Assembly: GCA_949752735.1 (NCBI GenBank)
Contig: OX457047.1
Span: forward strand, 13,973,674-14,037,673
Length of the DNA: 64,000 nucleotides
Origin: Lumbricus terrestris
Taxonomy: Eukaryota > Annelida > Clitellata > Crassiclitellata > Lumbricidae
Direction of reading: 5' to 3'
Part shown: positions 1 to 64,000 of the stretch, piece by piece
Position numbering within the stretch: position 1 is the stretch's first letter
How the letters are laid out: the number at the start of each line of letters is the position of its first letter
Position numbers and translations under genes: made by a program
Notes under the pieces: generated by a model
Told to the model about the DNA's origin: nothing
Database searches by the model: none
Seen by the model: only the letters and a program-made list of their open reading frames with translations

Positions 1-47
1 AAGTTGTTCAGTCGATGAATTCTCTCAGTTCAGATGTTCTGCATTTG

Positions 48-2240
48 TGTTGACGATGGCAAACCATAGATTCGTGCATGCAGAAATGCTGATGTTTGTG
101 TTGACGATGGCAAACCATAGATTCGTGCATGTAGAAATGCCAATGTTTGTGTTGACGATGGCAAACCATAGATTTGTGTATGCAGAAATGCTAATGTTTG
201 TGTTGACGATGGCAAACCATAGATTCGTGCATGCAGAAATGCCAATGTTTGTATTGACGATGGCAAACCATAGATTCGTGCATGCACAAATGCTAATGTT
301 TGTATTGACAATGGCAAACCATAGATTTGTGTATGCACAAATGCCAATGTTTGTATTGACGATGGCAAACCATAGATTCGTGCATGCAGAAATGCTAATG
401 TTTGTATTGACGATGGCAAACCATAGATTCGTGCATGCAGAAATGCTAATGTTTGTGTTGACGATGGCAAACCATAGATTCGTGCATGCAGAAATGCTGA
501 TGTTTGTGTTGACGATGGCAAACCATAGATTCGTGCATGCAGAAATGCTGATGTTTGTGTTGACGATGACAAATCATAGATTCGTGCATGCAGAAATGCT
601 AATGTTTGTGTTGACGATGACAAACCATAGATTCGTGCATGCAGAAATGCTAATGTTTGTGTTGACGATGGCAAACCATAGATTCGTGCATGCAGAAATG
701 CTAATGTTTGTGTTGACGATGACAAACCATAGATTCGTGCATGCAGAAATGCTAATGTTTGTGTTGACGATGACAAACCATAGATTCGTGCATGCAGAAA
801 TGCCAATGTTTGTATTGACGATGGCAAACCATAGATTCGTGCATGCAGAAATGCTAATGTTTGTGTTGACGATGGCAAACCATAGATTCGTGCATGCAGA
901 AATGCTAATGTTTGTGTTGACGATGGCAAACCATAGATTCGTGTATGCAGAAATGCTAATGTTTGTGTTGACGATGGCAAACCATAGATTCGTGCATGCA
1001 GAAATGCCAATGTTTGTATTGACGATTGCAAACCATAGATTCGTGCATGCAGAAATGCTAATGTTTGTGTTGACGATGGCAAACCATAGATTCGTGCATG
1101 CAGAAATGCTAATGTTTGTGTTGACGATGGCAAACCATAGATTCGTGCATGCAGAAATGCTAATGTTTGTGTTGACGATGGCAAACCATAGATTCGTGCA
1201 TGCAGAAATGCTAATGTTTGTGTTGACGATGGCAAACCATAGATTCGTGCATGCAGAAATGCTAATGTTTGTGTTGACGATGGCAAACCATAGATTCGTG
1301 CATGCAGAAATGCCAATGTTTGTATTGACGATGGCAAACCATAGATTCGTGCATGCAGAAATGCTAATGTTTGTGTTGACGATGGCAAACCATAGATTCG
1401 TGCATGCAGAAATGCTAATGTTTGTGTTGACGATGTCAAACCATAGATTCGTGCATGCAGAAATGCTAATGTTTGTGTTGACGATGGCAAACCATAGATT
1501 CGTGTATGCAGAAATGGTAATGTTTGTGTTGACGATGGCAAACCATAGATTCGTGCATGCAGAAATGCTAATGTTTGTGTTGACGATGACAAACCATAGA
1601 TTCGTGCATGCAGAAATGCTAATGTTTGTGTTGACGATGACAAATCATAGATTCGTGCATGCAGAAATGCTAATGTTTGTGTTGACGATGACAAACCATA
1701 GATTCGTGCATGCAGAAATGCTAATGTTTGTGTTGACGATGGCAAACCATAGATTCGTGCATGCAGAAATGCTAATGTTTGTGTTGACGATGACAAACCA
1801 TAGATTCGTGCATGCAGAAATGCTAATGTTTGTGTTGACGATGACAAACCATAGATTCGTGCATGCAGAAATGCCAATGTTTGTATTGACGATGGCAAAC
1901 CATAGATTCGTGCATGCAGAAATGCTAATGTTTGTGTTGACGATGGCAAACCATAGATTCGTGCATGCAGAAATGCTAATGTTTGTGTTGACGATGGCAA
2001 ACCATAGATTCGTGTATGCAGAAATGCTAATGTTTGTGTTGACGATGGCAAACCATAGATTCGTGCATGCAGAAATGCTAATGTTTGTATTGACGATGAC
2101 AAACCATAGATTCGTGCATGCAGAAATGCTAATGTTTGTGTTGACGATGACAAACCATAGATTCGTGCATGCAGAAATGCTAATGTTTGTATTGACGATG
2201 ACAAACCATAGATTCGTGCATGCAGAAATGCTAATGTTTG
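48..2240. repeat. 51-bp minisatellite, about 43 tandem units
   Basis: The core unit reads roughly ttgacgatggcaaaccatag followed by attcgtgcatgcagaaatgc and taatgtttg. The period is exactly 51 bp throughout. Because 51 is a multiple of three and the unit lacks stops in several frames, long open frames of over 700 codons appear on both strands. Unit variants (ggc/gac, cta/cca, cat/tat, gtg/gta) mostly change the encoded residue, so there is no sign of selection on a protein. I read it as non-coding satellite DNA. The left end is near the window start, so flanking context is missing there. The right end degrades at about 2240 into non-repetitive DNA. Confidence 0.95.
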
Positions 2241-2269
2241 CGAAAACGTCCTGCTGCAATTGTCTGTAA

Positions 2270-4812
2270 TTGTCTTTTATATAGCCCTAGGTCTAACAGA
2301 AACTCTAAGCCTTCGAAGGCTTCGTGTCTTTCGACGAGATAATAAATCCGATGGATCAGAGATCTATTCCATAATTTAGAATATCGCTGACATTTTACTC
2401 ACTAAGTATAATAGTGGTTAGGTGTCATATGAGGTAGACATATACATGCAAGAGTAGACCTAAAGGTATAGGCCTACGTCATACTGCTGAGCCCAACAAA
2501 TAGGGAATAATGTGGAGATGGAAAAAACGCTTTGCAATCTTTGCATTCGTACAGCCTCATAATTATGTCCATTGCGAAAGATGTTGTAGTCACTCCTTAC
2601 TAGTTCACTATCGTATTCTATTTCCTGCGAATGAGTGAAGATAAAATTAGAGTCTGCTGACTGCATGGTGTCATTCCCCGCTGATGAACATTCAATTTAA
2701 TTAATAATTATAAGCGTTGGCAACGCAGAACAATGCTGCAACGCATTCGATTGACTGACAGTGACAGTCATTGTCTGATGACATGATTGTGAGAAGTGAA
2801 GCTGTGCACAGCAGTCATCCTGTCCTTCATTCACGTCATGTCAACAGATATTGAAAGCAATCTCGAGTCTTTGTTCGGCGTAGTCGAACTGCTTGCAACA
2901 TTTAAGTCTTCTTATGCATGTGATATAAGAAACAGTGGTGTAGGGGTGGGTATGCGACTATGCGGGGTGAAGGCAACAAAGGATGCAGCGACATCAAATT
3001 TTCATGACCGAATCAATGTTGGACGCATAGAAGAATGTCGAAAGAGAATGGAAATGCAAATGCAGCCTACAAGCTACAAAGACCGACTGTAGCGAAAAAC
3101 TTCTGCATGGTGCTGTTTCAATGGTTTGGCCATAAACCAGGACAAGTCTATAGCAATTCAGTTCAAGATGGGCGTTGTCTGTATTGTTCCATTATCTATC
3201 CAGCACAGACCACGGTCCACGTCTGCAGGCTACTCCAGTACCAACATCTTGTATCATCTAGGCTATATATTGTCAAAGCGCTTGGTGTGACCGTGGACAT
3301 AAAGCTTGTCGGTATAACTATAATATACTATAGGCCTACATGTAGGCCTGTGTATTAGGAACGCTAACAAGACTTGGTGATGAATTAAGGCGTTTAGAAA
3401 GCACCTTATAATTTTATCGTCTGATCATTCTCAACGAGTTTATGGTATCATATATGATGTGTGATTCGCTTGTCGAGTTTATACATCCTGCATGTGCTTT
3501 AGACTCGTCTTATTTTTGATTATATCAAAGTTTCGTCTCAGCTGCTAGGTCACAGTGTTGTGCAAGCGAGTCGGCTGTGAACAGTGTACACGACAAAACC
3601 TTACAAACAATGAAGTGGTCGACGAATGCGACTGACCGTCAGAACATCGCCAAATACATGAAGTCTATTCTGCCATTGTTCCGTTGTTGACCTCATGAGA
3701 CCGTTATAACCACAAATCCGGGTGACATGCTCTTGCGTCGATGCGATTTATTGCTAGCCTCACATTTAAAGGGAACCAGAGTTATAAGGAGAATCGCATC
3801 AACATCAAAGTATTTTTGTATGAAAATTATTTGCGTGCAGGCCTATTATACGATTTATTGACCTGTGTATCTGAAGACGCGTTCGATAAAGGTGTCATCT
3901 AAAGTTCAGAAGGCAGAAGATATAAGCATTGTGCCTGTTGAGTTGCATCTCATTGTAGCCTACTGAGGGCTCAAACAAAAGATTATCTTGGAGATGCTGT
4001 AGACCTGGGCCTAATAGTTAATTGCTTCATTTATTCACAGTGTGGCTAGAAAGTTCATATAGGATAGGCCTACCGTTATCGCTGTCTTGTAGGCCTATTC
4101 ATCAAGTCTTAAGTTCAGATTTGAAGATGGGTTCTTTTAATTGTCTATGTCTTGGTTGATGACTGCTTTGAACTTCAAAGGATATAGTTAGGGAACTACC
4201 AGCCTTTGAAAATTAGATAGCATTTGATGTAAAATAATAGAAATTTAAATGACATAGAAACAATTAACTAAAACGCCAATAAGCCACTCCTCAAACCTCA
4301 CTGCCCCAGTAAGTTTTGAAAATAAGCTGAAATTATGTTCCAACAGCAAAGAATTCAATCAAAGACCTGTGACGTATGAATGGCATTGAGCTGACTCAAA
4401 GATTTGCGTCATTTTGGAGGCTTAGCGCATGCAACGCGAAGAGCGCGGTAACGATAAAGTTCCGCTAAGTTCATTGAGTTTTCTTGTAGCAGGCTGGATG
4501 GCTGGATGGATGGATGGCTGAATAGGGCGGATGCTTTGCCCGTAAAATCATTATTATCGGTCTCAGGGCACGGACGCCCAATCGCATTTAGAATTCCGGA
4601 CACAGATTGAGCGCCAATGTTGCAGGTCATCATGATGGCGTCAATACTGGATCAATTTGCGAGCGATATCTAAAGCGCATAACAGACATCATTCAGATCG
4701 AGTCAGGAATTTCACTATTTAGATGGATTTGTAAAGAAGTGTGATAAGATCAGATTAAATCAGACTTATTCAGTTAACTTACGCAGACGAACCTTCGCTA
4801 AGGCGTCAGAGA
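2270..4812. other. Non-repetitive DNA with no recognisable gene
   Basis: AT-rich DNA with scattered short ORFs of 100 codons or fewer, none of which resembles a known protein or has a convincing splice context. It carries several copies of the palindrome TAGGCCTA (near 2469, 3331, 4069, 4093) and a short GGAT-rich microsatellite near 4496-4520. I see no RNA gene. Confidence 0.5.
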
Positions 4813-5325
4813 CAGTGTTTAATCTAGACGTCTCTGGGGGGGGGGGGGAAAGTTCCCCCCCAGGATTGACATTCCCCCCCCAGAAAAATTTGACAAAATG
4901 ATATTGGTTTTTAGTTACTGTTTAGTCTGTTTTCATCATTGTTTTACATGAAGTGTCATAATATATCGTGATATTATTTATTATTACATGATTATAATGA
5001 CATTATTTACTACTATAATATATGATACTATCATGTTAAGATGACACCTTAAAATGCAGCCATTGCAATGTGGAAATTCAAAAAGTTTCTGATGGGGCAA
5101 TAAAAAAAGTACAGCTATTTTGTTAAGATGACACCTTAAAATGCTGTCATTGCAATGTGGAAATTAAAAAAGTTTCTGATGGGGAGGGGGCACATCCCCC
5201 TCCCCATACCCCTCCCCTTCCCGGTCTCGGCGCTACGCGCCTCACGAGCGTCCTTCGGACGCTCAATTGTCCCCCCCCAGAAACCTGAATTCCCCCCCAG
5301 AGGAGGGGGACTAGATTAAACACTG
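4813..5325. mobile_element. 513-bp non-autonomous DNA transposon, 15-bp TIRs, 9-bp TSD
   Basis: The ends are perfect 15-bp inverted repeats (cagtgtttaatctag at 4813-4827 and its complement at 5311-5325). A looser G/C-run similarity continues inward. The element is flanked by a perfect 9-bp direct repeat, cgtcagaga (4804-4812 and 5326-5334). Inside are an AT-rich core and two tandem, roughly 87-bp-spaced copies of a module starting aagatgacaccttaaaatg (about 5038 and 5125), plus runs of G or C near both ends. No transposase is encoded. A 9-bp duplication is unlike the 8 bp of hAT and closer to Mutator-like elements, so the superfamily is left open. Confidence 0.85.
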
Positions 5326-7292
5326 CGTCAGAGAGACTATGCTTTGGTCTTCAAGTGGAAATTCTGATATGAATTAAGGCTGAAATAAGATCACAAAGAA
5401 TCGAAATCCATTCGTTTTAACATCATGGCTTCAACTGAAATAATCTCTTCCGTTTTTCGGCAAACAACTTTCAAGGTTGTTATCACTATAGGTTAGGACC
5501 TACAGAAGACCATCATGATTATCAGATACAAGTTTCATGCAGTTTCACATGACTTTATAATATTGACACAGTGAGTCTCGCCCTATATATATAGGCCAGT
5601 ATACTCAATTCGTGTGCAGTGTATGCACCCTATACGTTCTACTGTGGCAGGTTTTGTAAATTATAATCTATTCAGTTTTTCTTTCTATTTGTTGACAGTA
5701 ACTTCTATAGCCTAGAAGCTTCTGTTCAGTCGATTTTCTGAATTGCTGTGTTTTTAGGAAATCAACTCAAACAAGACGAAGAAAATATCCTGGACAAATA
5801 CAGACGATCATTAAACAGTTTCTGCCAAAGTCTCTGACTATGACTTCACCATTGTATAATTAATTCTGAATGCATAAGCCTGTGTGTATTTTTTTTATGA
5901 CAATAGGATATACTGTAGGTTACTCAGTAGAGCATCGCTGTTTGCTCCCTATAATAGCGGTCCATCTATGCTTATAAACTCAACTAATCAATTGTAGAAC
6001 ATTTATTGTGCAATGAATCGAATGATAGAAATGAATGAATGCATTAGTTGGACTTGGACACTTGGTCCATTTGCCATGCATGGAATGCTTAGAATATAAT
6101 GGTTCAGCGCCAAAAAGTATATTAATAAAAATTATTTCCCCCATATTTAATGTGCTTTGACATGTAAGCTAATTGGGTCAGCTGTGTCACCAGGCTTTGT
6201 CTCATTTTGGAAATGAGCGAAGATTATAATTAGCAGTAATGACTTTGTCCTTACCTAATTTCTTATACTGCAGATTGCAAAAATTGAGACATTTAGCGAC
6301 GCGTGTCACTAGAAATCAGTCGGCGGATCGCGACGGACGGCGTAGGTTATTGGACATGACGGAACTAGGTCTACATATGATTGTCCTATATTAAGTCTAA
6401 TTAGTACGTATAGGCCTACGTAAACGTGCTTCTCATCGATCGAAAGTATCTGCACTGCCAAATGTAGCTGCACTGTGTTTCTAACGTAAGTGGATGGTGA
6501 TGAATTCAGTACTTGTGCTGCAGTTGACTTTCTGTATATATTATATAGCCTATGAGATGTCAGCAATCACTGCATGTGAACTGTGTGCCTCCCTCTGAGA
6601 TCACGTAGAAGCCATGAACCCCACCCCATTGGAGCCACTAATTTTACCGAAGATTTGCTACCACGCCCAACGTCATGCAATTCTTTTATATAGGCCTACA
6701 TAATTAAGTACAATTATATGTTTCAGGATAGAGCAGTTTGACAAAGCATAAATTTATGCCAATGCCATAATTCGCATGCAATTGACGTTGCCATGGAGAC
6801 TAGCTTCAATCACCAGAGCGCTGAGGAACGCGTGCGTTTCATCGTCGTATTCTGAAATGTGATGTGTTCAGAGGAACGCCTCGGAACGCAGGCAATCATT
6901 CAGAGAAATTACTGCCAGACAAAGGACACAATAATCATGGCCACCACCACCACCACCAGTGTGATGTATATAGATGTAGGCTGCAGTCAGACAATGAGCG
7001 TCCTCCTCGATGGCAATCATGTCTGGTTGTACACGATGCTTATCAATCACCAAGTAATCACTGTCTTTATCAGACACACATGCATGATGACATTTGTACA
7101 CGCCTAAGGCTTATAAGATGAAGGAGGGCAGCAATTCACTGCTGTATACACATACAATTAAATTATAGGACGTATGCAGTTCTCGTGTCAAGACAAATTA
7201 TTTCAAGGCTCAAAGTTGTAATAGGTTAATATACATTTGATAGATCAGATAGACTACTCTTGCTTATATACCGTACATAATACATTAATGCA
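5326..7292. other. Non-repetitive DNA, no gene supported
   Basis: AT-rich sequence with short spurious ORFs. TAGGCCTA palindromes occur near 6412 and 6691. A short CCA repeat lies near 6940-6957. No exon, RNA gene or transposon end is visible. Confidence 0.45.
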
Positions 7293-7350
7293 CAATGTTT
7301 AATCTAGTCCCATCTCTGCTTTTGTTTGGGGGAAATCGGGTTTCTGTGTT
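7293..7350. mobile_element. Solo degenerate end of the 4813-5325 element family
   Basis: The stretch beginning aatgtttaatctagtccc and ending near gggtttctg follows the same order of words as the inward reading of the right end of the 4813-5325 element: TIR core, a ccc run, a ctct stretch, a G run, then ggtttctg. No partner TIR is visible nearby, so this is an old, truncated copy. Confidence 0.55.
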
Positions 7351-9829
7351 ACTGCTTGTATTGTTATTCCCAGTATAGAATTAAGTAAAAGGTCAGGATA
7401 AGTCGTAGAGATTCGGCAAACTGCTTATCAGAACTTTGGTTCCTTCTTACTTGCTCACGTGTTTCTATCTATATACAATTTTGTATAGGCCTACGATGGC
7501 GAAGACGACAATCAAAATTGAGAACACTGTCGAACAGAAAGACACGACACAGAAAATACAAATAACTGTTTGCTTTATTACAAAGACCATAACCCCACAC
7601 TGTTAACCGATTGTAGTCTATTAGCAAAAACTGTTTCAATTTCGAATAATTTTATATTGAAGAGTTTTTGTGCCAGGTCGAATCAGCGTCATGCAGCCGC
7701 GTTGTCGATTGAGTTGAGCTTGTCTCTCTTTCTGCCGTGTTTCAATTAAAGGCCCACTGCGATCATTCTAGCACCGCGTCACTTGCAAGTCTCCACGTCC
7801 ACCACATTCCTCTAATCACTTCGCCCATTCATCCCCCTTCTCATCCCTCGGCTCAACAACGCACAGCACATAAATAAAAAATAAATTTAAAATTAATAAT
7901 ATTGGGCTTGCGGGATTTTATGCCGTGGCGTCCGCGCCAGGGGCCCTCCTGCCTTTGCGAGGAGCTTACGGGGTTTTACGCCACGCCAGAGGCCCGGCAG
8001 GTACTAATACAAATAAACTACAAACACACAACAACAACAAAACCAACTCAGAGCCACACAACCGTCACTCATCACAATCCCCTCACGCCAATCCCTCAGG
8101 TCAATCCTTTCAGACAGTCATGCAGCGGTTCCTAAAGCAACACAGAACATCCACAAAGATAATAATACGTGACATTATGACAGATAATTATTTATGGGGT
8201 CAATCAATCAAATTTTTTATATTTTTCATTTCATTTTTTATCGTGGCATCATTGTATACGAAGTTATAAAATAAGCCTACAAGCTATCCTGCTTGGTCCA
8301 GCTTGGGTGTGCCTCGTTTGTTGGCTAATTGATCCAGCCGATAGTTGGGTGAATGGATGAATGGATGAATGGATGAATGGATGAGCAAGCAGAAGAGTAA
8401 TTAATAGATCAATAGATGTATAAACGGATAAATGAATGAACAAATCAATTCTTACCTTCATGAGTATATATAGGTCTGATCGCGGTTTCATGCGTTTGAC
8501 GCTCGCCTTTCCTCCGACTCTGAATTTCCATCAGGTGATTCAGGTCCTATGGGCGTATACCCAACTTCTAGACCATGGTTAGGCCCCGTCTTCAGTTAAT
8601 TTTCACGTTGTTTCCGAATGGTTTCCTCTGTCTAAATGAAATAAGACAGCGCAACGCCCATGTATGCTACAAGTAAGGTCACAATTGACGTGGCTCTCCA
8701 ACCTGCGGAATCGGTAATAATCATTATGTGTGCGATCAAATACTATATGCGTGACATCATAAATTATTTAGCTTCATTATTCCTTCATTTGTCCACAAAA
8801 AATGACGTCGATCATGTAAATGATCCCAAAATGCAAATGACGTCCATTTATACTTCTTTGGGGAAATCTACATTATTACGTCACAATGTTGGAGATGACA
8901 CGCGTGTTTCGTCCATCGGTCACTGTTGCCATGGCAATACTCACTGTTTGCGACATCCAGAAGCAATGGCAGACAAAATGAACTTCGAATTTGAGGCCAA
9001 ACTTTTATTAGGAGGCAATTTGACACTTTTAATTTAACACCTTTCAGGGAAAACAGGTATATTTTCAAGACGTTTCGACGAAATGACTAAAAAGTCATAA
9101 GTTTCTCCGGCTAAGGATCAAAGAACCGACCATCACGGCAACTAAACTGACCCTAGACGACACGTCGTTATGCTGTTAATTTTTCATTTCATAATAATAT
9201 TTCATGTTTCACTAAACTTTTCAGTTGATGATCGATTATTTTCGATCCTTGAAATGAAAATTAAAAACTCTCTCACATACATTACGAATAATTTCTTTTT
9301 CACTTCGATGATCGACTGCCGCTCAGTTGGTGAACAGTAGGTCTACGTGTTGGTCTTCGTTTTCTTCGTTTCCCAGCATCTTTGTCGCGTTTTGAAGTCG
9401 TTTTAAATCGTTTTTGCATGTCGTCTTCTTCGTTGTCTTCACCGTCCTCAACAGAAATGAACAACGATCTCGAAACTGACGAAAGACAAAGGCATATACG
9501 TCATTTTATGATGACGTCATATTTGAGAATTGCGACGTCAGTTGAGTAAATCGCAACGGGTGTAGTAAGTGAGCTTCTGTGACAACTTACCGCGTTCCTG
9601 TATTATTCTATAATCTACATGCCTACTTACAATATGAACTGTGTATTTCAGGCCAAATTGTAGGTCTCGCGTCAAATTTAATTATGATAAGGTACGTATT
9701 ACCACAGTTACTGTAGCCTATAGCCTAAATAACAATTTATATTGTGGTATTACTTAAATAGTTATGAGCACAATTAGTTAGCCTAGCACAGAAAAGCACG
9801 CAATAGGCCAAGTTTGTGGCAAGGGGACA
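7351..9829. other. Non-repetitive DNA with a GC-rich patch and a GAATGGAT microsatellite
   Basis: No gene is recognisable. About 7905-8000 is a GC-rich patch containing an imperfect duplication (gcgggattttatgcc and acggggttttacgcc, each followed by a ccag-rich segment) and a small hairpin (ctcct...aggag). About 8351-8385 is a perfect GAATGGAT repeat. The ORFs here lack family resemblance. Confidence 0.4.
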
Positions 9830-9894
9830 ATATTTTGTAAATATTTAATAAACATCATTACAATTTTCTGCTGTGTTATCCACTGTTTATCCAT

Positions 9895-10330
9895 GATGAG
9901 AAATTTCGATAAGATGACAATTTAAAATGCTACCATATTACAGTGTGTAAATTAAAAAAATTATAGCAATGGAAGGAGACATTTTATTGAACCACATGTC
10001 TAACACTGAAATCATGAGTAATTTTCTTAAGATGACAGCTTAAAATGCGACGCTTTCAATGTTCAAATTGATTTTTGTAAACAATTGCAAAGTCTTGAAC
10101 CATGACAATCAGCATTGAAAAATTATCAATTTTATAAAGCTTAAAAAGCAAATTCTACCATTTCAGGGTGGAAATAGAAATTTTTCAAACAATTTGGAGG
10201 ATGCATTGATTGAAGTCTTAAAGTTTTTCAGCAAACAAATAGGCTAATGAAAAAGTTTTTGGATGATAGCTTAAAATGTTACCATGAAGGCCGTATTTAT
10301 GGGGTGTTTTGGGTGTTTGAACACCCCGAA
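9895..10330. repeat. Diverged modules related to the interior of the 4813-5325 element
   Basis: Four diverged modules of roughly 115 bp each carry a variant of gatgacannttaaaatg followed by a cat/atgt segment and an A-rich stretch (near 9906, 10027, 10140 and 10262). The same module occurs twice in the 4813-5325 element. The last module runs into a hairpin built on gggtgtttgaacaccc (about 10306-10325). Likely a decayed relative of that transposon; no TIR or TSD was found. Confidence 0.5.
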
Positions 10331-10477
10331 ATGAAATAATGTAAAAATTAAATAAAGAATTTAACCCTAAACTAACAGTATAACACACGATGTGAAAACT
10401 AAGGGAGGTTTTAATTTCGTAGTTCTCATTTCTTTGTGAAATCATATGATAAATTGGATCATGGCCATGATCATCCA

Positions 10478-10806
<329 letters not shown>

Positions 10807-10816
10807 CTGGAAGCTG

Positions 10817-11126
10817 CAGTGGCGGCGCTAGGAAGAATTAGGGGGCTAAGCCCCTCTTTCAGAGGCTAAACCCCCTAAAAAATGCCCATCCGGGTTTTTT
10901 TACATGCAAAATTGAAATATCTCCACGATTTTCGACCGGATGCCGGATGACTAAAAAAAGGTCGTCAGAAATTTTTGTGGACGTAAACGGAAAATGTTCA
11001 TGAGATTTCGGCCGGATGACTAAAAAAGGTCGTCATAAAATTTGGCGGATGAAAAATGAAAAATGGAAAATTTCCTCCGAGGCTTCAGCCCCCCCCCCCA
11101 AATCTCAAATCCTGGCGCCGCCACTG
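10817..11126. mobile_element. hAT-like MITE (cagtggcggcg family), 310 bp
   Basis: Terminal inverted repeats cagtggcggcgctagga (left) and the complement of tcctggcgccgccactg (right). It is flanked by 8-bp near-identical duplications, ggaagctg at 10809-10816 and ggaagttg at 11127-11134 (7 of 8). An 8-bp target duplication with CAGTG termini is typical of hAT elements. The interior holds two copies of gactaaaaaaggtcgtca. The copy at 52871 is the same family in the opposite orientation. No coding capacity. Confidence 0.88.
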
Positions 11127-11856
11127 GGAAGTTGCTTGAATCAGTTGATTTTGTCTGCTCAAGATCGAGTAAACACTCTCCGAAGCAAAATCCCGGCGAC
11201 GGCATTAAGTAGGCTATAAACTGATAAAAGCAAAATATTCTTCTCTAAGATTCTCTCAAATACCATGTGGTCCGGTAAATGCCACAATCTAATAATAATT
11301 ATTTTATTTCGTATAACTGTTTTATTTCGAACGAGCTAATATCGCATTGTTGTTGGTAGGCTATAATATAATTGAACCGTTGTGGGATAAAATGTAAATA
11401 CATCAAATTCGATGTCATTGATTTCGTGACGTAATCTATTCATCGTTCCTCTCGCAATGTTATCGACCTCAGTCCCGTCTCTCAACCTCCCCCCCCGACT
11501 GCTCCATCACGCTCCTTCCCTCCCTCCTTCCCTTCCTCCCTCCTTTCTTCTTTTGTCTCTCACTCCATGTCTTCCGTCTCGATCGCTACCTCCACACAGC
11601 GCTGCAGCCTCTAATCCTTCGGAAATCCATTAAGATCCACGTCACGATTACACGCAGCGGATAAATATCTTTTCATCTGACAAGCCATTCTGTGTGAATT
11701 GAATGCAAGCACGGTCAATGAGCGACGGAAAGAGGAAGGGGGAAGAATGTGGAATAGGAAATGACAGAATGAAACAAGATTGGGAAGGAGAGAATATGTT
11801 GTGAGTGAGACCAAATTATGAGTGTGTGGCTGAGAGAGAGGGAAAGGAAAAGAGGG

Positions 11857-11889
<33 letters not shown>

Positions 11890-12203
11890 GGAGGGAGGGA
11901 GGGAGGGAGAATCATCTAGGAGGACTGGAAAGAGTCGTGCAAATGAGACAGATGTTGTCCAGTCTGTACTGATAAGAAAGAAGCGAAGAGAGGTCGTCGA
12001 CATATTTTGATGGCATCGATGTCTCTAAGACTGCGAGGAATGTGTTCTGCTAAGCAGCTATATAGATTATGGTCGATGCCTCGATGGTCGATGGATGGAA
12101 GAAGCTGCTTCAGCTTCACTCAGCATTGACGTATACGTTTGGTTCAACTCTGCTTCCGTGATTCCGTTGTTTCTTTGAGTAAGATGATCTATGACCACGA
12201 CGA
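11127..12203. other. Gene-free DNA with polypyrimidine and polypurine tracts
   Basis: Contains a CCTT-rich pyrimidine tract (about 11505-11555) and, further on, a GA/GGGA purine tract (about 11833-11910). The two could form inverted or triplex structures. Open frames here are serine/proline-rich artefacts of the simple sequence. Confidence 0.55.
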
Positions 12204-12720
12204 TGTGTGCATGTATGTATGTATGTATGTATGTATGTATGTATGTATGTATGTATGTATGTATGTATGTATGTATGTATGTATGTATGTATGTATGCAC
12301 GTTTGTATGTATGTATGTATGTATGTACGTTTCTATGTATGTATGTATGTATGTATGTATGCATGTATGTATGAATGTATGTATGTACGTTTCTATGTAT
12401 GTATGTATGTATGTATATATGTATGTATTTATGTATGTATGTATGTATGTACGTTTGTATGTATGTATGTATGTATGTATGCATGTTTGTGTGTGTGTAT
12501 GTATGTATGTATGTATGTATGTACATGTATGTATGTATGTATGTATGTATGTATGTACATGTATGTATATAGTTATGAGAAAGAGAAAAAGAGAGGAGAG
12601 GAGGAGAGACAGACAGACATACAGACAGACAGACAGACAGAGACAGAGAGATACAGAGAGAGCGAAAGAGAGAGAGAGACAGACAGACAGAGACAGAGAG
12701 AGAGAGGGATAGGGGAGAAA
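12204..12720. repeat. (TATG)n then (GACA/GAGA)n microsatellite block
   Basis: About 365 bp of tetranucleotide TATG/GTAT repeats with few interruptions (12204-12570), followed by about 150 bp of GAGA and GACA repeats (12575-12715). Long MYVC- or YIHT-type open frames on both strands arise from the repeat and are not genes. Confidence 0.95.
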
Positions 12721-12825
12721 GAGGGGCAAATACGATCTAGGCAACATCCTATGTTGGGGAGATAATTTAATGATACTCAATTAGAAAGGCCTATAGGACT
12801 ATATAATTGTACATAACATGACCTA

Positions 12826-12868
12826 TATATAATGTATATATATATATATAAATTATATATATATATAG
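12826..12868. repeat. (TA)n microsatellite
   Basis: Alternating TA with two short interruptions. A second, purer (TA)n tract lies at about 13449-13481 and a looser one at about 13527-13582. Confidence 0.9.
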
Positions 12869-13445
12869 TGCTTAAATTGTATTGAATTGTTGAAGGATGC
12901 GATTTTCACTCCTAATTATAATTATATTTTAAGCCTAAATTAAAGGTCCGTCTAGTTTTTTTTTATTGAATCAGTAAATGTTAGCAATCACTGTCTACCA
13001 AATATTCTAATCCGTACCGTGAGTGTAATAGCCTATGTGCCTTACATGATATATCGATCTGGAACTTGTATACTTCTTATAACATTCAACATAAATCGCA
13101 AGAAAAGGAGATTAGAAATGACAAAAGGAGGTCAGATGGGACTTGATATCAGAGTAACATGTACATGCATGTTGAGGGCGGTCCCTCTCGCTGGTCTTGA
13201 TGTGCATAAGGACGGACGGACGGAGGGACGGACGGTGGCACGGTGCTGTAGCCTAGCAGGCGTATGATGGATGACATGGCTGCGATGGTGAACATATCGA
13301 TCACGGTACGGACTGGAATTAAGATGGCACAAGATTGTGAAAATAACCGTTGGATTATTTCATGATAATGCTCTCTGGTTCCCCTGCTGCTGTTTGTTCT
13401 GTTCTATTATAATATTTAATTTGTGAAGGAAATAACAGGACAACT

Positions 13446-13485
<40 letters not shown>

Positions 13486-13943
13486 ACAAAAAAAGATGCA
13501 GATTTTACTCGTCGTCTAGCCTATATAATTTATATATATATGTCTATATATAATTTATATATATATACATATAAGTATATATAATTTACATAATTATCTT
13601 CTGTTCGGTTCGCTTTCTCTCAATTCCTAAACTGAGCTAGGACTCTAGACTTGTTATAATGTCATGTTTAACGATACTGCCATATCAGAGATGATTAGCG
13701 TCGCCCTCCTCCTTTATACATGCTTGGGACTGGCACGTGCAGAGTGCAACCAGTGACTCATCTCCTCGACTCTTTTTAGATTGTTCCGCGGTTGTAAGTT
13801 GTAACCTGATTCTGGTTGCTACGATTCGGTTTTAACCTGTCGATCTTCCAAATGGAAAGACTCTAATTATGATTTCTGGTCGCGATTTTATTTGAAGCGA
13901 TTACAGAATGATGGATTCTTTCCAATTATTTCTTGGGCATTAT

Positions 13944-14068
13944 CAGAGCTCTGCGCCGGCCGCGCCGCGCCGCCGCCGCCGACACTTTGTGGGCGCCGCC
14001 GCCGCCGATTTTTTTGAGTCGGCGCGCCGACGCCGCCGCCGCAAATTTGTCGGCGCGCCGCCGATGCC
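13944..14068. mobile_element. GC-rich cgccgccg repeat, copy 1
   Basis: A sharply bounded GC-rich block in AT-rich DNA. It starts cagagctctgcgccgg and is built from cgccgccg runs separated by short A/T words (gacactttgtggg, gattttt, caaatttgt) and the palindrome cggcgcgccg. The same architecture occurs inverted at 15704-15844, so this is a dispersed repeat, probably a MITE core. Target duplications were not identified. Confidence 0.6.
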
Positions 14069-14990
14069 ACGTGGATTCGGTTATTTCTTTTCGTTGCATT
14101 TTTCATCTCTTGCATGATTTCGCGAAAAAAAATTGTTGCGTCAATGAAAATAGAATCTTTCTATTATCTACTTCGATTTTTCCTCGCAACACCGTTTCTG
14201 TATCAATGCTATGAAACCTATGAATTCGTTTGGACTTTTCGAACAGTGCGCTTAACGTTTAAACTTTTGAGGATTTTGTGCTTTGATTTGAATTATGGCA
14301 TCAACAAAGGTAAAAAGAATTCCAGGTATGCCTAAGTGAATGCTATGCCGTGTGTGCGTTCCTGCCTGATAGTCCGCTAGGATGGAACAGAACCGTCTGC
14401 CCTCTAGTATTAGGATACACGTTACTATTACGTTGCAAAGAGGTGGTGCTCTGCAATTTTATGCAGGCGATTGGTCGTGTCTACATGCTTGCGATTCTCC
14501 ATTGCCGGCCAGTTACTACCGAATTCCAATTTTTCTCACCAGTATCAAACTCCTACGCTGTACGTGACCTATGTGAAATTGGTGATTAATTACGCTTTTG
14601 AACATTAATAGGCTTGTCTATATGCACAGTGGAGTAATGTTAGGCAATTGGACAATAGATCCTATTTTGTCAACAATTTGGGCAACGTCTCAGAAATTGG
14701 ATCAGATTAGGAAAATGAAACCATATTCTGTATAAAACAAGTGTAACTTAGGGTGACATAGCCTGCTTAGATCGAAATGCTTGTACATAGCAACTGGATT
14801 TAAAGAAGATGCTAAGAGTTTCGCGTGGAAGTCGTTCGGATTATTGGCCGATAAATCAAAACGGTGGCGAATTCTGATCAAGTTTACTAGTCAGTGTGCT
14901 TTGACAAGGGAAAATTAAAAAAACTGCATGCACCCTCATCTGTTGATAAGATTGCATGTGGCAGAAAAATTTTCTGCGCAAACACAGTAC

Positions 14991-15346
14991 GCATGTATGT
15001 ATGTATGCATGTATGCATGCATGCATACATGCATGTATGCATGTATGCATGTATGCATGTATGCTTGTATGTATGCATGCATGCATGCATGCATGCATGC
15101 ATGCATGTATGTATGCATGTATGTATGTATGTATGTATTGTATTGTATTGTATTGTATTGTATAAAAACATTTATAAAGCGCCTCTACTAGGGTGAACCG
15201 TTGTATGTATGTATGTATGTATGTATGTATGTATGCATGTATGTAGGTATGTGGGTATGTATGCATGTATGCATATAATCTATGTATGTAAGTATGCATG
15301 TATGTGTGTATATGTATGTATGCATGTTTGCATGCATGCAGATATA
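14991..15346. repeat. (ATGC/ATGT)n, (TTGTA)n and (TGTA)n microsatellites
   Basis: Tetranucleotide ATGC/ATGT repeat (about 14991-15140), a TTGTA pentanucleotide run (15133-15162), about 40 bp resembling the 3' end of the SINEs seen elsewhere (tttataaagcgcctctacta), then a second TGTA block (15203-15346). Confidence 0.88.
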
Positions 15347-15428
15347 CAATTTCAGCAGGTCGCGTCAAGAAAAATGGGCCTCTGGAATTTCTGACGGGTC
15401 ATAAGGTAGGTCAAGAGTAAAATAGGCA

Positions 15429-15445
15429 GGTAGCGCCGCCACTGC
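15429..15445. mobile_element. Solo terminal repeat of the cagtggcggcg MITE family
   Basis: The word gtagcgccgccactg matches the right terminal repeat of the MITEs at 10817 and 52871. No left end or interior is recognisable here, so this is a decayed remnant. Confidence 0.45.
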
Positions 15446-15703
15446 GCAAACAGTTCTTTAACGTCTATTAGTAGGTTATGTAAGCTGGAGGCCTGAATTT
15501 GAAAACGTTGTCACGTGATTTGTAAATCAAGCCTTTGCAGAATTTTGTAATTGAGCGTTAATTCAGAGAATAATTGTTTCTAATCAATGCTGACTAAAGA
15601 CAAGATAATTGCCAAAATAATGACTGAACACGCTTATCTTGATAATATAGGATTCTTGTGTAACAACATTCAAAATAATTTTGGAACGCTGGAGCAAAAA
15701 TTC

Positions 15704-15844
15704 CACGACGCTGCGCTACGCCGCCGACGCCGAAATTTTGAGGGTGCCGCCGCCGCCGATTTTTGTTTGTCGGCGCGCCGCCGCCGCCGACCAAAAATGA
15801 CCGGCGCGCCGCCGCCGACACTCTCATGTCGGCGCAGGGCTCTG
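15704..15844. mobile_element. GC-rich cgccgccg repeat, copy 2 (inverted)
   Basis: Same word order as 13944-14068 but on the other strand: the right end reads gtcggcgcagggctctg, matching the complement of the start of copy 1. It is followed by ggcattat, and the same ggcattat word directly precedes copy 1, which may reflect a target preference or chance. Confidence 0.6.
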
Positions 15845-17206
15845 GGCATTATTGGTGAATAAAAGTTTGCTATAATTATGATAACGGTGCAAAATAGATG
15901 TAATATAGATTAGATTAGATTGAGTTTCAGTGATGATGAATAGACAGATCCTCTTTGGAACACCAGATGAACTGCAGGCTACAAGGAACACAAAGGTCAA
16001 TTATTCCTCCGTGTCTAATACAGGGATTTCATGTGAACGTAGCGCTGCATGATTGTGAAGGCGATTTAGCCAGATTCCACAAAGATCACATCATGTATAA
16101 TATTATCTATCTATTAGACTGGTTGAGGTCGGCGTATAGGATTCTGAGATCGGCCAAAGAGCAATTAAGACACGACGTCGTGTAAATGTGATGCTTCGTG
16201 TGATCAGTGATGGATGAGACGAGAGCATCATGACTTGCATTGCTATACATCGAGAGGTGGCTGAAGCTATAGGCTATTTGGTTGTCTTAGATTATTTGGT
16301 CTGGTGTGATTTCACTGTCTCGAAGGACAACGTCAAGAAAATTAATCAAGACAACAGTACTAGGCTACCTGGGTGACAAAAAATAGCTAGATTTTTATCC
16401 TTGAAGCTCTCGAGAACTTAAGAACTTGATGTGCGCGGTAGTAGTAGTAATAGCTAGACTAACAACAGGTAGCAGCAGCAACAGAGTAGTATAGCAGTAT
16501 GCGTAGTAGCTGCTGTTGAAGATGAAGAGGGTGGGGAGAAAGACAAAGATAATGATGATGATGACGACGATGACGACGACCACGATGATGCAATGGATGA
16601 CGTGAAAGAAAAGATGGAAGAGAAGGAAGAAAACTATTACTATGATGATGATGATGATGAGGAGGAGATTATATATGATGATAATGATGATTATGATGAT
16701 AATGACTATGATGAATTGGTGATGATGATGATGATTATGACGACAACGATGACAATGATGATGAAAAGGAAGGCGGAGAGTGTGATAAGAGATGAGAGTG
16801 AGACACAGAGAAGGAGATATAATATAGGGTAGAAGAGATTTCGAAGCGAGATCTCGAGTGAGAAGACGAAAAAGGATCGAGACATATAGGCCTAATATGT
16901 CACAGAGGCAGCGCAAGGAGACCAGAGAGACAAAGGAATGCAGAGATCGAGGGTATAAGAGGCAGATAGATAGAGAGAATATTATGAGACTGAATAGAGA
17001 GGCCATAAATCTGGATCCAACGTTGCTGTCCTCTGACTGCGTATATCACGTGACTCTGTGTCTGGCGTCGTCCACTTCTGCGGTTCTCATGACCATCGAC
17101 GACGACCATATTTTCATTCGTCATCTCCGACCGACGACGACGATGATGACGGTGGAATGCGTGGTTATTGTCTGGCGATGATTCAGTGGATCATAAAGGA
17201 AGGCGC

Positions 17207-17238
<32 letters not shown>

Positions 17239-18364
17239 AGAATATGAAAGACTGCTGCTAGAGCTACTTGCATGAAAGAGACCATTGACGATGACCAGCC
17301 TGGGCTGGTATGCACAGGACACGGCATAAGGTAATCACATATAGTGCCTAAACTCGACTTAGCAATTCCCGATATAGCCATTGGAATGTATCCGTATGCA
17401 CGAGATAAAATAGCAACGAGAATAACTAATCTACACATTCCTTGCACCCGACGATGCATGACACTTGCTCTTCCACCCAATTCAATAGGTTATAGCTGAG
17501 CGCGCATGCGTGAAAGATATTTATATGCGGTCGGTGCCAGCGTGGGGTAAACAGATTCAGACCTAAAGACGGGCCATAGGGAAATGTCGACGGCTGCCTA
17601 TTGTTCGCGCTGTCCAGCTAACGTCGACCGTCTATTGTTCACAATGGGAGTAGCCGGCGTACTCCTTCCTCGGAATTGGAATAACGTTATACCTAGTTTT
17701 GTTCGCTAATCTCAAGCCGTGCATACGGAAATAACCCAGTATTCCCGATTAGGCCAGATTTAAGCCACATACAAGAGTTAAACCCTTATGTGCATACGGG
17801 CCCAGCAGGAGTAGGAGGGAGGGAGCAGGTGTAGCAGATGAGGAGGAAGAAGAGAGGGAGGGCTGAAGAGTAGAGCGGCGATTATTCATCTGCGAAAGAA
17901 GAGCCTCGACTGCAATTCCGTCATCCATCTTAGAAGATGCTGACCTTAATCAAGAACCGCGTCTAACGACCATGCAGTTCTCGTACAGGAGATTCACAGT
18001 TCAAAGGGTCTCACTTCTCATGCGCACACACACACACACTTTCTCTCTCTCTGTCTCTCTTTGTTTGTCTGTCCATGTCTATCTGTCTGTCTCGCACATG
18101 CATACACAAACACACACGTGCGCAGACATTCGCCAAGCAGCCGATCTTCTCTACCGGTTCCATTATATTTTTCACCATTTCTAAATTGCAATTTACAATG
18201 CAATGCTTATCGATCTTTTAATTGCTTATTATATCTTCACAAACTTTGTCCTTTTAAGATTCGTTTTCATTCCATCATATTTTATAGAAACCCTAACTAA
18301 CCATTATTATTCCACGGCATTTTAAGCCTTTTCTCTGCCAACATCGTCTACGCTCTATAACTAT
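15845..18364. other. Gene-free DNA with GAT-, CTG- and CA-type microsatellites
   Basis: Holds a GAT/GAC-rich tract (about 16547-16790), a perfect (CTG)10 tract at 17208-17237, GACGAC runs near 17090-17150, and a CA/TCTG tract (about 18021-18115). Open frames are low-complexity products of these tracts. No exon with family resemblance was found. Confidence 0.55.
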
Positions 18365-18531
18365 CAGTGGTGTAGTGGGGCGGGGACGCGGGGGGACGCC
18401 GTCCCCCCACTTTTTGCAAAATTCTTGCAAGATTGCACTTTTTGCTACAGTTTCTACTTCAATTTTCCAGGCGTCCCCCCACTTCAATTTCCAGGCGTCC
18501 CCCCACTTCATTTTTTAGGACTACACCACTG
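18365..18531. mobile_element. hAT-like MITE (cagtggtgtagt family), 167 bp, perfect TSD
   Basis: Terminal inverted repeats cagtggtgtagt and actacaccactg, flanked by a perfect 8-bp duplication ataactat (18357-18364 and 18532-18539). The interior is dominated by gtcccccc words and a duplicated caggcgtccccccactt segment. The intact duplication suggests a fairly recent insertion. No coding capacity. Confidence 0.92.
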
Positions 18532-18575
18532 ATAACTATATATCTTAGCTGCAATTTCTCCTCCAGTCTATAATA

Positions 18576-18740
18576 GTTATAGCTGCATCGGTTAGAGTGC
18601 ACGTCCCATGCACATCTGATTCATGCCTGCGCTTCACGGTTCGCATCCCAACGCTGGCCTATTTACGAGAGACAAGTCTCAGTCTAGCACGGTCTTTACA
18701 TCTCGGAGAGCGTGAAAGGCTTCCGTTCGAGCAGACATCG
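18576..18740 (+). mobile_element. tRNA-derived SINE (family 2)
   Basis: A tRNA-like head: ggttagagtgc resembles an A box and ggttcgcatcc (18638-18648) a B box, at about tRNA spacing. A non-tRNA body follows (acgagagacaagtctcagt and onward). The acceptor-stem pairing is not convincing, so this is a SINE or decayed tRNA pseudogene rather than a functional tRNA. The 3' end is uncertain. Confidence 0.5.
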
Positions 18741-20813
18741 GTGTTGAAGGATCTCACTCGATCAATTCATTGAGATTTAATGAGTGATATCGATGTCAAA
18801 CAAAACACTTCCACGAGCAATCAATCGTCTTTGACGTCCATGAGGAACGCCGACAACTTGCGTTCCACTGCAGAGTGTAGTATTTCCATGCCAGCGTTCC
18901 CATATGGCGCCCACATTCTGAAATAGAGAGTCCTCTGCAGAACCATGCAGCCTATGTTAACGTCGCGAAAATACTGTCAGGTTGAGCAGGAAAATGATTA
19001 CAAGGACACGGATGATCACCTATAGTCGTCCATTGACTTCTCAACACGAATAATAAAACAGTGAAATAAAAAATGAGACACACACACACACACACACAGG
19101 TGTTAAAGAGAAGAGCAAGCAGTTATGTAACAAATTAGCAGAAGTGAAAACGAGAGATAAAGCGATGATGAAAATTAATTAAAAGCTCATGCCAGAGACA
19201 ACAGTCACAACAGTGAAGTATAAAAGCAGAAAGACGAGTATCAAGAAGAGAAAGAGGATCAGTGCTTGACCCACTGCCGTTTGTAATTTTCTATAATGGC
19301 TTGGTGGGATTTTGTTCACAATTCCTCAGGTTGCATAATATGATATGAAACTATATGCAATTATGCATGTATTGTACAGCAGTGGCTAATGAAACACAAA
19401 GATTCTGTGAAGAGATACAAGGATGGATTCAAATGGCCACATTACAAGATGCTACTGACCTTTAATTTGTAAAAGTCTGAGAATGAGAAATGACAAATTT
19501 TCATATAAAATATTGAAAGTAAGTAAAGAAGAGAGGGACTTGTTGGGATTGTGCAAACCTTCGGTGCAATGTAATGATGCATCAAAACTGGCTAACCTTA
19601 AAACCCTCCTTTTTTAGGGTAGGCTACTTTGCACAGGGTTTATTGCTACGAGAAGCCCTTCATAATAAATAAAAATCAAGTACAGTAAAGATACAATACA
19701 GAGGTTGTATCAAAGAAAGGAATCAAAATCTGACACAAGATGTGTAAACAACCATAATAGAGCACAGAAGGACAATCAAAGTGATCTGGACTACAGTTTG
19801 AAAAGGTGTCGGTTAACAACACGGCCAAGAAGAAACAGAAAAACCTAATTGATGCTTAGAAGGTCATCACAGGTCATCGTGTCTACCAGCTCAAACACAA
19901 AACTCTGCAACCATCAATTCTTCCGTATTTCCATCAGTAGCTGTCCAAATTTTAAAACCAAACACGTAGTCAAAATCTTAAGATTTGCAAATAAGCTTCC
20001 TAACCACTTTCACACCTTGCTAATTGGTATCATCCAAACATTTGTCCTCTTTGCTTAAATGGAGGCAAGATAATTCCTAAATTTATCTCCCTTTTGATAG
20101 TTGGTATCTTTCTGCCATTTTTTTTACATTACATCTCAATACCTTGTTTCTTATAGTTTCCATTTACTTTTAACACATCTTCCAATTAATACTTTTCCAC
20201 ATTTTCAAAGCAGAAACCTAATTAAGTCATATAACACAACAAAGATTTGTGATTCACAGATTTCTAAAATTTCCAAAGAGAATTACTAGCAAAACATAAT
20301 TTATCGAGACATTTACTCAGCAGTCAACACCAAATTAAATCATATAAATAGTATTGCAATGAATTATGGCAGTCAGACGATGAATTAGCTTCAACACAAC
20401 ATAATTATCGAGTAATACTTCATAAATGATCAACTACAATTATAAAGCAGCATTACAGAGGCTGACAACATCAGCATCTTAGGAAGCAATTGATATCACA
20501 AACTAAATCCTCTGTACTATTTTCTAGTAGACTATAATCTCTAAATGAACTACAATTAACCGAAAAACAAAGGGATAAAGAAGTGCCGAAGTTGGTACAT
20601 TGTTGAGGAATTTCATCTACTCAGCCAACACTAGGCTTACTGGCTGCTTAATTCTTGAAGTATGGTCTTGGCTCATGTGCCTAGAGATATGTAAAGTAAC
20701 GTGATAATCATCACCAGCATATTGTTCATCCTTGTCTCTATTCCGTCAATGATTGAAAACTATTGTTGACGTTAACTGTTTTGTGCAGTAGATCAAGACT
20801 GCCTCCTCAGTGA
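18741..20813. other. Non-repetitive AT-rich DNA, no gene supported
   Basis: A (CA)n tract at about 19078-19098. No exon, RNA gene or transposon end is recognisable. Before the LTR element inserted, this stretch lay downstream of POFUT2. Confidence 0.4.
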
Positions 20814-21222
20814 CTTGCAATGCAAAACATGCTAAATGATTGCAATGCAAAACATGTTAAATGATTGCAATGCAAAACACGTTAAATGATTGCAATGCAA
20901 AACATGTTAAATCATTGCAATGCAAAACATGTGAAATGATTGCAATGCAAAACATGTTAAATGATTACAACACAAAACATGTTAAATGATTGCTATGCAA
21001 AACATGTTAAATGATTGCTATGCAAAACACGTTAAATGATTGCAATGCAAAACATGTTAAATGATTGCAATGCAAAACACGTTAAATGATTGCAATGCAA
21101 AACATGTTAAATGATTGCAATGCAAAACATGTTAAATGATTGCAATGCAAAACATGTTAAATGATTGCAACGCAAAACATGTTAAACGATTGCAATGCAA
21201 AACATGTTAAATGATTGCAATC
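20814..21222. repeat. 25-bp minisatellite, about 16 units
   Basis: Unit atgattgcaatgcaaaacat + gttaa, period 25 bp, with few substitutions (cac for cat, gcta for gcaa). It ends about 43 bp before the left LTR of the adjacent retrotransposon. The units contain the octamer-like word atgcaaaa. Confidence 0.95.
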
Positions 21223-21264
21223 ATCAGTAACGTTGTTCTCAGCAGATTTCAGGATATTTCAGGC

Positions 21265-22304
21265 TGTCACCGTACATTGAAATCTAGGTTTTAAAATCTA
21301 GTTTTAATAGGGAACTTTATGCTCAGAGGCCATTGGGTGATCAATATTAGAATGAGCTAGGACCTAAAACAAATGTAGCTGAGATTCGTTTAAAGATTAT
21401 ATTATAATAAAACAATATCAAATAGTAAAATACAATCAATAATCCTATCTACTTATTTGTGGCGTATTATCTAATAATATTATAGCTTGTTTCTTATCTT
21501 CCACGTTGGACTTTTCCAGCGTAGATGTAGAAGTTCTTCAGTTCGTATGGATTGGAATGAAGGTTCGAAGAGGAAGGAAGGTCACCTTCTTCTTGCTTGC
21601 CGTCGTTTCCAATTCTCTTCTGTAGCTGCGTAGACGGAGAATGCTGTAGCTGGCACAGCACTCTGTAGTTTCGTCCGCCTCGTTGTTTCTCCACAAGCAA
21701 CGGTAGCTTCTCGTCGCTTGCTCGTCTTGTTGTAGTTTCGCCCCTTTCTTCTGCCGTCGAACTCCAATCGCAATTGTAGTTCGAATTCGATCTTCTCCGA
21801 TGTCGATCGCAGTGCACTCGCAAGTGTCTCACCAAACTTCGCAAAGTTTCCGTACGACAAGCCCTGGTATCTCAATTCCCAAGGACTTATAGTCTCACCA
21901 GTGGGACAGGCCGACAACGTGTCGCCTTCCACACCCAATTCACCGTCAGATCTTCTGAATTACCGACAAGGAACGCCACAATCGTCAATGGCCGCCCTTG
22001 CTCAGAAATCTACGTCTTCTTCCTTCGCCATCTTTTCGCTGTCTAACTTTATCGTCTGCCGTTGTTGTCGTCTGCTCAAGTTTAACGCTGCTTTCCGCCC
22101 TTCGTTGTATTTCAATAATTGATGTAGCGCGTATTCAAGAATTGTTATAGCGCTATTATTATTATCTAACTTAATGCCACAAGTAATATTAATTATAATC
22201 TACAATACGCCACATATTGTCTAGCTTAATTCTTACCTATTTAATACTTATACAATGCATCATTTAATAGGTTTGTTTGATAAGAATAGCATTCTACCGC
22301 TACA
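21265..22304 (-). repeat. 3' LTR of the Gmr1-like element
   Basis: 1040 bp, indistinguishable by eye from the 5' LTR, which implies a very young insertion. It is followed (in element orientation) by the target duplication and then the 25-bp minisatellite. Confidence 0.95.
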
Positions 22305-22318
22305 AATGCCCCTCCTTC
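22305..22318 (-). promoter_or_regulatory. Polypurine tract of the Gmr1-like element
   Basis: On the minus strand gaaggaggggcatt directly precedes the 3' LTR, the position and composition expected of a plus-strand primer. Confidence 0.75.
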
Positions 22319-22461
22319 AAAAGACTGTTTACAGGCTTTAATAAACTCACCTACTTAACAAACTAACCTAGTAAACTAATTCACTTACTATACACGACAT
22401 GACAATTAATACACTTTACTCACTGGCTTACACTTCATCATTTACTTTATCTCAACTTATA

Positions 22462-25400
22462 CTACACAATCCCTCTACTTAAATAGTCGGACATAACATT
22501 TTCGGACCCTTTAATATATCTAATGTTAAAGGAATAGTTTTGGAGTGCCAAACTCCATCTCATCACCCTTGCATTTTTCATTCGACCCTCTTTCATATAT
22601 TGCAATCCGCAATGGTCTGTCTCAATTGTAAATGTCTTTCCACAAAGATATCGGTCGAACCTGCTTATACCCCACATGATTGCTAAGCACTCTCTCTCTT
22701 CCACAGAATATCTTCTCTCTCGCTCTAACAGCTTCCTGCTCGCATACGCTATGGGATGATTCGTCCCCTCGTACTGCTGCATTATCACACATCCGATTCC
22801 ACTTCCACTTGCATCAGTTTGTAGGATGAAATCCTTCTCTAAATTTGGAAGTCTCAGAATTGGTTCTTTCGCCAATTCGTTCTTCAACTTTGTAAAGCTA
22901 TCCTCCAGCTCTTCATTCCATTCTACTATCCCAGGTGCTATCTTCTTCGTTAAGTCACTTAACGGTGCCATAATTTCCGCACAATGTGGTATGAATTTCC
23001 GATAATAGTTTATCGCTCCAAGAAAACTCCTGACCTGTTTCTTTGTCTTTGGACGTGGCATGTCTACTATTTTATCCACTGATTTCTCCTTTGGACTTAT
23101 GTCATCCTTGTTCAACGTATGTCCCAAAAAGTCAATCTTTCCATATCCTATTGAACACTTCTTCGGCTTCAATGTCAAATTCGCTTGTCTCACTCTTTCG
23201 AAAAATATCTCCAATGTCTTCAAATGTTCTCTCCATCCTTTATTATGTGCTAGAATGTCGTCGACATAACTTTCAAGATTTTCTGTTCCTTGTAGAATCT
23301 TCCTGATTAAACGGTTGTAACTTGATGCACTATTGATCAATCCAAAAGGCATCACATTGAACTTGTATATCCCATTGGCACATACAAATGTAGTGTAGTC
23401 TTTCGATTCTGGACTCATAGGGATCTGCCAATAACCCTTGCAGAAATCGAACTTGCTGTAGATTCTACTACCACTCAACTTATTAAAAATATCCTCATTT
23501 GTCATCATAGGCTCAGGATCAAATATTGTAAGTTTGTTTAGCTGTTTATAATTGCAACACAGCCTATTGCTTCCGTCTGACTTCTTGACAACCACCAGCG
23601 GTGCTGCATAAGCTGCCTCTGATCTTTCTATCACCTTATTGTCTAACATCGTCTGGATCTCCTTATCTATTTCTTTTTGCAAATGGTATGGTGTTGGATA
23701 AGCTCTTTGTCTTACTGGCTCTTCACTCGTCAAATGTATCTCATGCTTCACTAAGTCTGTTCTCCCAGGCTTGTCTGTGAAAATGTCTTCATATTTCTTC
23801 AGTAGTTTCCTCATTTCTCCTTTTTGTTCTTCATCCAAATCAGGATTTATATCTACATCTTCATAGGTCTCTGTTTGTTCACTTACATATAAATCCAATA
23901 TTTCTTCTTCTTCATCTTCACCCACTTTCCCGTCATATACCACTGCTGAAATGTACGCTACAGTCTCGGCATCTTCTCTTTCGTGATATTTCTTTAATAT
24001 ATTAATGTGATATGTCTTTATCTTTCCTTTCTCGATTTCAACTCTGTAATCATAGTCTCCAATCTTCTCTTTCACAACATATGGCCCTTGCCACTTTACT
24101 AACATCTTGTTCTTACAACTAGGCAATAGTAACAACACCTTATCACCTATTTCCAACTTCCGGTATCTCGCTTTCCTGTCATAATACTTCTTGTTTTTAG
24201 CGTTCGCTTTGTGTATCGCTTTCTGCGCCATATCACAAGTCTCCTCAATCCTTTCTCTCAAATCCTGCATATACGTATATACGTCCTTCACTTCTTCTTC
24301 CACTGTCTCATTGGTCCATAACTCCTTCAGGATCTGCACTGGTCCTCTACACGACCTACCAAATATTAGTTCGAATGGTGTGAAACCGTGACTCTCATGT
24401 ACTGTGTCTCTCAACGCAAACAGTAATGGAGCTATATACCGATCCCATTCTTTCGCTTGTTCACCAATCAACTTCCTCAACGTCGCTTTGATAGTTCCAT
24501 TAAGCCGTTCTACACATCCATTGCCCATTGCATGGTAGGGACTCGTCATGGTGTGTTTTATCAATAGCATCTTATTTACTTCAGCCATGAGTTCAGAAGT
24601 GAACTGGCTTCCACGATCAGTATGGATCTTCTGAGGCACTCCCATACGACAATAAAATCCGAACAAAGCTTCTGCAACTTCCTCAGTACTAATTCCTTTC
24701 AATGGAATAGCTTCCGGATATCTTGTACTCAAGTCTATGATGGTCAATATATATCGGTAACCCCTTGCAGACATAGGGTTAACTTCTCCGATTATGTCTA
24801 TGCATATGTGTTTGAATGGTACATCTAATACAGGTAGATGACCCATAGGCGCCTTGTGGTTCACCTTCTTGTCAACTGACTTTTGACAAATGTCACAACT
24901 CAACACATATCTCCGTATATCTTGTCCTATTCCAGGCCAATAGAATTCATTTAGAATTTTATCATGTGTTTTCCTCATTCCTAAATGAGCCGACAACAAT
25001 GAATTATGTGCTACTGCTAACACTTTATCCCTCAATGGTTTAGGTACCATTAGTTGCCATTTCACCTCATCCTTCTGTACTTCTTTGTATCTTTTATACA
25101 ACAATCCCTTCTTTTTCACATATGGTTTATCTTCTATGTTGTCTTCGTTACCATCCCATTCAATTGCTCTTTCCATTTGTTTCGTCATAGTTTCATCTTG
25201 ACTCTGCAACTCCTGTATCTCTTTTACTGACACATTCAAGTTCGGCATCTCCTCCACTTTCAATGGTTTGTATTTTGCTACCTTTTTAGCTTCTGCCCTA
25301 GTCTCCACAACTGCTACTGTCATTAATTTTTTATCTTGATTCCTTATCACATTGTCAGAAAATCTCACTGTTTTCTTTGCACCAATAGGTCTTTCTTCAT

Positions 25401-27315
25401 GTTCTGTTTTTCTAATCAATATTCCTTTGTTTTCCACTTCAGTACATTTCTCAATTATTTCTTTTGGCTCATGATTTGTCACACTCTCAGTTCTTTCATC
25501 CTTAACCATGTACTTCAATCCTTTGATTTTCCCAATTATTACTGGCTTTATTGGCTGTTCCATCACCATCGCTTGTACTTCACCATTAAAATGTTCACTC
25601 TCAATATACACCTTAGCCAATGGGAAACATCTTAAACTCCCATCAACTAATACACAATGCGTTTCTTCTCCAGTCAACGCTTCTTCATTTATCAAAGAAC
25701 GTTTTACAATACAACAACTTGCGCCTGTGTCGTATAAGCATCCCACTGTGTTTCCATTAACTGTCACTTGGTATTCACTCTTGTCTTCAAGACTAATACA
25801 TCCATCATTGTCTTTTATCACCATTGCACTGGCTGCCATGTACATTGGTGGTATTTTACTATGTTCACCCTGTTTCATCTGTTGTTCTCCTCTTGTAATA
25901 TCAACCACTCTCTGTATTTCACTTTCTGGCTTAACCAAGTGTGCTCGACTTTCGAATATTTGTACTGCTGCTGCAGTGTGTTTAAATGTACCCCTGTTTT
26001 TCTTTGGGCATTGGTATGCCTTATGGTTCTGTTCTCCACAGAAAAAACAAGTAATCTTATGTCCAGTTGCAATTTCTCTTTCCCTGCTGAATCCTCGGTT
26101 TTGATGTGTACCCTGATTTATCTTCACATCACTTCTACTCCTGTTCAAATTGTACCCAGACTGTTCTTTGGGTCTGTGTTCGAACGGTCTACCGTTCAAC
26201 CTGTCACTATGAAATTTCACATCTGGTTTTACAGACTGCTCGCTGTACTTGTAACCGTGTGCTTCAATGTGTGATTCCGCACAAACTAACATGTCCTTCA
26301 AACTCATTTTACCCTTCTCTTTTATGAACATACGAAGTTCAGTACTGCACGTCAAGTAAAACTGATCTTTCAACAATAGATCTTCCACTCCTTCGTAAGT
26401 TCTTTCAAATCCCGCTTGTGCTAACCATTGCTGCATATACCTTCTCAATCTATGTACAAAACTAGAAGGTGTCTCTCCTGATTCCATTTTACTGGTTTTG
26501 AACTTGTTTCGATAACCACCTTCAGTAAGTTGAAATCTCTTCAACAGCTGAGTCTTCAAACACTCATAATCTTGCACTTCATCTGCAGACAACCTTTGGT
26601 ATACTTCCAGTGCTCTGCCTTCCAAATGTCTAGCTAGCGTCAACGACCAAACTTCTTTTTTAATTTCATACGCAACACAGGTTCTCTCGAATCTCAACAA
26701 GTAGGCATCTAAACAATCCTTGGACTCGTTAAATATAGGAAATTTGATATTCCTGATTCCTTTATTGTTTTCTCGGTGATCTCCCTGTTGTTGACCATCA
26801 CCGATCCTCATGTAGTCACTCTCGTGCTCTCGGTTTTGTTCCCCTCTTGAATCAATTTCACGCATTCTCACTTGTGCTTCAAGTCTCTTTATTTCCAACT
26901 GGTGTTCACGCTGTCCCCTCGCTTCAGTTTCAGCTGCTTCACGATTCAATCTGGCTTCTGATTCAGCGCTCCTAATTACTTCCAACTCCAGTTCAGCCTT
27001 CTTTGCTAGCATTGCAGCCTCTGTTTTTCTTGTTTCTATTTCAGCTTTTCTCGTTTCTGCTGCTGCTTCAGCTTCCACCTCTGCTTTTCTTGCTTCTATC
27101 TCAAGTCTCTTGACTTCTGCTGCTGCTTCAGCTTTTCTCGTCTCTGCTGCTGCTGCTGTTTCAGCTAATTTCATCTCTTTGGCGATCTCCCTCTCAGTCG
27201 CTCTATCTTGTCTCCACTCTGCCTGTCTTTCTTTGACAAAGGCACGTGTCTCGTCCCCTTCCATGTTCATCCGTTTGGCAATTTCTAACCAAGCTTCAAA
27301 ATCGCTGACAGACAT
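22462..27315 (-). CDS. Gag-protease-integrase-RT-RNase H polyprotein (Gmr1-type order)
   Basis: A 1617-residue single ORF starting at a true ATG. Domains in order: an alanine/glutamate/lysine-rich coiled coil (about 40-165); Gag capsid-like region (about 190-350); a CCHC zinc knuckle with CFFCGEQNHKAYQC (about 423-436); aspartic protease with DTGAS (about 529); integrase with an H-H-C-C finger (about 770-810) and a DDE core including HTDRGSQF (about 890); a GPY/F-like module (WQGPYVV, about 1075-1090); reverse transcriptase with YVDD (about 1350-1353); and RNase H (TDASGSG, about 1494). Canonical Ty3/gypsy elements place integrase last; here it precedes RT, as in Ty1/copia, while the RT sequence is gypsy-like. 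No frameshift separates gag from pol, so how the Gag/Pol ratio is set is unclear. No stops or missing motifs were seen. Confidence 0.95.
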   Translation of the reverse strand: MSVSDFEAWLEIAKRMNMEGDETRAFVKERQAEWRQDRATEREIAKEMKLAETAAAAETRKAEAAAEVKRLEIEARKAEVEAEAAAETRKAEIETRKTEAAMLAKKAELELEVIRSAESEARLNREAAETEARGQREHQLEIKRLEAQVRMREIDSRGEQNREHESDYMRIGDGQQQGDHRENNKGIRNIKFPIFNESKDCLDAYLLRFERTCVAYEIKKEVWSLTLARHLEGRALEVYQRLSADEVQDYECLKTQLLKRFQLTEGGYRNKFKTSKMESGETPSSFVHRLRRYMQQWLAQAGFERTYEGVEDLLLKDQFYLTCSTELRMFIKEKGKMSLKDMLVCAESHIEAHGYKYSEQSVKPDVKFHSDRLNGRPFEHRPKEQSGYNLNRSRSDVKINQGTHQNRGFSREREIATGHKITCFFCGEQNHKAYQCPKKNRGTFKHTAAAVQIFESRAHLVKPESEIQRVVDITRGEQQMKQGEHSKIPPMYMAASAMVIKDNDGCISLEDKSEYQVTVNGNTVGCLYDTGASCCIVKRSLINEEALTGEETHCVLVDGSLRCFPLAKVYIESEHFNGEVQAMVMEQPIKPVIIGKIKGLKYMVKDERTESVTNHEPKEIIEKCTEVENKGILIRKTEHEERPIGAKKTVRFSDNVIRNQDKKLMTVAVVETRAEAKKVAKYKPLKVEEMPNLNVSVKEIQELQSQDETMTKQMERAIEWDGNEDNIEDKPYVKKKGLLYKRYKEVQKDEVKWQLMVPKPLRDKVLAVAHNSLLSAHLGMRKTHDKILNEFYWPGIGQDIRRYVLSCDICQKSVDKKVNHKAPMGHLPVLDVPFKHICIDIIGEVNPMSARGYRYILTIIDLSTRYPEAIPLKGISTEEVAEALFGFYCRMGVPQKIHTDRGSQFTSELMAEVNKMLLIKHTMTSPYHAMGNGCVERLNGTIKATLRKLIGEQAKEWDRYIAPLLFALRDTVHESHGFTPFELIFGRSCRGPVQILKELWTNETVEEEVKDVYTYMQDLRERIEETCDMAQKAIHKANAKNKKYYDRKARYRKLEIGDKVLLLLPSCKNKMLVKWQGPYVVKEKIGDYDYRVEIEKGKIKTYHINILKKYHEREDAETVAYISAVVYDGKVGEDEEEEILDLYVSEQTETYEDVDINPDLDEEQKGEMRKLLKKYEDIFTDKPGRTDLVKHEIHLTSEEPVRQRAYPTPYHLQKEIDKEIQTMLDNKVIERSEAAYAAPLVVVKKSDGSNRLCCNYKQLNKLTIFDPEPMMTNEDIFNKLSGSRIYSKFDFCKGYWQIPMSPESKDYTTFVCANGIYKFNVMPFGLINSASSYNRLIRKILQGTENLESYVDDILAHNKGWREHLKTLEIFFERVRQANLTLKPKKCSIGYGKIDFLGHTLNKDDISPKEKSVDKIVDMPRPKTKKQVRSFLGAINYYRKFIPHCAEIMAPLSDLTKKIAPGIVEWNEELEDSFTKLKNELAKEPILRLPNLEKDFILQTDASGSGIGCVIMQQYEGTNHPIAYASRKLLERERRYSVEERECLAIMWGISRFDRYLCGKTFTIETDHCGLQYMKEGRMKNARVMRWSLALQNYSFNIRYIKGSENVMSDYLSRGIV

Positions 27316-27632
27316 ACTTACTGTCTTACTTGCTCACTAGCAACTTATGACAAAATTATTGGCAACAATGTGCGCTATTTAAATTTCTAACAAATAGAAA
27401 TTGTTCAACTCTGCAAAGTGTCAATTCAGTTCCACAACAACAACTAATCTCTAATAGTTCATACAACCTATTGCAGTATCTTCAATCTACAATTTCAGAT
27501 TTAGTCTCTAACAATCTCCTAGCTATAATTGTTCAAAGCTTTTCTAATACTGTTCGAAAGACAGTAATCTTTACTGACTTAAATCTTTACTGAATTAAAT
27601 CCTTACTGAATTAAATCTTTACTGACTTTTAT

Positions 27633-27650
27633 CCCGGGCATGGGCACCCA
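27633..27650 (-). promoter_or_regulatory. Primer binding site of the Gmr1-like element
   Basis: On the minus strand TGGGTGCCCATGCCCGGG begins four bases after the 5' LTR. It starts with TGG, as expected for pairing to a tRNA CCA end, and its complement looks like a T-stem plus acceptor strand. The primer tRNA is not identified. Confidence 0.6.
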
Positions 27651-27654
27651 CTCG

Positions 27655-28694
27655 TGTCACCGTACATTGAAATCTAGGTTTTAAAATCTAGTTTTAATAG
27701 GGAACTTTATGCTCAGAGGCCATTGGGTGATCAATATTAGAATGAGCTAGGACCTAAAACAAATGTAGCTGAGATTCGTTTAAAGATTATATTATAATAA
27801 AACAATATCAAATAGTAAAATACAATCAATAATCCTATCTACTTATTTGTGGCGTATTATCTAATAATATTATAGCTTGTTTCTTATCTTCCACGTTGGA
27901 CTTTTCCAGCGTAGATGTAGAAGTTCTTCAGTTCGTATGGATTGGAATGAAGGTTCGAAGAGGAAGGAAGGTCACCTTCTTCTTGCTTGCCGTCGTTTCC
28001 AATTCTCTTCTGTAGCTGCGTAGACGGAGAATGCTGTAGCTGGCACAGCACTCTGTAGTTTCGTCCGCCTCGTTGTTTCTCCACAAGCAACGGTAGCTTC
28101 TCGTCGCTTGCTCGTCTTGTTGTAGTTTCGCCCCTTTCTTCTGCCGTCGAACTCCAATCGCAATTGTAGTTCGAATTCGATCTTCTCCGATGTCGATCGC
28201 AGTGCACTCGCAAGTGTCTCACCAAACTTCGCAAAGTTTCCGTACGACAAGCCCTGGTATCTCAATTCCCAAGGACTTATAGTCTCACCAGTGGGACAGG
28301 CCGACAACGTGTCGCCTTCCACACCCAATTCACCGTCAGATCTTCTGAATTACCGACAAGGAACGCCACAATCGTCAATGGCCGCCCTTGCTCAGAAATC
28401 TACGTCTTCTTCCTTCGCCATCTTTTCGCTGTCTAACTTTATCGTCTGCCGTTGTTGTCGTCTGCTCAAGTTTAACGCTGCTTTCCGCCCTTCGTTGTAT
28501 TTCAATAATTGATGTAGCGCGTATTCAAGAATTGTTATAGCGCTATTATTATTATCTAACTTAATGCCACAAGTAATATTAATTATAATCTACAATACGC
28601 CACATATTGTCTAGCTTAATTCTTACCTATTTAATACTTATACAATGCATCATTTAATAGGTTTGTTTGATAAGAATAGCATTCTACCGCTACA
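27655..28694 (-). repeat. 5' LTR of the Gmr1-like element
   Basis: 1040 bp, offset by exactly 6390 bp from the 3' LTR, with no mismatch noticed. Open frames of 116-118 codons on its minus strand recur in both LTRs but resemble no known protein. It would carry the promoter of the element; a TATA box cannot be assigned with confidence. Confidence 0.95.
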
Positions 28695-28886
28695 CAGGCA
28701 CATGACAAATCATCTAGGCCTACTGGCCATCTTTTCCTAATTATTCAGTGGCAGGGCAGTCAGTGAACAGTGGGCATCGGTCAGTTGTGACTAATGGTCA
28801 GTTGTGTCATTATTCTGAGGGTCAGATTCATTGATCTGAGCCACTCTGGACATTGCCACAATGGTCAACCGTTAATCAAAAGTCTT

Positions 28887-31800
28887 CTATTCATAGACAG
28901 CAATCCATTTCGATGGCTGATCACAATCCAACTTGTTATCTGGACAAAAGCAGTTAAAAGTCGTTTCTGAGGTGAAACCAAGGATTTCGCGCTCTTCATG
29001 AATGCGATATGAAAAGGTGGAGATCGCGGTACCAATGAAATACCTGCAAACAAATAGAAACAGACTCTACATTCGAAATCATTCTTAATAAATTAATTGT
29101 CTTAATAGGCAGAACAAGCCAATAATACTAAAACAAAATAGACCAACATTAGCATCTAGCAATGAATATGAAATTTGCAGATCTATTTGTTCCACCTATA
29201 GCACATTCATGAATAGACCAGTGAATCCAGCAAGATGATAGGAAAGAAAGTGAAAGACTGAAATTGTAAGGACCTTACAATCTGACCATCATGTCCTTAG
29301 AGAGAGGAAGTACCTGGCATGACAGCAGATCCACTGGTCTATGATTGCCACTCCTCCATCTTTGTACTTGGACAAAACCTCATCTGATGGAATGTAGCGA
29401 TGCACCTCATAGGACGACAAATGTCGCTCCAGTTGTTCAAATTCTGTAGCAACAAAACCATTAAAGTATTAGAACGAATCTTAAGTTTTGGTTACTTAGG
29501 ACACAAAAATAGAAAATAACAAATGTAAATACGCTAAACATCATAAGATAATCAGAAGAGACGAACTACCTTTAGCAAACAACAAAACAAAAGAGCCAAG
29601 CAGTAATTCTGCAAAAGGATTTCATACACAGAAGCAATTCCTCCTATGTCCTTATGAATTACACATTTGGTCTTTAGGCCATAATTTAATTATCACAAAA
29701 CATTATAGGCTTTTAAATGTGACCTGTAAACAGCCAACTTAGGGAGGTTCAAACAAAGGCATTAATCATATCTTGCATACACCTCAACACATCGCAAATC
29801 TATAGTTCTCCAGATCTGCCAGCATCATCTGACTATTTAAAGACAACTGAAATACTTCACTTTTCTTCACCTCTTACACAATACATGAAAGAATTAAAGA
29901 CAGTTTATGATGGAAGATAGACGAGTAGTGATGATGCAATCCAATTTCCATTTGTTCGTATTTTACAATAACTCATATATAATAATTTTATTAATCGCAT
30001 TTGCTATATCTTGCCTTCAAGCTATCCACTCAGAGGTACTCCCAACTACAGTGCAGACACAGCATAAGAGTTTCACACCACAGTGCACAAGCAATTGCAA
30101 GTGAAGAACTTGCTCAAGGTCCCTAAGTGGTGGCTTGAGGTGGCTTCGAACCTGGAACCCTCCGGCTCCAGGACACAGAACCCACCACTACACCACCATG
30201 CCCTGCAACACACACACACACTTGGGGTTGCTTCGGATGGAAATTGAGCAGAGGAAAAGCAAAATACAAAGACAGAGAAAAAAGAAGATATGAGAGAAAA
30301 GATATGACAGAAAGCGGCTAATCAGTGTCTGATGCTATTAAAATAATCTTCTTCACAGATACTAGCCTTCACCTGATGCTATTAAACAAATCTTCTTCAC
30401 AGATACTAGCCTTCATCCGGTGCATCAGTAGCGACAAACACAATAGTCAGATTGTGTGTGAGAAGTGCTTTCTCGATCTGCTCAGCAGCTCCCTTCAGAC
30501 TCGGTATTTCCTCTTTGTGACTGTAGAGAAAATCTCTTCGACGAAGGTGAACAGCTACGTATGGACCACCAATCGCAATTCCATGCTTCCTCTTCACAAA
30601 AGACACACGCACACACAATTGTCTTTAGCCTTATTCTTGTGGTACAGATTTTGGCATAAATTCATTTGCAATTTAACAATCTTTCAAGAAAATTCTTCAA
30701 TGCGAGAAATACCACAGTTTGCTACAACAGTTAAAGCTTGGTATAAAACAGACTGGTTTAGAACCTGATCAGATAGATTTGAAACATAAACATAAGAAAC
30801 TGAGTTGAAAGAATGCATAAGAAGAGCATGTAGCCGAACAAAGCACTGCTTAACAATTAAACGAGAAGAATTAACTAAGAACTGTTCACAAGATTCTGAG
30901 TGACGATTGAATCTGAATTTCTGTAGTCATCAAAAGTGCAACAAATGAAATACCTTCATTCTTCTCCAGTCATCTTTAAGAGCAGTCTTGTCTTCTGAAT
31001 CGGTCGACTTAAGGAAAGTCTTGCGAAACTCATCGCCTATATCACGAAGATGCTTTGCAAACCGCATGCTGCGTCTCGCCTACACAAACATCATACAAAC
31101 AGCTACACAAACATCACAAACATCACGCAAACAGCTATACAAACATCAATTTCAAGTCCTTGATATAAATGGGACCAGATTCACATCAGAAGACAGCTAA
31201 CTAATAAATTATTCGTGGCAATGAGAATGATGACAAATAAAAAAAGACACTAAAAAAGACAATGATGTGAGGTGATGACAAATAAGGTGGTGGTGGTTTC
31301 AATGACAGTGAAGATTACGATGGGCATATTATAAAGCTGGTGATTATGGAATCAATGATGACTGCAATTTAGCAAGGCTGGTGACAATGATAGAGAACAC
31401 GCTGGTGGTGCTGATGATGATAATGATGATGGTGACTATAATTGTGGTGATGACATTGACGATGACAATGATAAAAGCATCACCGTCCAGTATTCTCGAC
31501 TCCACTCAGAGTAAGACCCGTGAATGAGTGTCTCAGCTCGAACCAAAAACACAGATCTACACACAAAAAAGATTCAATGAGTCGGCAATAAACTATTCTA
31601 TTATTTATTAAAAAAATTATCTAGCACCACTCCGGGAAACTAATCAAAAGCAAAAATGAGTCAAAACAAGATCTTTCCAGTCACATTGAATGCTTGCTAC
31701 AATAACAGCCATTAAAAACTGCCCAAAACACAGTATGTGTGGTGAAATGTAAAAATTTTAAAAATTATTCCAGAACTTGACCTAGCAATAGTGGTAGACG

Positions 31801-34800
31801 AGGTCTGCTTCTGAATAAAATACTACACATGAAGACGATGACAGGATGGAAACGTGCACAGAATTAACCCTTGCTTTCCAAGATGTTTTCTAAATAATTC
31901 CTTCTAACAACTGATGGAAAGTTCTATGACAAAATATAATTATGACATCAGTGACAACCCACAAAAGCAGGAAAATGAAATCTCTCAAATAAATCAAATT
32001 TCAAACAAAACAAAACAATTCATAGACTTTCATTACGAGGAAGACATATCATTTGAAATCATTATAGATCTGTCGTTTACTTGTTACTCCACGGTTTCAT
32101 CTATCGTAAATACATATTAAAGTGGCAGATAACTCCAACAGAAACTTTTAATTTTGACAGTAAATGCAAATAAACAATACAAGAGATTTAAGATGTCATG
32201 CATCAGCAATAGATTCCTTCCATTTAATTACCTAGCCAGTGTTTTCTCAAGAAGGAATGGCTTGAGATATGTTGACTGCGCCTGCACTGAGATGCACTTG
32301 AAACTCTTGGCTGTAACATTTGGAAAATCCCAGAACCACCAAACCCATAAGCCATCGATATCCTACCAAAGCAGAGCACACAAGAATTACTGCTAAAAAT
32401 CAGCAAATCCTTTAATAATAATATTGATGATGATAATAACAATAATAATTTTTTAATAATAACAATAATGATAATAACAATAGTAACAAGCAACAACAAA
32501 TGGAGGGTGCTTGTGGGCCTCAGATGATACATGACCAGACGGCGTGGCGCTTGTCTCGTGGTTGTGAGATGCACCAGTTTCAGCGAAATTGAGTTTCCCA
32601 TCTAAGACAAGAGCACCCAGAGCAAGTGATGTCTCAACCAGATCAGTCTCAGCCATGAAGACCAAAAAAACACGGTACAATTACTCAAACCCTTTGTGGT
32701 GGTTGCATTAGTAAATGGAGACAAATGGAGTAAGGATGGATTGGACTGTGTTGAAACTGGAAAAATGTGGATGACTGCAAGCAATGATTCATTGAGGAAT
32801 CAACTGTGTGGTGTCTTCGCTAGTGTTGCTTATTAAGTCAAAGCTGTCTTGGCAACGGTCAGACTTATCTTAGCTAGTTAGCATTGTCTAAGCTAGTGAG
32901 TCTGCATTTGTTTAAGCCCTTCAAAATACACATACTTGCACAACTCTGTAGATAATATTTAGCCTTTTAAGTTCAGTGCAAAAACGAATAACACCAGAAG
33001 AATATGGCCGTTAATTTGTCGCTGAACTGTGCACTACACTATATCAATCAATCAATCATAATTTATATAGTGTCTCTACTCAGAGGTGCTCCCGGCCGAG
33101 ATCAAGCGAAAAAAGTCTTCAACAGTTTGCAAAATTGAGAACAGCTTGGTAGGCATCGCATAGTCAAAGGAAGCCCATTCCAGTTGTTGGACCAACCACA
33201 GAGAACAAACGCCTCTGCTACACATTTAAACATTCATTACACCTGAATATCTGCTAAATAACCAATGGCAACTCCAGTAATGAATATCCACACGAAGATC
33301 AACACTGGATCAATTATACACCCATATGCCATTCAGACAACAGCTGACGTCGTTCCACAAGAAGAAAGCCATTGATTTCTTTGACTAAACTATCAAAAGG
33401 AAATGTCAGAAGATGACTCGTTTCAAATGCCAACCGCAGCTCTGCACATCAATCAATGTGTCAACTAGAAATATAATTTGAACAGACTTAATGTGCTACT
33501 AGTTTTGGCATTAATTAGCAGACAAATGACTTTCATATGAACATTTTCATCAGTGACTTTCACAAGTTTTCATCACAGGTTCAAGCAGGGTACACAGACA
33601 TTTTGTTATGGGCCACATCAAAGCTTACACATTTCATTTTCAGAGCTACATAACAACTAGAATATGTTACAATGTAAAAATGGCAATGCCATTATAACAC
33701 AAGACTTTAAAACTGGTATAAAAATTATAATTAAAAAAAAAAGTTTCACATTTTCATACCACCGTTACACACCTTTTCAAGACCCAACAGGCAATTTATA
33801 CAACAATTTATAACTTCAGGCCCGCATAAACATCAAACATAAATAACATTTGGTCAAAGTTGCCTGATTTTCAGAGTTTTTCTTGACCATTAAAACAAAT
33901 ATTGAGCAAAAAGTTGAATGACACACAACATATCTGTAAAAGTGCTAACTCTATTAAGTGCAATGTTTCTTCTAATTACATGTAACTAAAACCAGAAGAC
34001 TGATTTTCTAAGGTTGTTAACTGAGACCTGAAAAAATCTATTGGTAATCGTTTAGCATATATAATATCTACACAATAATTCTGAAAGTTTGTCCTTCTGT
34101 TTGTTTGCTTGTAAAGGCTTGCGAATGCGATACCCTAACTTTATGAATTTTTTTACAAAAACCTCCTTATGTGAATTTTTAGATCAGTACAACTAGTTTA
34201 ACTTCACAATATACTTTAAATTCCAATATTTCAACATTATAAACTTTGATCTGGTGACTACAGCGTCAAAATCAAGCCACCATTTCTTTTGATGTCATTC
34301 AAAGACAACACTAAATAAACAAATCAAGCTGCTTACAACTCAAGGGAAGCTTTGAAAAACTATGTCTCACGAATTGAACACTAACAACGTGAAATTTAAG
34401 TTAACACATTTCGACATTAAAAATGATTAAAGCCCATGATTTTGAATATAGTGTCATGTGGCAAAGCTCCATAAGTGTTCTCCACAAGAAAAGTCAAATA
34501 TGAGAGACTATTAGTACTATAAAACGAAGTGTATGTTTATTCTTGATAAATTGTATGCTACCTATTGCCATTGTAGGCTGATAAGTAGTCAAATTAAATG
34601 CAAACCTCAACAAAACTGTTTTGCTCAATGCATTCTCTTTCATCCATTCTCTCTTCCCACTTTCCATTTGTCCATCCTTCCTTGTAGCTCTGTAGGTAAT
34701 AAACTTCATCAATCTGACGACTTTCTGTAACTGAAATGCAAACAAGTCAACCACTAAGAGAATTTCTTACAGATCAATTGATCAATGTCAATAAATTTAA

Positions 34801-37800
34801 TCATAATTATAAACTAAATAATGTTTTTAAACTGCTGCCTAAAAGCTAAGAGCAGAGCATCAACAACATCGTCACAAGCATAGATGCTGCTCCACCACAG
34901 ATAAAGTCTGAAGAACAATGTCTAATCAAATAATGCAGCAATGCTCTCTGTATGGCATACACTGCTCATAAAAACGCATCCAACATAAAAACGGATAAAA
35001 TACAAGTCGTTGCTAGTTCTAATTTGATCTTCACCAGTCATCACCAGTTCACCCAACTGACATGGAACCAGTTGTTCATCGAGTATGTCGCACAGGCTTT
35101 GACAAAACATCACCGTTGTTCGAACTTTTAAGATATTATATTACCATAAAAGGGATGAGACTCAAAATAACGAACTGGCAGTTGTCAGAGTAAGGGATAA
35201 TCAACCACTGAAGACAACTTTGAATGTCATGAAATTTGTATAAATTCCAAAAAAACAAATGTACATCTTTTGCTTGCCTGCATGCAATTGGTTGTTAAAC
35301 CTCCTGATGACTTGTACTTAAATCTGTGCATTGGCTTCATATCAATCATCAAAGGATTTATTTGAAAGTAGGATTCAAAGTTTAGAAAACATTTAACTAT
35401 GGCCAACCAGCATAATTCCAATCAGTTCATATTCCTTCCTTATCATTATTCAATCTGGTCATTTCATGGTCTGATCATTCCTAAGATTACAATCTATGAG
35501 TTTTCTTGGTTGTTGGGTTTATTTAACTCTTCCTGTATCTGTTCATTCTGCTCACAAGTCATGTATGTCATTCTGCTTTAAACTTAAGACTTATGTTCAA
35601 ATTGCTAATCCTTCATAATCTACCGCTCTATCTTAATGGACTGATCTCATGGATATGAAGTCACTGGTTTTGCTACACCATTCGTAGATATGTCTACTAT
35701 TGTCTAGTGCAACAGACATGGCATAGCCGACATTACTAATTAAATTTTTTTAAATTCAGATACAGAAATTTAAACAGTTGCCATCACTCTAAACATGATT
35801 TCAGTTAAAAACTGTGAGGTTATGTATGAAATATGCGTGGATATCCTTTTGGTTACTGATGATAAAGATAAGAGCAAAGACTGTTAAAGTGTCCCATCAG
35901 TTATAATAATTCACCTCTTACTTGTTCAATTGTTCATGCACCCATTCCAGTATTTTTTGCAGTGGATTGAAACAATTCATTTTAGTAATAGTGTAGTCTA
36001 AAAAAGATGAGTGAAAAATTTAACATGGAGTCAATTCATCGATCGCTGGTGTAAAGAAACAGGTCAACACAATCCCATAAAAGTCTGTCAACTAATTCTG
36101 TCATAGCCTGACACAACATCAAAGTCCAGCCTAACTGATGCAGCATTACATCCCAAGTTCTGTCCAGAAATTCATTAGCAAAGTTAAAACATGAAAACAG
36201 ACTGTGTTTTTAATGCAACTAATTGCGTTAAGATATTCACTGTACTATATCACAAGTCTACAAGTCTTAATGCAAGTCCACATGACATGTTTCCTTATGT
36301 CCGAATCCTGTACTACAGTGTACTTGTCACAGCCTGGACAATGGATGTGAAACCTCTACACTTGCTATGGGACAGTAACATGGAGATACAAACTGCAGAA
36401 TGAAGGTACTAGGCCTACTCAGGTGCCTGAAAGCAAAGTTATATCCATTAGCTAAAAGTCAAAATCAGCTATTGTAATCTAACCCTAGAAAAAAATATTC
36501 TATAGTACCACTATAATCATGTGCATGTCAGCGGTCACTCTAGGTACATCATACATGGAAGATGCAATTTGGGATAAGGAATGAACTAAGCCGTGATAGC
36601 GCACGTTCATTAGTGGTCTTTCAATAGAAATGTCTCACTGGCCAATGAGGAGGATGGTTAATGTCCAGAAAAATAGTTGATTAGAAACAAAACTGATACA
36701 ACTGCTTTGTGGGTGAATAAAGTGACTTAATGAGAAATTGCCAATTTGAGAAAGAACGTGGATATTTCTAGTCCAAAAACAAAGTACTATTGAATGCAAT
36801 CATACCAACCATTAAGAAATTCTGAGAACTCCATAACTGGAACATGGCGCTCAAGACTCTTCAAGTCAAAGAAAGTTGACCATGGAATCTGAGACTGCTT
36901 TACGACGGACCTCCAGTGATACAGTCGGTTCCAAGGAGGTAGAACGAGGGTCCAGCGCTCCTCTGCATTTAAGGCTTTAACAAGGTTTGCCACACGTATA
37001 TACACATCTCTCCTAAGGTTGAACCCCTCTCCAGGATTAACCTCATACAGCAGATACCTATAACATGTAACAAAGACAACGATTCAAAGTCAAGACTGTT
37101 TATTGGCAGTCTTTGGTAACCCGGGTCACACTCCGCCACAGGATGCTCCCATCTGCTAAGCTGAGAATTTATTGTCAATGTCCTAGATCCTATGTCAAGG
37201 CCTTACAACAAGCAAGCAACAGCAAGAGACAAAAAATTACAACCAGAATACTGAACACAGACTCACTTATTAACTTGATTTCTGCTTGAATATCTACCTT
37301 AAATGTTCTGTTCATCTTAGATGTTTGTCAGTCAGAGTGCTATCTGGATTGGTCTTGAGGCTTGCATTGACAAAATATGCTGCAAAGCCGCAATCCAAGT
37401 TCGCTCTGTAGACGTGTTTTCGTCGCCCAAGGTCTCCACGGTCAACGTCTGTTTTTATCATTCGTAATCGTAATCTCGAAACTTCTAAAGCGCCCACAAA
37501 AGCCAAGTCGCGGGAACCAGCTTATTCACAGGCGCTCAATCAAAACAAAATCGATAGGCAGCGGGTCAAGTCCGGAGAGTCAGGCAGGCAGATAGATGGA
37601 CGGCTAAGGTGGGTGATGTTTAGAGTTGAAGTGGCGGGGGATGTAAGGAAAAGAGGAAGAACCAGGATAGGATTTTTGAAAGAGCAATGATTTCAGTTTT
37701 GAGTGAAAGACCTGTGGGGAGATAGCGAGAGGTGGAGTTTTGGTGAGTTCGTATGATGGGTCGGAAGTTTGCCGAAGTTTCATCATTAGAAGTTTCATCA

Positions 37801-38838
37801 TTAGAGTTACTACCATTGCAAAACTACTTTGTGCCTCCCCTGTTTGGTGGGGACTGGAAATGTCATGGAGCGTAAATGCCTTAATGGCCTTCTGAGAAAA
37901 GAGTCCCGTTCAGGCTTACTCCAAACCAATTTTCCCAGTTTTAATGAACTAAATTCAGGGGCTGACTCGACTCTTTTCCGCTCTGTGCTCTTTCTCTTAA
38001 ACCCTTGTCCCATCCTTCACGACCTACTCCCACTTCATCTGGTTACTTAATACAATACTCAACCCAGGCAGCATGATCTAACCCTTCCTCGAGTTGATTC
38101 ATTTGCCAAAGGAAGCTTTATTATGAGAATGTTGTATAACTTTGCATAACTGTTTCCATTATTTTTTCTTCTGTGAACTACCGTGCGTTTGCGGACAGTC
38201 TAATAAAGAATATTTTTTTACTCACTTACTTACTTGTCAACTGGTATAATAAATAATATACTTACTTACTTAAACTTGGCACTATTGAAAGATTTGCTTG
38301 AATTCTAGGTTTTTCAACGAAAATTCAGGACAGAATCCCTCTTTATCGTGACTTGGAAGCTACTTCTAAAACAAAGAATTCTTCCTTGGCAGCCTCGTAC
38401 TATAGATGGTTACTCTTCATAGGATTTTAATAAACCGTATGCAACTTATGCTTCCAGTAAACTTTCACCATGATCACAGCAATAGTGGAGTGTGCAGCTG
38501 GCCTCAAAACGTGTCTATTATTCACTAACAAGTCATTGTTTACTCATATGGACATGGGCTACGTACGTAACGCTACAACGCTTCTATTTACGATAGTGCT
38601 AAATAAAAAAAATCATGAAGGACGAGGTGATCTACCTGGAAGGCTTTGCGCTTTCAACTCGAAAATCCGTCTGACTGCTGGTAGAAAAAGCCACTTTATC
38701 GTCCAAATTATCAGAGTTGACGCATGCTGTACAAGTTAAAAGGGCCAAAACCTGCAAAAATTTCCTAGAAAACACATTTATAATCGAGCGCACCATCATT
38801 TTTAAACCATTCAGTTCAGCTCCATGCTCAGCGGCCAA
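28887..38838 (-). CDS. POFUT2: GDP-fucose protein O-fucosyltransferase 2 (nine exons)
   Basis: Transfers fucose from GDP-fucose to Ser/Thr of thrombospondin type 1 repeats in the ER (GT68 family). Coding exons, 5' to 3' on the minus strand: 38838-38636, 37057-36810, 34730-34606, 32362-32232, 31556-31484, 31079-30954, 30591-30411, 29443-29314, 29043-28887. Junction phases agree, giving 457 codons, close to the vertebrate length of about 430. An ATG 13 codons in (38799) would start a cleaner signal peptide (hydrophobic [16 protein letters not shown]) and may be the real start. Diagnostic segments: [11 protein letters not shown] in exon 2 (holds the family's catalytic Glu), [26 protein letters not shown] in exon 7 (GDP-fucose binding Arg), [13 protein letters not shown] in exon 8, and [15 protein letters not shown] in exon 9. 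Introns are GT-AG, except that the exon 7 donor appears to be GC. The exon 7 acceptor has a weak pyrimidine tract and is the least certain boundary. Intron 7 carries a SINE. Confidence 0.93.
30001..30211 (-). mobile_element. tRNA-derived SINE (family 1) in POFUT2 intron 7
   Basis: On the minus strand the head reads tggtggtgtagtggtggg (A-box region), then ggttcgaagcc (B box), then a body with ttgagcaagttcttcac and a 3' part ctctgagtg...ttgaaggcaagatatagc. The same word order occurs at 43051-43250. It is diverged relative to that copy, so probably old. Confidence 0.75.
30331..30418. repeat. 44-bp tandem duplication across the POFUT2 exon 7 donor
   Basis: Two copies (30331-30374 and 30375-30418) of gatgctattaaa... 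ending ctagccttcatcc or ctagccttcacct, with a few differences. The second copy includes the last bases of exon 7 (exon end 30411), so the duplicated unit carries the splice donor. On the minus strand the exon ends gatgaag and the intron begins gctagt. Confidence 0.85.
31280..31480. repeat. GAT/GGT-rich simple-sequence region in POFUT2 intron 5
   Basis: Impure runs of gatgat, ggtggt and tgatgatgat just downstream (on the minus strand) of POFUT2 exon 5. A second simple tract, AAT-rich, lies at about 32405-32490 in intron 3. Confidence 0.6.
33042..33110 (-). mobile_element. SINE family 1, 3' fragment in POFUT2 intron 3
   Basis: atcaatcaatcaatca followed by tttatatagtgtctctactcagaggtgctcc matches the 3' end of the SINEs at 30001 and 43051. 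The ATCA run is the expected 3' tail in minus orientation. No tRNA head follows. Confidence 0.5.
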
Positions 38839-39414
38839 ATAACTACAAACTCAATAACGCAGCAACGATTTATTATATGAAACTAGAATCCGCTCACTTC
38901 GATTTAGCCGCTGAATCCACGACTGCCGTATGGAGGACACGCCCACACAGGAGAAAGCGCAAGTTCTTCCGCTAGTGTTCACTGTTCAGCTACATAAAAC
39001 CGTTGAATTTTTCCGTTTAACTGCTGCAAATTTGTGTCGTTTTCTGTATTATGGATTACACCTTTTAAACCGGTGCTTGTATTCTAGTTTGAGCATTTTA
39101 AATTTCTTTAGGCTAGGCTAACAGATCCTCAAGATCTCGATGTGCGTTTGCAGGCGGTTCAATAAAGTAGGCCTACATATAGGCCCTATAGGCCTACTTA
39201 CTACTTACTTACTTAGCATGGCTTGCACGCCGGCTTTTACTTAGACTTAGAGGAATGCTACATAATTGCAGGCCTACAAACTCTATCACAGTGACGCTAC
39301 AGAAGTCATAATTAAGCGGGACACTCGATCATACGTTTCTTCAAGCTATATAGGGCCTATAGCTATACTGCTTGACATTTTTAGCCGTTTTCAGAACTTT
39401 TTAATTTCCAATCA

Positions 39415-39655
39415 CTCACCCTGATATGCATTAAGCTGCTATTTCCGCGCTGGCTGGCCGCAACATCAACGGCAGAATTAACTGTTAACTCTTCAATCCA
39501 ATAATTATTAACCAATCGATCCACTTCTTCTGTGAAATGCACGACGTCCTTAAGAACATAAGGTTCTCCAGGACGCGTTCGACAATCGTTCAAGTGCTCA
39601 ATAATCTCGTTCACGACAAGCTCAGTAGGCCTATATAGTATATACCCTAGGCTAT
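39415..39655 (-). CDS. Unidentified exon-like open frame upstream of POFUT2
   Basis: On the minus strand about 240 bp stay open, encoding a charged, non-repetitive peptide (contains NEIIEHLNDCRTRPGEPYV and VDRLVNNYWIEELTV). It is followed by a strong donor (caggGTGAGT, near 39417), with a possible acceptor (ctatatag) upstream near 39640. The composition looks like real protein rather than a chance ORF. I do not recognise the family. It could be an upstream exon of another gene, a transcript overlapping POFUT2, or a relic. Confidence 0.35.
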
Positions 39656-39663
39656 CTCTGAAA

Positions 39664-39990
39664 AGATGGAGAAAATTAGTTGGACAAATCATGTTACGAA
39701 CGAGGAAGTGCTAACGATGGTAGAAGAGAAAAGATCTCTGCTAGATGCAATAAAGACAAGACAAAAGAATTGGGTAGGACATTTGCCGCGAGGAAACTCA
39801 CTGCAGAAAGAAATAATTTAAGGAAGATTGGAGGGAAAAAGGTGCAGAGGAAGACCTAGACAAAAACTGCTGGATGGGATGATGGAGAAGGGTTACAGAG
39901 AACTTAAGGACATGGCACAACAGCGTGAAAGATGGAGACATTGAACGCTTGGACCTGCCACTTGGCAGAGAACCTAAAGAAGAAGAAGAT
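39664..39990 (+). pseudogene. 3' end of a non-LTR (LINE) retrotransposon, decayed
   Basis: The plus strand encodes the C-terminal tail typical of many LINE ORF2 proteins: WTNHVTNEEVL, RSLLDAIKTRQKNWVGH, GKRCRGRPRQKLLDGM, then LKDMAQQRERWRH. In-frame stops (after KEII and after RWRH) break it, and it ends in a short (gaa)n tail. Only the 3' end is present, as expected of 5'-truncated LINE insertions. Confidence 0.82.
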
Positions 39991-40099
39991 CTCTGAGTTA
40001 CAAATCCAAAAAGACATAAAAATTGCAGTCAACAACTAAAAGTTAGGCTACGTGTCAAACTAGAAACCTCGGCGCAAAGAAGACCAGATTTTTCTTCTG

Positions 40100-42730
40100 C
40101 CAAGACTAAGAAAGAAAGAAAACCAAACAGAACGAACATAGGCCTAACTAGGCTTACTATAAGAACCAAGACGAAAAGCACAGACCATAACTTAGAAACA
40201 AAGAAACTAATAGAGAACATAACTAGGAAGGAGAACGACAGAAAACATAAGAACGAAAACGAAAAAACACAGAATATAACTGCGAACGGAAACGACCAAT
40301 GAAAAACATAAATAAGAACAAGAAGACAAAAAGAACACAACTAAGAACAAAAAATCTAAAAGGAAAAATATAAGTAAGAAAAAAATTACTATGAAAGAAA
40401 TACAAAGAACGCAAACGACAAAGAACAAAAACAACTAAGAAAGCACATATCTATAAGAACGATAACAAAAAAAGAACATAAACGACTAAGAAAAGGCTAT
40501 AGCTAATACTGTAAACAACAAAGAACGAAAACGACTAAGAAAGAACATAGTAATGAAAATAAAAGAAAATAACATAACTGAGAAAGCTAACGCGCTTAAG
40601 AACGAAAACCACAAGCAGGGATATAATGTAGGCTATACCTGGTAACCTAACTATAAACGCAAACGACAAAGAAAGAACATGAGTTGCCTAAAACAGAAAC
40701 AACTCAGAATTAAGTAACTCAACTGAGAACGAAAACCACTAAAACAAGAACATAGGCCTACTAAGAACGAAAACGACTGAGAGCGAACATAACTAAGAAC
40801 AAAAACGACTAAAAAGAATATAAGTAAGAACGAAAACAACAAAGAAGAGAACATAATTTTTAAAAACACGACTAAAAGGACGTATGTAAGAACTACAACG
40901 ACTAGAAAAAATAACTAAGAACGAAAATTACTTAAAAAAGAACAAAAAATACAACCAAAAAGACAAATAAAAAACATGACAAGACCGAAAACGACTAAAA
41001 ATAACATTACAAAGAACGAAAACGACTAAAAAAGAAAAATAATGAAGAATGAACGTAACAAAAACAAAAACAGCTTAAATAGTACATAGCCAAGAACAGA
41101 ACAACTAAGAACTAAAACGATTAAGAATGGAACGGCTAAGAAATGGCATAGCCTAGCTATAGGGACGAAATAATAAAAAAACAGGACAAATTGTCGTACC
41201 TAAAAGTAGAAACGACTAAGAACTAAAACGACTAAGAATAAAAAAGGTTAAGAAAGAGCACAACTATGAACGAAACGACTAAATAAGAACATAGCTAAGA
41301 GCGAAATAGAAAATGAAAAGAAAGAATATAACTCAGGGCGGAAGCAACCAAGTAGCCTACATAGGAATGTAAACGACGAAGAAAACAATTAGGAAAATCG
41401 ACTAAAAACGACTAAGAACAAAAACAAATAAGAACGAAAGGGAGAAAAACTGAGAGCGAAAACGAAGAAACGTAACTACGAACGAAAACGAAAGAACAAA
41501 GTATGAACGAAGAAGACAAAGAAAGAACATAACTGAGAACGAAAACGACTAGTAAAGAACACAACCTAGAAAAAACTGACAAAGAAAGAAAACTTCTAAC
41601 AAAGAACATAACAAACGAAATTAAACAATAAAGAAGCAATCTAACTAAGACCGAAAACGACTAAGAACAAAGGTCTAACAAATAACATGTCTAAGAAAGA
41701 AAACGCCAAAGAAATAACATCATCAAGAACAAAAACGACTAATAGAGAACATAACTCAAAACGAAACCGCCTCACAAACGAGAAAGAAAGAACCTAACTG
41801 AGAACGAAACCAACTAAGAAAGAGCTAGTACTATTAACGACTTTGTAACAAAACTAAAAGCGAAAACAACTAAAAAGAACAAAACTGAGAACGAAAACGA
41901 CTTAAAAGAGCATAACTAAGAACGAAAAGGACAAAGAAAGATCGTGGCAAAGAACAAAGTGACCAAAAAGAGCATAGCTAAAGATGAAAACGGCTAAAAA
42001 GTACATAATTAAGAACAAAGCTCTTGAAGGGGCGCTATTGAAATGGAGACATAAGTGAAAATAAAATAAATAACTAAGAGCGAAACCGACTAAGGAAGAA
42101 CATAAGTAAGAACGAAAACGACAAAGGAAGAACACAACAAAGAACGAAAACGACCAAAACGAAAATAACTAAAAATGAAGACGAATAAAAAAGTGCATAA
42201 CTAAGAACAAAAACCACTGAGAAAGAACAAAACTAGGAACAAAAGTCAGAAAGAAAGAACATAACTAAGAACGAAAGCGACTAAAAAGAACATAATTAAG
42301 ATCAAAATGACCGAGAAAGAACATGACTAAAAATAAAAACAGACAAAAACGAATGAATAAAATCGAATAAAAACGCAACTCAGAACGAGATCTCCTATAA
42401 AAAGAACATAACTAGGAATGAAAACGACTAAAAATAACACTATATAAGAACGAATGCAAGAAAGAAAAACATAATGAACAAAGAAAACGGTTAAAAAAGA
42501 ATTCAATTAAGAACAAAACGGCCATAAAACATAACTATAGGAATAACAAAATAACATAGAAAGATCAAAACAAAGAACGAAAGCAACTAAAAAAGAGTAT
42601 AACTAAGAATGAAAATCGGTTAAATAAGAACAACTACGGGCAAAAACGACTAAAAAAGAACATAGCAATTAGCAAGGAACTAAAACAACTAAAAAGAACA
42701 TGACTAAGAACGAAAACGACTAAAAGAGAG
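40100..42730. repeat. Degenerate satellite of about 2.6 kb, unit about 32 bp
   Basis: The repeated words are agaacataactaagaacg and aaaacgactaaaa. The period is near 32 bp with frequent indels, so roughly 80 diverged units. The plus strand is almost pyrimidine-free apart from act and cgac. The complementary strand therefore gives hydrophobic F/V/S/L-rich open frames that mimic membrane proteins; these are artefacts. It starts just after the LINE tail at 39990 and ends inside another LINE relic at about 42733. Confidence 0.9.
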
Positions 42731-42735
42731 CGAAG

Positions 42736-43020
42736 TGCGTAAAATGATTGTCTTGTTTTACAGACAATGTTATCAATGTGTGCAGAAAACTCCAATCTAT
42801 CTGAGATATGTGTGACCATGGGCGGAGTTTGGTTTCCGTTCTTGGAGGGGTTAAAGCCTTCCTGGGGGGGGGGGCCAAGCCCGGGAAAATATACTATTTA
42901 CACGGTAAAAAATGATTTGGGTCTTCTTGGGGGGGGCTTAGCCCCCCCTAGCCCCTGATAAACTCCACCCATGTGTGTGACGCCGAGAACTTTGACTATA
43001 CATCAGCCTGTTCGTTCCCT
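42736..43020 (-). pseudogene. LINE reverse-transcriptase C-terminal fragment, split by a MITE
   Basis: On the minus strand the segment right of the MITE encodes VKVLGVTH, and the segment left of it continues ISDRLEFSAHIDNIV then CKTRQSFYALR. This is the familiar region after the RT palm in jockey/CR1-type LINEs. The MITE at 42817-42973 plus one copy of its 8-bp duplication accounts exactly for the interruption. An in-frame stop lies upstream. The fragment ends abruptly in the satellite. Confidence 0.8.
42817..42973. mobile_element. hAT-like MITE (catgggcggagttt family), 157 bp, perfect TSD
   Basis: Inverted termini catgggcggagttt and aaactccacccatg (one mismatch) are flanked by a perfect 8-bp duplication tgtgtgac (42809-42816 and 42974-42981). 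The interior has runs of G or C around aagcc words. Nested inside a LINE relic whose reading frame is restored by removing it, which confirms the boundaries. Confidence 0.93.
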
Positions 43021-43050
43021 GTAATGTGTGTTTGTATGTATGTGCACTTG

Positions 43051-43250
43051 TTATAGCGACCTTCAAGTTCACTACTCAGAGGCGCCCCCGACTGCAGCGC
43101 GGACACTGCTTCGGAGTTGCACGCCGAAGCGCTGAGCAATTGCGAGTGAAGGACTTGCTCAAGGTTCATACGCGGCGACTTGAAGTGGATTCGAACCTAC
43201 AACCCTCCGGTTGCAAGGCAACGAACATACCCACCACACCACCGCGCCCC
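43051..43250 (-). mobile_element. tRNA-derived SINE (family 1), near full length
   Basis: On the minus strand: ggggcgcggtggtgtggtgg, then an anticodon-arm-like segment, then ggttcgaatcc (a perfect B box), followed by a body with ttgagcaagtccttcac and gcgcctctgagtagtg, ending ttgaaggtcgctataa. Better preserved than the copy at 30001. Confidence 0.82.
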
Positions 43251-44002
43251 ACTTGGGGTGAGGAAAGTCAGAAGCTTTGGAAATGGGGCGCCTATGTACT
43301 GACTCGCGTGACTTGCCATGATTAAAGCTACAATTTCTAGCGCGCTCTGAAATTTTAGCCTAATTGTCAAGTTCAACATCACTACGTAGTGTCGATACTC
43401 GATATTGTTAGATGTAGACGGTGGTGCAGTGGTGATGATGACAATGACGATGATGATGATGATAATAAACCTAATAAGAATAACCATTTCCAGCGTAGCT
43501 AAGTAGTTGTGCAACAGGGGAACACCATCTGCCTCTCCGGAAATTGCCACCGTTATAGTTTATGATATTATCTTATTACAATCGAAATAAACCAGTTAGA
43601 CCTGTATACTGACCAGCAATGAGCTGTTGAGACTTATAGGCCTATATGTCGCTTTCTCACTCGTTCTGTCGGTTCGTTGTCTTCGAATATTTCGATAAAT
43701 AAATCAATTTTAGCATCTTAATTGTTTCATCGATCGTTCGTCGAACGTCTTACTTATGACCATCACGCTGGTCATTCATTTCAGCAAAGATACAATAGAA
43801 ATATATCAAATTAAAGTTTTCGAACGAATATTTCAACAGAAAACTTCAAATCGTCTTCATTAAAGTTCTGAAGCTTTGAAAGTTTCTGTGGCGACAGATA
43901 TTACGTCATCATTTTTCAATTGTTAAAACGTTGACGTCATCATTCATATACAAATTCAATCATTACGCGCGACCATAGAGACGTATTATATAATGAATAT
44001 AT
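43251..44002. other. Non-repetitive AT-rich DNA, no gene supported
   Basis: Short GATGAT tract near 43430-43465 and otherwise unremarkable; no coding resemblance on either strand. Confidence 0.4.
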
Positions 44003-44447
44003 CACTAGAGAGAGTATCACGTCTCCATATTGAAGTCACCGTCCAATAGTGCCGACCAATCACATCATATCTGTCTAATAGTGCCGACCAATCACAGGCG
44101 ACTCTCATACTGAACAATCACAGTCTTACAGCATCGATCTGGAAAATAAAATAAAAATAATATCAGCATTTTTAAAATAAGACGAACTTGTCGATGTTTA
44201 CTTGTCAATATTGCAAGAAACTGCAAAACTAATCAAATAAATAAAATAAATAAAAATCGACATGTTCGTCTTATTATAAAAATGTTGATGTCGTTTTATT
44301 TATTTTTCAAATCGATGCTGTAAGACTGTGTGTGATTGGTCGGTAAAAGAAATCGCCTATGATTGGTCGGTACGATACGAGCGACGTAGGCCAAATTTGT
44401 GACTTCATATCTGACTGCAGGGCAGATACGTCATGCACTCTCTAGCG
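44003..44447. mobile_element. Long-inverted-repeat (foldback-type) element, 445 bp
   Basis: The left arm (44003 to about 44200) and right arm (about 44270-44447) are inverted copies with roughly 80% similarity over most of their length. They share cagtcttacagcatcgat, aataagacgaac and repeated gaccaatca words, and end in cactagagag and ctctctagcg. Most of the element could fold into one hairpin. The target duplication is unclear. CACTA-like termini are suggestive but not decisive. Confidence 0.72.
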
Positions 44448-44451
44448 TTTA

Positions 44452-44815
44452 TCTATATCTATAAGAAAGGACTTGGCTATGTTTGTATGTTTGTATATTT
44501 GTCCAGAATGCACGCTCACAGTTTTTGAGCTTTTCACTCCAAACCTTCACTAATGTGTAGGTCTCGGCACGAGACGCAAAGGCGAGAGGTTGGCGATTCC
44601 CTACCACCATGGGGGCCAGGGTGGGGACGAAACCCCAAAAAAAATTTCAAAAAAACGCAGCTATTGGTTTGAATTTGGGGTGGATGTGGAAATTTTCGTC
44701 AACCCCAAATTTATCGGGTCGCGTACCGGTAGAGGTCGGAGTGTGGTAGGGTGGGGTTGTGGCTGTAGCGGATCGAATCCTAAATTTCCCGGGCAACGCC
44801 GGGTACCCCAGCTAG
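44452..44815 (+). mobile_element. Short non-autonomous Helitron, 364 bp
   Basis: It starts TCTATATCTATAAG and ends CTAG, with insertion between A and T (A before 44452, T at 44816). A hairpin with cccgg/ccggg stems (44788-44803) sits about 8 bases before the terminal CTAG, the classical Helitron 3' structure. No target duplication is expected. No Rep/helicase is encoded. Confidence 0.82.

Positions 44816-44846
<31 letters not shown>
44816..44846. repeat. (TA)n tract, target of LTR element A
   Basis: Alternating TA interrupted by LTR element A: the tract resumes at 52788 on the far side of the element. An even-length duplication such as TATA fits, but its exact length cannot be told in this repeat. 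Confidence 0.85.
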
Positions 44847-44850
<4 letters not shown>

Positions 44851-46294
44851 GCGTTTTGGGAAAAGCTACAAAATTATACTTAGTTTTATCCATGTTGGCC
44901 ATAACGGTTATTTAACTCTATGCTGCACCAGAGCGAGGCTGCAGACATTACGCCAGCGTGACGTGTGACCTTTTAGATGACGTGGCGAAAGTGTGGGCGC
45001 CGCTGATTGGCCAAGAGCGACGCGTGACCTACAAACAGCGGTAAAAGGTCGCTTCCTATTGGCTGTTGGACCAATCTAGGTCAGTAGGACGAAGAGACGC
45101 GAAGAGGTGAAACCGACGAGAAAGACTAGGCCATCTTTTTGAATAGAAATTCGTTTAAAACTAAGTTTTCGGGCATCTAAATTAATAAGGAAGTCAACTA
45201 AATTAATAGATAATAAAGTAAACGACCGCTGGTCGCCTCCGGTGGAAGGAGAACGTCGAAATAAGCAAAACCGCTTAGGAATCAGGGAAGTAGAAATAAC
45301 TTAAAGTGTAGCGTGCTGAATCTGTAAATGAATGAATGGTTAAAATGGCCGGAACGCGTTGATATAGATTATATAGCGCATTACAGGTAGAGCGAAGGAT
45401 AAATTAGCGCTTGTATTAAGAAGCGTGAATATATTGAAAGAATTGCTAGAAGTAGCCTTGCGATATAACTGTTGCTGTGGTCGTGGTAAATTAGTGCAAA
45501 GTGTTGATGTTAATTCGTTGCTTTCGTGTAACTGATTAATAGCGTGATTTGACCTTCTGCAGTAGTTAAGGAAATAAGAACTGAACTGATAGCCTAGTTA
45601 TATACAGGAGCATAAGATATAGGTATCAAGTAATGCAGAGTGTGTAATAACCAGCCATAAATGCTGTGTAGTGTTAGGAATACTTTGTGTTGAACTGATA
45701 AGTATTATAGGCAGAATTGTATTTGCACAGGTTGCTGCCAATTGTATATTAATTAAGTAGTAGTGAAGGAACAAATAAAGTGTTGCATATTGAACTAGAA
45801 TTGAAGGTGATTCACTGACTGACTTGCAATTAGTTGTAAAACAGAATAATCCCATGTCTCGTGCCAGCTCTTTGAAGGGGGACGCCCTAGAGGAATCGGA
45901 TGATTCGGAGGGAGGGGGGTCAGTCAGTAGCGATGAGAGATTGATAGAGCGCCAGATATATCCAGCCAAATACTCTCCGCCACCTCTTCAGGAGTTCGAG
46001 TCCCTTTCGCCCAAAGCTGCCGTGGGGATAACGAACTCAGACGAGCACCGGAAAGAGGGTGCTGTCGCGCGTCGACAAACCGCCGCGGAGACATGTCCTG
46101 TAGGCCCTGGTACCCATGAAAGAAGAGAATCTGGACGTTCCTCCCTGTCGTTCACACTTGAGGTTCCCGTAGGTGGTTCCCTGTCGCCCCGGCAGTACGC
46201 CGCCACACTAGGGGAGGGGGGCGAAAGTAAGCGAGTAAGTGGGGCATCCCTTGCAAGCGCTTCCGGTCCCCTAGCGGTTAGGGCGGGCGTAACA
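44847..46294 (+). repeat. 5' LTR of element A (contains the gag start)
   Basis: 1448 bp. The first part carries CCAAT-box words on both strands (attgg 45006 and 45058, ccaat 45071), a TATATAG near 45370 and AATAAA at 45774-45779. The last 441 bp are the opening codons of gag. Confidence 0.93.
45006..45376 (+). promoter_or_regulatory. Candidate LTR promoter: CCAAT cluster and TATA-like box
   Basis: Inverted and direct CCAAT boxes at 45006-45010, 45058-45062 and 45071-45075, and a TATA-like TATATAG at 45370-45376. With the AATAAA at 45774 this fits a U3-R-U5 layout in which transcription starts downstream of 45376. Inferred from motifs only. Confidence 0.4.
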
Positions 46295-48709
46295 AATGGT
46301 ACCAGAAGTGGGGTAGAAGTGGAACAAGGGGAACAGGTGGAACCAAGAAAATTTGGAAGGACAGAATTTCCTGGAGAGAGAGAGAAGTGGGAAGGCGAAG
46401 AAATGGCTTATTATGGCGCTAGACCCAAGTGTCCTTCGGACTACCCTGTTACCGCAGCAATTGATGCGGGTTTTGATTTTGAATTTTACATGAGAGATAA
46501 ACAAGCGAGGTTGGTTAACAGAAAGCTTGGAGGAAATAATTATGAAAGTGAAGGTTCGGAGGTAACTGATCTGCGACCCTTTCATAACGTTCTGTTGCAT
46601 CCTAATATGTTGAATTTGGATAAAGGTTGTGTTGGGATCCTTGCTAACTCTGAGTGTATAGTTTCAGATATGGAGGATGGGGATTCGGCGCTGCCGAGGG
46701 AACTGGGACTCCCGACTTCGGATGCACATCCCGGGCACCCAACCCTAGTCCACCCTCGGGCTACCACCTTCCCACCACCGCCTCCCTCGTCGCACCCTTT
46801 CGCCGTCCGAGCCCCTCCTACTCCGACCCCGAACACAATCGGTGGTGTCGTCAAGTCGAATCCTTGGGTGAGAACCGTCACCCCGGTCACAGCCTCGGTG
46901 TGCAAACTGTCCGTATCCGTCGTGTCGTCGACTCAGTCAATCATGTCGACCTTGTCCTCGTCGTTGAAACCACAGGTTACACAAAGTTCCGCCTACCTGC
47001 CCTCGAACCTTGGCCCTCCCGCTTACCTGTCAGGTTGTCAACCAACAACCGCTCTGTGTCGGCCAGCTTCCGCCTACGATGAACGATTCTGGGTAACCAC
47101 ACGAGCAGCCCAGAACAACCTGGAAGCGAAGTTCCATGTTGTGTCTACATCCGGGAGCGAAAGCAGTCAGTTCCAGTTCGAACAGTATGCTGAACCGCCT
47201 ACAGCTGAACCTCAACCAACGATCCAAGGTCGTTTTCAGCCGAGTACGACTCCATCCTCGTCGGTCACTGTGCAGTCCCAATCACGCGTGAGCAGAACTG
47301 TTGATTCGAAATCCAGACAGTATATGAAATTGGACAGGTACAATGGAAAGACATCGGTCGAAGCTTTCCTAAAGAAATTCGAGATCTGTGCGAACAGTAA
47401 TGGTTGGACAGATGGGGAGAAATTCGCCCAGCTGACCTGTGCCCTGACAGAGCCAGCTGATCAGCTGCTCTACGAGTTCGACTCCGAGACCATAGCATCC
47501 TGGTCTGACCTGGTTGATCGTCTACGCCTGCGGTATGGAAGCTCCGATCAAGCCGTCCTCTACCAGACCCAATTGAACACACGACGTCAAAAGATGGGTG
47601 AAGACCTCAGCTCTGTAGTACGAGACATTCGACGAATCATGATCCTGGCGTTCCCTGGTCCCACCTCGGTGCACAGTGAAGTCATAGCGATTCGTGCCTT
47701 TCTCGACGCCCTGCGAGACAGAGACTTAGCCATGAAGGTTCGTGAGAGAGAACCTACCACCTTGGACCATGCTTATAAGACTGCCATGCGTTTAGAGGGT
47801 TACCGTCAAGCAGATGATGGTAACCTGGGCCGCAATGAACATCGACCCAGTCGGGTAAAAACTGTAACGGAAGTAGACTCTGCCCCTGCTGACAGTCAGA
47901 GACAATTCCAAGAAATCGTGTTGAATAAGCTGGAGCAGATGGAAGCAAGAATGAACGCCATATGCAGCAGCCCCTCCGGCGATGGACAATTTCGCCCCTG
48001 GCGGCCCCGAAGTCAGGTTCCACCCAGGGCGGAACCTACCTTCGGAAACCAGCGAACAGTTAACCGCTCATCAAGGTTCCCCGCGGGTGACCGTCGCTGC
48101 TTCGAGTGTCAACAACCCGGTCACTTTGCTCGAGTTTGTCCCACTCGTTACCACGACTCGACGCCGGAGGAGGAGGGAGAAGGACTGGAACACAATGAAG
48201 CACGCCAGGTTCAGCAGAAGAGCCGCCCTGCGCAGTGTCGTCGAGTCATCGTCTCAACCGCTGTCCCGGTGTCGTCGAACTGCAAAGTAAAAGAAAAGCC
48301 TTCAGTGAGGCGTTCGAATCCAAAAGTCGCTGGAAAATCCTGTGTTATCCCACGAGCATCGGTCGAAGCGGAAGCGCTACCACCAGAAGGAGTTCCTGTT
48401 CCAGCCAGTCCTGGGGGGAAGATCGACCAGCCCAAGGTGGTGGCCCGAGTCCCGCCTCGTCGGGGTGTGCATCTGCCCTCCCACTTCGCCAGCCCTACCT
48501 GCGGTGGAATGTGGCCTCTACCGACTTTCGTCGGGCTTCGTGGTGCTAACATGCATCCTTCCTCTGGTCTCGCCGCCTATCGAGACAGAGAGAGGAAACG
48601 CACCAGAGTTCCGCAGAATCGTCACTTTCTGTCGAGAGGCACCATTCCTCACCATCGCTGGCGAGATCACCAAGAAAGCTTCGTGCAGCCTGGGGGGTAT
48701 AACGAGTAA
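45854..48709 (+). CDS. Gag polyprotein of element A, starting inside the 5' LTR
   Basis: 951 residues from the first ATG (45854); the open frame extends ten codons further up only via a TTG. Residues 1-147 are encoded by the LTR and are Ser/Glu/Pro-rich and probably disordered. The frame then reads through the primer binding site. Residues about 490-680 form a Ty3/gypsy Gag capsid-like region (LDRYNGKTSVEAFLKKFE, RLRYGSSDQAVLYQTQL). A CCHC knuckle follows at about 749 (CFECQQPGHFARVC). The first roughly 700 residues are nearly identical to element B. The nucleocapsid and tail then diverge abruptly, and the last codons plus the following DNA match the end of the B pol again. No protease motif. 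The tail (about 770-951) is unrecognised and Pro/Arg-rich. Confidence 0.9.
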   Translation: MSRASSLKGDALEESDDSEGGGSVSSDERLIERQIYPAKYSPPPLQEFESLSPKAAVGITNSDEHRKEGAVARRQTAAETCPVGPGTHERRESGRSSLSFTLEVPVGGSLSPRQYAATLGEGGESKRVSGASLASASGPLAVRAGVTNGTRSGVEVEQGEQVEPRKFGRTEFPGEREKWEGEEMAYYGARPKCPSDYPVTAAIDAGFDFEFYMRDKQARLVNRKLGGNNYESEGSEVTDLRPFHNVLLHPNMLNLDKGCVGILANSECIVSDMEDGDSALPRELGLPTSDAHPGHPTLVHPRATTFPPPPPSSHPFAVRAPPTPTPNTIGGVVKSNPWVRTVTPVTASVCKLSVSVVSSTQSIMSTLSSSLKPQVTQSSAYLPSNLGPPAYLSGCQPTTALCRPASAYDERFWVTTRAAQNNLEAKFHVVSTSGSESSQFQFEQYAEPPTAEPQPTIQGRFQPSTTPSSSVTVQSQSRVSRTVDSKSRQYMKLDRYNGKTSVEAFLKKFEICANSNGWTDGEKFAQLTCALTEPADQLLYEFDSETIASWSDLVDRLRLRYGSSDQAVLYQTQLNTRRQKMGEDLSSVVRDIRRIMILAFPGPTSVHSEVIAIRAFLDALRDRDLAMKVREREPTTLDHAYKTAMRLEGYRQADDGNLGRNEHRPSRVKTVTEVDSAPADSQRQFQEIVLNKLEQMEARMNAICSSPSGDGQFRPWRPRSQVPPRAEPTFGNQRTVNRSSRFPAGDRRCFECQQPGHFARVCPTRYHDSTPEEEGEGLEHNEARQVQQKSRPAQCRRVIVSTAVPVSSNCKVKEKPSVRRSNPKVAGKSCVIPRASVEAEALPPEGVPVPASPGGKIDQPKVVARVPPRRGVHLPSHFASPTCGGMWPLPTFVGLRGANMHPSSGLAAYRDRERKRTRVPQNRHFLSRGTIPHHRWRDHQESFVQPGGYNE
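46297..46314 (+). promoter_or_regulatory. Primer binding site of element A, tRNA-Leu type
   Basis: TGGTACCAGAAGTGGGGT begins two bases after the LTR. Its complement matches the 3' end of animal tRNA-Leu(UAA), as I recall it, with one mismatch. The site lies within the gag reading frame and encodes part of N-G-T-R-S-G. Confidence 0.72.
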
Positions 48710-49679
48710 TGTAGTGTAAGGTGATGGTAACGTCGCGTAATGGCGACGAGTAGAGATTGTGGCGAGAAGCCTAGGTTTTAGTTCCTTTGGATGAATAAAA
48801 TGTTTATTTTATAACTTTGATCTAGGTTAGATCATTGGGGGTAGATTAGAATTGTTTACTTGTGTTTTATTGCATTGTTGTTTTTATTGCCACAGAAGAA
48901 AGGCAAAATGTTGTGCTTGCATGTTAGTTTAAGATTTGATGTGCATAACCTTGAGTGCAGATTAAAGTTGAATATAAAATGTGCTAGATTAGGAGCAAAT
49001 TGCATTTGTGCATTGATTGAAAAGCAGTCTGCTAGAATTTGGTGAATTATCCTGATGTATGCATTGGCCTGAGTAGTCGGTAAGTGAGTAAGTTGTAGAC
49101 TAGTAGGCAGACTGATGTTGTTGCAGGCATTAAGAATTGCATGCGAAGGTGAGACTAAGGACCTATTATTTGGTAAGAGCGGTAATCCGTCCAATCGTCG
49201 CTATTGGTTGCTCAAGTGTACTCTTTCCTGTGTGGAAATGGAGGTGTAGAGGTCATGGTGCATAGGTACGCTTCTCTAAGCGGTAAGGCCTGGTGTAGGT
49301 AACTCAGCCTTCATGTAATGTGTCTTGCCTGTAATAATGATTAGTGCCAATGTCTATGATTTTTATCTTACTAGGAGAGTACGGCTGTGGAAATGGTTTG
49401 ACATAGGATAATAGAATTCTTAAAGAACACTGCATATATGCAAGATTGCTGCTGATACTTAGCTATTTGTCATGTTGAATAATAGTCTAAATTCTTATAT
49501 AAAAGTTGTTGTAAGGATTGAGCTCCTGATTAAGCAGTAGCTGGGAAACAGTAGTAATAATTGACTAGGAATCTAAGGTGTGTATTGCCCTGAAGAAGTT
49601 AAGTAAGCAAATCCGTGGTAAACTTGTAGGTAGACTGAAATTGTTGCAGGCATTAAGGGTTACATAGAAGAGGAGACTG

Positions 49680-50095
49680 GTGGTCTGTTAGTTAGATGAG
49701 CTGTAATCCGTCCAATCGTCGTTATTGGTTGCTTGAGAATCTTCCTGTGTGGAAATGAATGAGATGTACTCTTTCCGTTGGTGGAAATGGATGTAAACTT
49801 CTTCCTGTGTGGAAATGAATGAGATGTAATAAGCGGTAATCCGTCCAATCGTCGTTATTGGTTGCTTGAGAATTTTCCTGTGTGGGAATGATGTAATAAG
49901 CGGTAATCCGTCCAATCGTCGTTATTGGTTGCTTGCGAATTTTCCTGTGTGGGAATGCATGAGATGTACTCTTTCCGTTGGTGGAAATGGATGTAAACTT
50001 TTTCCTGTGTGGAAATGATGGTGAGATATTCTTTCCGTTGGTGGAAATGTGTGTACTTGGTCCTGTGTAAACTTCCTGTGTGGAAAGGTGACGTA
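49680..50095 (+). repeat. Internal minisatellite of element A
   Basis: Irregular repetition of gtaatccgtccaatcgtcgt, tattggttgcttgagaat, tcctgtgtggaaatgaatg and ctttccgttggtggaaatg, in units of roughly 65 and 50 bp. A related copy lies near 49180-49215. Element B carries fewer units at 56690-57030. Confidence 0.8.
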
Positions 50096-51326
50096 GAGGT
50101 AACAGCGTAGGTCATGGAGTCAATCCGTCCTAGTAGGCATAGGTACGCTTCACTAAGCGGTAAGGCCTTACGCAGCTGGTGCAAACCTTGTTGTAACGTG
50201 TGGTGCCTGTAATAATGTGTCAGCTACTGATGTGATGATTTGTGCCTGCTGAGAGTTAACTTTGGGCTGGATACATAATGACAGAAAAATGATTCATCTT
50301 AAGTTCAGTTGCTTGTTGGATGAAAACTGCTTTAAGTCAAATTGCTTATATTTCGTGTTAGTCTAAGTTGTCGTTAATGTTGTAGCTGATAACATGTTAA
50401 CTGCGCTAGGATTATCTGTAGGATTTGGAGCCGAAGCATGATTGTATGTGTTAGAGGACATTCTCTTGGTTTGTGGCTTCGAGCTGTTGCTGAAATGGAT
50501 TGTAGTACATTGTTTACTGTAACTGTTTGATGTACATTACCTGAAACCTGGGGGAGAGGATAACCCGATAGCACCTGATAATGTGTAAGAGTATGGATAA
50601 TATTTCTATTGGGATTTCCAACCCTGCTTTAGTTCAGAGACTTTGTGTCTGGTAGTTAGTAGTCCCGGGGTTCGTGGAAGCAGAGACTGGTGATTAAACA
50701 CCAATGGCCTGTATTCCGACGAGGATTGGGTAACCAATGGACGTAGTTAGTAACCCTAGTGAGGTAAAGGCTGGCCTAGTGGTATGCTTTCTCTGAATCG
50801 CCTGATACCCGGACCTTGTGCCTTTGCTGAATTGTGGTCTGCGTGGAGTAGGGAGCGAGAGTGAGTTGGAGACCTTCAATGTAAGTAGACGTCCCTCCCT
50901 CTTTTTGCTGGTGATTCCGAACGTATGGTTTCAGGGAGATTGCAAAGTAAGGATGTTACATGAGCGTAAACATTGCCCTGCAGTCACCTTGAGAATTTAA
51001 GCGGCTGTGTTGTTAGGGTTAAGTTGTTATGAGTAAAGCCGTGCTAAGATGCCGTACTTTGTATGCCTGAACTTTTACAACAAGCGTTGCTAGGAGGCTA
51101 ATTAGTTGATTTCTCCTTTTGTGAATTAGGAACCCTGTTGGTTCTTAGAGTTAAAATGAGACTTCATACAGTTGCTGATGTAGAATTGCCTGCTTACTGT
51201 TCAGACTGTTCTCAAGCAGCAATGTCTTTTAGTATAGTAGTGATGACCCTGCCTTAGCAACTCATGTACAACGGATTCAGTACGCGACCACTGCTGAATT
51301 TTCCAGTAATATGGAAAATTCGGGTT

Positions 51327-51339
51327 AAGGAGGGGAGAG
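51327..51339 (+). promoter_or_regulatory. Polypurine tract of element A
   Basis: aaggaggggagag directly before the 3' LTR. Element B has the same tract (minus strand, 55447-55459). Confidence 0.85.
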
Positions 51340-52787
51340 TGTAGCGTTTTGGGAAAAGCTACAAAATTATACTTAGTTTTATCCATGTTGGCCATAAAGG
51401 TTATTTAACTCTATGCTGCACCAGAGCGAGGCTGCAGACATTACGCCAGCGTGACGTGTGACCTTTTAGATGACGTGGCGAAAGTGTGGGCGCCGCTGAT
51501 TGGCCAAGAGCGACGCGTGACCTACAAACAGCGGTAAAAGGTCGCTTCCTATTGGCTGTTGGACCAATCTAGGTCAGTAGGACGAAGAGACGCGAAGAGG
51601 TGAAACCGACGAGAAAGACTAGGCCATCTTTTTGAATAGAAATTCGTTTAAAACTAAGTTTTCGGGCATCTAAATTAATAAGGAAGTCAACTAAATTAAT
51701 AGATAATAAAGTAAACGACCGCTGGTCGCCTCCGGTGGAAGGAGAACGTCGAAATAAGCAAAACCGCTTAGGAATCAGGGAAGTAGAAATAACTTAAAGT
51801 GTAGCGTGCTGAATCTGTAAATGAATGAATGGTTAAAATGGCCGGAACGCGTTGATATAGATTATATAGCGCATTACAGGTAGAGCGAAGGATAAATTAG
51901 CGCTTGTATTAAGAAGCGTGAATATATTGAAAGAATTGCTAGAAGTAGCCTTGCGATATAACTGTTGCTGTGGTCGTGGTAAATTAGTGCAAAGTGTTGA
52001 TGTTAATTCGTTGCTTTCGTGTAACTGATTAATAGCGTGATTTGACCTTCTGCAGTAGTTAAGGAAATAAGAACTGAACTGATAGCCTAGTTATATACAG
52101 GAGCATAAGAGATAGGTATCAAGTAATGCAGAGTGTGTAATAACCAGCCATAAATGCTGTGTAGTGTTAGGAATACTTTGTGTTGAACTGATAAGTATTA
52201 TAGGCAGAATTGTATTTGCACAGGTTGCTGCCAATTGTATATTAATTAAGTAGTAGTGAAGGAACAAATAAAGTGTTGCATATTGAACTAGAATTGAAGG
52301 TGATTCACTGACTGACTTGCAATTAGTTGTAAAACAGAATAATCCCATGTCTCGTGCCAGCTCTTTGAAGGGGGACGCCCTAGAGGAATCGGATGATTCG
52401 GAGGGAGGGGGGTCAGTCAGTAGCGATGAGAGATTGATAGAGCGCCAGATATATCCAGCCAAATACTCTCCGCCACCTCTTCAGGAGTTCGAGTCCCTTT
52501 CGCCCAAAGCTGCCGTGGGGATAACGAACTCAGACGAGCACCGGAAAGAGGGTGCTGTCGCGCGTCGACAAACCGCCGCGGAGACATGTCCTGTAGGCCC
52601 TGGTACCCATGAAAGAAGAGAATCTGGACGTTCCTCCCTGTCGTTCACACTTGAGGTTCCCGTAGGTGGTTCCCTGTCGCCCCGGCAGTACGCCGCCACA
52701 CTAGGGGAGGGGGGCGAAAGTAAGCGAGTAAGTGGGGCATCCCTTGCAAGCGCTTCCGGTCCCCTAGCGGTTAGGGCGGGCGTAACA
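51340..52787 (+). repeat. 3' LTR of element A
   Basis: Carries a second copy of the first 147 gag codons (ATG at 52347). Here they run out of the element into TA repeat and flanking DNA, stopping at 52967. Confidence 0.93.
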
Positions 52788-52870
52788 TATATATATATAT
52801 ATATATGTAATACATCTCAATGCGCGCGACTGCTTTACGCTTTGCTCATCCTTTGCATTAATTGTGTTGG

Positions 52871-53087
52871 CAGTGGCGGCGCCAGGATTTCAGATTTGAG
52901 TGGGCCCATAGGAAATTTCCCATTTTCATTTTTTCATCCGCTAAAATTTCTGACGACCTTTTTTTAGTCATCCGGTCAAAAATCGTGAAAATATTGCATG
53001 TAAAAAACACCCGGATGGCCTTATTTTAGGGGAGGCTTAACCTTTGAAAGGGGAGCCTAGCCCCCTAGCCCCCCAGCGCCGCCACTG
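52871..53087. mobile_element. hAT-like MITE (cagtggcggcg family), 217 bp
   Basis: Termini cagtggcggcgc and gcgccgccactg, with 8-bp near-identical duplications tgtgttgg (52863-52870) and tgtgctgg (53088-53095). The interior shares ctgacgacctttttttagtc with the copy at 10817, in the opposite orientation. Confidence 0.88.
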
Positions 53088-53284
53088 TGTGCTGGGATTT
53101 ATATAGCGCAACTTGCAGAAATTCAATTGCTGTTATCATTCAATTAGTTTAAGTAAACATTTATGCAATTACGTAACTAACGAAAGAAAATTTATTTCCT
53201 TATAAGGACGCCCAATATCTCAATAGCTTGTGGAGACACGGTGACGTCACATGCGACGGTTTCGAGATGTCTACCTCGGTAATC

Positions 53285-53367
53285 ATAATAGCGCCCTTCA
53301 AGCTCTGTACTCAGAGGCGCCCTCGACTACAGCGCGGACACTGCGTCGGAGTTTCACGCCGAAGCGC
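53285..53367 (-). mobile_element. SINE family 1 fragment, cut by a MITE
   Basis: The 3' body (atagcgcccttcaagctc, ctcagaggcgccctcgact, ttcacgccgaagcgc) matches 43051-43140 closely. It stops exactly where the next MITE begins; the tRNA-like head is not found beyond it. Confidence 0.7.
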
Positions 53368-53600
53368 CAGTGGCGGCGCCAGGATTTCAGTTTTGGGGGC
53401 CGAAGCCCATGGGCGGAGACTTGGTCCAGAAGTCTCGATCGAGGGACGAATCGCGGAGGAAATTTTTAATTTTCGTTCGCCTAAATTTCTGACGACTTTT
53501 TTTAGTCGTTTAATGGTCTAAATCTCAAAAAAATATTTCAATCATTTCGCAGTCAAAAAAGCTGACGACCTTTTTTAATCATTTGGTCGTCATCGACGTC
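53368..53600. mobile_element. Truncated MITE of the cagtggcggcg family
   Basis: The left terminus cagtggcggcgccagg is intact. The interior has two gacgacttttttt-type words as in the other copies. No right terminus is visible. The left end is inserted into a SINE. The right boundary is approximate. Confidence 0.65.
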
Positions 53601-53998
53601 GTATGGAGAGTTCTTCTTCACCGCACATTTGTCCTTTGGATCTGTCCTCCTCTCAAGTTCAGTCGTCTGCTACGAATGGAAATCTGAGTTCAGTCGCCAT
53701 TGGTCTGGTGACTTCCGGTCCATAAACCACGAACTCAGGTTCCTCTTTGGTCAGAATCGTTGAACTGAAATCCTGTTCATGGCATTGCAAGTCACAGTGG
53801 ATTGTCATTTGGCTGATCTTGGAGTGAAGCGGCTGACCTTAGGTTGACCACGAATAGGCTGACTTTGGAATACAGCGATTGACCCTGGGATGACCTCGAG
53901 CTGAAGGATCTGGTTGCTGATCAGGATATAACCGGTTGAAAAACGGGTTTGCTTACTGCAGAGGCTGCACGATGACACAATATTCTAGTGATGCGTAG
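53601..53998. other. Short non-repetitive spacer before element B
   Basis: No gene or repeat recognised, apart from loosely recurring gctgac words between 53810 and 53900. The five bases before element B are cgtag; the other flank lies outside the window, so the duplication cannot be checked. Confidence 0.4.
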
Positions 53999-55446
53999 TG
54001 TTACGCCCGCCCTAACCGCTAGGGGACCGGAAGCGCTTGCAAGGGATGCCCCACTTACTCGCTTACTTTCGCCCCCCTCCCCTAGTGTGGCGGCGTACTG
54101 CCGGGGCGACAGGGAACCACCTACGGGAACCTCAAGTGTGAACGACAGGGAGGAACGTCCAGATTCTCTTCTTTCATGGGTACCAGGGCCTACAGGACAT
54201 GTCTCCGCGGCGGTTTGTCGACGCGCGACAGCACCCTCTTTCCGGGGCTCGTCTGAGTTCGTTATCCCCACGGCAGCTTTGGGCGAGAGGGACTCGAACT
54301 CCTGAAGAGGTGGTGGAGAGTATTTGGCTGGATCTATCTGGCGCTCTATCAATCTCTCATCACTACTGACTGTCCGCCCTCCCTCCGAATCATCCGATTC
54401 CTCTAGGGCGTCCCCCCTCAAAGAGCTGACACGAGACATGGGATTATTCTGTTTTACAACTAATTGCAAGTCAGTCAGTGAATCACCTTCAATTCTAGTT
54501 CAATATGCAACACTTTATTTGTGCTTTCACTACTACTTAATTAATATACAATTGGCAGCAATCTGTGTAAATACAATTCTGCCTATAATACTTATCAGTT
54601 CAACACAAAGTATTCCTAACACTACACAGCATTTATGGCTGGTTATTACACACTTTGCATTACTTGATACCTATCCTTTATGCTCCTGCATGTAACTAGA
54701 CTATCAGTTCAGTTCCCATTTCCTTAACTACTGCAGAAGGTCAAATCACGCTATTAATCAGTTACAACGCAAGCAACGAATTAACATCAACACTTTGCAC
54801 TAATTTACCACGACCACAGCAACAGTTATATTGCAATGCTACTTCTATCAACTCTTTCAATATATTCACGCTTCTTAATACAAGCGCTAATTTATCCTTC
54901 GTTCTACCTGTAATGCGCTATATAATCTATATCAACGCGTTCCGGCCATTTTAAACATTCATTCATTTACAGATTCAGCACGCTACACTTTAATTTATTT
55001 CTACTTCCCTGATTCCTAAGCGGTTTTGCTTATTTCGACGTTCTCCTTCCACCGGAGGCGACCAGCGGTCGTTTACTTTATTATCTAATAATTTAGTTAA
55101 CTTTCTTATTAATTTAGCTGCCCGAAAACTTAGTTTTAAACGAATTTCTATTCAAAAAGATGGCCTAGTCTTTCTCGTCGGTTTCACTCTCTTGCGTCTC
55201 TTCCTCCTACCGACCTAGATTGGACCAACAGCCAATCGGAAGCGACCTTTTACCGCTGTTTTTAGGTCACGCGTCGCTCTTGGCCAATCAGCGGCGCCCA
55301 CACTTTCGCCACGTCATCCAAAAGGTCACACGTCATGCTGGCGTAATGTCCGCAGCCTCGCTCTGGTGCAGCATAGAGTTAATTAACCGTTATGGCCAAC
55401 ATGGATAAAAATAAGTATAATCTTGTAGCTTTTCCAAAACGCTACA
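53999..55446 (-). repeat. 3' LTR of element B
   Basis: 1448 bp, ending complementary to TGTAGCG. It contains a copy of the gag start (ATG at 54439, minus strand), which runs out into the flank. Diverged by a few percent from the LTRs of element A. Confidence 0.93.
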
Positions 55447-57493
55447 CTCTCCCCTCCTTAACCCGAATTTTCCATATTACTGGAAAATTCAGCAGTGGTC
55501 GCGTACTGAATCCGTTGTACATGAGTTGCTAAGGCAGGGTCATCACTACTATACTAAAAGACATTGCTGCTTGAGAACAGTCTGAACAGTAAGCAGGCAA
55601 TTCTACATCAGCAACTGTATGAAGTCTCATTTTAACTCTAAGAACCAACAGGGTTCCTAATTCACAAAAGGAGAAATCAACTAATTAGCCTCCTAGCAAC
55701 GCTTGTTGTAAAAGTTCAGGCATACAAAGTACGGCATCTTAGCACGGCTTTACTCATAACAACTTAACCCTAACAACACAGCCGCTTAAATTCTCAAGGT
55801 GACTGCAGGGCAATGTTTACGCTCATGTAACATCCTTACTTTGCAATCTCCCTGAAACCATACGTTCGGAATCACCAGCAAAAAGAGGGAGGGACGTTTA
55901 CTTAAATTGAAGGTCTCCAACTCACTCTCGCTCCCTACTCCACGCAGACCACAATTCAGCAAAGGCACAAGGTCAGGGTATCAGGCGATTCAGAGAAAGC
56001 ATACCACTAGGCCAGCCTCTACCTCACTAGGGTTACTAACTACGTCCATTGGTTACCCAATCCTCGTCGGAATACAGGCCATTGGTGTTTAATCACCAGT
56101 CTCTGCTTCCACGAACCCCGGGACTACTAACTACCAGACACAAAGTCTCTGAACTAAAGCAGGGTTGGAAATCCCAATAGAAATATTATCCATACTCTTA
56201 CACATTATCAGGTGCTATCGGGTTATCCTCCCACCCAGGTTTCAGGTAATGCACATCAAACAGTTACAGTAAACAATGTACTACAATCCATTTCAGCAAC
56301 AGCTCGAAGCCACAAACCAAGAGAATGTCCTCTAACACATACAATCATGCTTCGGCTCCAAATCCTACAGACAATCCTAGCGCAATTACCATGTTATTAG
56401 CTACAACATTAACGACAACTTAGACTAACACGAAATATAAGCAATTTGACTTAAAGCAGTTTTCATCCAAAAAGCAACTAAACTTAAGATGAATCATTTT
56501 TCTGTCATTATGTATCCAGCCCAAAGTTAACTCTCAGCAGGCACAAATCATCACATCAGTAACTGACCCATTATTACAGGCACAACACGTTACAACAAGG
56601 CTGAACCAGCTGCATAAGGCATTACCGCTTAGTGAAGCGTACCTATGCCTACTAGGACGGATTGACTCCATGACCTACGCTGTTACCTCTACGTCACCTT
56701 TCCACACAGGAAGTTTACACAGGACCAAGTACACACATTTCCACCAACGGAAAGAATATATCACCATCATTTCCACACAGGAAAAAGTTTACATCCATTT
56801 CCACCAACGGAAAGAGTACATCTCATGCATTCCCAGACTGGAAAATTCTCAAGCAACCAATAACGACGATTGGACGGATTACCGCTTATTACATCTCATT
56901 CATTTCCACACAGGAAGAAGTTTACATCCATTTCCACCAACGGAAAGAGTACATCTCATTCATTCCCACACAGGAAAATTCTCAAGCAACCAATAACGAC
57001 GATTGGACGGATTACCGCTTATTACATCTCACTAACAGACCACCAGTCTCCTCTTCGATGTAACCCTTAAGGCCTGCCACAATTTCAGTCCACCTACAAG
57101 TTTATAACTTACTCACTTACCAACTACTCAGGCCAATGCATACATCAGGATAATTCACCAAATTCTAGCAGCCTGCTTTTCAGTCAATGCGCACATGCAA
57201 TTTGCTCTTAATCCAGCACATTTTAGATTCAAAAATCTAATCTGCAATCAAGGTTATGCACATCAAATCTTAAAACCACATGCAATCACAACATTTTGCC
57301 TTTCTTCTGTGGCAATAAAAACAACAATGCAATAAAACACACAAGTATCAATTCTAATCTACCCCAAATGATCTAACCTAGATCAAAGTTATAACATAAA
57401 AATTTTATTCATCGAAAGGAACTAAAACCTAGGCTTCTTGCCACAATCTCTACTCGTCGCCATTACGCGACATTACCATCACATTACACTACA
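55447..57493 (-). other. Long non-coding 3' internal region of element B
   Basis: About 2 kb between the end of pol and the 3' LTR, colinear with 48710-51339 of element A but with fewer internal repeat units (56690-57030). No protein resemblance. Confidence 0.8.
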
Positions 57494-59341
57494 TTACTCT
57501 CTATACCGCCGAGGTGGCACAATAGTGCGATGCGGTCTCAAGGGAGTCATCGCCTCTTCCTCATCAGGGACTTCGACCTGTGCCAGGGTGTCAAGGTCAA
57601 CTGGTCCGATGGTATCGGAACTCGGGCTCACATCCCAATCGTTAGGGGTCTCCCCGCTGTATAGCTTGAGTTTATCCACATAAACTAGTTTCGGTTGGGC
57701 TCGGGCCGACTTTTGGACCTTGTAAAGGACCGGACTCAGTTGTTCCAGGACACGATACGGTCCGGTGTACAGTTTACTCCATTTTTCCTTGATCCCTGAC
57801 CGTCGTCGCGGGTAGAAATACCAGACCCAGGACCCTATGGCGAAGGTAGCTGGTCTGACTCTCATATTGTACCGTGCTTCTCGGGTAGTGGCTTGGCGCT
57901 GCATAAATTTTCGAGCCAGTGCAAAGTTTATTTGTACATTTTCCATTTGACTAGCGACAAAATCATCAACATTCGACATGGCATTCATAATTTGCACATC
58001 ACCAAGCACTAGATCAATGGGCATGCACAATTCTCTCGCTAGGAAAAGGCGATTTGGAGTGAAGCCGGTACTCTCACTCTCGCTGGCACGGTAGGCGGCG
58101 AGGACGTAGGGGAGATGCACATCCCAATCCCGCTGGTTTTGGGCTACCACCTTTCCCAGAAGGGCATTCAGGGTACGGTGGAACCTCTCGACAGCTCCGT
58201 TAGTGCTCGGTTTGTAGGGTGAGGTGCGGACTTTGTCGATCTTGAGGAGTCTGCACAGGTCTTTGAACAGAGTTGCCTCAAAGCAGGGTCCTTGGTCCGT
58301 CAGAATCTGGCGTGGACAACCGAAACGGCAGAAGACTTCTTTCACGAGGACTCGTGCCACAGTGGCGGCTTCCTGATTACGGATCGGATGGGCCTCAGCC
58401 CAACGCGAGAAGTGGTCGACTGCGGTCAGTATGTAGCGGTATCCAGTGCTGGAGGTCGGGTGTGGGCCGGTAATATCCACTCCCAGGCACTCCATGGGTG
58501 CTCCTACGGTCATTGTTTGCAGTCGCCCTTGCCTGGGCGGTTTTCCTCTGAAATATTGGGCGCAGGGGTTGCATCGCCGTAGTGCTACGCGAACGTCTTC
58601 TCTCCACCCAGGCCAGTAGGCTCTTTTCTGGAGCTGAGACAGGGTACGTCGGATGCCCATGTGGCCTCCCGTGATCCCCTCATGAGCCATTTGAATCAGT
58701 GTCGAACGGCGATGAGGCGGTGGAATTAACTGGTAGTTGGCGACCTTGCTGTCTTCCGCGTCGAGCCAAGCCCGGACTAGTAGTTCCTCTTTCAATTCTA
58801 GTTGCGGCCACTGGGAGACTAACGTTTTTACTGTTCCGCTCCGATCCCTCGTCTCAGCAAACGAAGGTGGATCGTCCGAGTCACATTTCTTTTGAATCAC
58901 CCAGCCCAGGTCAGTATCCGCTCTTTGCTCATCTCGTAAGGTGTTTTTGCTCCAATCTTCCGGCAGAGTCATTCCTCCCCGTTCGATATCTCGCAATTCC
59001 CGAACGGCTTGTACCTGGTGGGGAAGGCGGGACATAGCATCTGCGTTTTGATGTGCCGACCCGGCTCGGTGTTGAATGTCAAATTCGAATTCTTCGGTAA
59101 TGGTCAGCCACCTCGCCTGCTGTCCGATCGGAAGGGGCGTTCTCCGCAGCCATTGTAACGCTGAATGGTCAGTTCTGAGTAGGAAACGTCTCCCCAACAA
59201 ATACTGTCGATAGGTTTTCAGAAAATGGATGATCGCGAGGAGTTCCCTTCTGGTTACGTCGTAGTTCTGTTCCGCCTTCGAACAGAGCCGACTCCCATAG
59301 CAGACTACCCGCTCCTGTCCTTCTTGAACTTGGGATAGAAC
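57494..59341 (-). pseudogene. RNase H C-terminal part and integrase of element B, out of frame with upstream pol
   Basis: Continues pol in another frame. It begins with the rest of RNase H (ELLAIIHFLKTYRQYLL, LLRTDHSALQWL, AGSAHQNADAMSRL). Integrase follows: an H-H-C-C finger (HEGITGGHMGIRRTL ... CNPC) and a DDE core with VDITGPHP, LTDQGPCF and NGAVERFHRTLN. A GPY/F module (YTGPYRVLEQL) and the C-terminus RRYRE complete it. No initiator ATG is expected, because this is the tail of a polyprotein. Confidence 0.9.
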
Positions 59342-62300
59342 ACTCCGATGGCGTCTCCGGAAGCGTCGGTATCGAGGATATACATCCCCTCATCTGTGGG
59401 AAGGGCCAGGACGGGTGCTTCGGTGAGGAGTTGTTTCAACCGTGTAAACGCTTTCTCACACTCGCCGGACCAGTAGAAGTGACACCCCTTTCTCGTTAGT
59501 GCATGCAAGGGCTGGGCAGTTTTCGAAAAGTCAAGGACGAATTTACGGTAGTAAGAACATAACCCAATGAAGCCTCGAACTTCTTTGAGATTCGTCGGAG
59601 TTGGCCAGTTTCTCACCGCCGCAGTCTTCTCGGGATCAGTCATGATCCCTCGTTCGCTGACCACATGTCCCAGGAACAGCACTTCACGTTGTAGCAAATG
59701 GCATTTGGATGGTTTCAGTTTCAGTCCCACTTTAGACAATCTCTCCAACACCTGTGTTAGCCTGGCCAAGTGGGTCTCGAGGTCCTCTGCAAAAACGATA
59801 ATGTCGTCAAGGTAGATGAGGCACACTTCGAAGTTTAGTCCAGCCATGACCAAATTCATCATTCGGGAAAACGTAGCCGGCGAATTGCACAGTCCGAAGG
59901 GCAGCACGCGGAATTGAAAGCTCCCCCGTCTAGTGATGAATGCCGTTTTCGGTCGATCTTTCGGATGAACGGCGACTTGATGGTAGCCCGCCCGGAGGTC
60001 GAAGGTGCTGAACCACTTGGCCCCTGCCAGGGTGTCGAGGCTCTCGCTGATAAGTGGTAAGGGGTAGGCATCTTTCCGAGTTTTGGTGTTTACCGCACGG
60101 TAGTCAACACAGAACCTCGGGGTTCCGTCCTTTTTCTTAACCATAACTACATTACTGGCCCAGGCGGAAGCGGAGGGTTCTATCAGTCTCTGTTGTAACA
60201 TTTGACCTACTTGCTCATCGATGACGGGGAGTAAGGACAGCGGTTGTCGGCGAAGCGGCTGTCTCACTGGAGTCTCAGTTCCGGTTTCTATCTCGTGCTG
60301 AATCACATCGGTAAAGCCCAGGTCCCATTCGTTTACGGAGAAGGCTTTTTGGTTCCCCAAGATGATGGTTTTCAGTCTTTCCCGAGTCTCTTCTGGAACA
60401 TCTGGCGCGACCCCCTCCCACAAGGGTGCGAGCACCTCTCTCATTTCGCTTTCGGTAGGTCCTCCTGGTGTTTCTACCACGCCGGCGCACATCATACTGT
60501 CTTCGGTGGAGCTATCTTCTCCCATAACGGTAACTGGTTCAGCCGTACACCGCACTCCTTTCTTCACCCATACCGCTTTGTTCGTCGGATTCATCACGCG
60601 GAGTGGCAGGTCGAAGTTCCTATCAGGTAGCAGGGTACCCGCCAGAATAAGACCTGTCTCTAAAAGTTGAGGGTTAACCGCCCACTGATTTTCCCATGAT
60701 TTCAAATTTTCCAACACGACATGGGTTTCAACATCCATCTCGCTGTTCGGCGCGATTAAGGTATCTCGGGAGACTATTACCCGACGGCATGCTCCCCCAT
60801 AGGTTTTCCGGCGGACCTCAAACCGACGACCCCCTACCCGAATCCAGTTCTGTCCCATGTGCCACAGGGCATTTTCGGCCTGCATCCAGGCCAGGCCTAG
60901 GATAAGCTCGGACACTTGCTCGGTGACCAAGCAGGGTATGTCAAATGGTTGTCCGTCGATCTGCAATTGGAGCCGGGTTTCACCAAGCACCTGTATGGCG
61001 GACCCGTTGGCGGCGTGAAGTTGTTGTCGGGACTTCTGTATTTCGTCGCCCTTGACTAACGAAGCTGGGCAGAGATTCACCTCGCAGCCGGAATCCAACA
61101 ACGCTGTCCGACGTTTGCCCTTTATCATCACTTCCAGATAGGCGTCAGTGCTCCCAGGGACATGTCGGACGCTTCCATCTCTGTGTCGCGCAGGTTTGTC
61201 TCGTCTCTCGGTTGGGTTCTCGTCACGGTAGCGGTTGGGACAGCGGCGAACGAGGTGCCCGGTCTGGCAGCACCCGTAGCAACGTCGCTCGTGTAAGGAA
61301 AATCGAGGTGGACGATTACCCGATCTTTGGTGTTGGGACGGAGGCTCCGCTCGACGCTGGGGTCGCCACTGTCGAAATTGCCGGGGGTCGGGACCGTTAC
61401 TCTCTAGTGACATTATTTTCCTCTCTATCTGTTCAACTTTTCTTAGTACGATTTCCTGGAATTGTCTCTGACCGTCAGCAGGGGCAGAGTCTACTTCCGT
61501 TACAGTTTTTACCCGACTAGGTCGGTGTTCGTCGCGGCCAAGGTTACCATCATCCGCTTGACGGTAACTCTCTAAACGCATGGCAGTCTTATAAGCATGG
61601 TCCAAGGTGGTAGGTTCCCTCTCACGAACCTTCATGGCTAAGTCTCTGTCTCGCAGGGCGTCGAGAAAGGCACGAATCGCTATGACTTCACTGTGCACCG
61701 AGGTGGGACCAGGGAACGCCAGAATCATGATTCGTCGAATGTCTCGTACTACAGAGCTGAGGTCTTCACCCATCTTTTGCCGTCGTGTGTTCAATTGGGT
61801 CTGGTAGAGGACGGCTTGATCGGAGCTTCCATACCGCAGGCGTAGACGATCAACCAGGTCAGACCAGGATGCTATGGTTTCGGAGTCGAACTCGTAGAGC
61901 AGCTGATCAGCTGGCTCTGTCAAGGCACAGGTCAGCTGGGCGAATTTCTCCCCATCTGTCCAACCATTACTGTTCGCACAGATCTCGAATTTCTTTAGGA
62001 AAGCTTCGACCGATGTCTTTCCATTGTACCTGTCCAATTTCATATACTGTCTGGATGTCGAATCAACAGTTCTGCTCACGCGTGATTGGGACTGCACAGT
62101 GACCGACGAGGGTGGAGTCGTACTCGGCTGAAAACGACCTTGGATCGTTGGTTGAGGTTCAGCTGTAGGCGGTTCAGCATACTGTTCGAACTGGAACTGA
62201 CTGTTTTCGCTCCCGGATGTAGACACAACATGGAACTTCGCTTCCAGGTTGTTCTGGGCTGCTCGTGTGGTTACCCAGAATCGCCCATCGTAGGCGGAAG

Positions 62301-63558
62301 CTGGCCGACACAGAGCGGCTGTTGGTCGACCACCTGACAGGTAAGCGGGAGGGCCAGGGTTCGAGGGCAGGTAGGCGGAACTTTGTGTAACCTGTGGTTT
62401 CAACGACGAGGACAAGGTCGACATGATTGACTGAGTCGACGACACGACGGATACGAACAGTTTGCACACCGAGGCTGTGACCGGGGTGACGATGCTCACC
62501 CAAGGATTCGACTTGACGACACCACCGATTGTGTTTCCTCCCACCTTGACAGCAGCAGGTGAGGGAAAGTTCAGGGTCGGAGCAGGAGGGGCTCGGACGG
62601 CGAACGGGTGCGACGAGGGAGGCGGTGGTGGGAAGGTGGTAGCCCGAGGGTGGACTAGGGTTGGGTGCCCGGGATGTGCATCCGAAGTCGGGAGTCCCAG
62701 TTCCCTCAGCAGCGCTGAATCCCCATCCTCCATATCTGAAACTATACACTCAGAGTTAGCAAGGATCCCAACACAACCTTTATCCAAATTCAACATATTA
62801 GGATGCAACAGAACATTATGAAAGGGTCGCAGATCAGTTACCTCCGAACCTTCACTTTCATAATTATTTCCTCCAAGCTTTCTGTTAATCAACCTCGCTT
62901 GTTTATCTCTCATGTAAAATTCAAAATCAAAACCCACATCAATTACTTCGGTAACGGGGTAGTCCGAAGGACACTTGGGTCTAGCACCATAGTAAGCCAT
63001 TTCTTCGCCTTCCCACTTCTCTCTCTCTCCAGGAAATTCTGCCCTTCCAAATTTTCTTGGTTCCCCTTGTTCCATCGGTTCCCCTTGTTCCACTTCTACT
63101 TCACTTCTGGTACCATTTGTTACGCCCGCCCTAACCGCTAGGGGACCGGAAGCGCTTGCAAGGGATGCCCCACTTACTCGCTTACTTTCGCCCCCCTCCC
63201 CTAGTGTGGCGGCGTACTGCCGGGGCGACAGGGAACCACCTACGGGAACCTCAAGTGTGAACGACAGGGAGGAACGTCCAGATTCTCTTCTTTCATGGGT
63301 ACCAGGGCCTACAGGACATGTCTCCGCGGCGGTTTGTCGACGCGCGACAGCACCCTCTTTCCGGGGCTCGTCTGAGTTCGTTATCCCCACGGCAGCTTTG
63401 GGCGAGAGGGACTCGAACTCCTGAAGAGGTGGTGGAGAGTATTTGGCTGGATCTATCTGGCGCTCTATCAATCTCTCATCACTACTGACTGTCCGCCCTC
63501 CCTCCGAATCATCCGATTCCTCTAGGGCGTCCCCCCTCAAAGAGCTGACACGAGACAT
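59305..63558 (-). CDS. Gag-protease-RT polyprotein of element B, truncated by a frameshift in RNase H
   Basis: 1417 residues from the ATG at 63558, which lies inside the 5' LTR. Residues 1-147 are LTR-encoded. Then come a Gag capsid-like region (about 505-690), a CCHC knuckle (CYGCCQTGHLVRRC, about 760), aspartic protease with LLDSGCE (about 820), RT with YLDD (about 1249-1252), and the start of RNase H (DTDASGDAIGV). A frame change near 59341 then leads to a stop 11 codons later. The downstream frame carries the rest of pol. Loss of one base is the simplest explanation; a programmed shift inside RNase H would be unprecedented to my knowledge. Gag and pol share one frame. Relative to A there is a 13-residue insertion in the proline-rich region. 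Confidence 0.9.
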   Translation of the reverse strand: MSRVSSLRGDALEESDDSEGGRTVSSDERLIERQIDPAKYSPPPLQEFESLSPKAAVGITNSDEPRKEGAVARRQTAAETCPVGPGTHERRESGRSSLSFTLEVPVGGSLSPRQYAATLGEGGESKRVSGASLASASGPLAVRAGVTNGTRSEVEVEQGEPMEQGEPRKFGRAEFPGEREKWEGEEMAYYGARPKCPSDYPVTEVIDVGFDFEFYMRDKQARLINRKLGGNNYESEGSEVTDLRPFHNVLLHPNMLNLDKGCVGILANSECIVSDMEDGDSALLRELGLPTSDAHPGHPTLVHPRATTFPPPPPSSHPFAVRAPPAPTLNFPSPAAVKVGGNTIGGVVKSNPWVSIVTPVTASVCKLFVSVVSSTQSIMSTLSSSLKPQVTQSSAYLPSNPGPPAYLSGGRPTAALCRPASAYDGRFWVTTRAAQNNLEAKFHVVSTSGSENSQFQFEQYAEPPTAEPQPTIQGRFQPSTTPPSSVTVQSQSRVSRTVDSTSRQYMKLDRYNGKTSVEAFLKKFEICANSNGWTDGEKFAQLTCALTEPADQLLYEFDSETIASWSDLVDRLRLRYGSSDQAVLYQTQLNTRRQKMGEDLSSVVRDIRRIMILAFPGPTSVHSEVIAIRAFLDALRDRDLAMKVREREPTTLDHAYKTAMRLESYRQADDGNLGRDEHRPSRVKTVTEVDSAPADGQRQFQEIVLRKVEQIERKIMSLESNGPDPRQFRQWRPQRRAEPPSQHQRSGNRPPRFSLHERRCYGCCQTGHLVRRCPNRYRDENPTERRDKPARHRDGSVRHVPGSTDAYLEVMIKGKRRTALLDSGCEVNLCPASLVKGDEIQKSRQQLHAANGSAIQVLGETRLQLQIDGQPFDIPCLVTEQVSELILGLAWMQAENALWHMGQNWIRVGGRRFEVRRKTYGGACRRVIVSRDTLIAPNSEMDVETHVVLENLKSWENQWAVNPQLLETGLILAGTLLPDRNFDLPLRVMNPTNKAVWVKKGVRCTAEPVTVMGEDSSTEDSMMCAGVVETPGGPTESEMREVLAPLWEGVAPDVPEETRERLKTIILGNQKAFSVNEWDLGFTDVIQHEIETGTETPVRQPLRRQPLSLLPVIDEQVGQMLQQRLIEPSASAWASNVVMVKKKDGTPRFCVDYRAVNTKTRKDAYPLPLISESLDTLAGAKWFSTFDLRAGYHQVAVHPKDRPKTAFITRRGSFQFRVLPFGLCNSPATFSRMMNLVMAGLNFEVCLIYLDDIIVFAEDLETHLARLTQVLERLSKVGLKLKPSKCHLLQREVLFLGHVVSERGIMTDPEKTAAVRNWPTPTNLKEVRGFIGLCSYYRKFVLDFSKTAQPLHALTRKGCHFYWSGECEKAFTRLKQLLTEAPVLALPTDEGMYILDTDASGDAIGVFYPKFKKDRSG
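63102..63115 (-). promoter_or_regulatory. Primer binding site of element B
   Basis: On the minus strand TGGTACCAGAAGTG, two bases after the 5' LTR, as in element A but with a shorter match to the tRNA-Leu 3' end. It again lies within the gag frame. Confidence 0.7.
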
Positions 63559-64000
63559 GGGATTATTCTGTTTTACAACTAATTGCAAGTCAGTCAGTGA
63601 ATCACCTTCAATTCTAGTTCAATATGCAACACTTTATTTGTGCTTTCACTACTACTTAATTAATATACAATTGGCAGCAATCTGTGTAAATACAATTCTG
63701 CCTATAATACTTATCAGTTCAACACAAAGTATTCCTAACACTACACAGCATTTATGGCTGGTTATTACACACTTTGCATTACTTGATACCTATCCTTTAT
63801 GCTCCTGCATGTAACTAGACTATCAGTTCAGTTCCCATTTCCTTAACTACTGCAGAAGGTCAAATCACGCTATTAATCAGTTACAACGCAAGCAACGAAT
63901 TAACATCAACACTTTGCACTAATTTACCACGACCACAGCAACAGTTATATTGCAATGCTACTTCTATCAACTCTTTCAATATATTCACGCTTCTTAATAC
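63118..64000 (-). repeat. 5' LTR of element B (partial)
   Basis: 883 bp visible, corresponding to 53999-54881. The remaining roughly 565 bp lie beyond the window. Includes the first 147 gag codons and the AATAAA (complement near 63634). Confidence 0.92.

What the first reader, a model, noticed from the sequence alone, without database searches (positions are those of the whole stretch)
22462..27315. Intact Ty3/gypsy element with integrase upstream of reverse transcriptase
Seen: in one 1617-codon ORF the integrase motifs (H-H-C-C finger, HTDRGSQF, GPY/F) precede RT (YVDD) and RNase H (TDASGSG). Known: this Ty1/copia-like pol order in a gypsy-type RT defines the Gmr1-like group, first described from cod and then other deuterostomes. 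Inference: this is an apparently complete, possibly active member without a gag-pol frameshift, so its Gag:Pol ratio must be set another way.
Basis: partly seen in the sequence, partly recalled or inferred. Interest (0 to 1): 0.8.

Follow-up and report, generated by a model that had tools for sequence, protein, structure and literature searches.

The report
Earthworm Gmr1-like retrotransposon with companion family
The window holds a young, complete jumping element of a known kind (integrase before reverse transcriptase), and the same earthworm genome carries a companion that lost the integrase and part of the reverse transcriptase and gained an unknown protein segment instead.

Summary
Minus strand 22462-27315 is one 1617-aa ORF in the order capsid, zinc knuckle, protease, integrase, reverse transcriptase, RNase H, inside a 7430-bp element (21265-28694) with two identical 1040-bp LTRs and a 5-bp target duplication. 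The host is Lumbricus terrestris. The element fits the Gmr1-like group: gypsy-type RT, integrase upstream, SCAN-like capsid; no named Gmr1 sequence could be put in the tree. The single gag-pol ORF is ordinary for the group: 103 of 121 proteins (own counted) have all five domains in one ORF. Gmr1-like elements are already reported from crustaceans and an annelid, so the window copy is a new member of a known kind. Copia-like splicing is weakened: the inner sense strand has no pyrimidine-rich 3' splice site. Unexpected, outside the window: a module X, found at 150 scored places, replaces integrase and N-terminal RT behind gag-protease in all six copies inspected, whose LTR pairs are near-identical. 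X is open in 25 of 25 sampled copies (about 3 stops per copy expected at random) and is shared by two lineages. I read this as a non-autonomous companion moved in trans; that it supplies extra Gag is untested.

The parts
21265..28694 (-). Complete Gmr1-like LTR retrotransposon, 7430 bp
   Evidence: LTR pair at offset 6390; TGT..ACA ends and TSD
27655..28694 (-). 5' LTR, 1040 bp
   Evidence: identical to the 3' LTR over 1040 bp
21265..22304 (-). 3' LTR, 1040 bp
28695..28699 (.). Target-site duplication CAGGC, upstream side
21260..21264 (.). Target-site duplication CAGGC, downstream side
27631..27650 (-). Putative primer binding site, 4 nt after the 5' LTR; tRNA-Pro is my guess (recalled, host tRNA not checked)
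   Evidence: variable among copies, begins TGGG[T/G]GCCC
22305..22318 (-). Polypurine tract GAAGGAGGGG plus CATT before the 3' LTR
   Evidence: identical in 20 of 21 sequences, window included
22462..27315 (-). Single gag-pol ORF, 1617 aa
26260..26514 (-). Capsid C-terminal, SCAN-like
   Evidence: Pfam PF02023, 30.3 bits against cut-off 27; best PDB hit the ZNF174 SCAN domain, E 0.058, weak
26002..26052 (-). CCHC zinc knuckle
   Evidence: motif; Pfam 17.2 bits, below its cut-off 20.8
25531..25785 (-). Aspartic protease, DTGA
   Evidence: RVP 16.8 bits, below its cut-off 20.7; motif
24877..25047 (-). Integrase H2C2 zinc-binding domain
   Evidence: PF17921 67.8 bits
24532..24819 (-). Integrase catalytic core
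   Evidence: PF00665 54.2 bits; PFV and Ty3 integrases in PDB
23983..24120 (-). Integrase C-terminal GPY/F-like domain
   Evidence: WQGPYVV; PF24626 and PF22938 below cut-off
23113..23589 (-). Reverse transcriptase, YVDD
   Evidence: PF00078 97 bits; best solved relative is Ty3 RT
22534..22920 (-). RNase H
   Evidence: PF17917 122.7 bits
23360..25022 (-). Stretch that corresponds to what module X replaces in derivative L034 elsewhere in the genome (no X was found in the window)

Best explanation
The window holds a young, structurally complete Gmr1-like Ty3/gypsy retrotransposon of the earthworm Lumbricus terrestris. Shown from sequence: one gag-PR-IN-RT-RH ORF, identical LTRs, target duplication, PBS-like and PPT sites, many near-identical copies, strong purifying selection. 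Inferred: it moves by ordinary LTR retrotransposition, with one Gag-Pol polyprotein cut by its protease, and Gag excess is probably made without frameshift or splicing, most simply by processing and unequal turnover of Pol parts. Also shown: the genome holds a high-copy derivative, gag-PR-X, which lacks integrase and N-terminal RT and carries an unknown R/N/S/W-rich coding module X. Inferred: it is copied in trans by the autonomous elements; co-packaging and template switching re-fuse X to helper flanks.
For: Anatomy. Gypsy-type RT closest to Ty3 among solved structures. Group trait: 119 of 121 (own counted) and 93 of 98 proteins IN-first; of 120 proteins listed for a conventional-order query 76 are RT-first, 34 have several RTs and were not classified, 10 have no detected IN, none is IN-first; quick RT-RH and IN trees put the 55 IN-first rows on one side of a branch. 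Activity: 20 fetched copies, 18 with both LTRs, LTR pairs 99.5-100% identical with 11 exactly 100%, 5-bp TSD in 12; pN/pS 0.01-0.06. Against splicing: 0 acceptors at 13 of 18 pyrimidines or more in the inner sense strand, against 9.3 and 18.3 per same length in the rest of the window. Derivative.
Against: No RNA, protein or insertion-polymorphism data. No named Gmr1 sequence was in the tree, and other gypsy clades (Mag, Osvaldo, CsRN1) were not included as named references. Copies were picked by best RT match, so young and intact ones are over-represented; even so, the list holds broken frames (down to 466 aa) and one copy (L012) has a stop in RT-RNase H. The acceptor scan is a crude consensus, and base composition alone predicts only 0.6 sites. 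X has only moderate constraint (pN/pS 0.49). Gag and RNase H constraint in derivatives may simply mirror the helpers: L037 differs from two autonomous copies at 1 of 882 nt. That flanks track a helper is shown for L034 and L037 only; derivatives L039, L072 and L073 differ from those two autonomous copies at 27-33 of 882.
Confidence: 0.85

Rival explanations
1. Gag excess comes from a spliced, Gag-only subgenomic RNA, as in Drosophila copia and barley BARE1.
For: One-ORF elements with this solution exist (PMC3735527 abstract and introduction). Donor-like words occur, two of them just before the start codon, each present in 19 of 20 fetched copies.
Against: No pyrimidine-rich acceptor in the inner sense strand. 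I did not search systematically for genomic copies with an intron-like clean deletion.
Confidence: 0.1
2. The integrase-first order is a rearrangement or assembly artefact of this copy.
For: None found.
Against: Same span open in many copies and in relatives from echinoderms, bivalves, a brachiopod and unnamed sources.
Confidence: 0.01
3. The gag-PR-X copies are only decayed deletion relics with an accidental open frame.
For: RT N-terminus and integrase are gone; the RNase H frame has no obvious start; X pN/pS is 0.49, not very low. The X search is translated and so favours intact X, and it scored only 150 of 427 candidates.
Against: LTR pairs 99.5-100% identical in 6 of 6 and TSD in 4 of 6; 124 of 150 X places in open frames of 900-1100 aa; module open in 25 of 25, tail included, which was not in the query, against about 3.1 stops per copy expected for random placement (copies are related, so not independent).
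Confidence: 0.2
4. The element is a Ty1/copia element or a retrovirus rather than a Ty3/gypsy element.
For: Copia-like domain order.
Against: RT best matches Ty3 (E 1e-83); integrase has a GPY/F-like end; 157 nt between the ORF stop and the 3' LTR leave no room for env.
Confidence: 0.01

Closest known systems
Gmr1-like group of Ty3/gypsy (Goodwin and Poulter 2002, seen only as a citation; fish Gmr1-4 in PMC11117352)
   Same: Integrase upstream of RT, gypsy RT and RNase H, SCAN-like capsid, one fused gag-pol ORF of similar length (1506-1634 aa in the fish table)
   Different: Longer LTRs (1040 bp against 337-518 bp in the fish table); host is a clitellate annelid; companion gag-PR-X family
Annelid LGF3 of Lamellibrachia (PMC8220671, passages)
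   Same: Gmr1 clade, annelid host
   Different: No sequence at hand to compare; companion not mentioned in the passages that I saw. A polychaete survey (PMC8556966, passages) says that this clade was not found in its own data
Plant TR-GAG (PMC8704663, passages) and the BARE1/BARE2 pair (PMC3735527, abstract and introduction)
   Same: Non-autonomous LTR elements that depend on a partner; a TR-GAG keeps gag and has been seen to transpose
   Different: The earthworm derivative keeps gag, protease and an RT-tail/RNase H frame, and adds module X; animal Ty3/gypsy lineage

Membership tests
Gmr1-like Ty3/gypsy | Ty3/gypsy-type RT and RNase H | tested here: met
Gmr1-like Ty3/gypsy | Integrase upstream of RT | tested here: met
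Gmr1-like Ty3/gypsy | Gypsy-type integrase with H2C2 finger and GPY/F-like end | tested here: met
   H2C2 and rve above cut-off; C-terminal models below cut-off but motif present
Gmr1-like Ty3/gypsy | Capsid related to the SCAN domain (PMC4592553, PMC3424704, passages) | tested here: met
   PF02023 above cut-off; PDB hit only E 0.058
Gmr1-like Ty3/gypsy | Gag and Pol fused in one ORF (fish Gmr, PMC11117352) | tested here: met
Gmr1-like Ty3/gypsy | RT groups with Gmr1 against other gypsy clades | tested here: inconclusive
   Groups with IN-first proteins incl. S. purpuratus, but no named Gmr1 or other clade references were at hand; quick tree only
Ty1/copia | Copia-type RT | tested here: not met
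Retrovirus or errantivirus | env gene downstream of pol | tested here: not met
   157 nt between ORF stop and 3' LTR
TR-GAG (for the derivative) | Encodes Gag only | tested here: not met
   Derivative also keeps protease, X and an RT-tail/RNase H frame

The most novel reading that the evidence does not exclude
A two-component animal retrotransposon. The autonomous Gmr1-like element makes Gag-Pol at 1:1 from one ORF, while abundant gag-PR-X companions with the same capsid supply Gag without Pol in trans and so help to set the Gag:Pol ratio. X is a selected protein, possibly RNA- or particle-binding, handed between helper lineages by template switching.
Probability: 0.25. Interest if true: 0.75.

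Novelty: new variant of a known kind. Interest (0 to 1): 0.5.

Why it matters
The window copy by itself only extends a known group to an earthworm. The companion family matters more: how one-ORF elements of this group make enough Gag is, as far as I saw, not settled, and the companion makes a concrete answer testable with RNA data already listed for this species. It would also be an animal counterpart to plant TR-GAG elements with an added, apparently selected, protein of unknown origin.

Tried and rejected
Antisense ORF 25508-26104 (198 aa): the longest antisense open stretch was matched or exceeded in 41 of 500 synonymous-codon shuffles, so chance. Rfam scan of the window: no family at gathering score. 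ARAGORN: no tRNA in the window. The host's tRNA-Pro could not be checked, since those pattern searches did not complete. My first motif count of domain order was too strict and was replaced by profile searches. I first read gag and RNase H constraint in the derivatives as their own; one search shows that the flanks of L034 and L037 match autonomous copies, so I withdrew that. In one search the two lineages are one codon out of register, so only within-lineage differences from it are used. A note says 13 of 18 LTR pairs are identical; the table gives 11. The same note counts 17 of 20 open frames; one search gives 18 of 20 at 1543 aa or more. The careful RT tree did not finish; the quick tree is reported. 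One row (P0148) was dropped from the integrase tree as too short.

Full report
OBSERVATION. The minus strand carries one ORF at 22462-27315, 1617 aa, ATG start. Pfam orders its parts as SCAN-like capsid, zinc knuckle, aspartic protease, integrase (H2C2, core, C-terminal), RT, RNase H, and the named motifs are present in that order. Length 7430 bp.

HOST. The window is C13:13973674-14037673 of a genome of 1,056,305,194 bases in 331 contigs. The mitochondrial contig C331 is 15,933 bp, and I judge its COX1 to read best with the invertebrate mitochondrial code. The published Lumbricus terrestris assembly spans 1056.5 Mb in 361 scaffolds, longest 98.9 Mb, N50 56.6 Mb, mitochondrion 15.93 kb (PMC10799228, passages); our C1 is 98.895 Mb and C9 56.589 Mb. 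The sequence counts differ (361 and 331). I take the host as L. terrestris.

KINSHIP. The RT is nearest, among solved structures, to Ty3; the integrase to PFV and then Ty3. A protein search with the RT-RNase H part gave 2516 proteins, of which the best 120 were listed. With profile searches of five pieces, 119 of 121 (these 120 plus the query) have integrase before RT and 103 of 121 have all five parts in one ORF. Of 120 proteins listed for the window's other gypsy element (7332 found) none is integrase-first: 76 RT-first, 34 with several RTs and not classified, 10 without detected integrase. A third query from a sea star added 98 new proteins, 93 integrase-first and 5 with several RTs. A quick ML tree of 91 RT-RNase H rows (55 of 119 eligible integrase-first, 35 of 75 eligible RT-first, Ty3) separates the two kinds with SH-aLRT 100, and so does an integrase tree of 89 rows. 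Both sets were chosen by similarity to a query, so this shows that the order is inherited together with RT and integrase, not that all integrase-first elements are one clade. Named hosts include sea urchins, sea stars, sea cucumbers, a crinoid, scallops, oysters and a brachiopod; a pseudoscorpion appears only with gene models that hold several RTs.

LITERATURE. The first Gmr1-like elements in protostomes were reported from crustaceans (PMC3587641, passages), and one annelid family is in print (PMC8220671, passages; PMC8556966, passages, counts Gmr1 among clades present in several phyla). In tetraodontiform fish all Gmr and Mag elements have gag and pol fused (PMC11117352, sections 3.2 and 4.3; table passage: 1506-1634 aa). 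The SCAN domain is said to derive from a Gmr1-like capsid (PMC4592553, PMC3424704, passages), which our capsid match fits. A search for earthworm, LTR retrotransposon, gypsy and Lumbricus together found no paper in the open library; most subscription journals are not in it.

ACTIVITY. A scan of the genome with an RT piece scored 121 of 4597 candidates, all 98-100% identical, with open frames from 466 aa to full length. Of 20 copies fetched from the top of that list, 18 have both LTRs, LTR pairs are 99.5-100% identical (11 of 18 exactly), and 18 of 20 have an open frame of 1543 aa or more. For 12 of 18 a 5-bp duplication was found; four of these needed the LTR end moved by 14-15 bp, and one (L020) failed the LTR-end check because of an indel. 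Two neighbours, L016 and L017, share an LTR. Among copies pN/pS is 0.06 in capsid, 0.01 in protease, 0.02 in integrase, 0.02 in RT-RNase H; L012 has a stop there. Selection for best RT match biases this sample to young copies.

GAG EXCESS. The ORF has no frameshift. A spliced gag RNA, as in copia and BARE1 (PMC3735527, abstract and introduction), would need a 3' splice site. The inner 5350 nt of the sense strand are 37% A, 25.6% G, 13.6% C; no AG is preceded by 13 or more pyrimidines of 18 (two by 12), against 9.3 and 18.3 per same length on the two strands of the rest of the window; shuffles of the same composition give 0.6. So composition explains the lack, and the scan is crude. Post-translational turnover, mentioned in the same introduction, needs no special sequence and stays the simplest reading; it was not tested.

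COMPANION FAMILY. A scan with the capsid piece scored 150 of 3353 candidates: 99 lie in open frames of 1500 aa or more, 27 in frames of 960-1120 aa, 24 others. Fetching six of the 960-1120 class (L034-L039) showed in all six that integrase and N-terminal RT (element 3673-5335 in L034) are replaced by another stretch, 1.35 kb in L034. It codes for a 210-aa R/N/S/W-rich segment X, then a remnant of the integrase-RT linker and a new tail of about 60 aa, then about 0.4 kb without long ORF and a frame for the RT tail with YVDD plus RNase H. X has no Pfam, PDB or viral-contig match. A scan with X scored 150 of 427 candidates: 149 have no stop inside X, identity 85-100%, and 124 of 150 lie in open frames of 900-1100 aa, 25 in shorter ones, 1 in a longer one. 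By comparing the two lists, at least 24 of the 150 capsid places have X 1.4-1.9 kb downstream, and of the 18 places (window's own included) whose 166-aa capsid piece is identical to the window's, 7 are such derivatives. The six fetched derivatives have LTR pairs 99.5-100% identical, and for 4 of 6 a 5-bp duplication was found.

SWAPPING OF X. L034-L036 are about 99% identical to the window element outside X, one of them (L035) with an insertion in the LTR. L037-L039 are only about 85% identical in gag and 72-78% in the parts of the LTR that align, yet X and tail are 94-97% identical between the two lineages. Silent divergence is 0.06-0.09 in the module and 0.39-0.42 in gag-protease for the same pairs. 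The 5' joint differs between the lineages, and at the L034 joint helper and X donor share the 7 nt GATAAAG, in frame. In two cases the flank matches an autonomous copy closely: window against L034 differ at 2 of 882 nt, and L037 against L070 and L071 (open frames 1623 and 1672 aa) at 1 of 882; L039, L072 and L073 differ from L070 and L071 at 27-33, so for them no close helper was found among the few fetched. Four other full-length copies, of which 3.5 kb each was fetched, are of the window's lineage (93.8-97.1%) and show no X. This fits template switching between co-packaged RNAs, which was not observed directly.

SELECTION ON X. All 25 sampled module copies are open over the 312 codons fetched, with near-identical last residues; the stop after them was seen in the six of L034-L039. 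The tail was not in the query. Placing the observed substitutions at random would give 3.1 stops per copy on average over 23 copies, though copies are related. pN/pS is 0.51 in X, 0.44 in the linker remnant and 0.45 in the tail (24 copies): constrained, but loosely. The capsid of the window element differs from L037 and L039 by 2 amino-acid changes against 29 and 35 silent ones over 170 codons, so the particles' building blocks are nearly the same.

VERDICT. The window element is a sound, recently active-looking member of the known Gmr1-like group. The companion is the part that a specialist would not expect. Its trans-mobilisation is suggested by the lack of integrase together with young LTR pairs; its role as a source of Gag is a hypothesis.

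Noticed in passing
57497-63618 (-): Second Ty3/gypsy element with the usual order (RT, RNase H, then integrase), split between two frames; open stretches at 45794-48706 (+), 52287-52964 (+) and 53924-54499 (-) begin with nearly the same residues.
   Followed up: partly
Source genome C5:36073714-36097750, C9:39150336-39176705, L016/L017: Tandem arrays with exact spacing (five X-carrying units 5851 bp apart; five full-length units 6372 bp apart), as if units share LTRs.
   Followed up: partly
27631-27650 and copies L011-L030: The LTR-end-to-primer-site string varies between young copies (9 forms in 20 readable sequences of 21), odd for a site normally copied from one tRNA.
   Followed up: no
27313-27329: Two splice-donor-like words run up to the start codon (GTAAGACAGTAAGTATG); each 9-letter word is present in 19 of 20 fetched copies.
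   Followed up: no
L034:3189-4121, L037:3003-3893: RT-tail plus RNase H frame without obvious start; only two of the rows with such short frames show an inner stop (C16:2265567, C14:29394996).
   Followed up: partly
L032/L033 (C318:34170-40154): A 44.7-kb contig holds a second, split COX1-like sequence: nuclear copy or foreign mitochondrion.
   Followed up: no
20815-21221: 25-bp tandem repeat, 16 units, just beside the insertion site.
   Followed up: no
44-2240: 51-bp tandem repeat, 43 units, open in frames on both strands.
   Followed up: no
Source genome C5:16629457: One copy lies in an open frame of 2971 aa.
   Followed up: no
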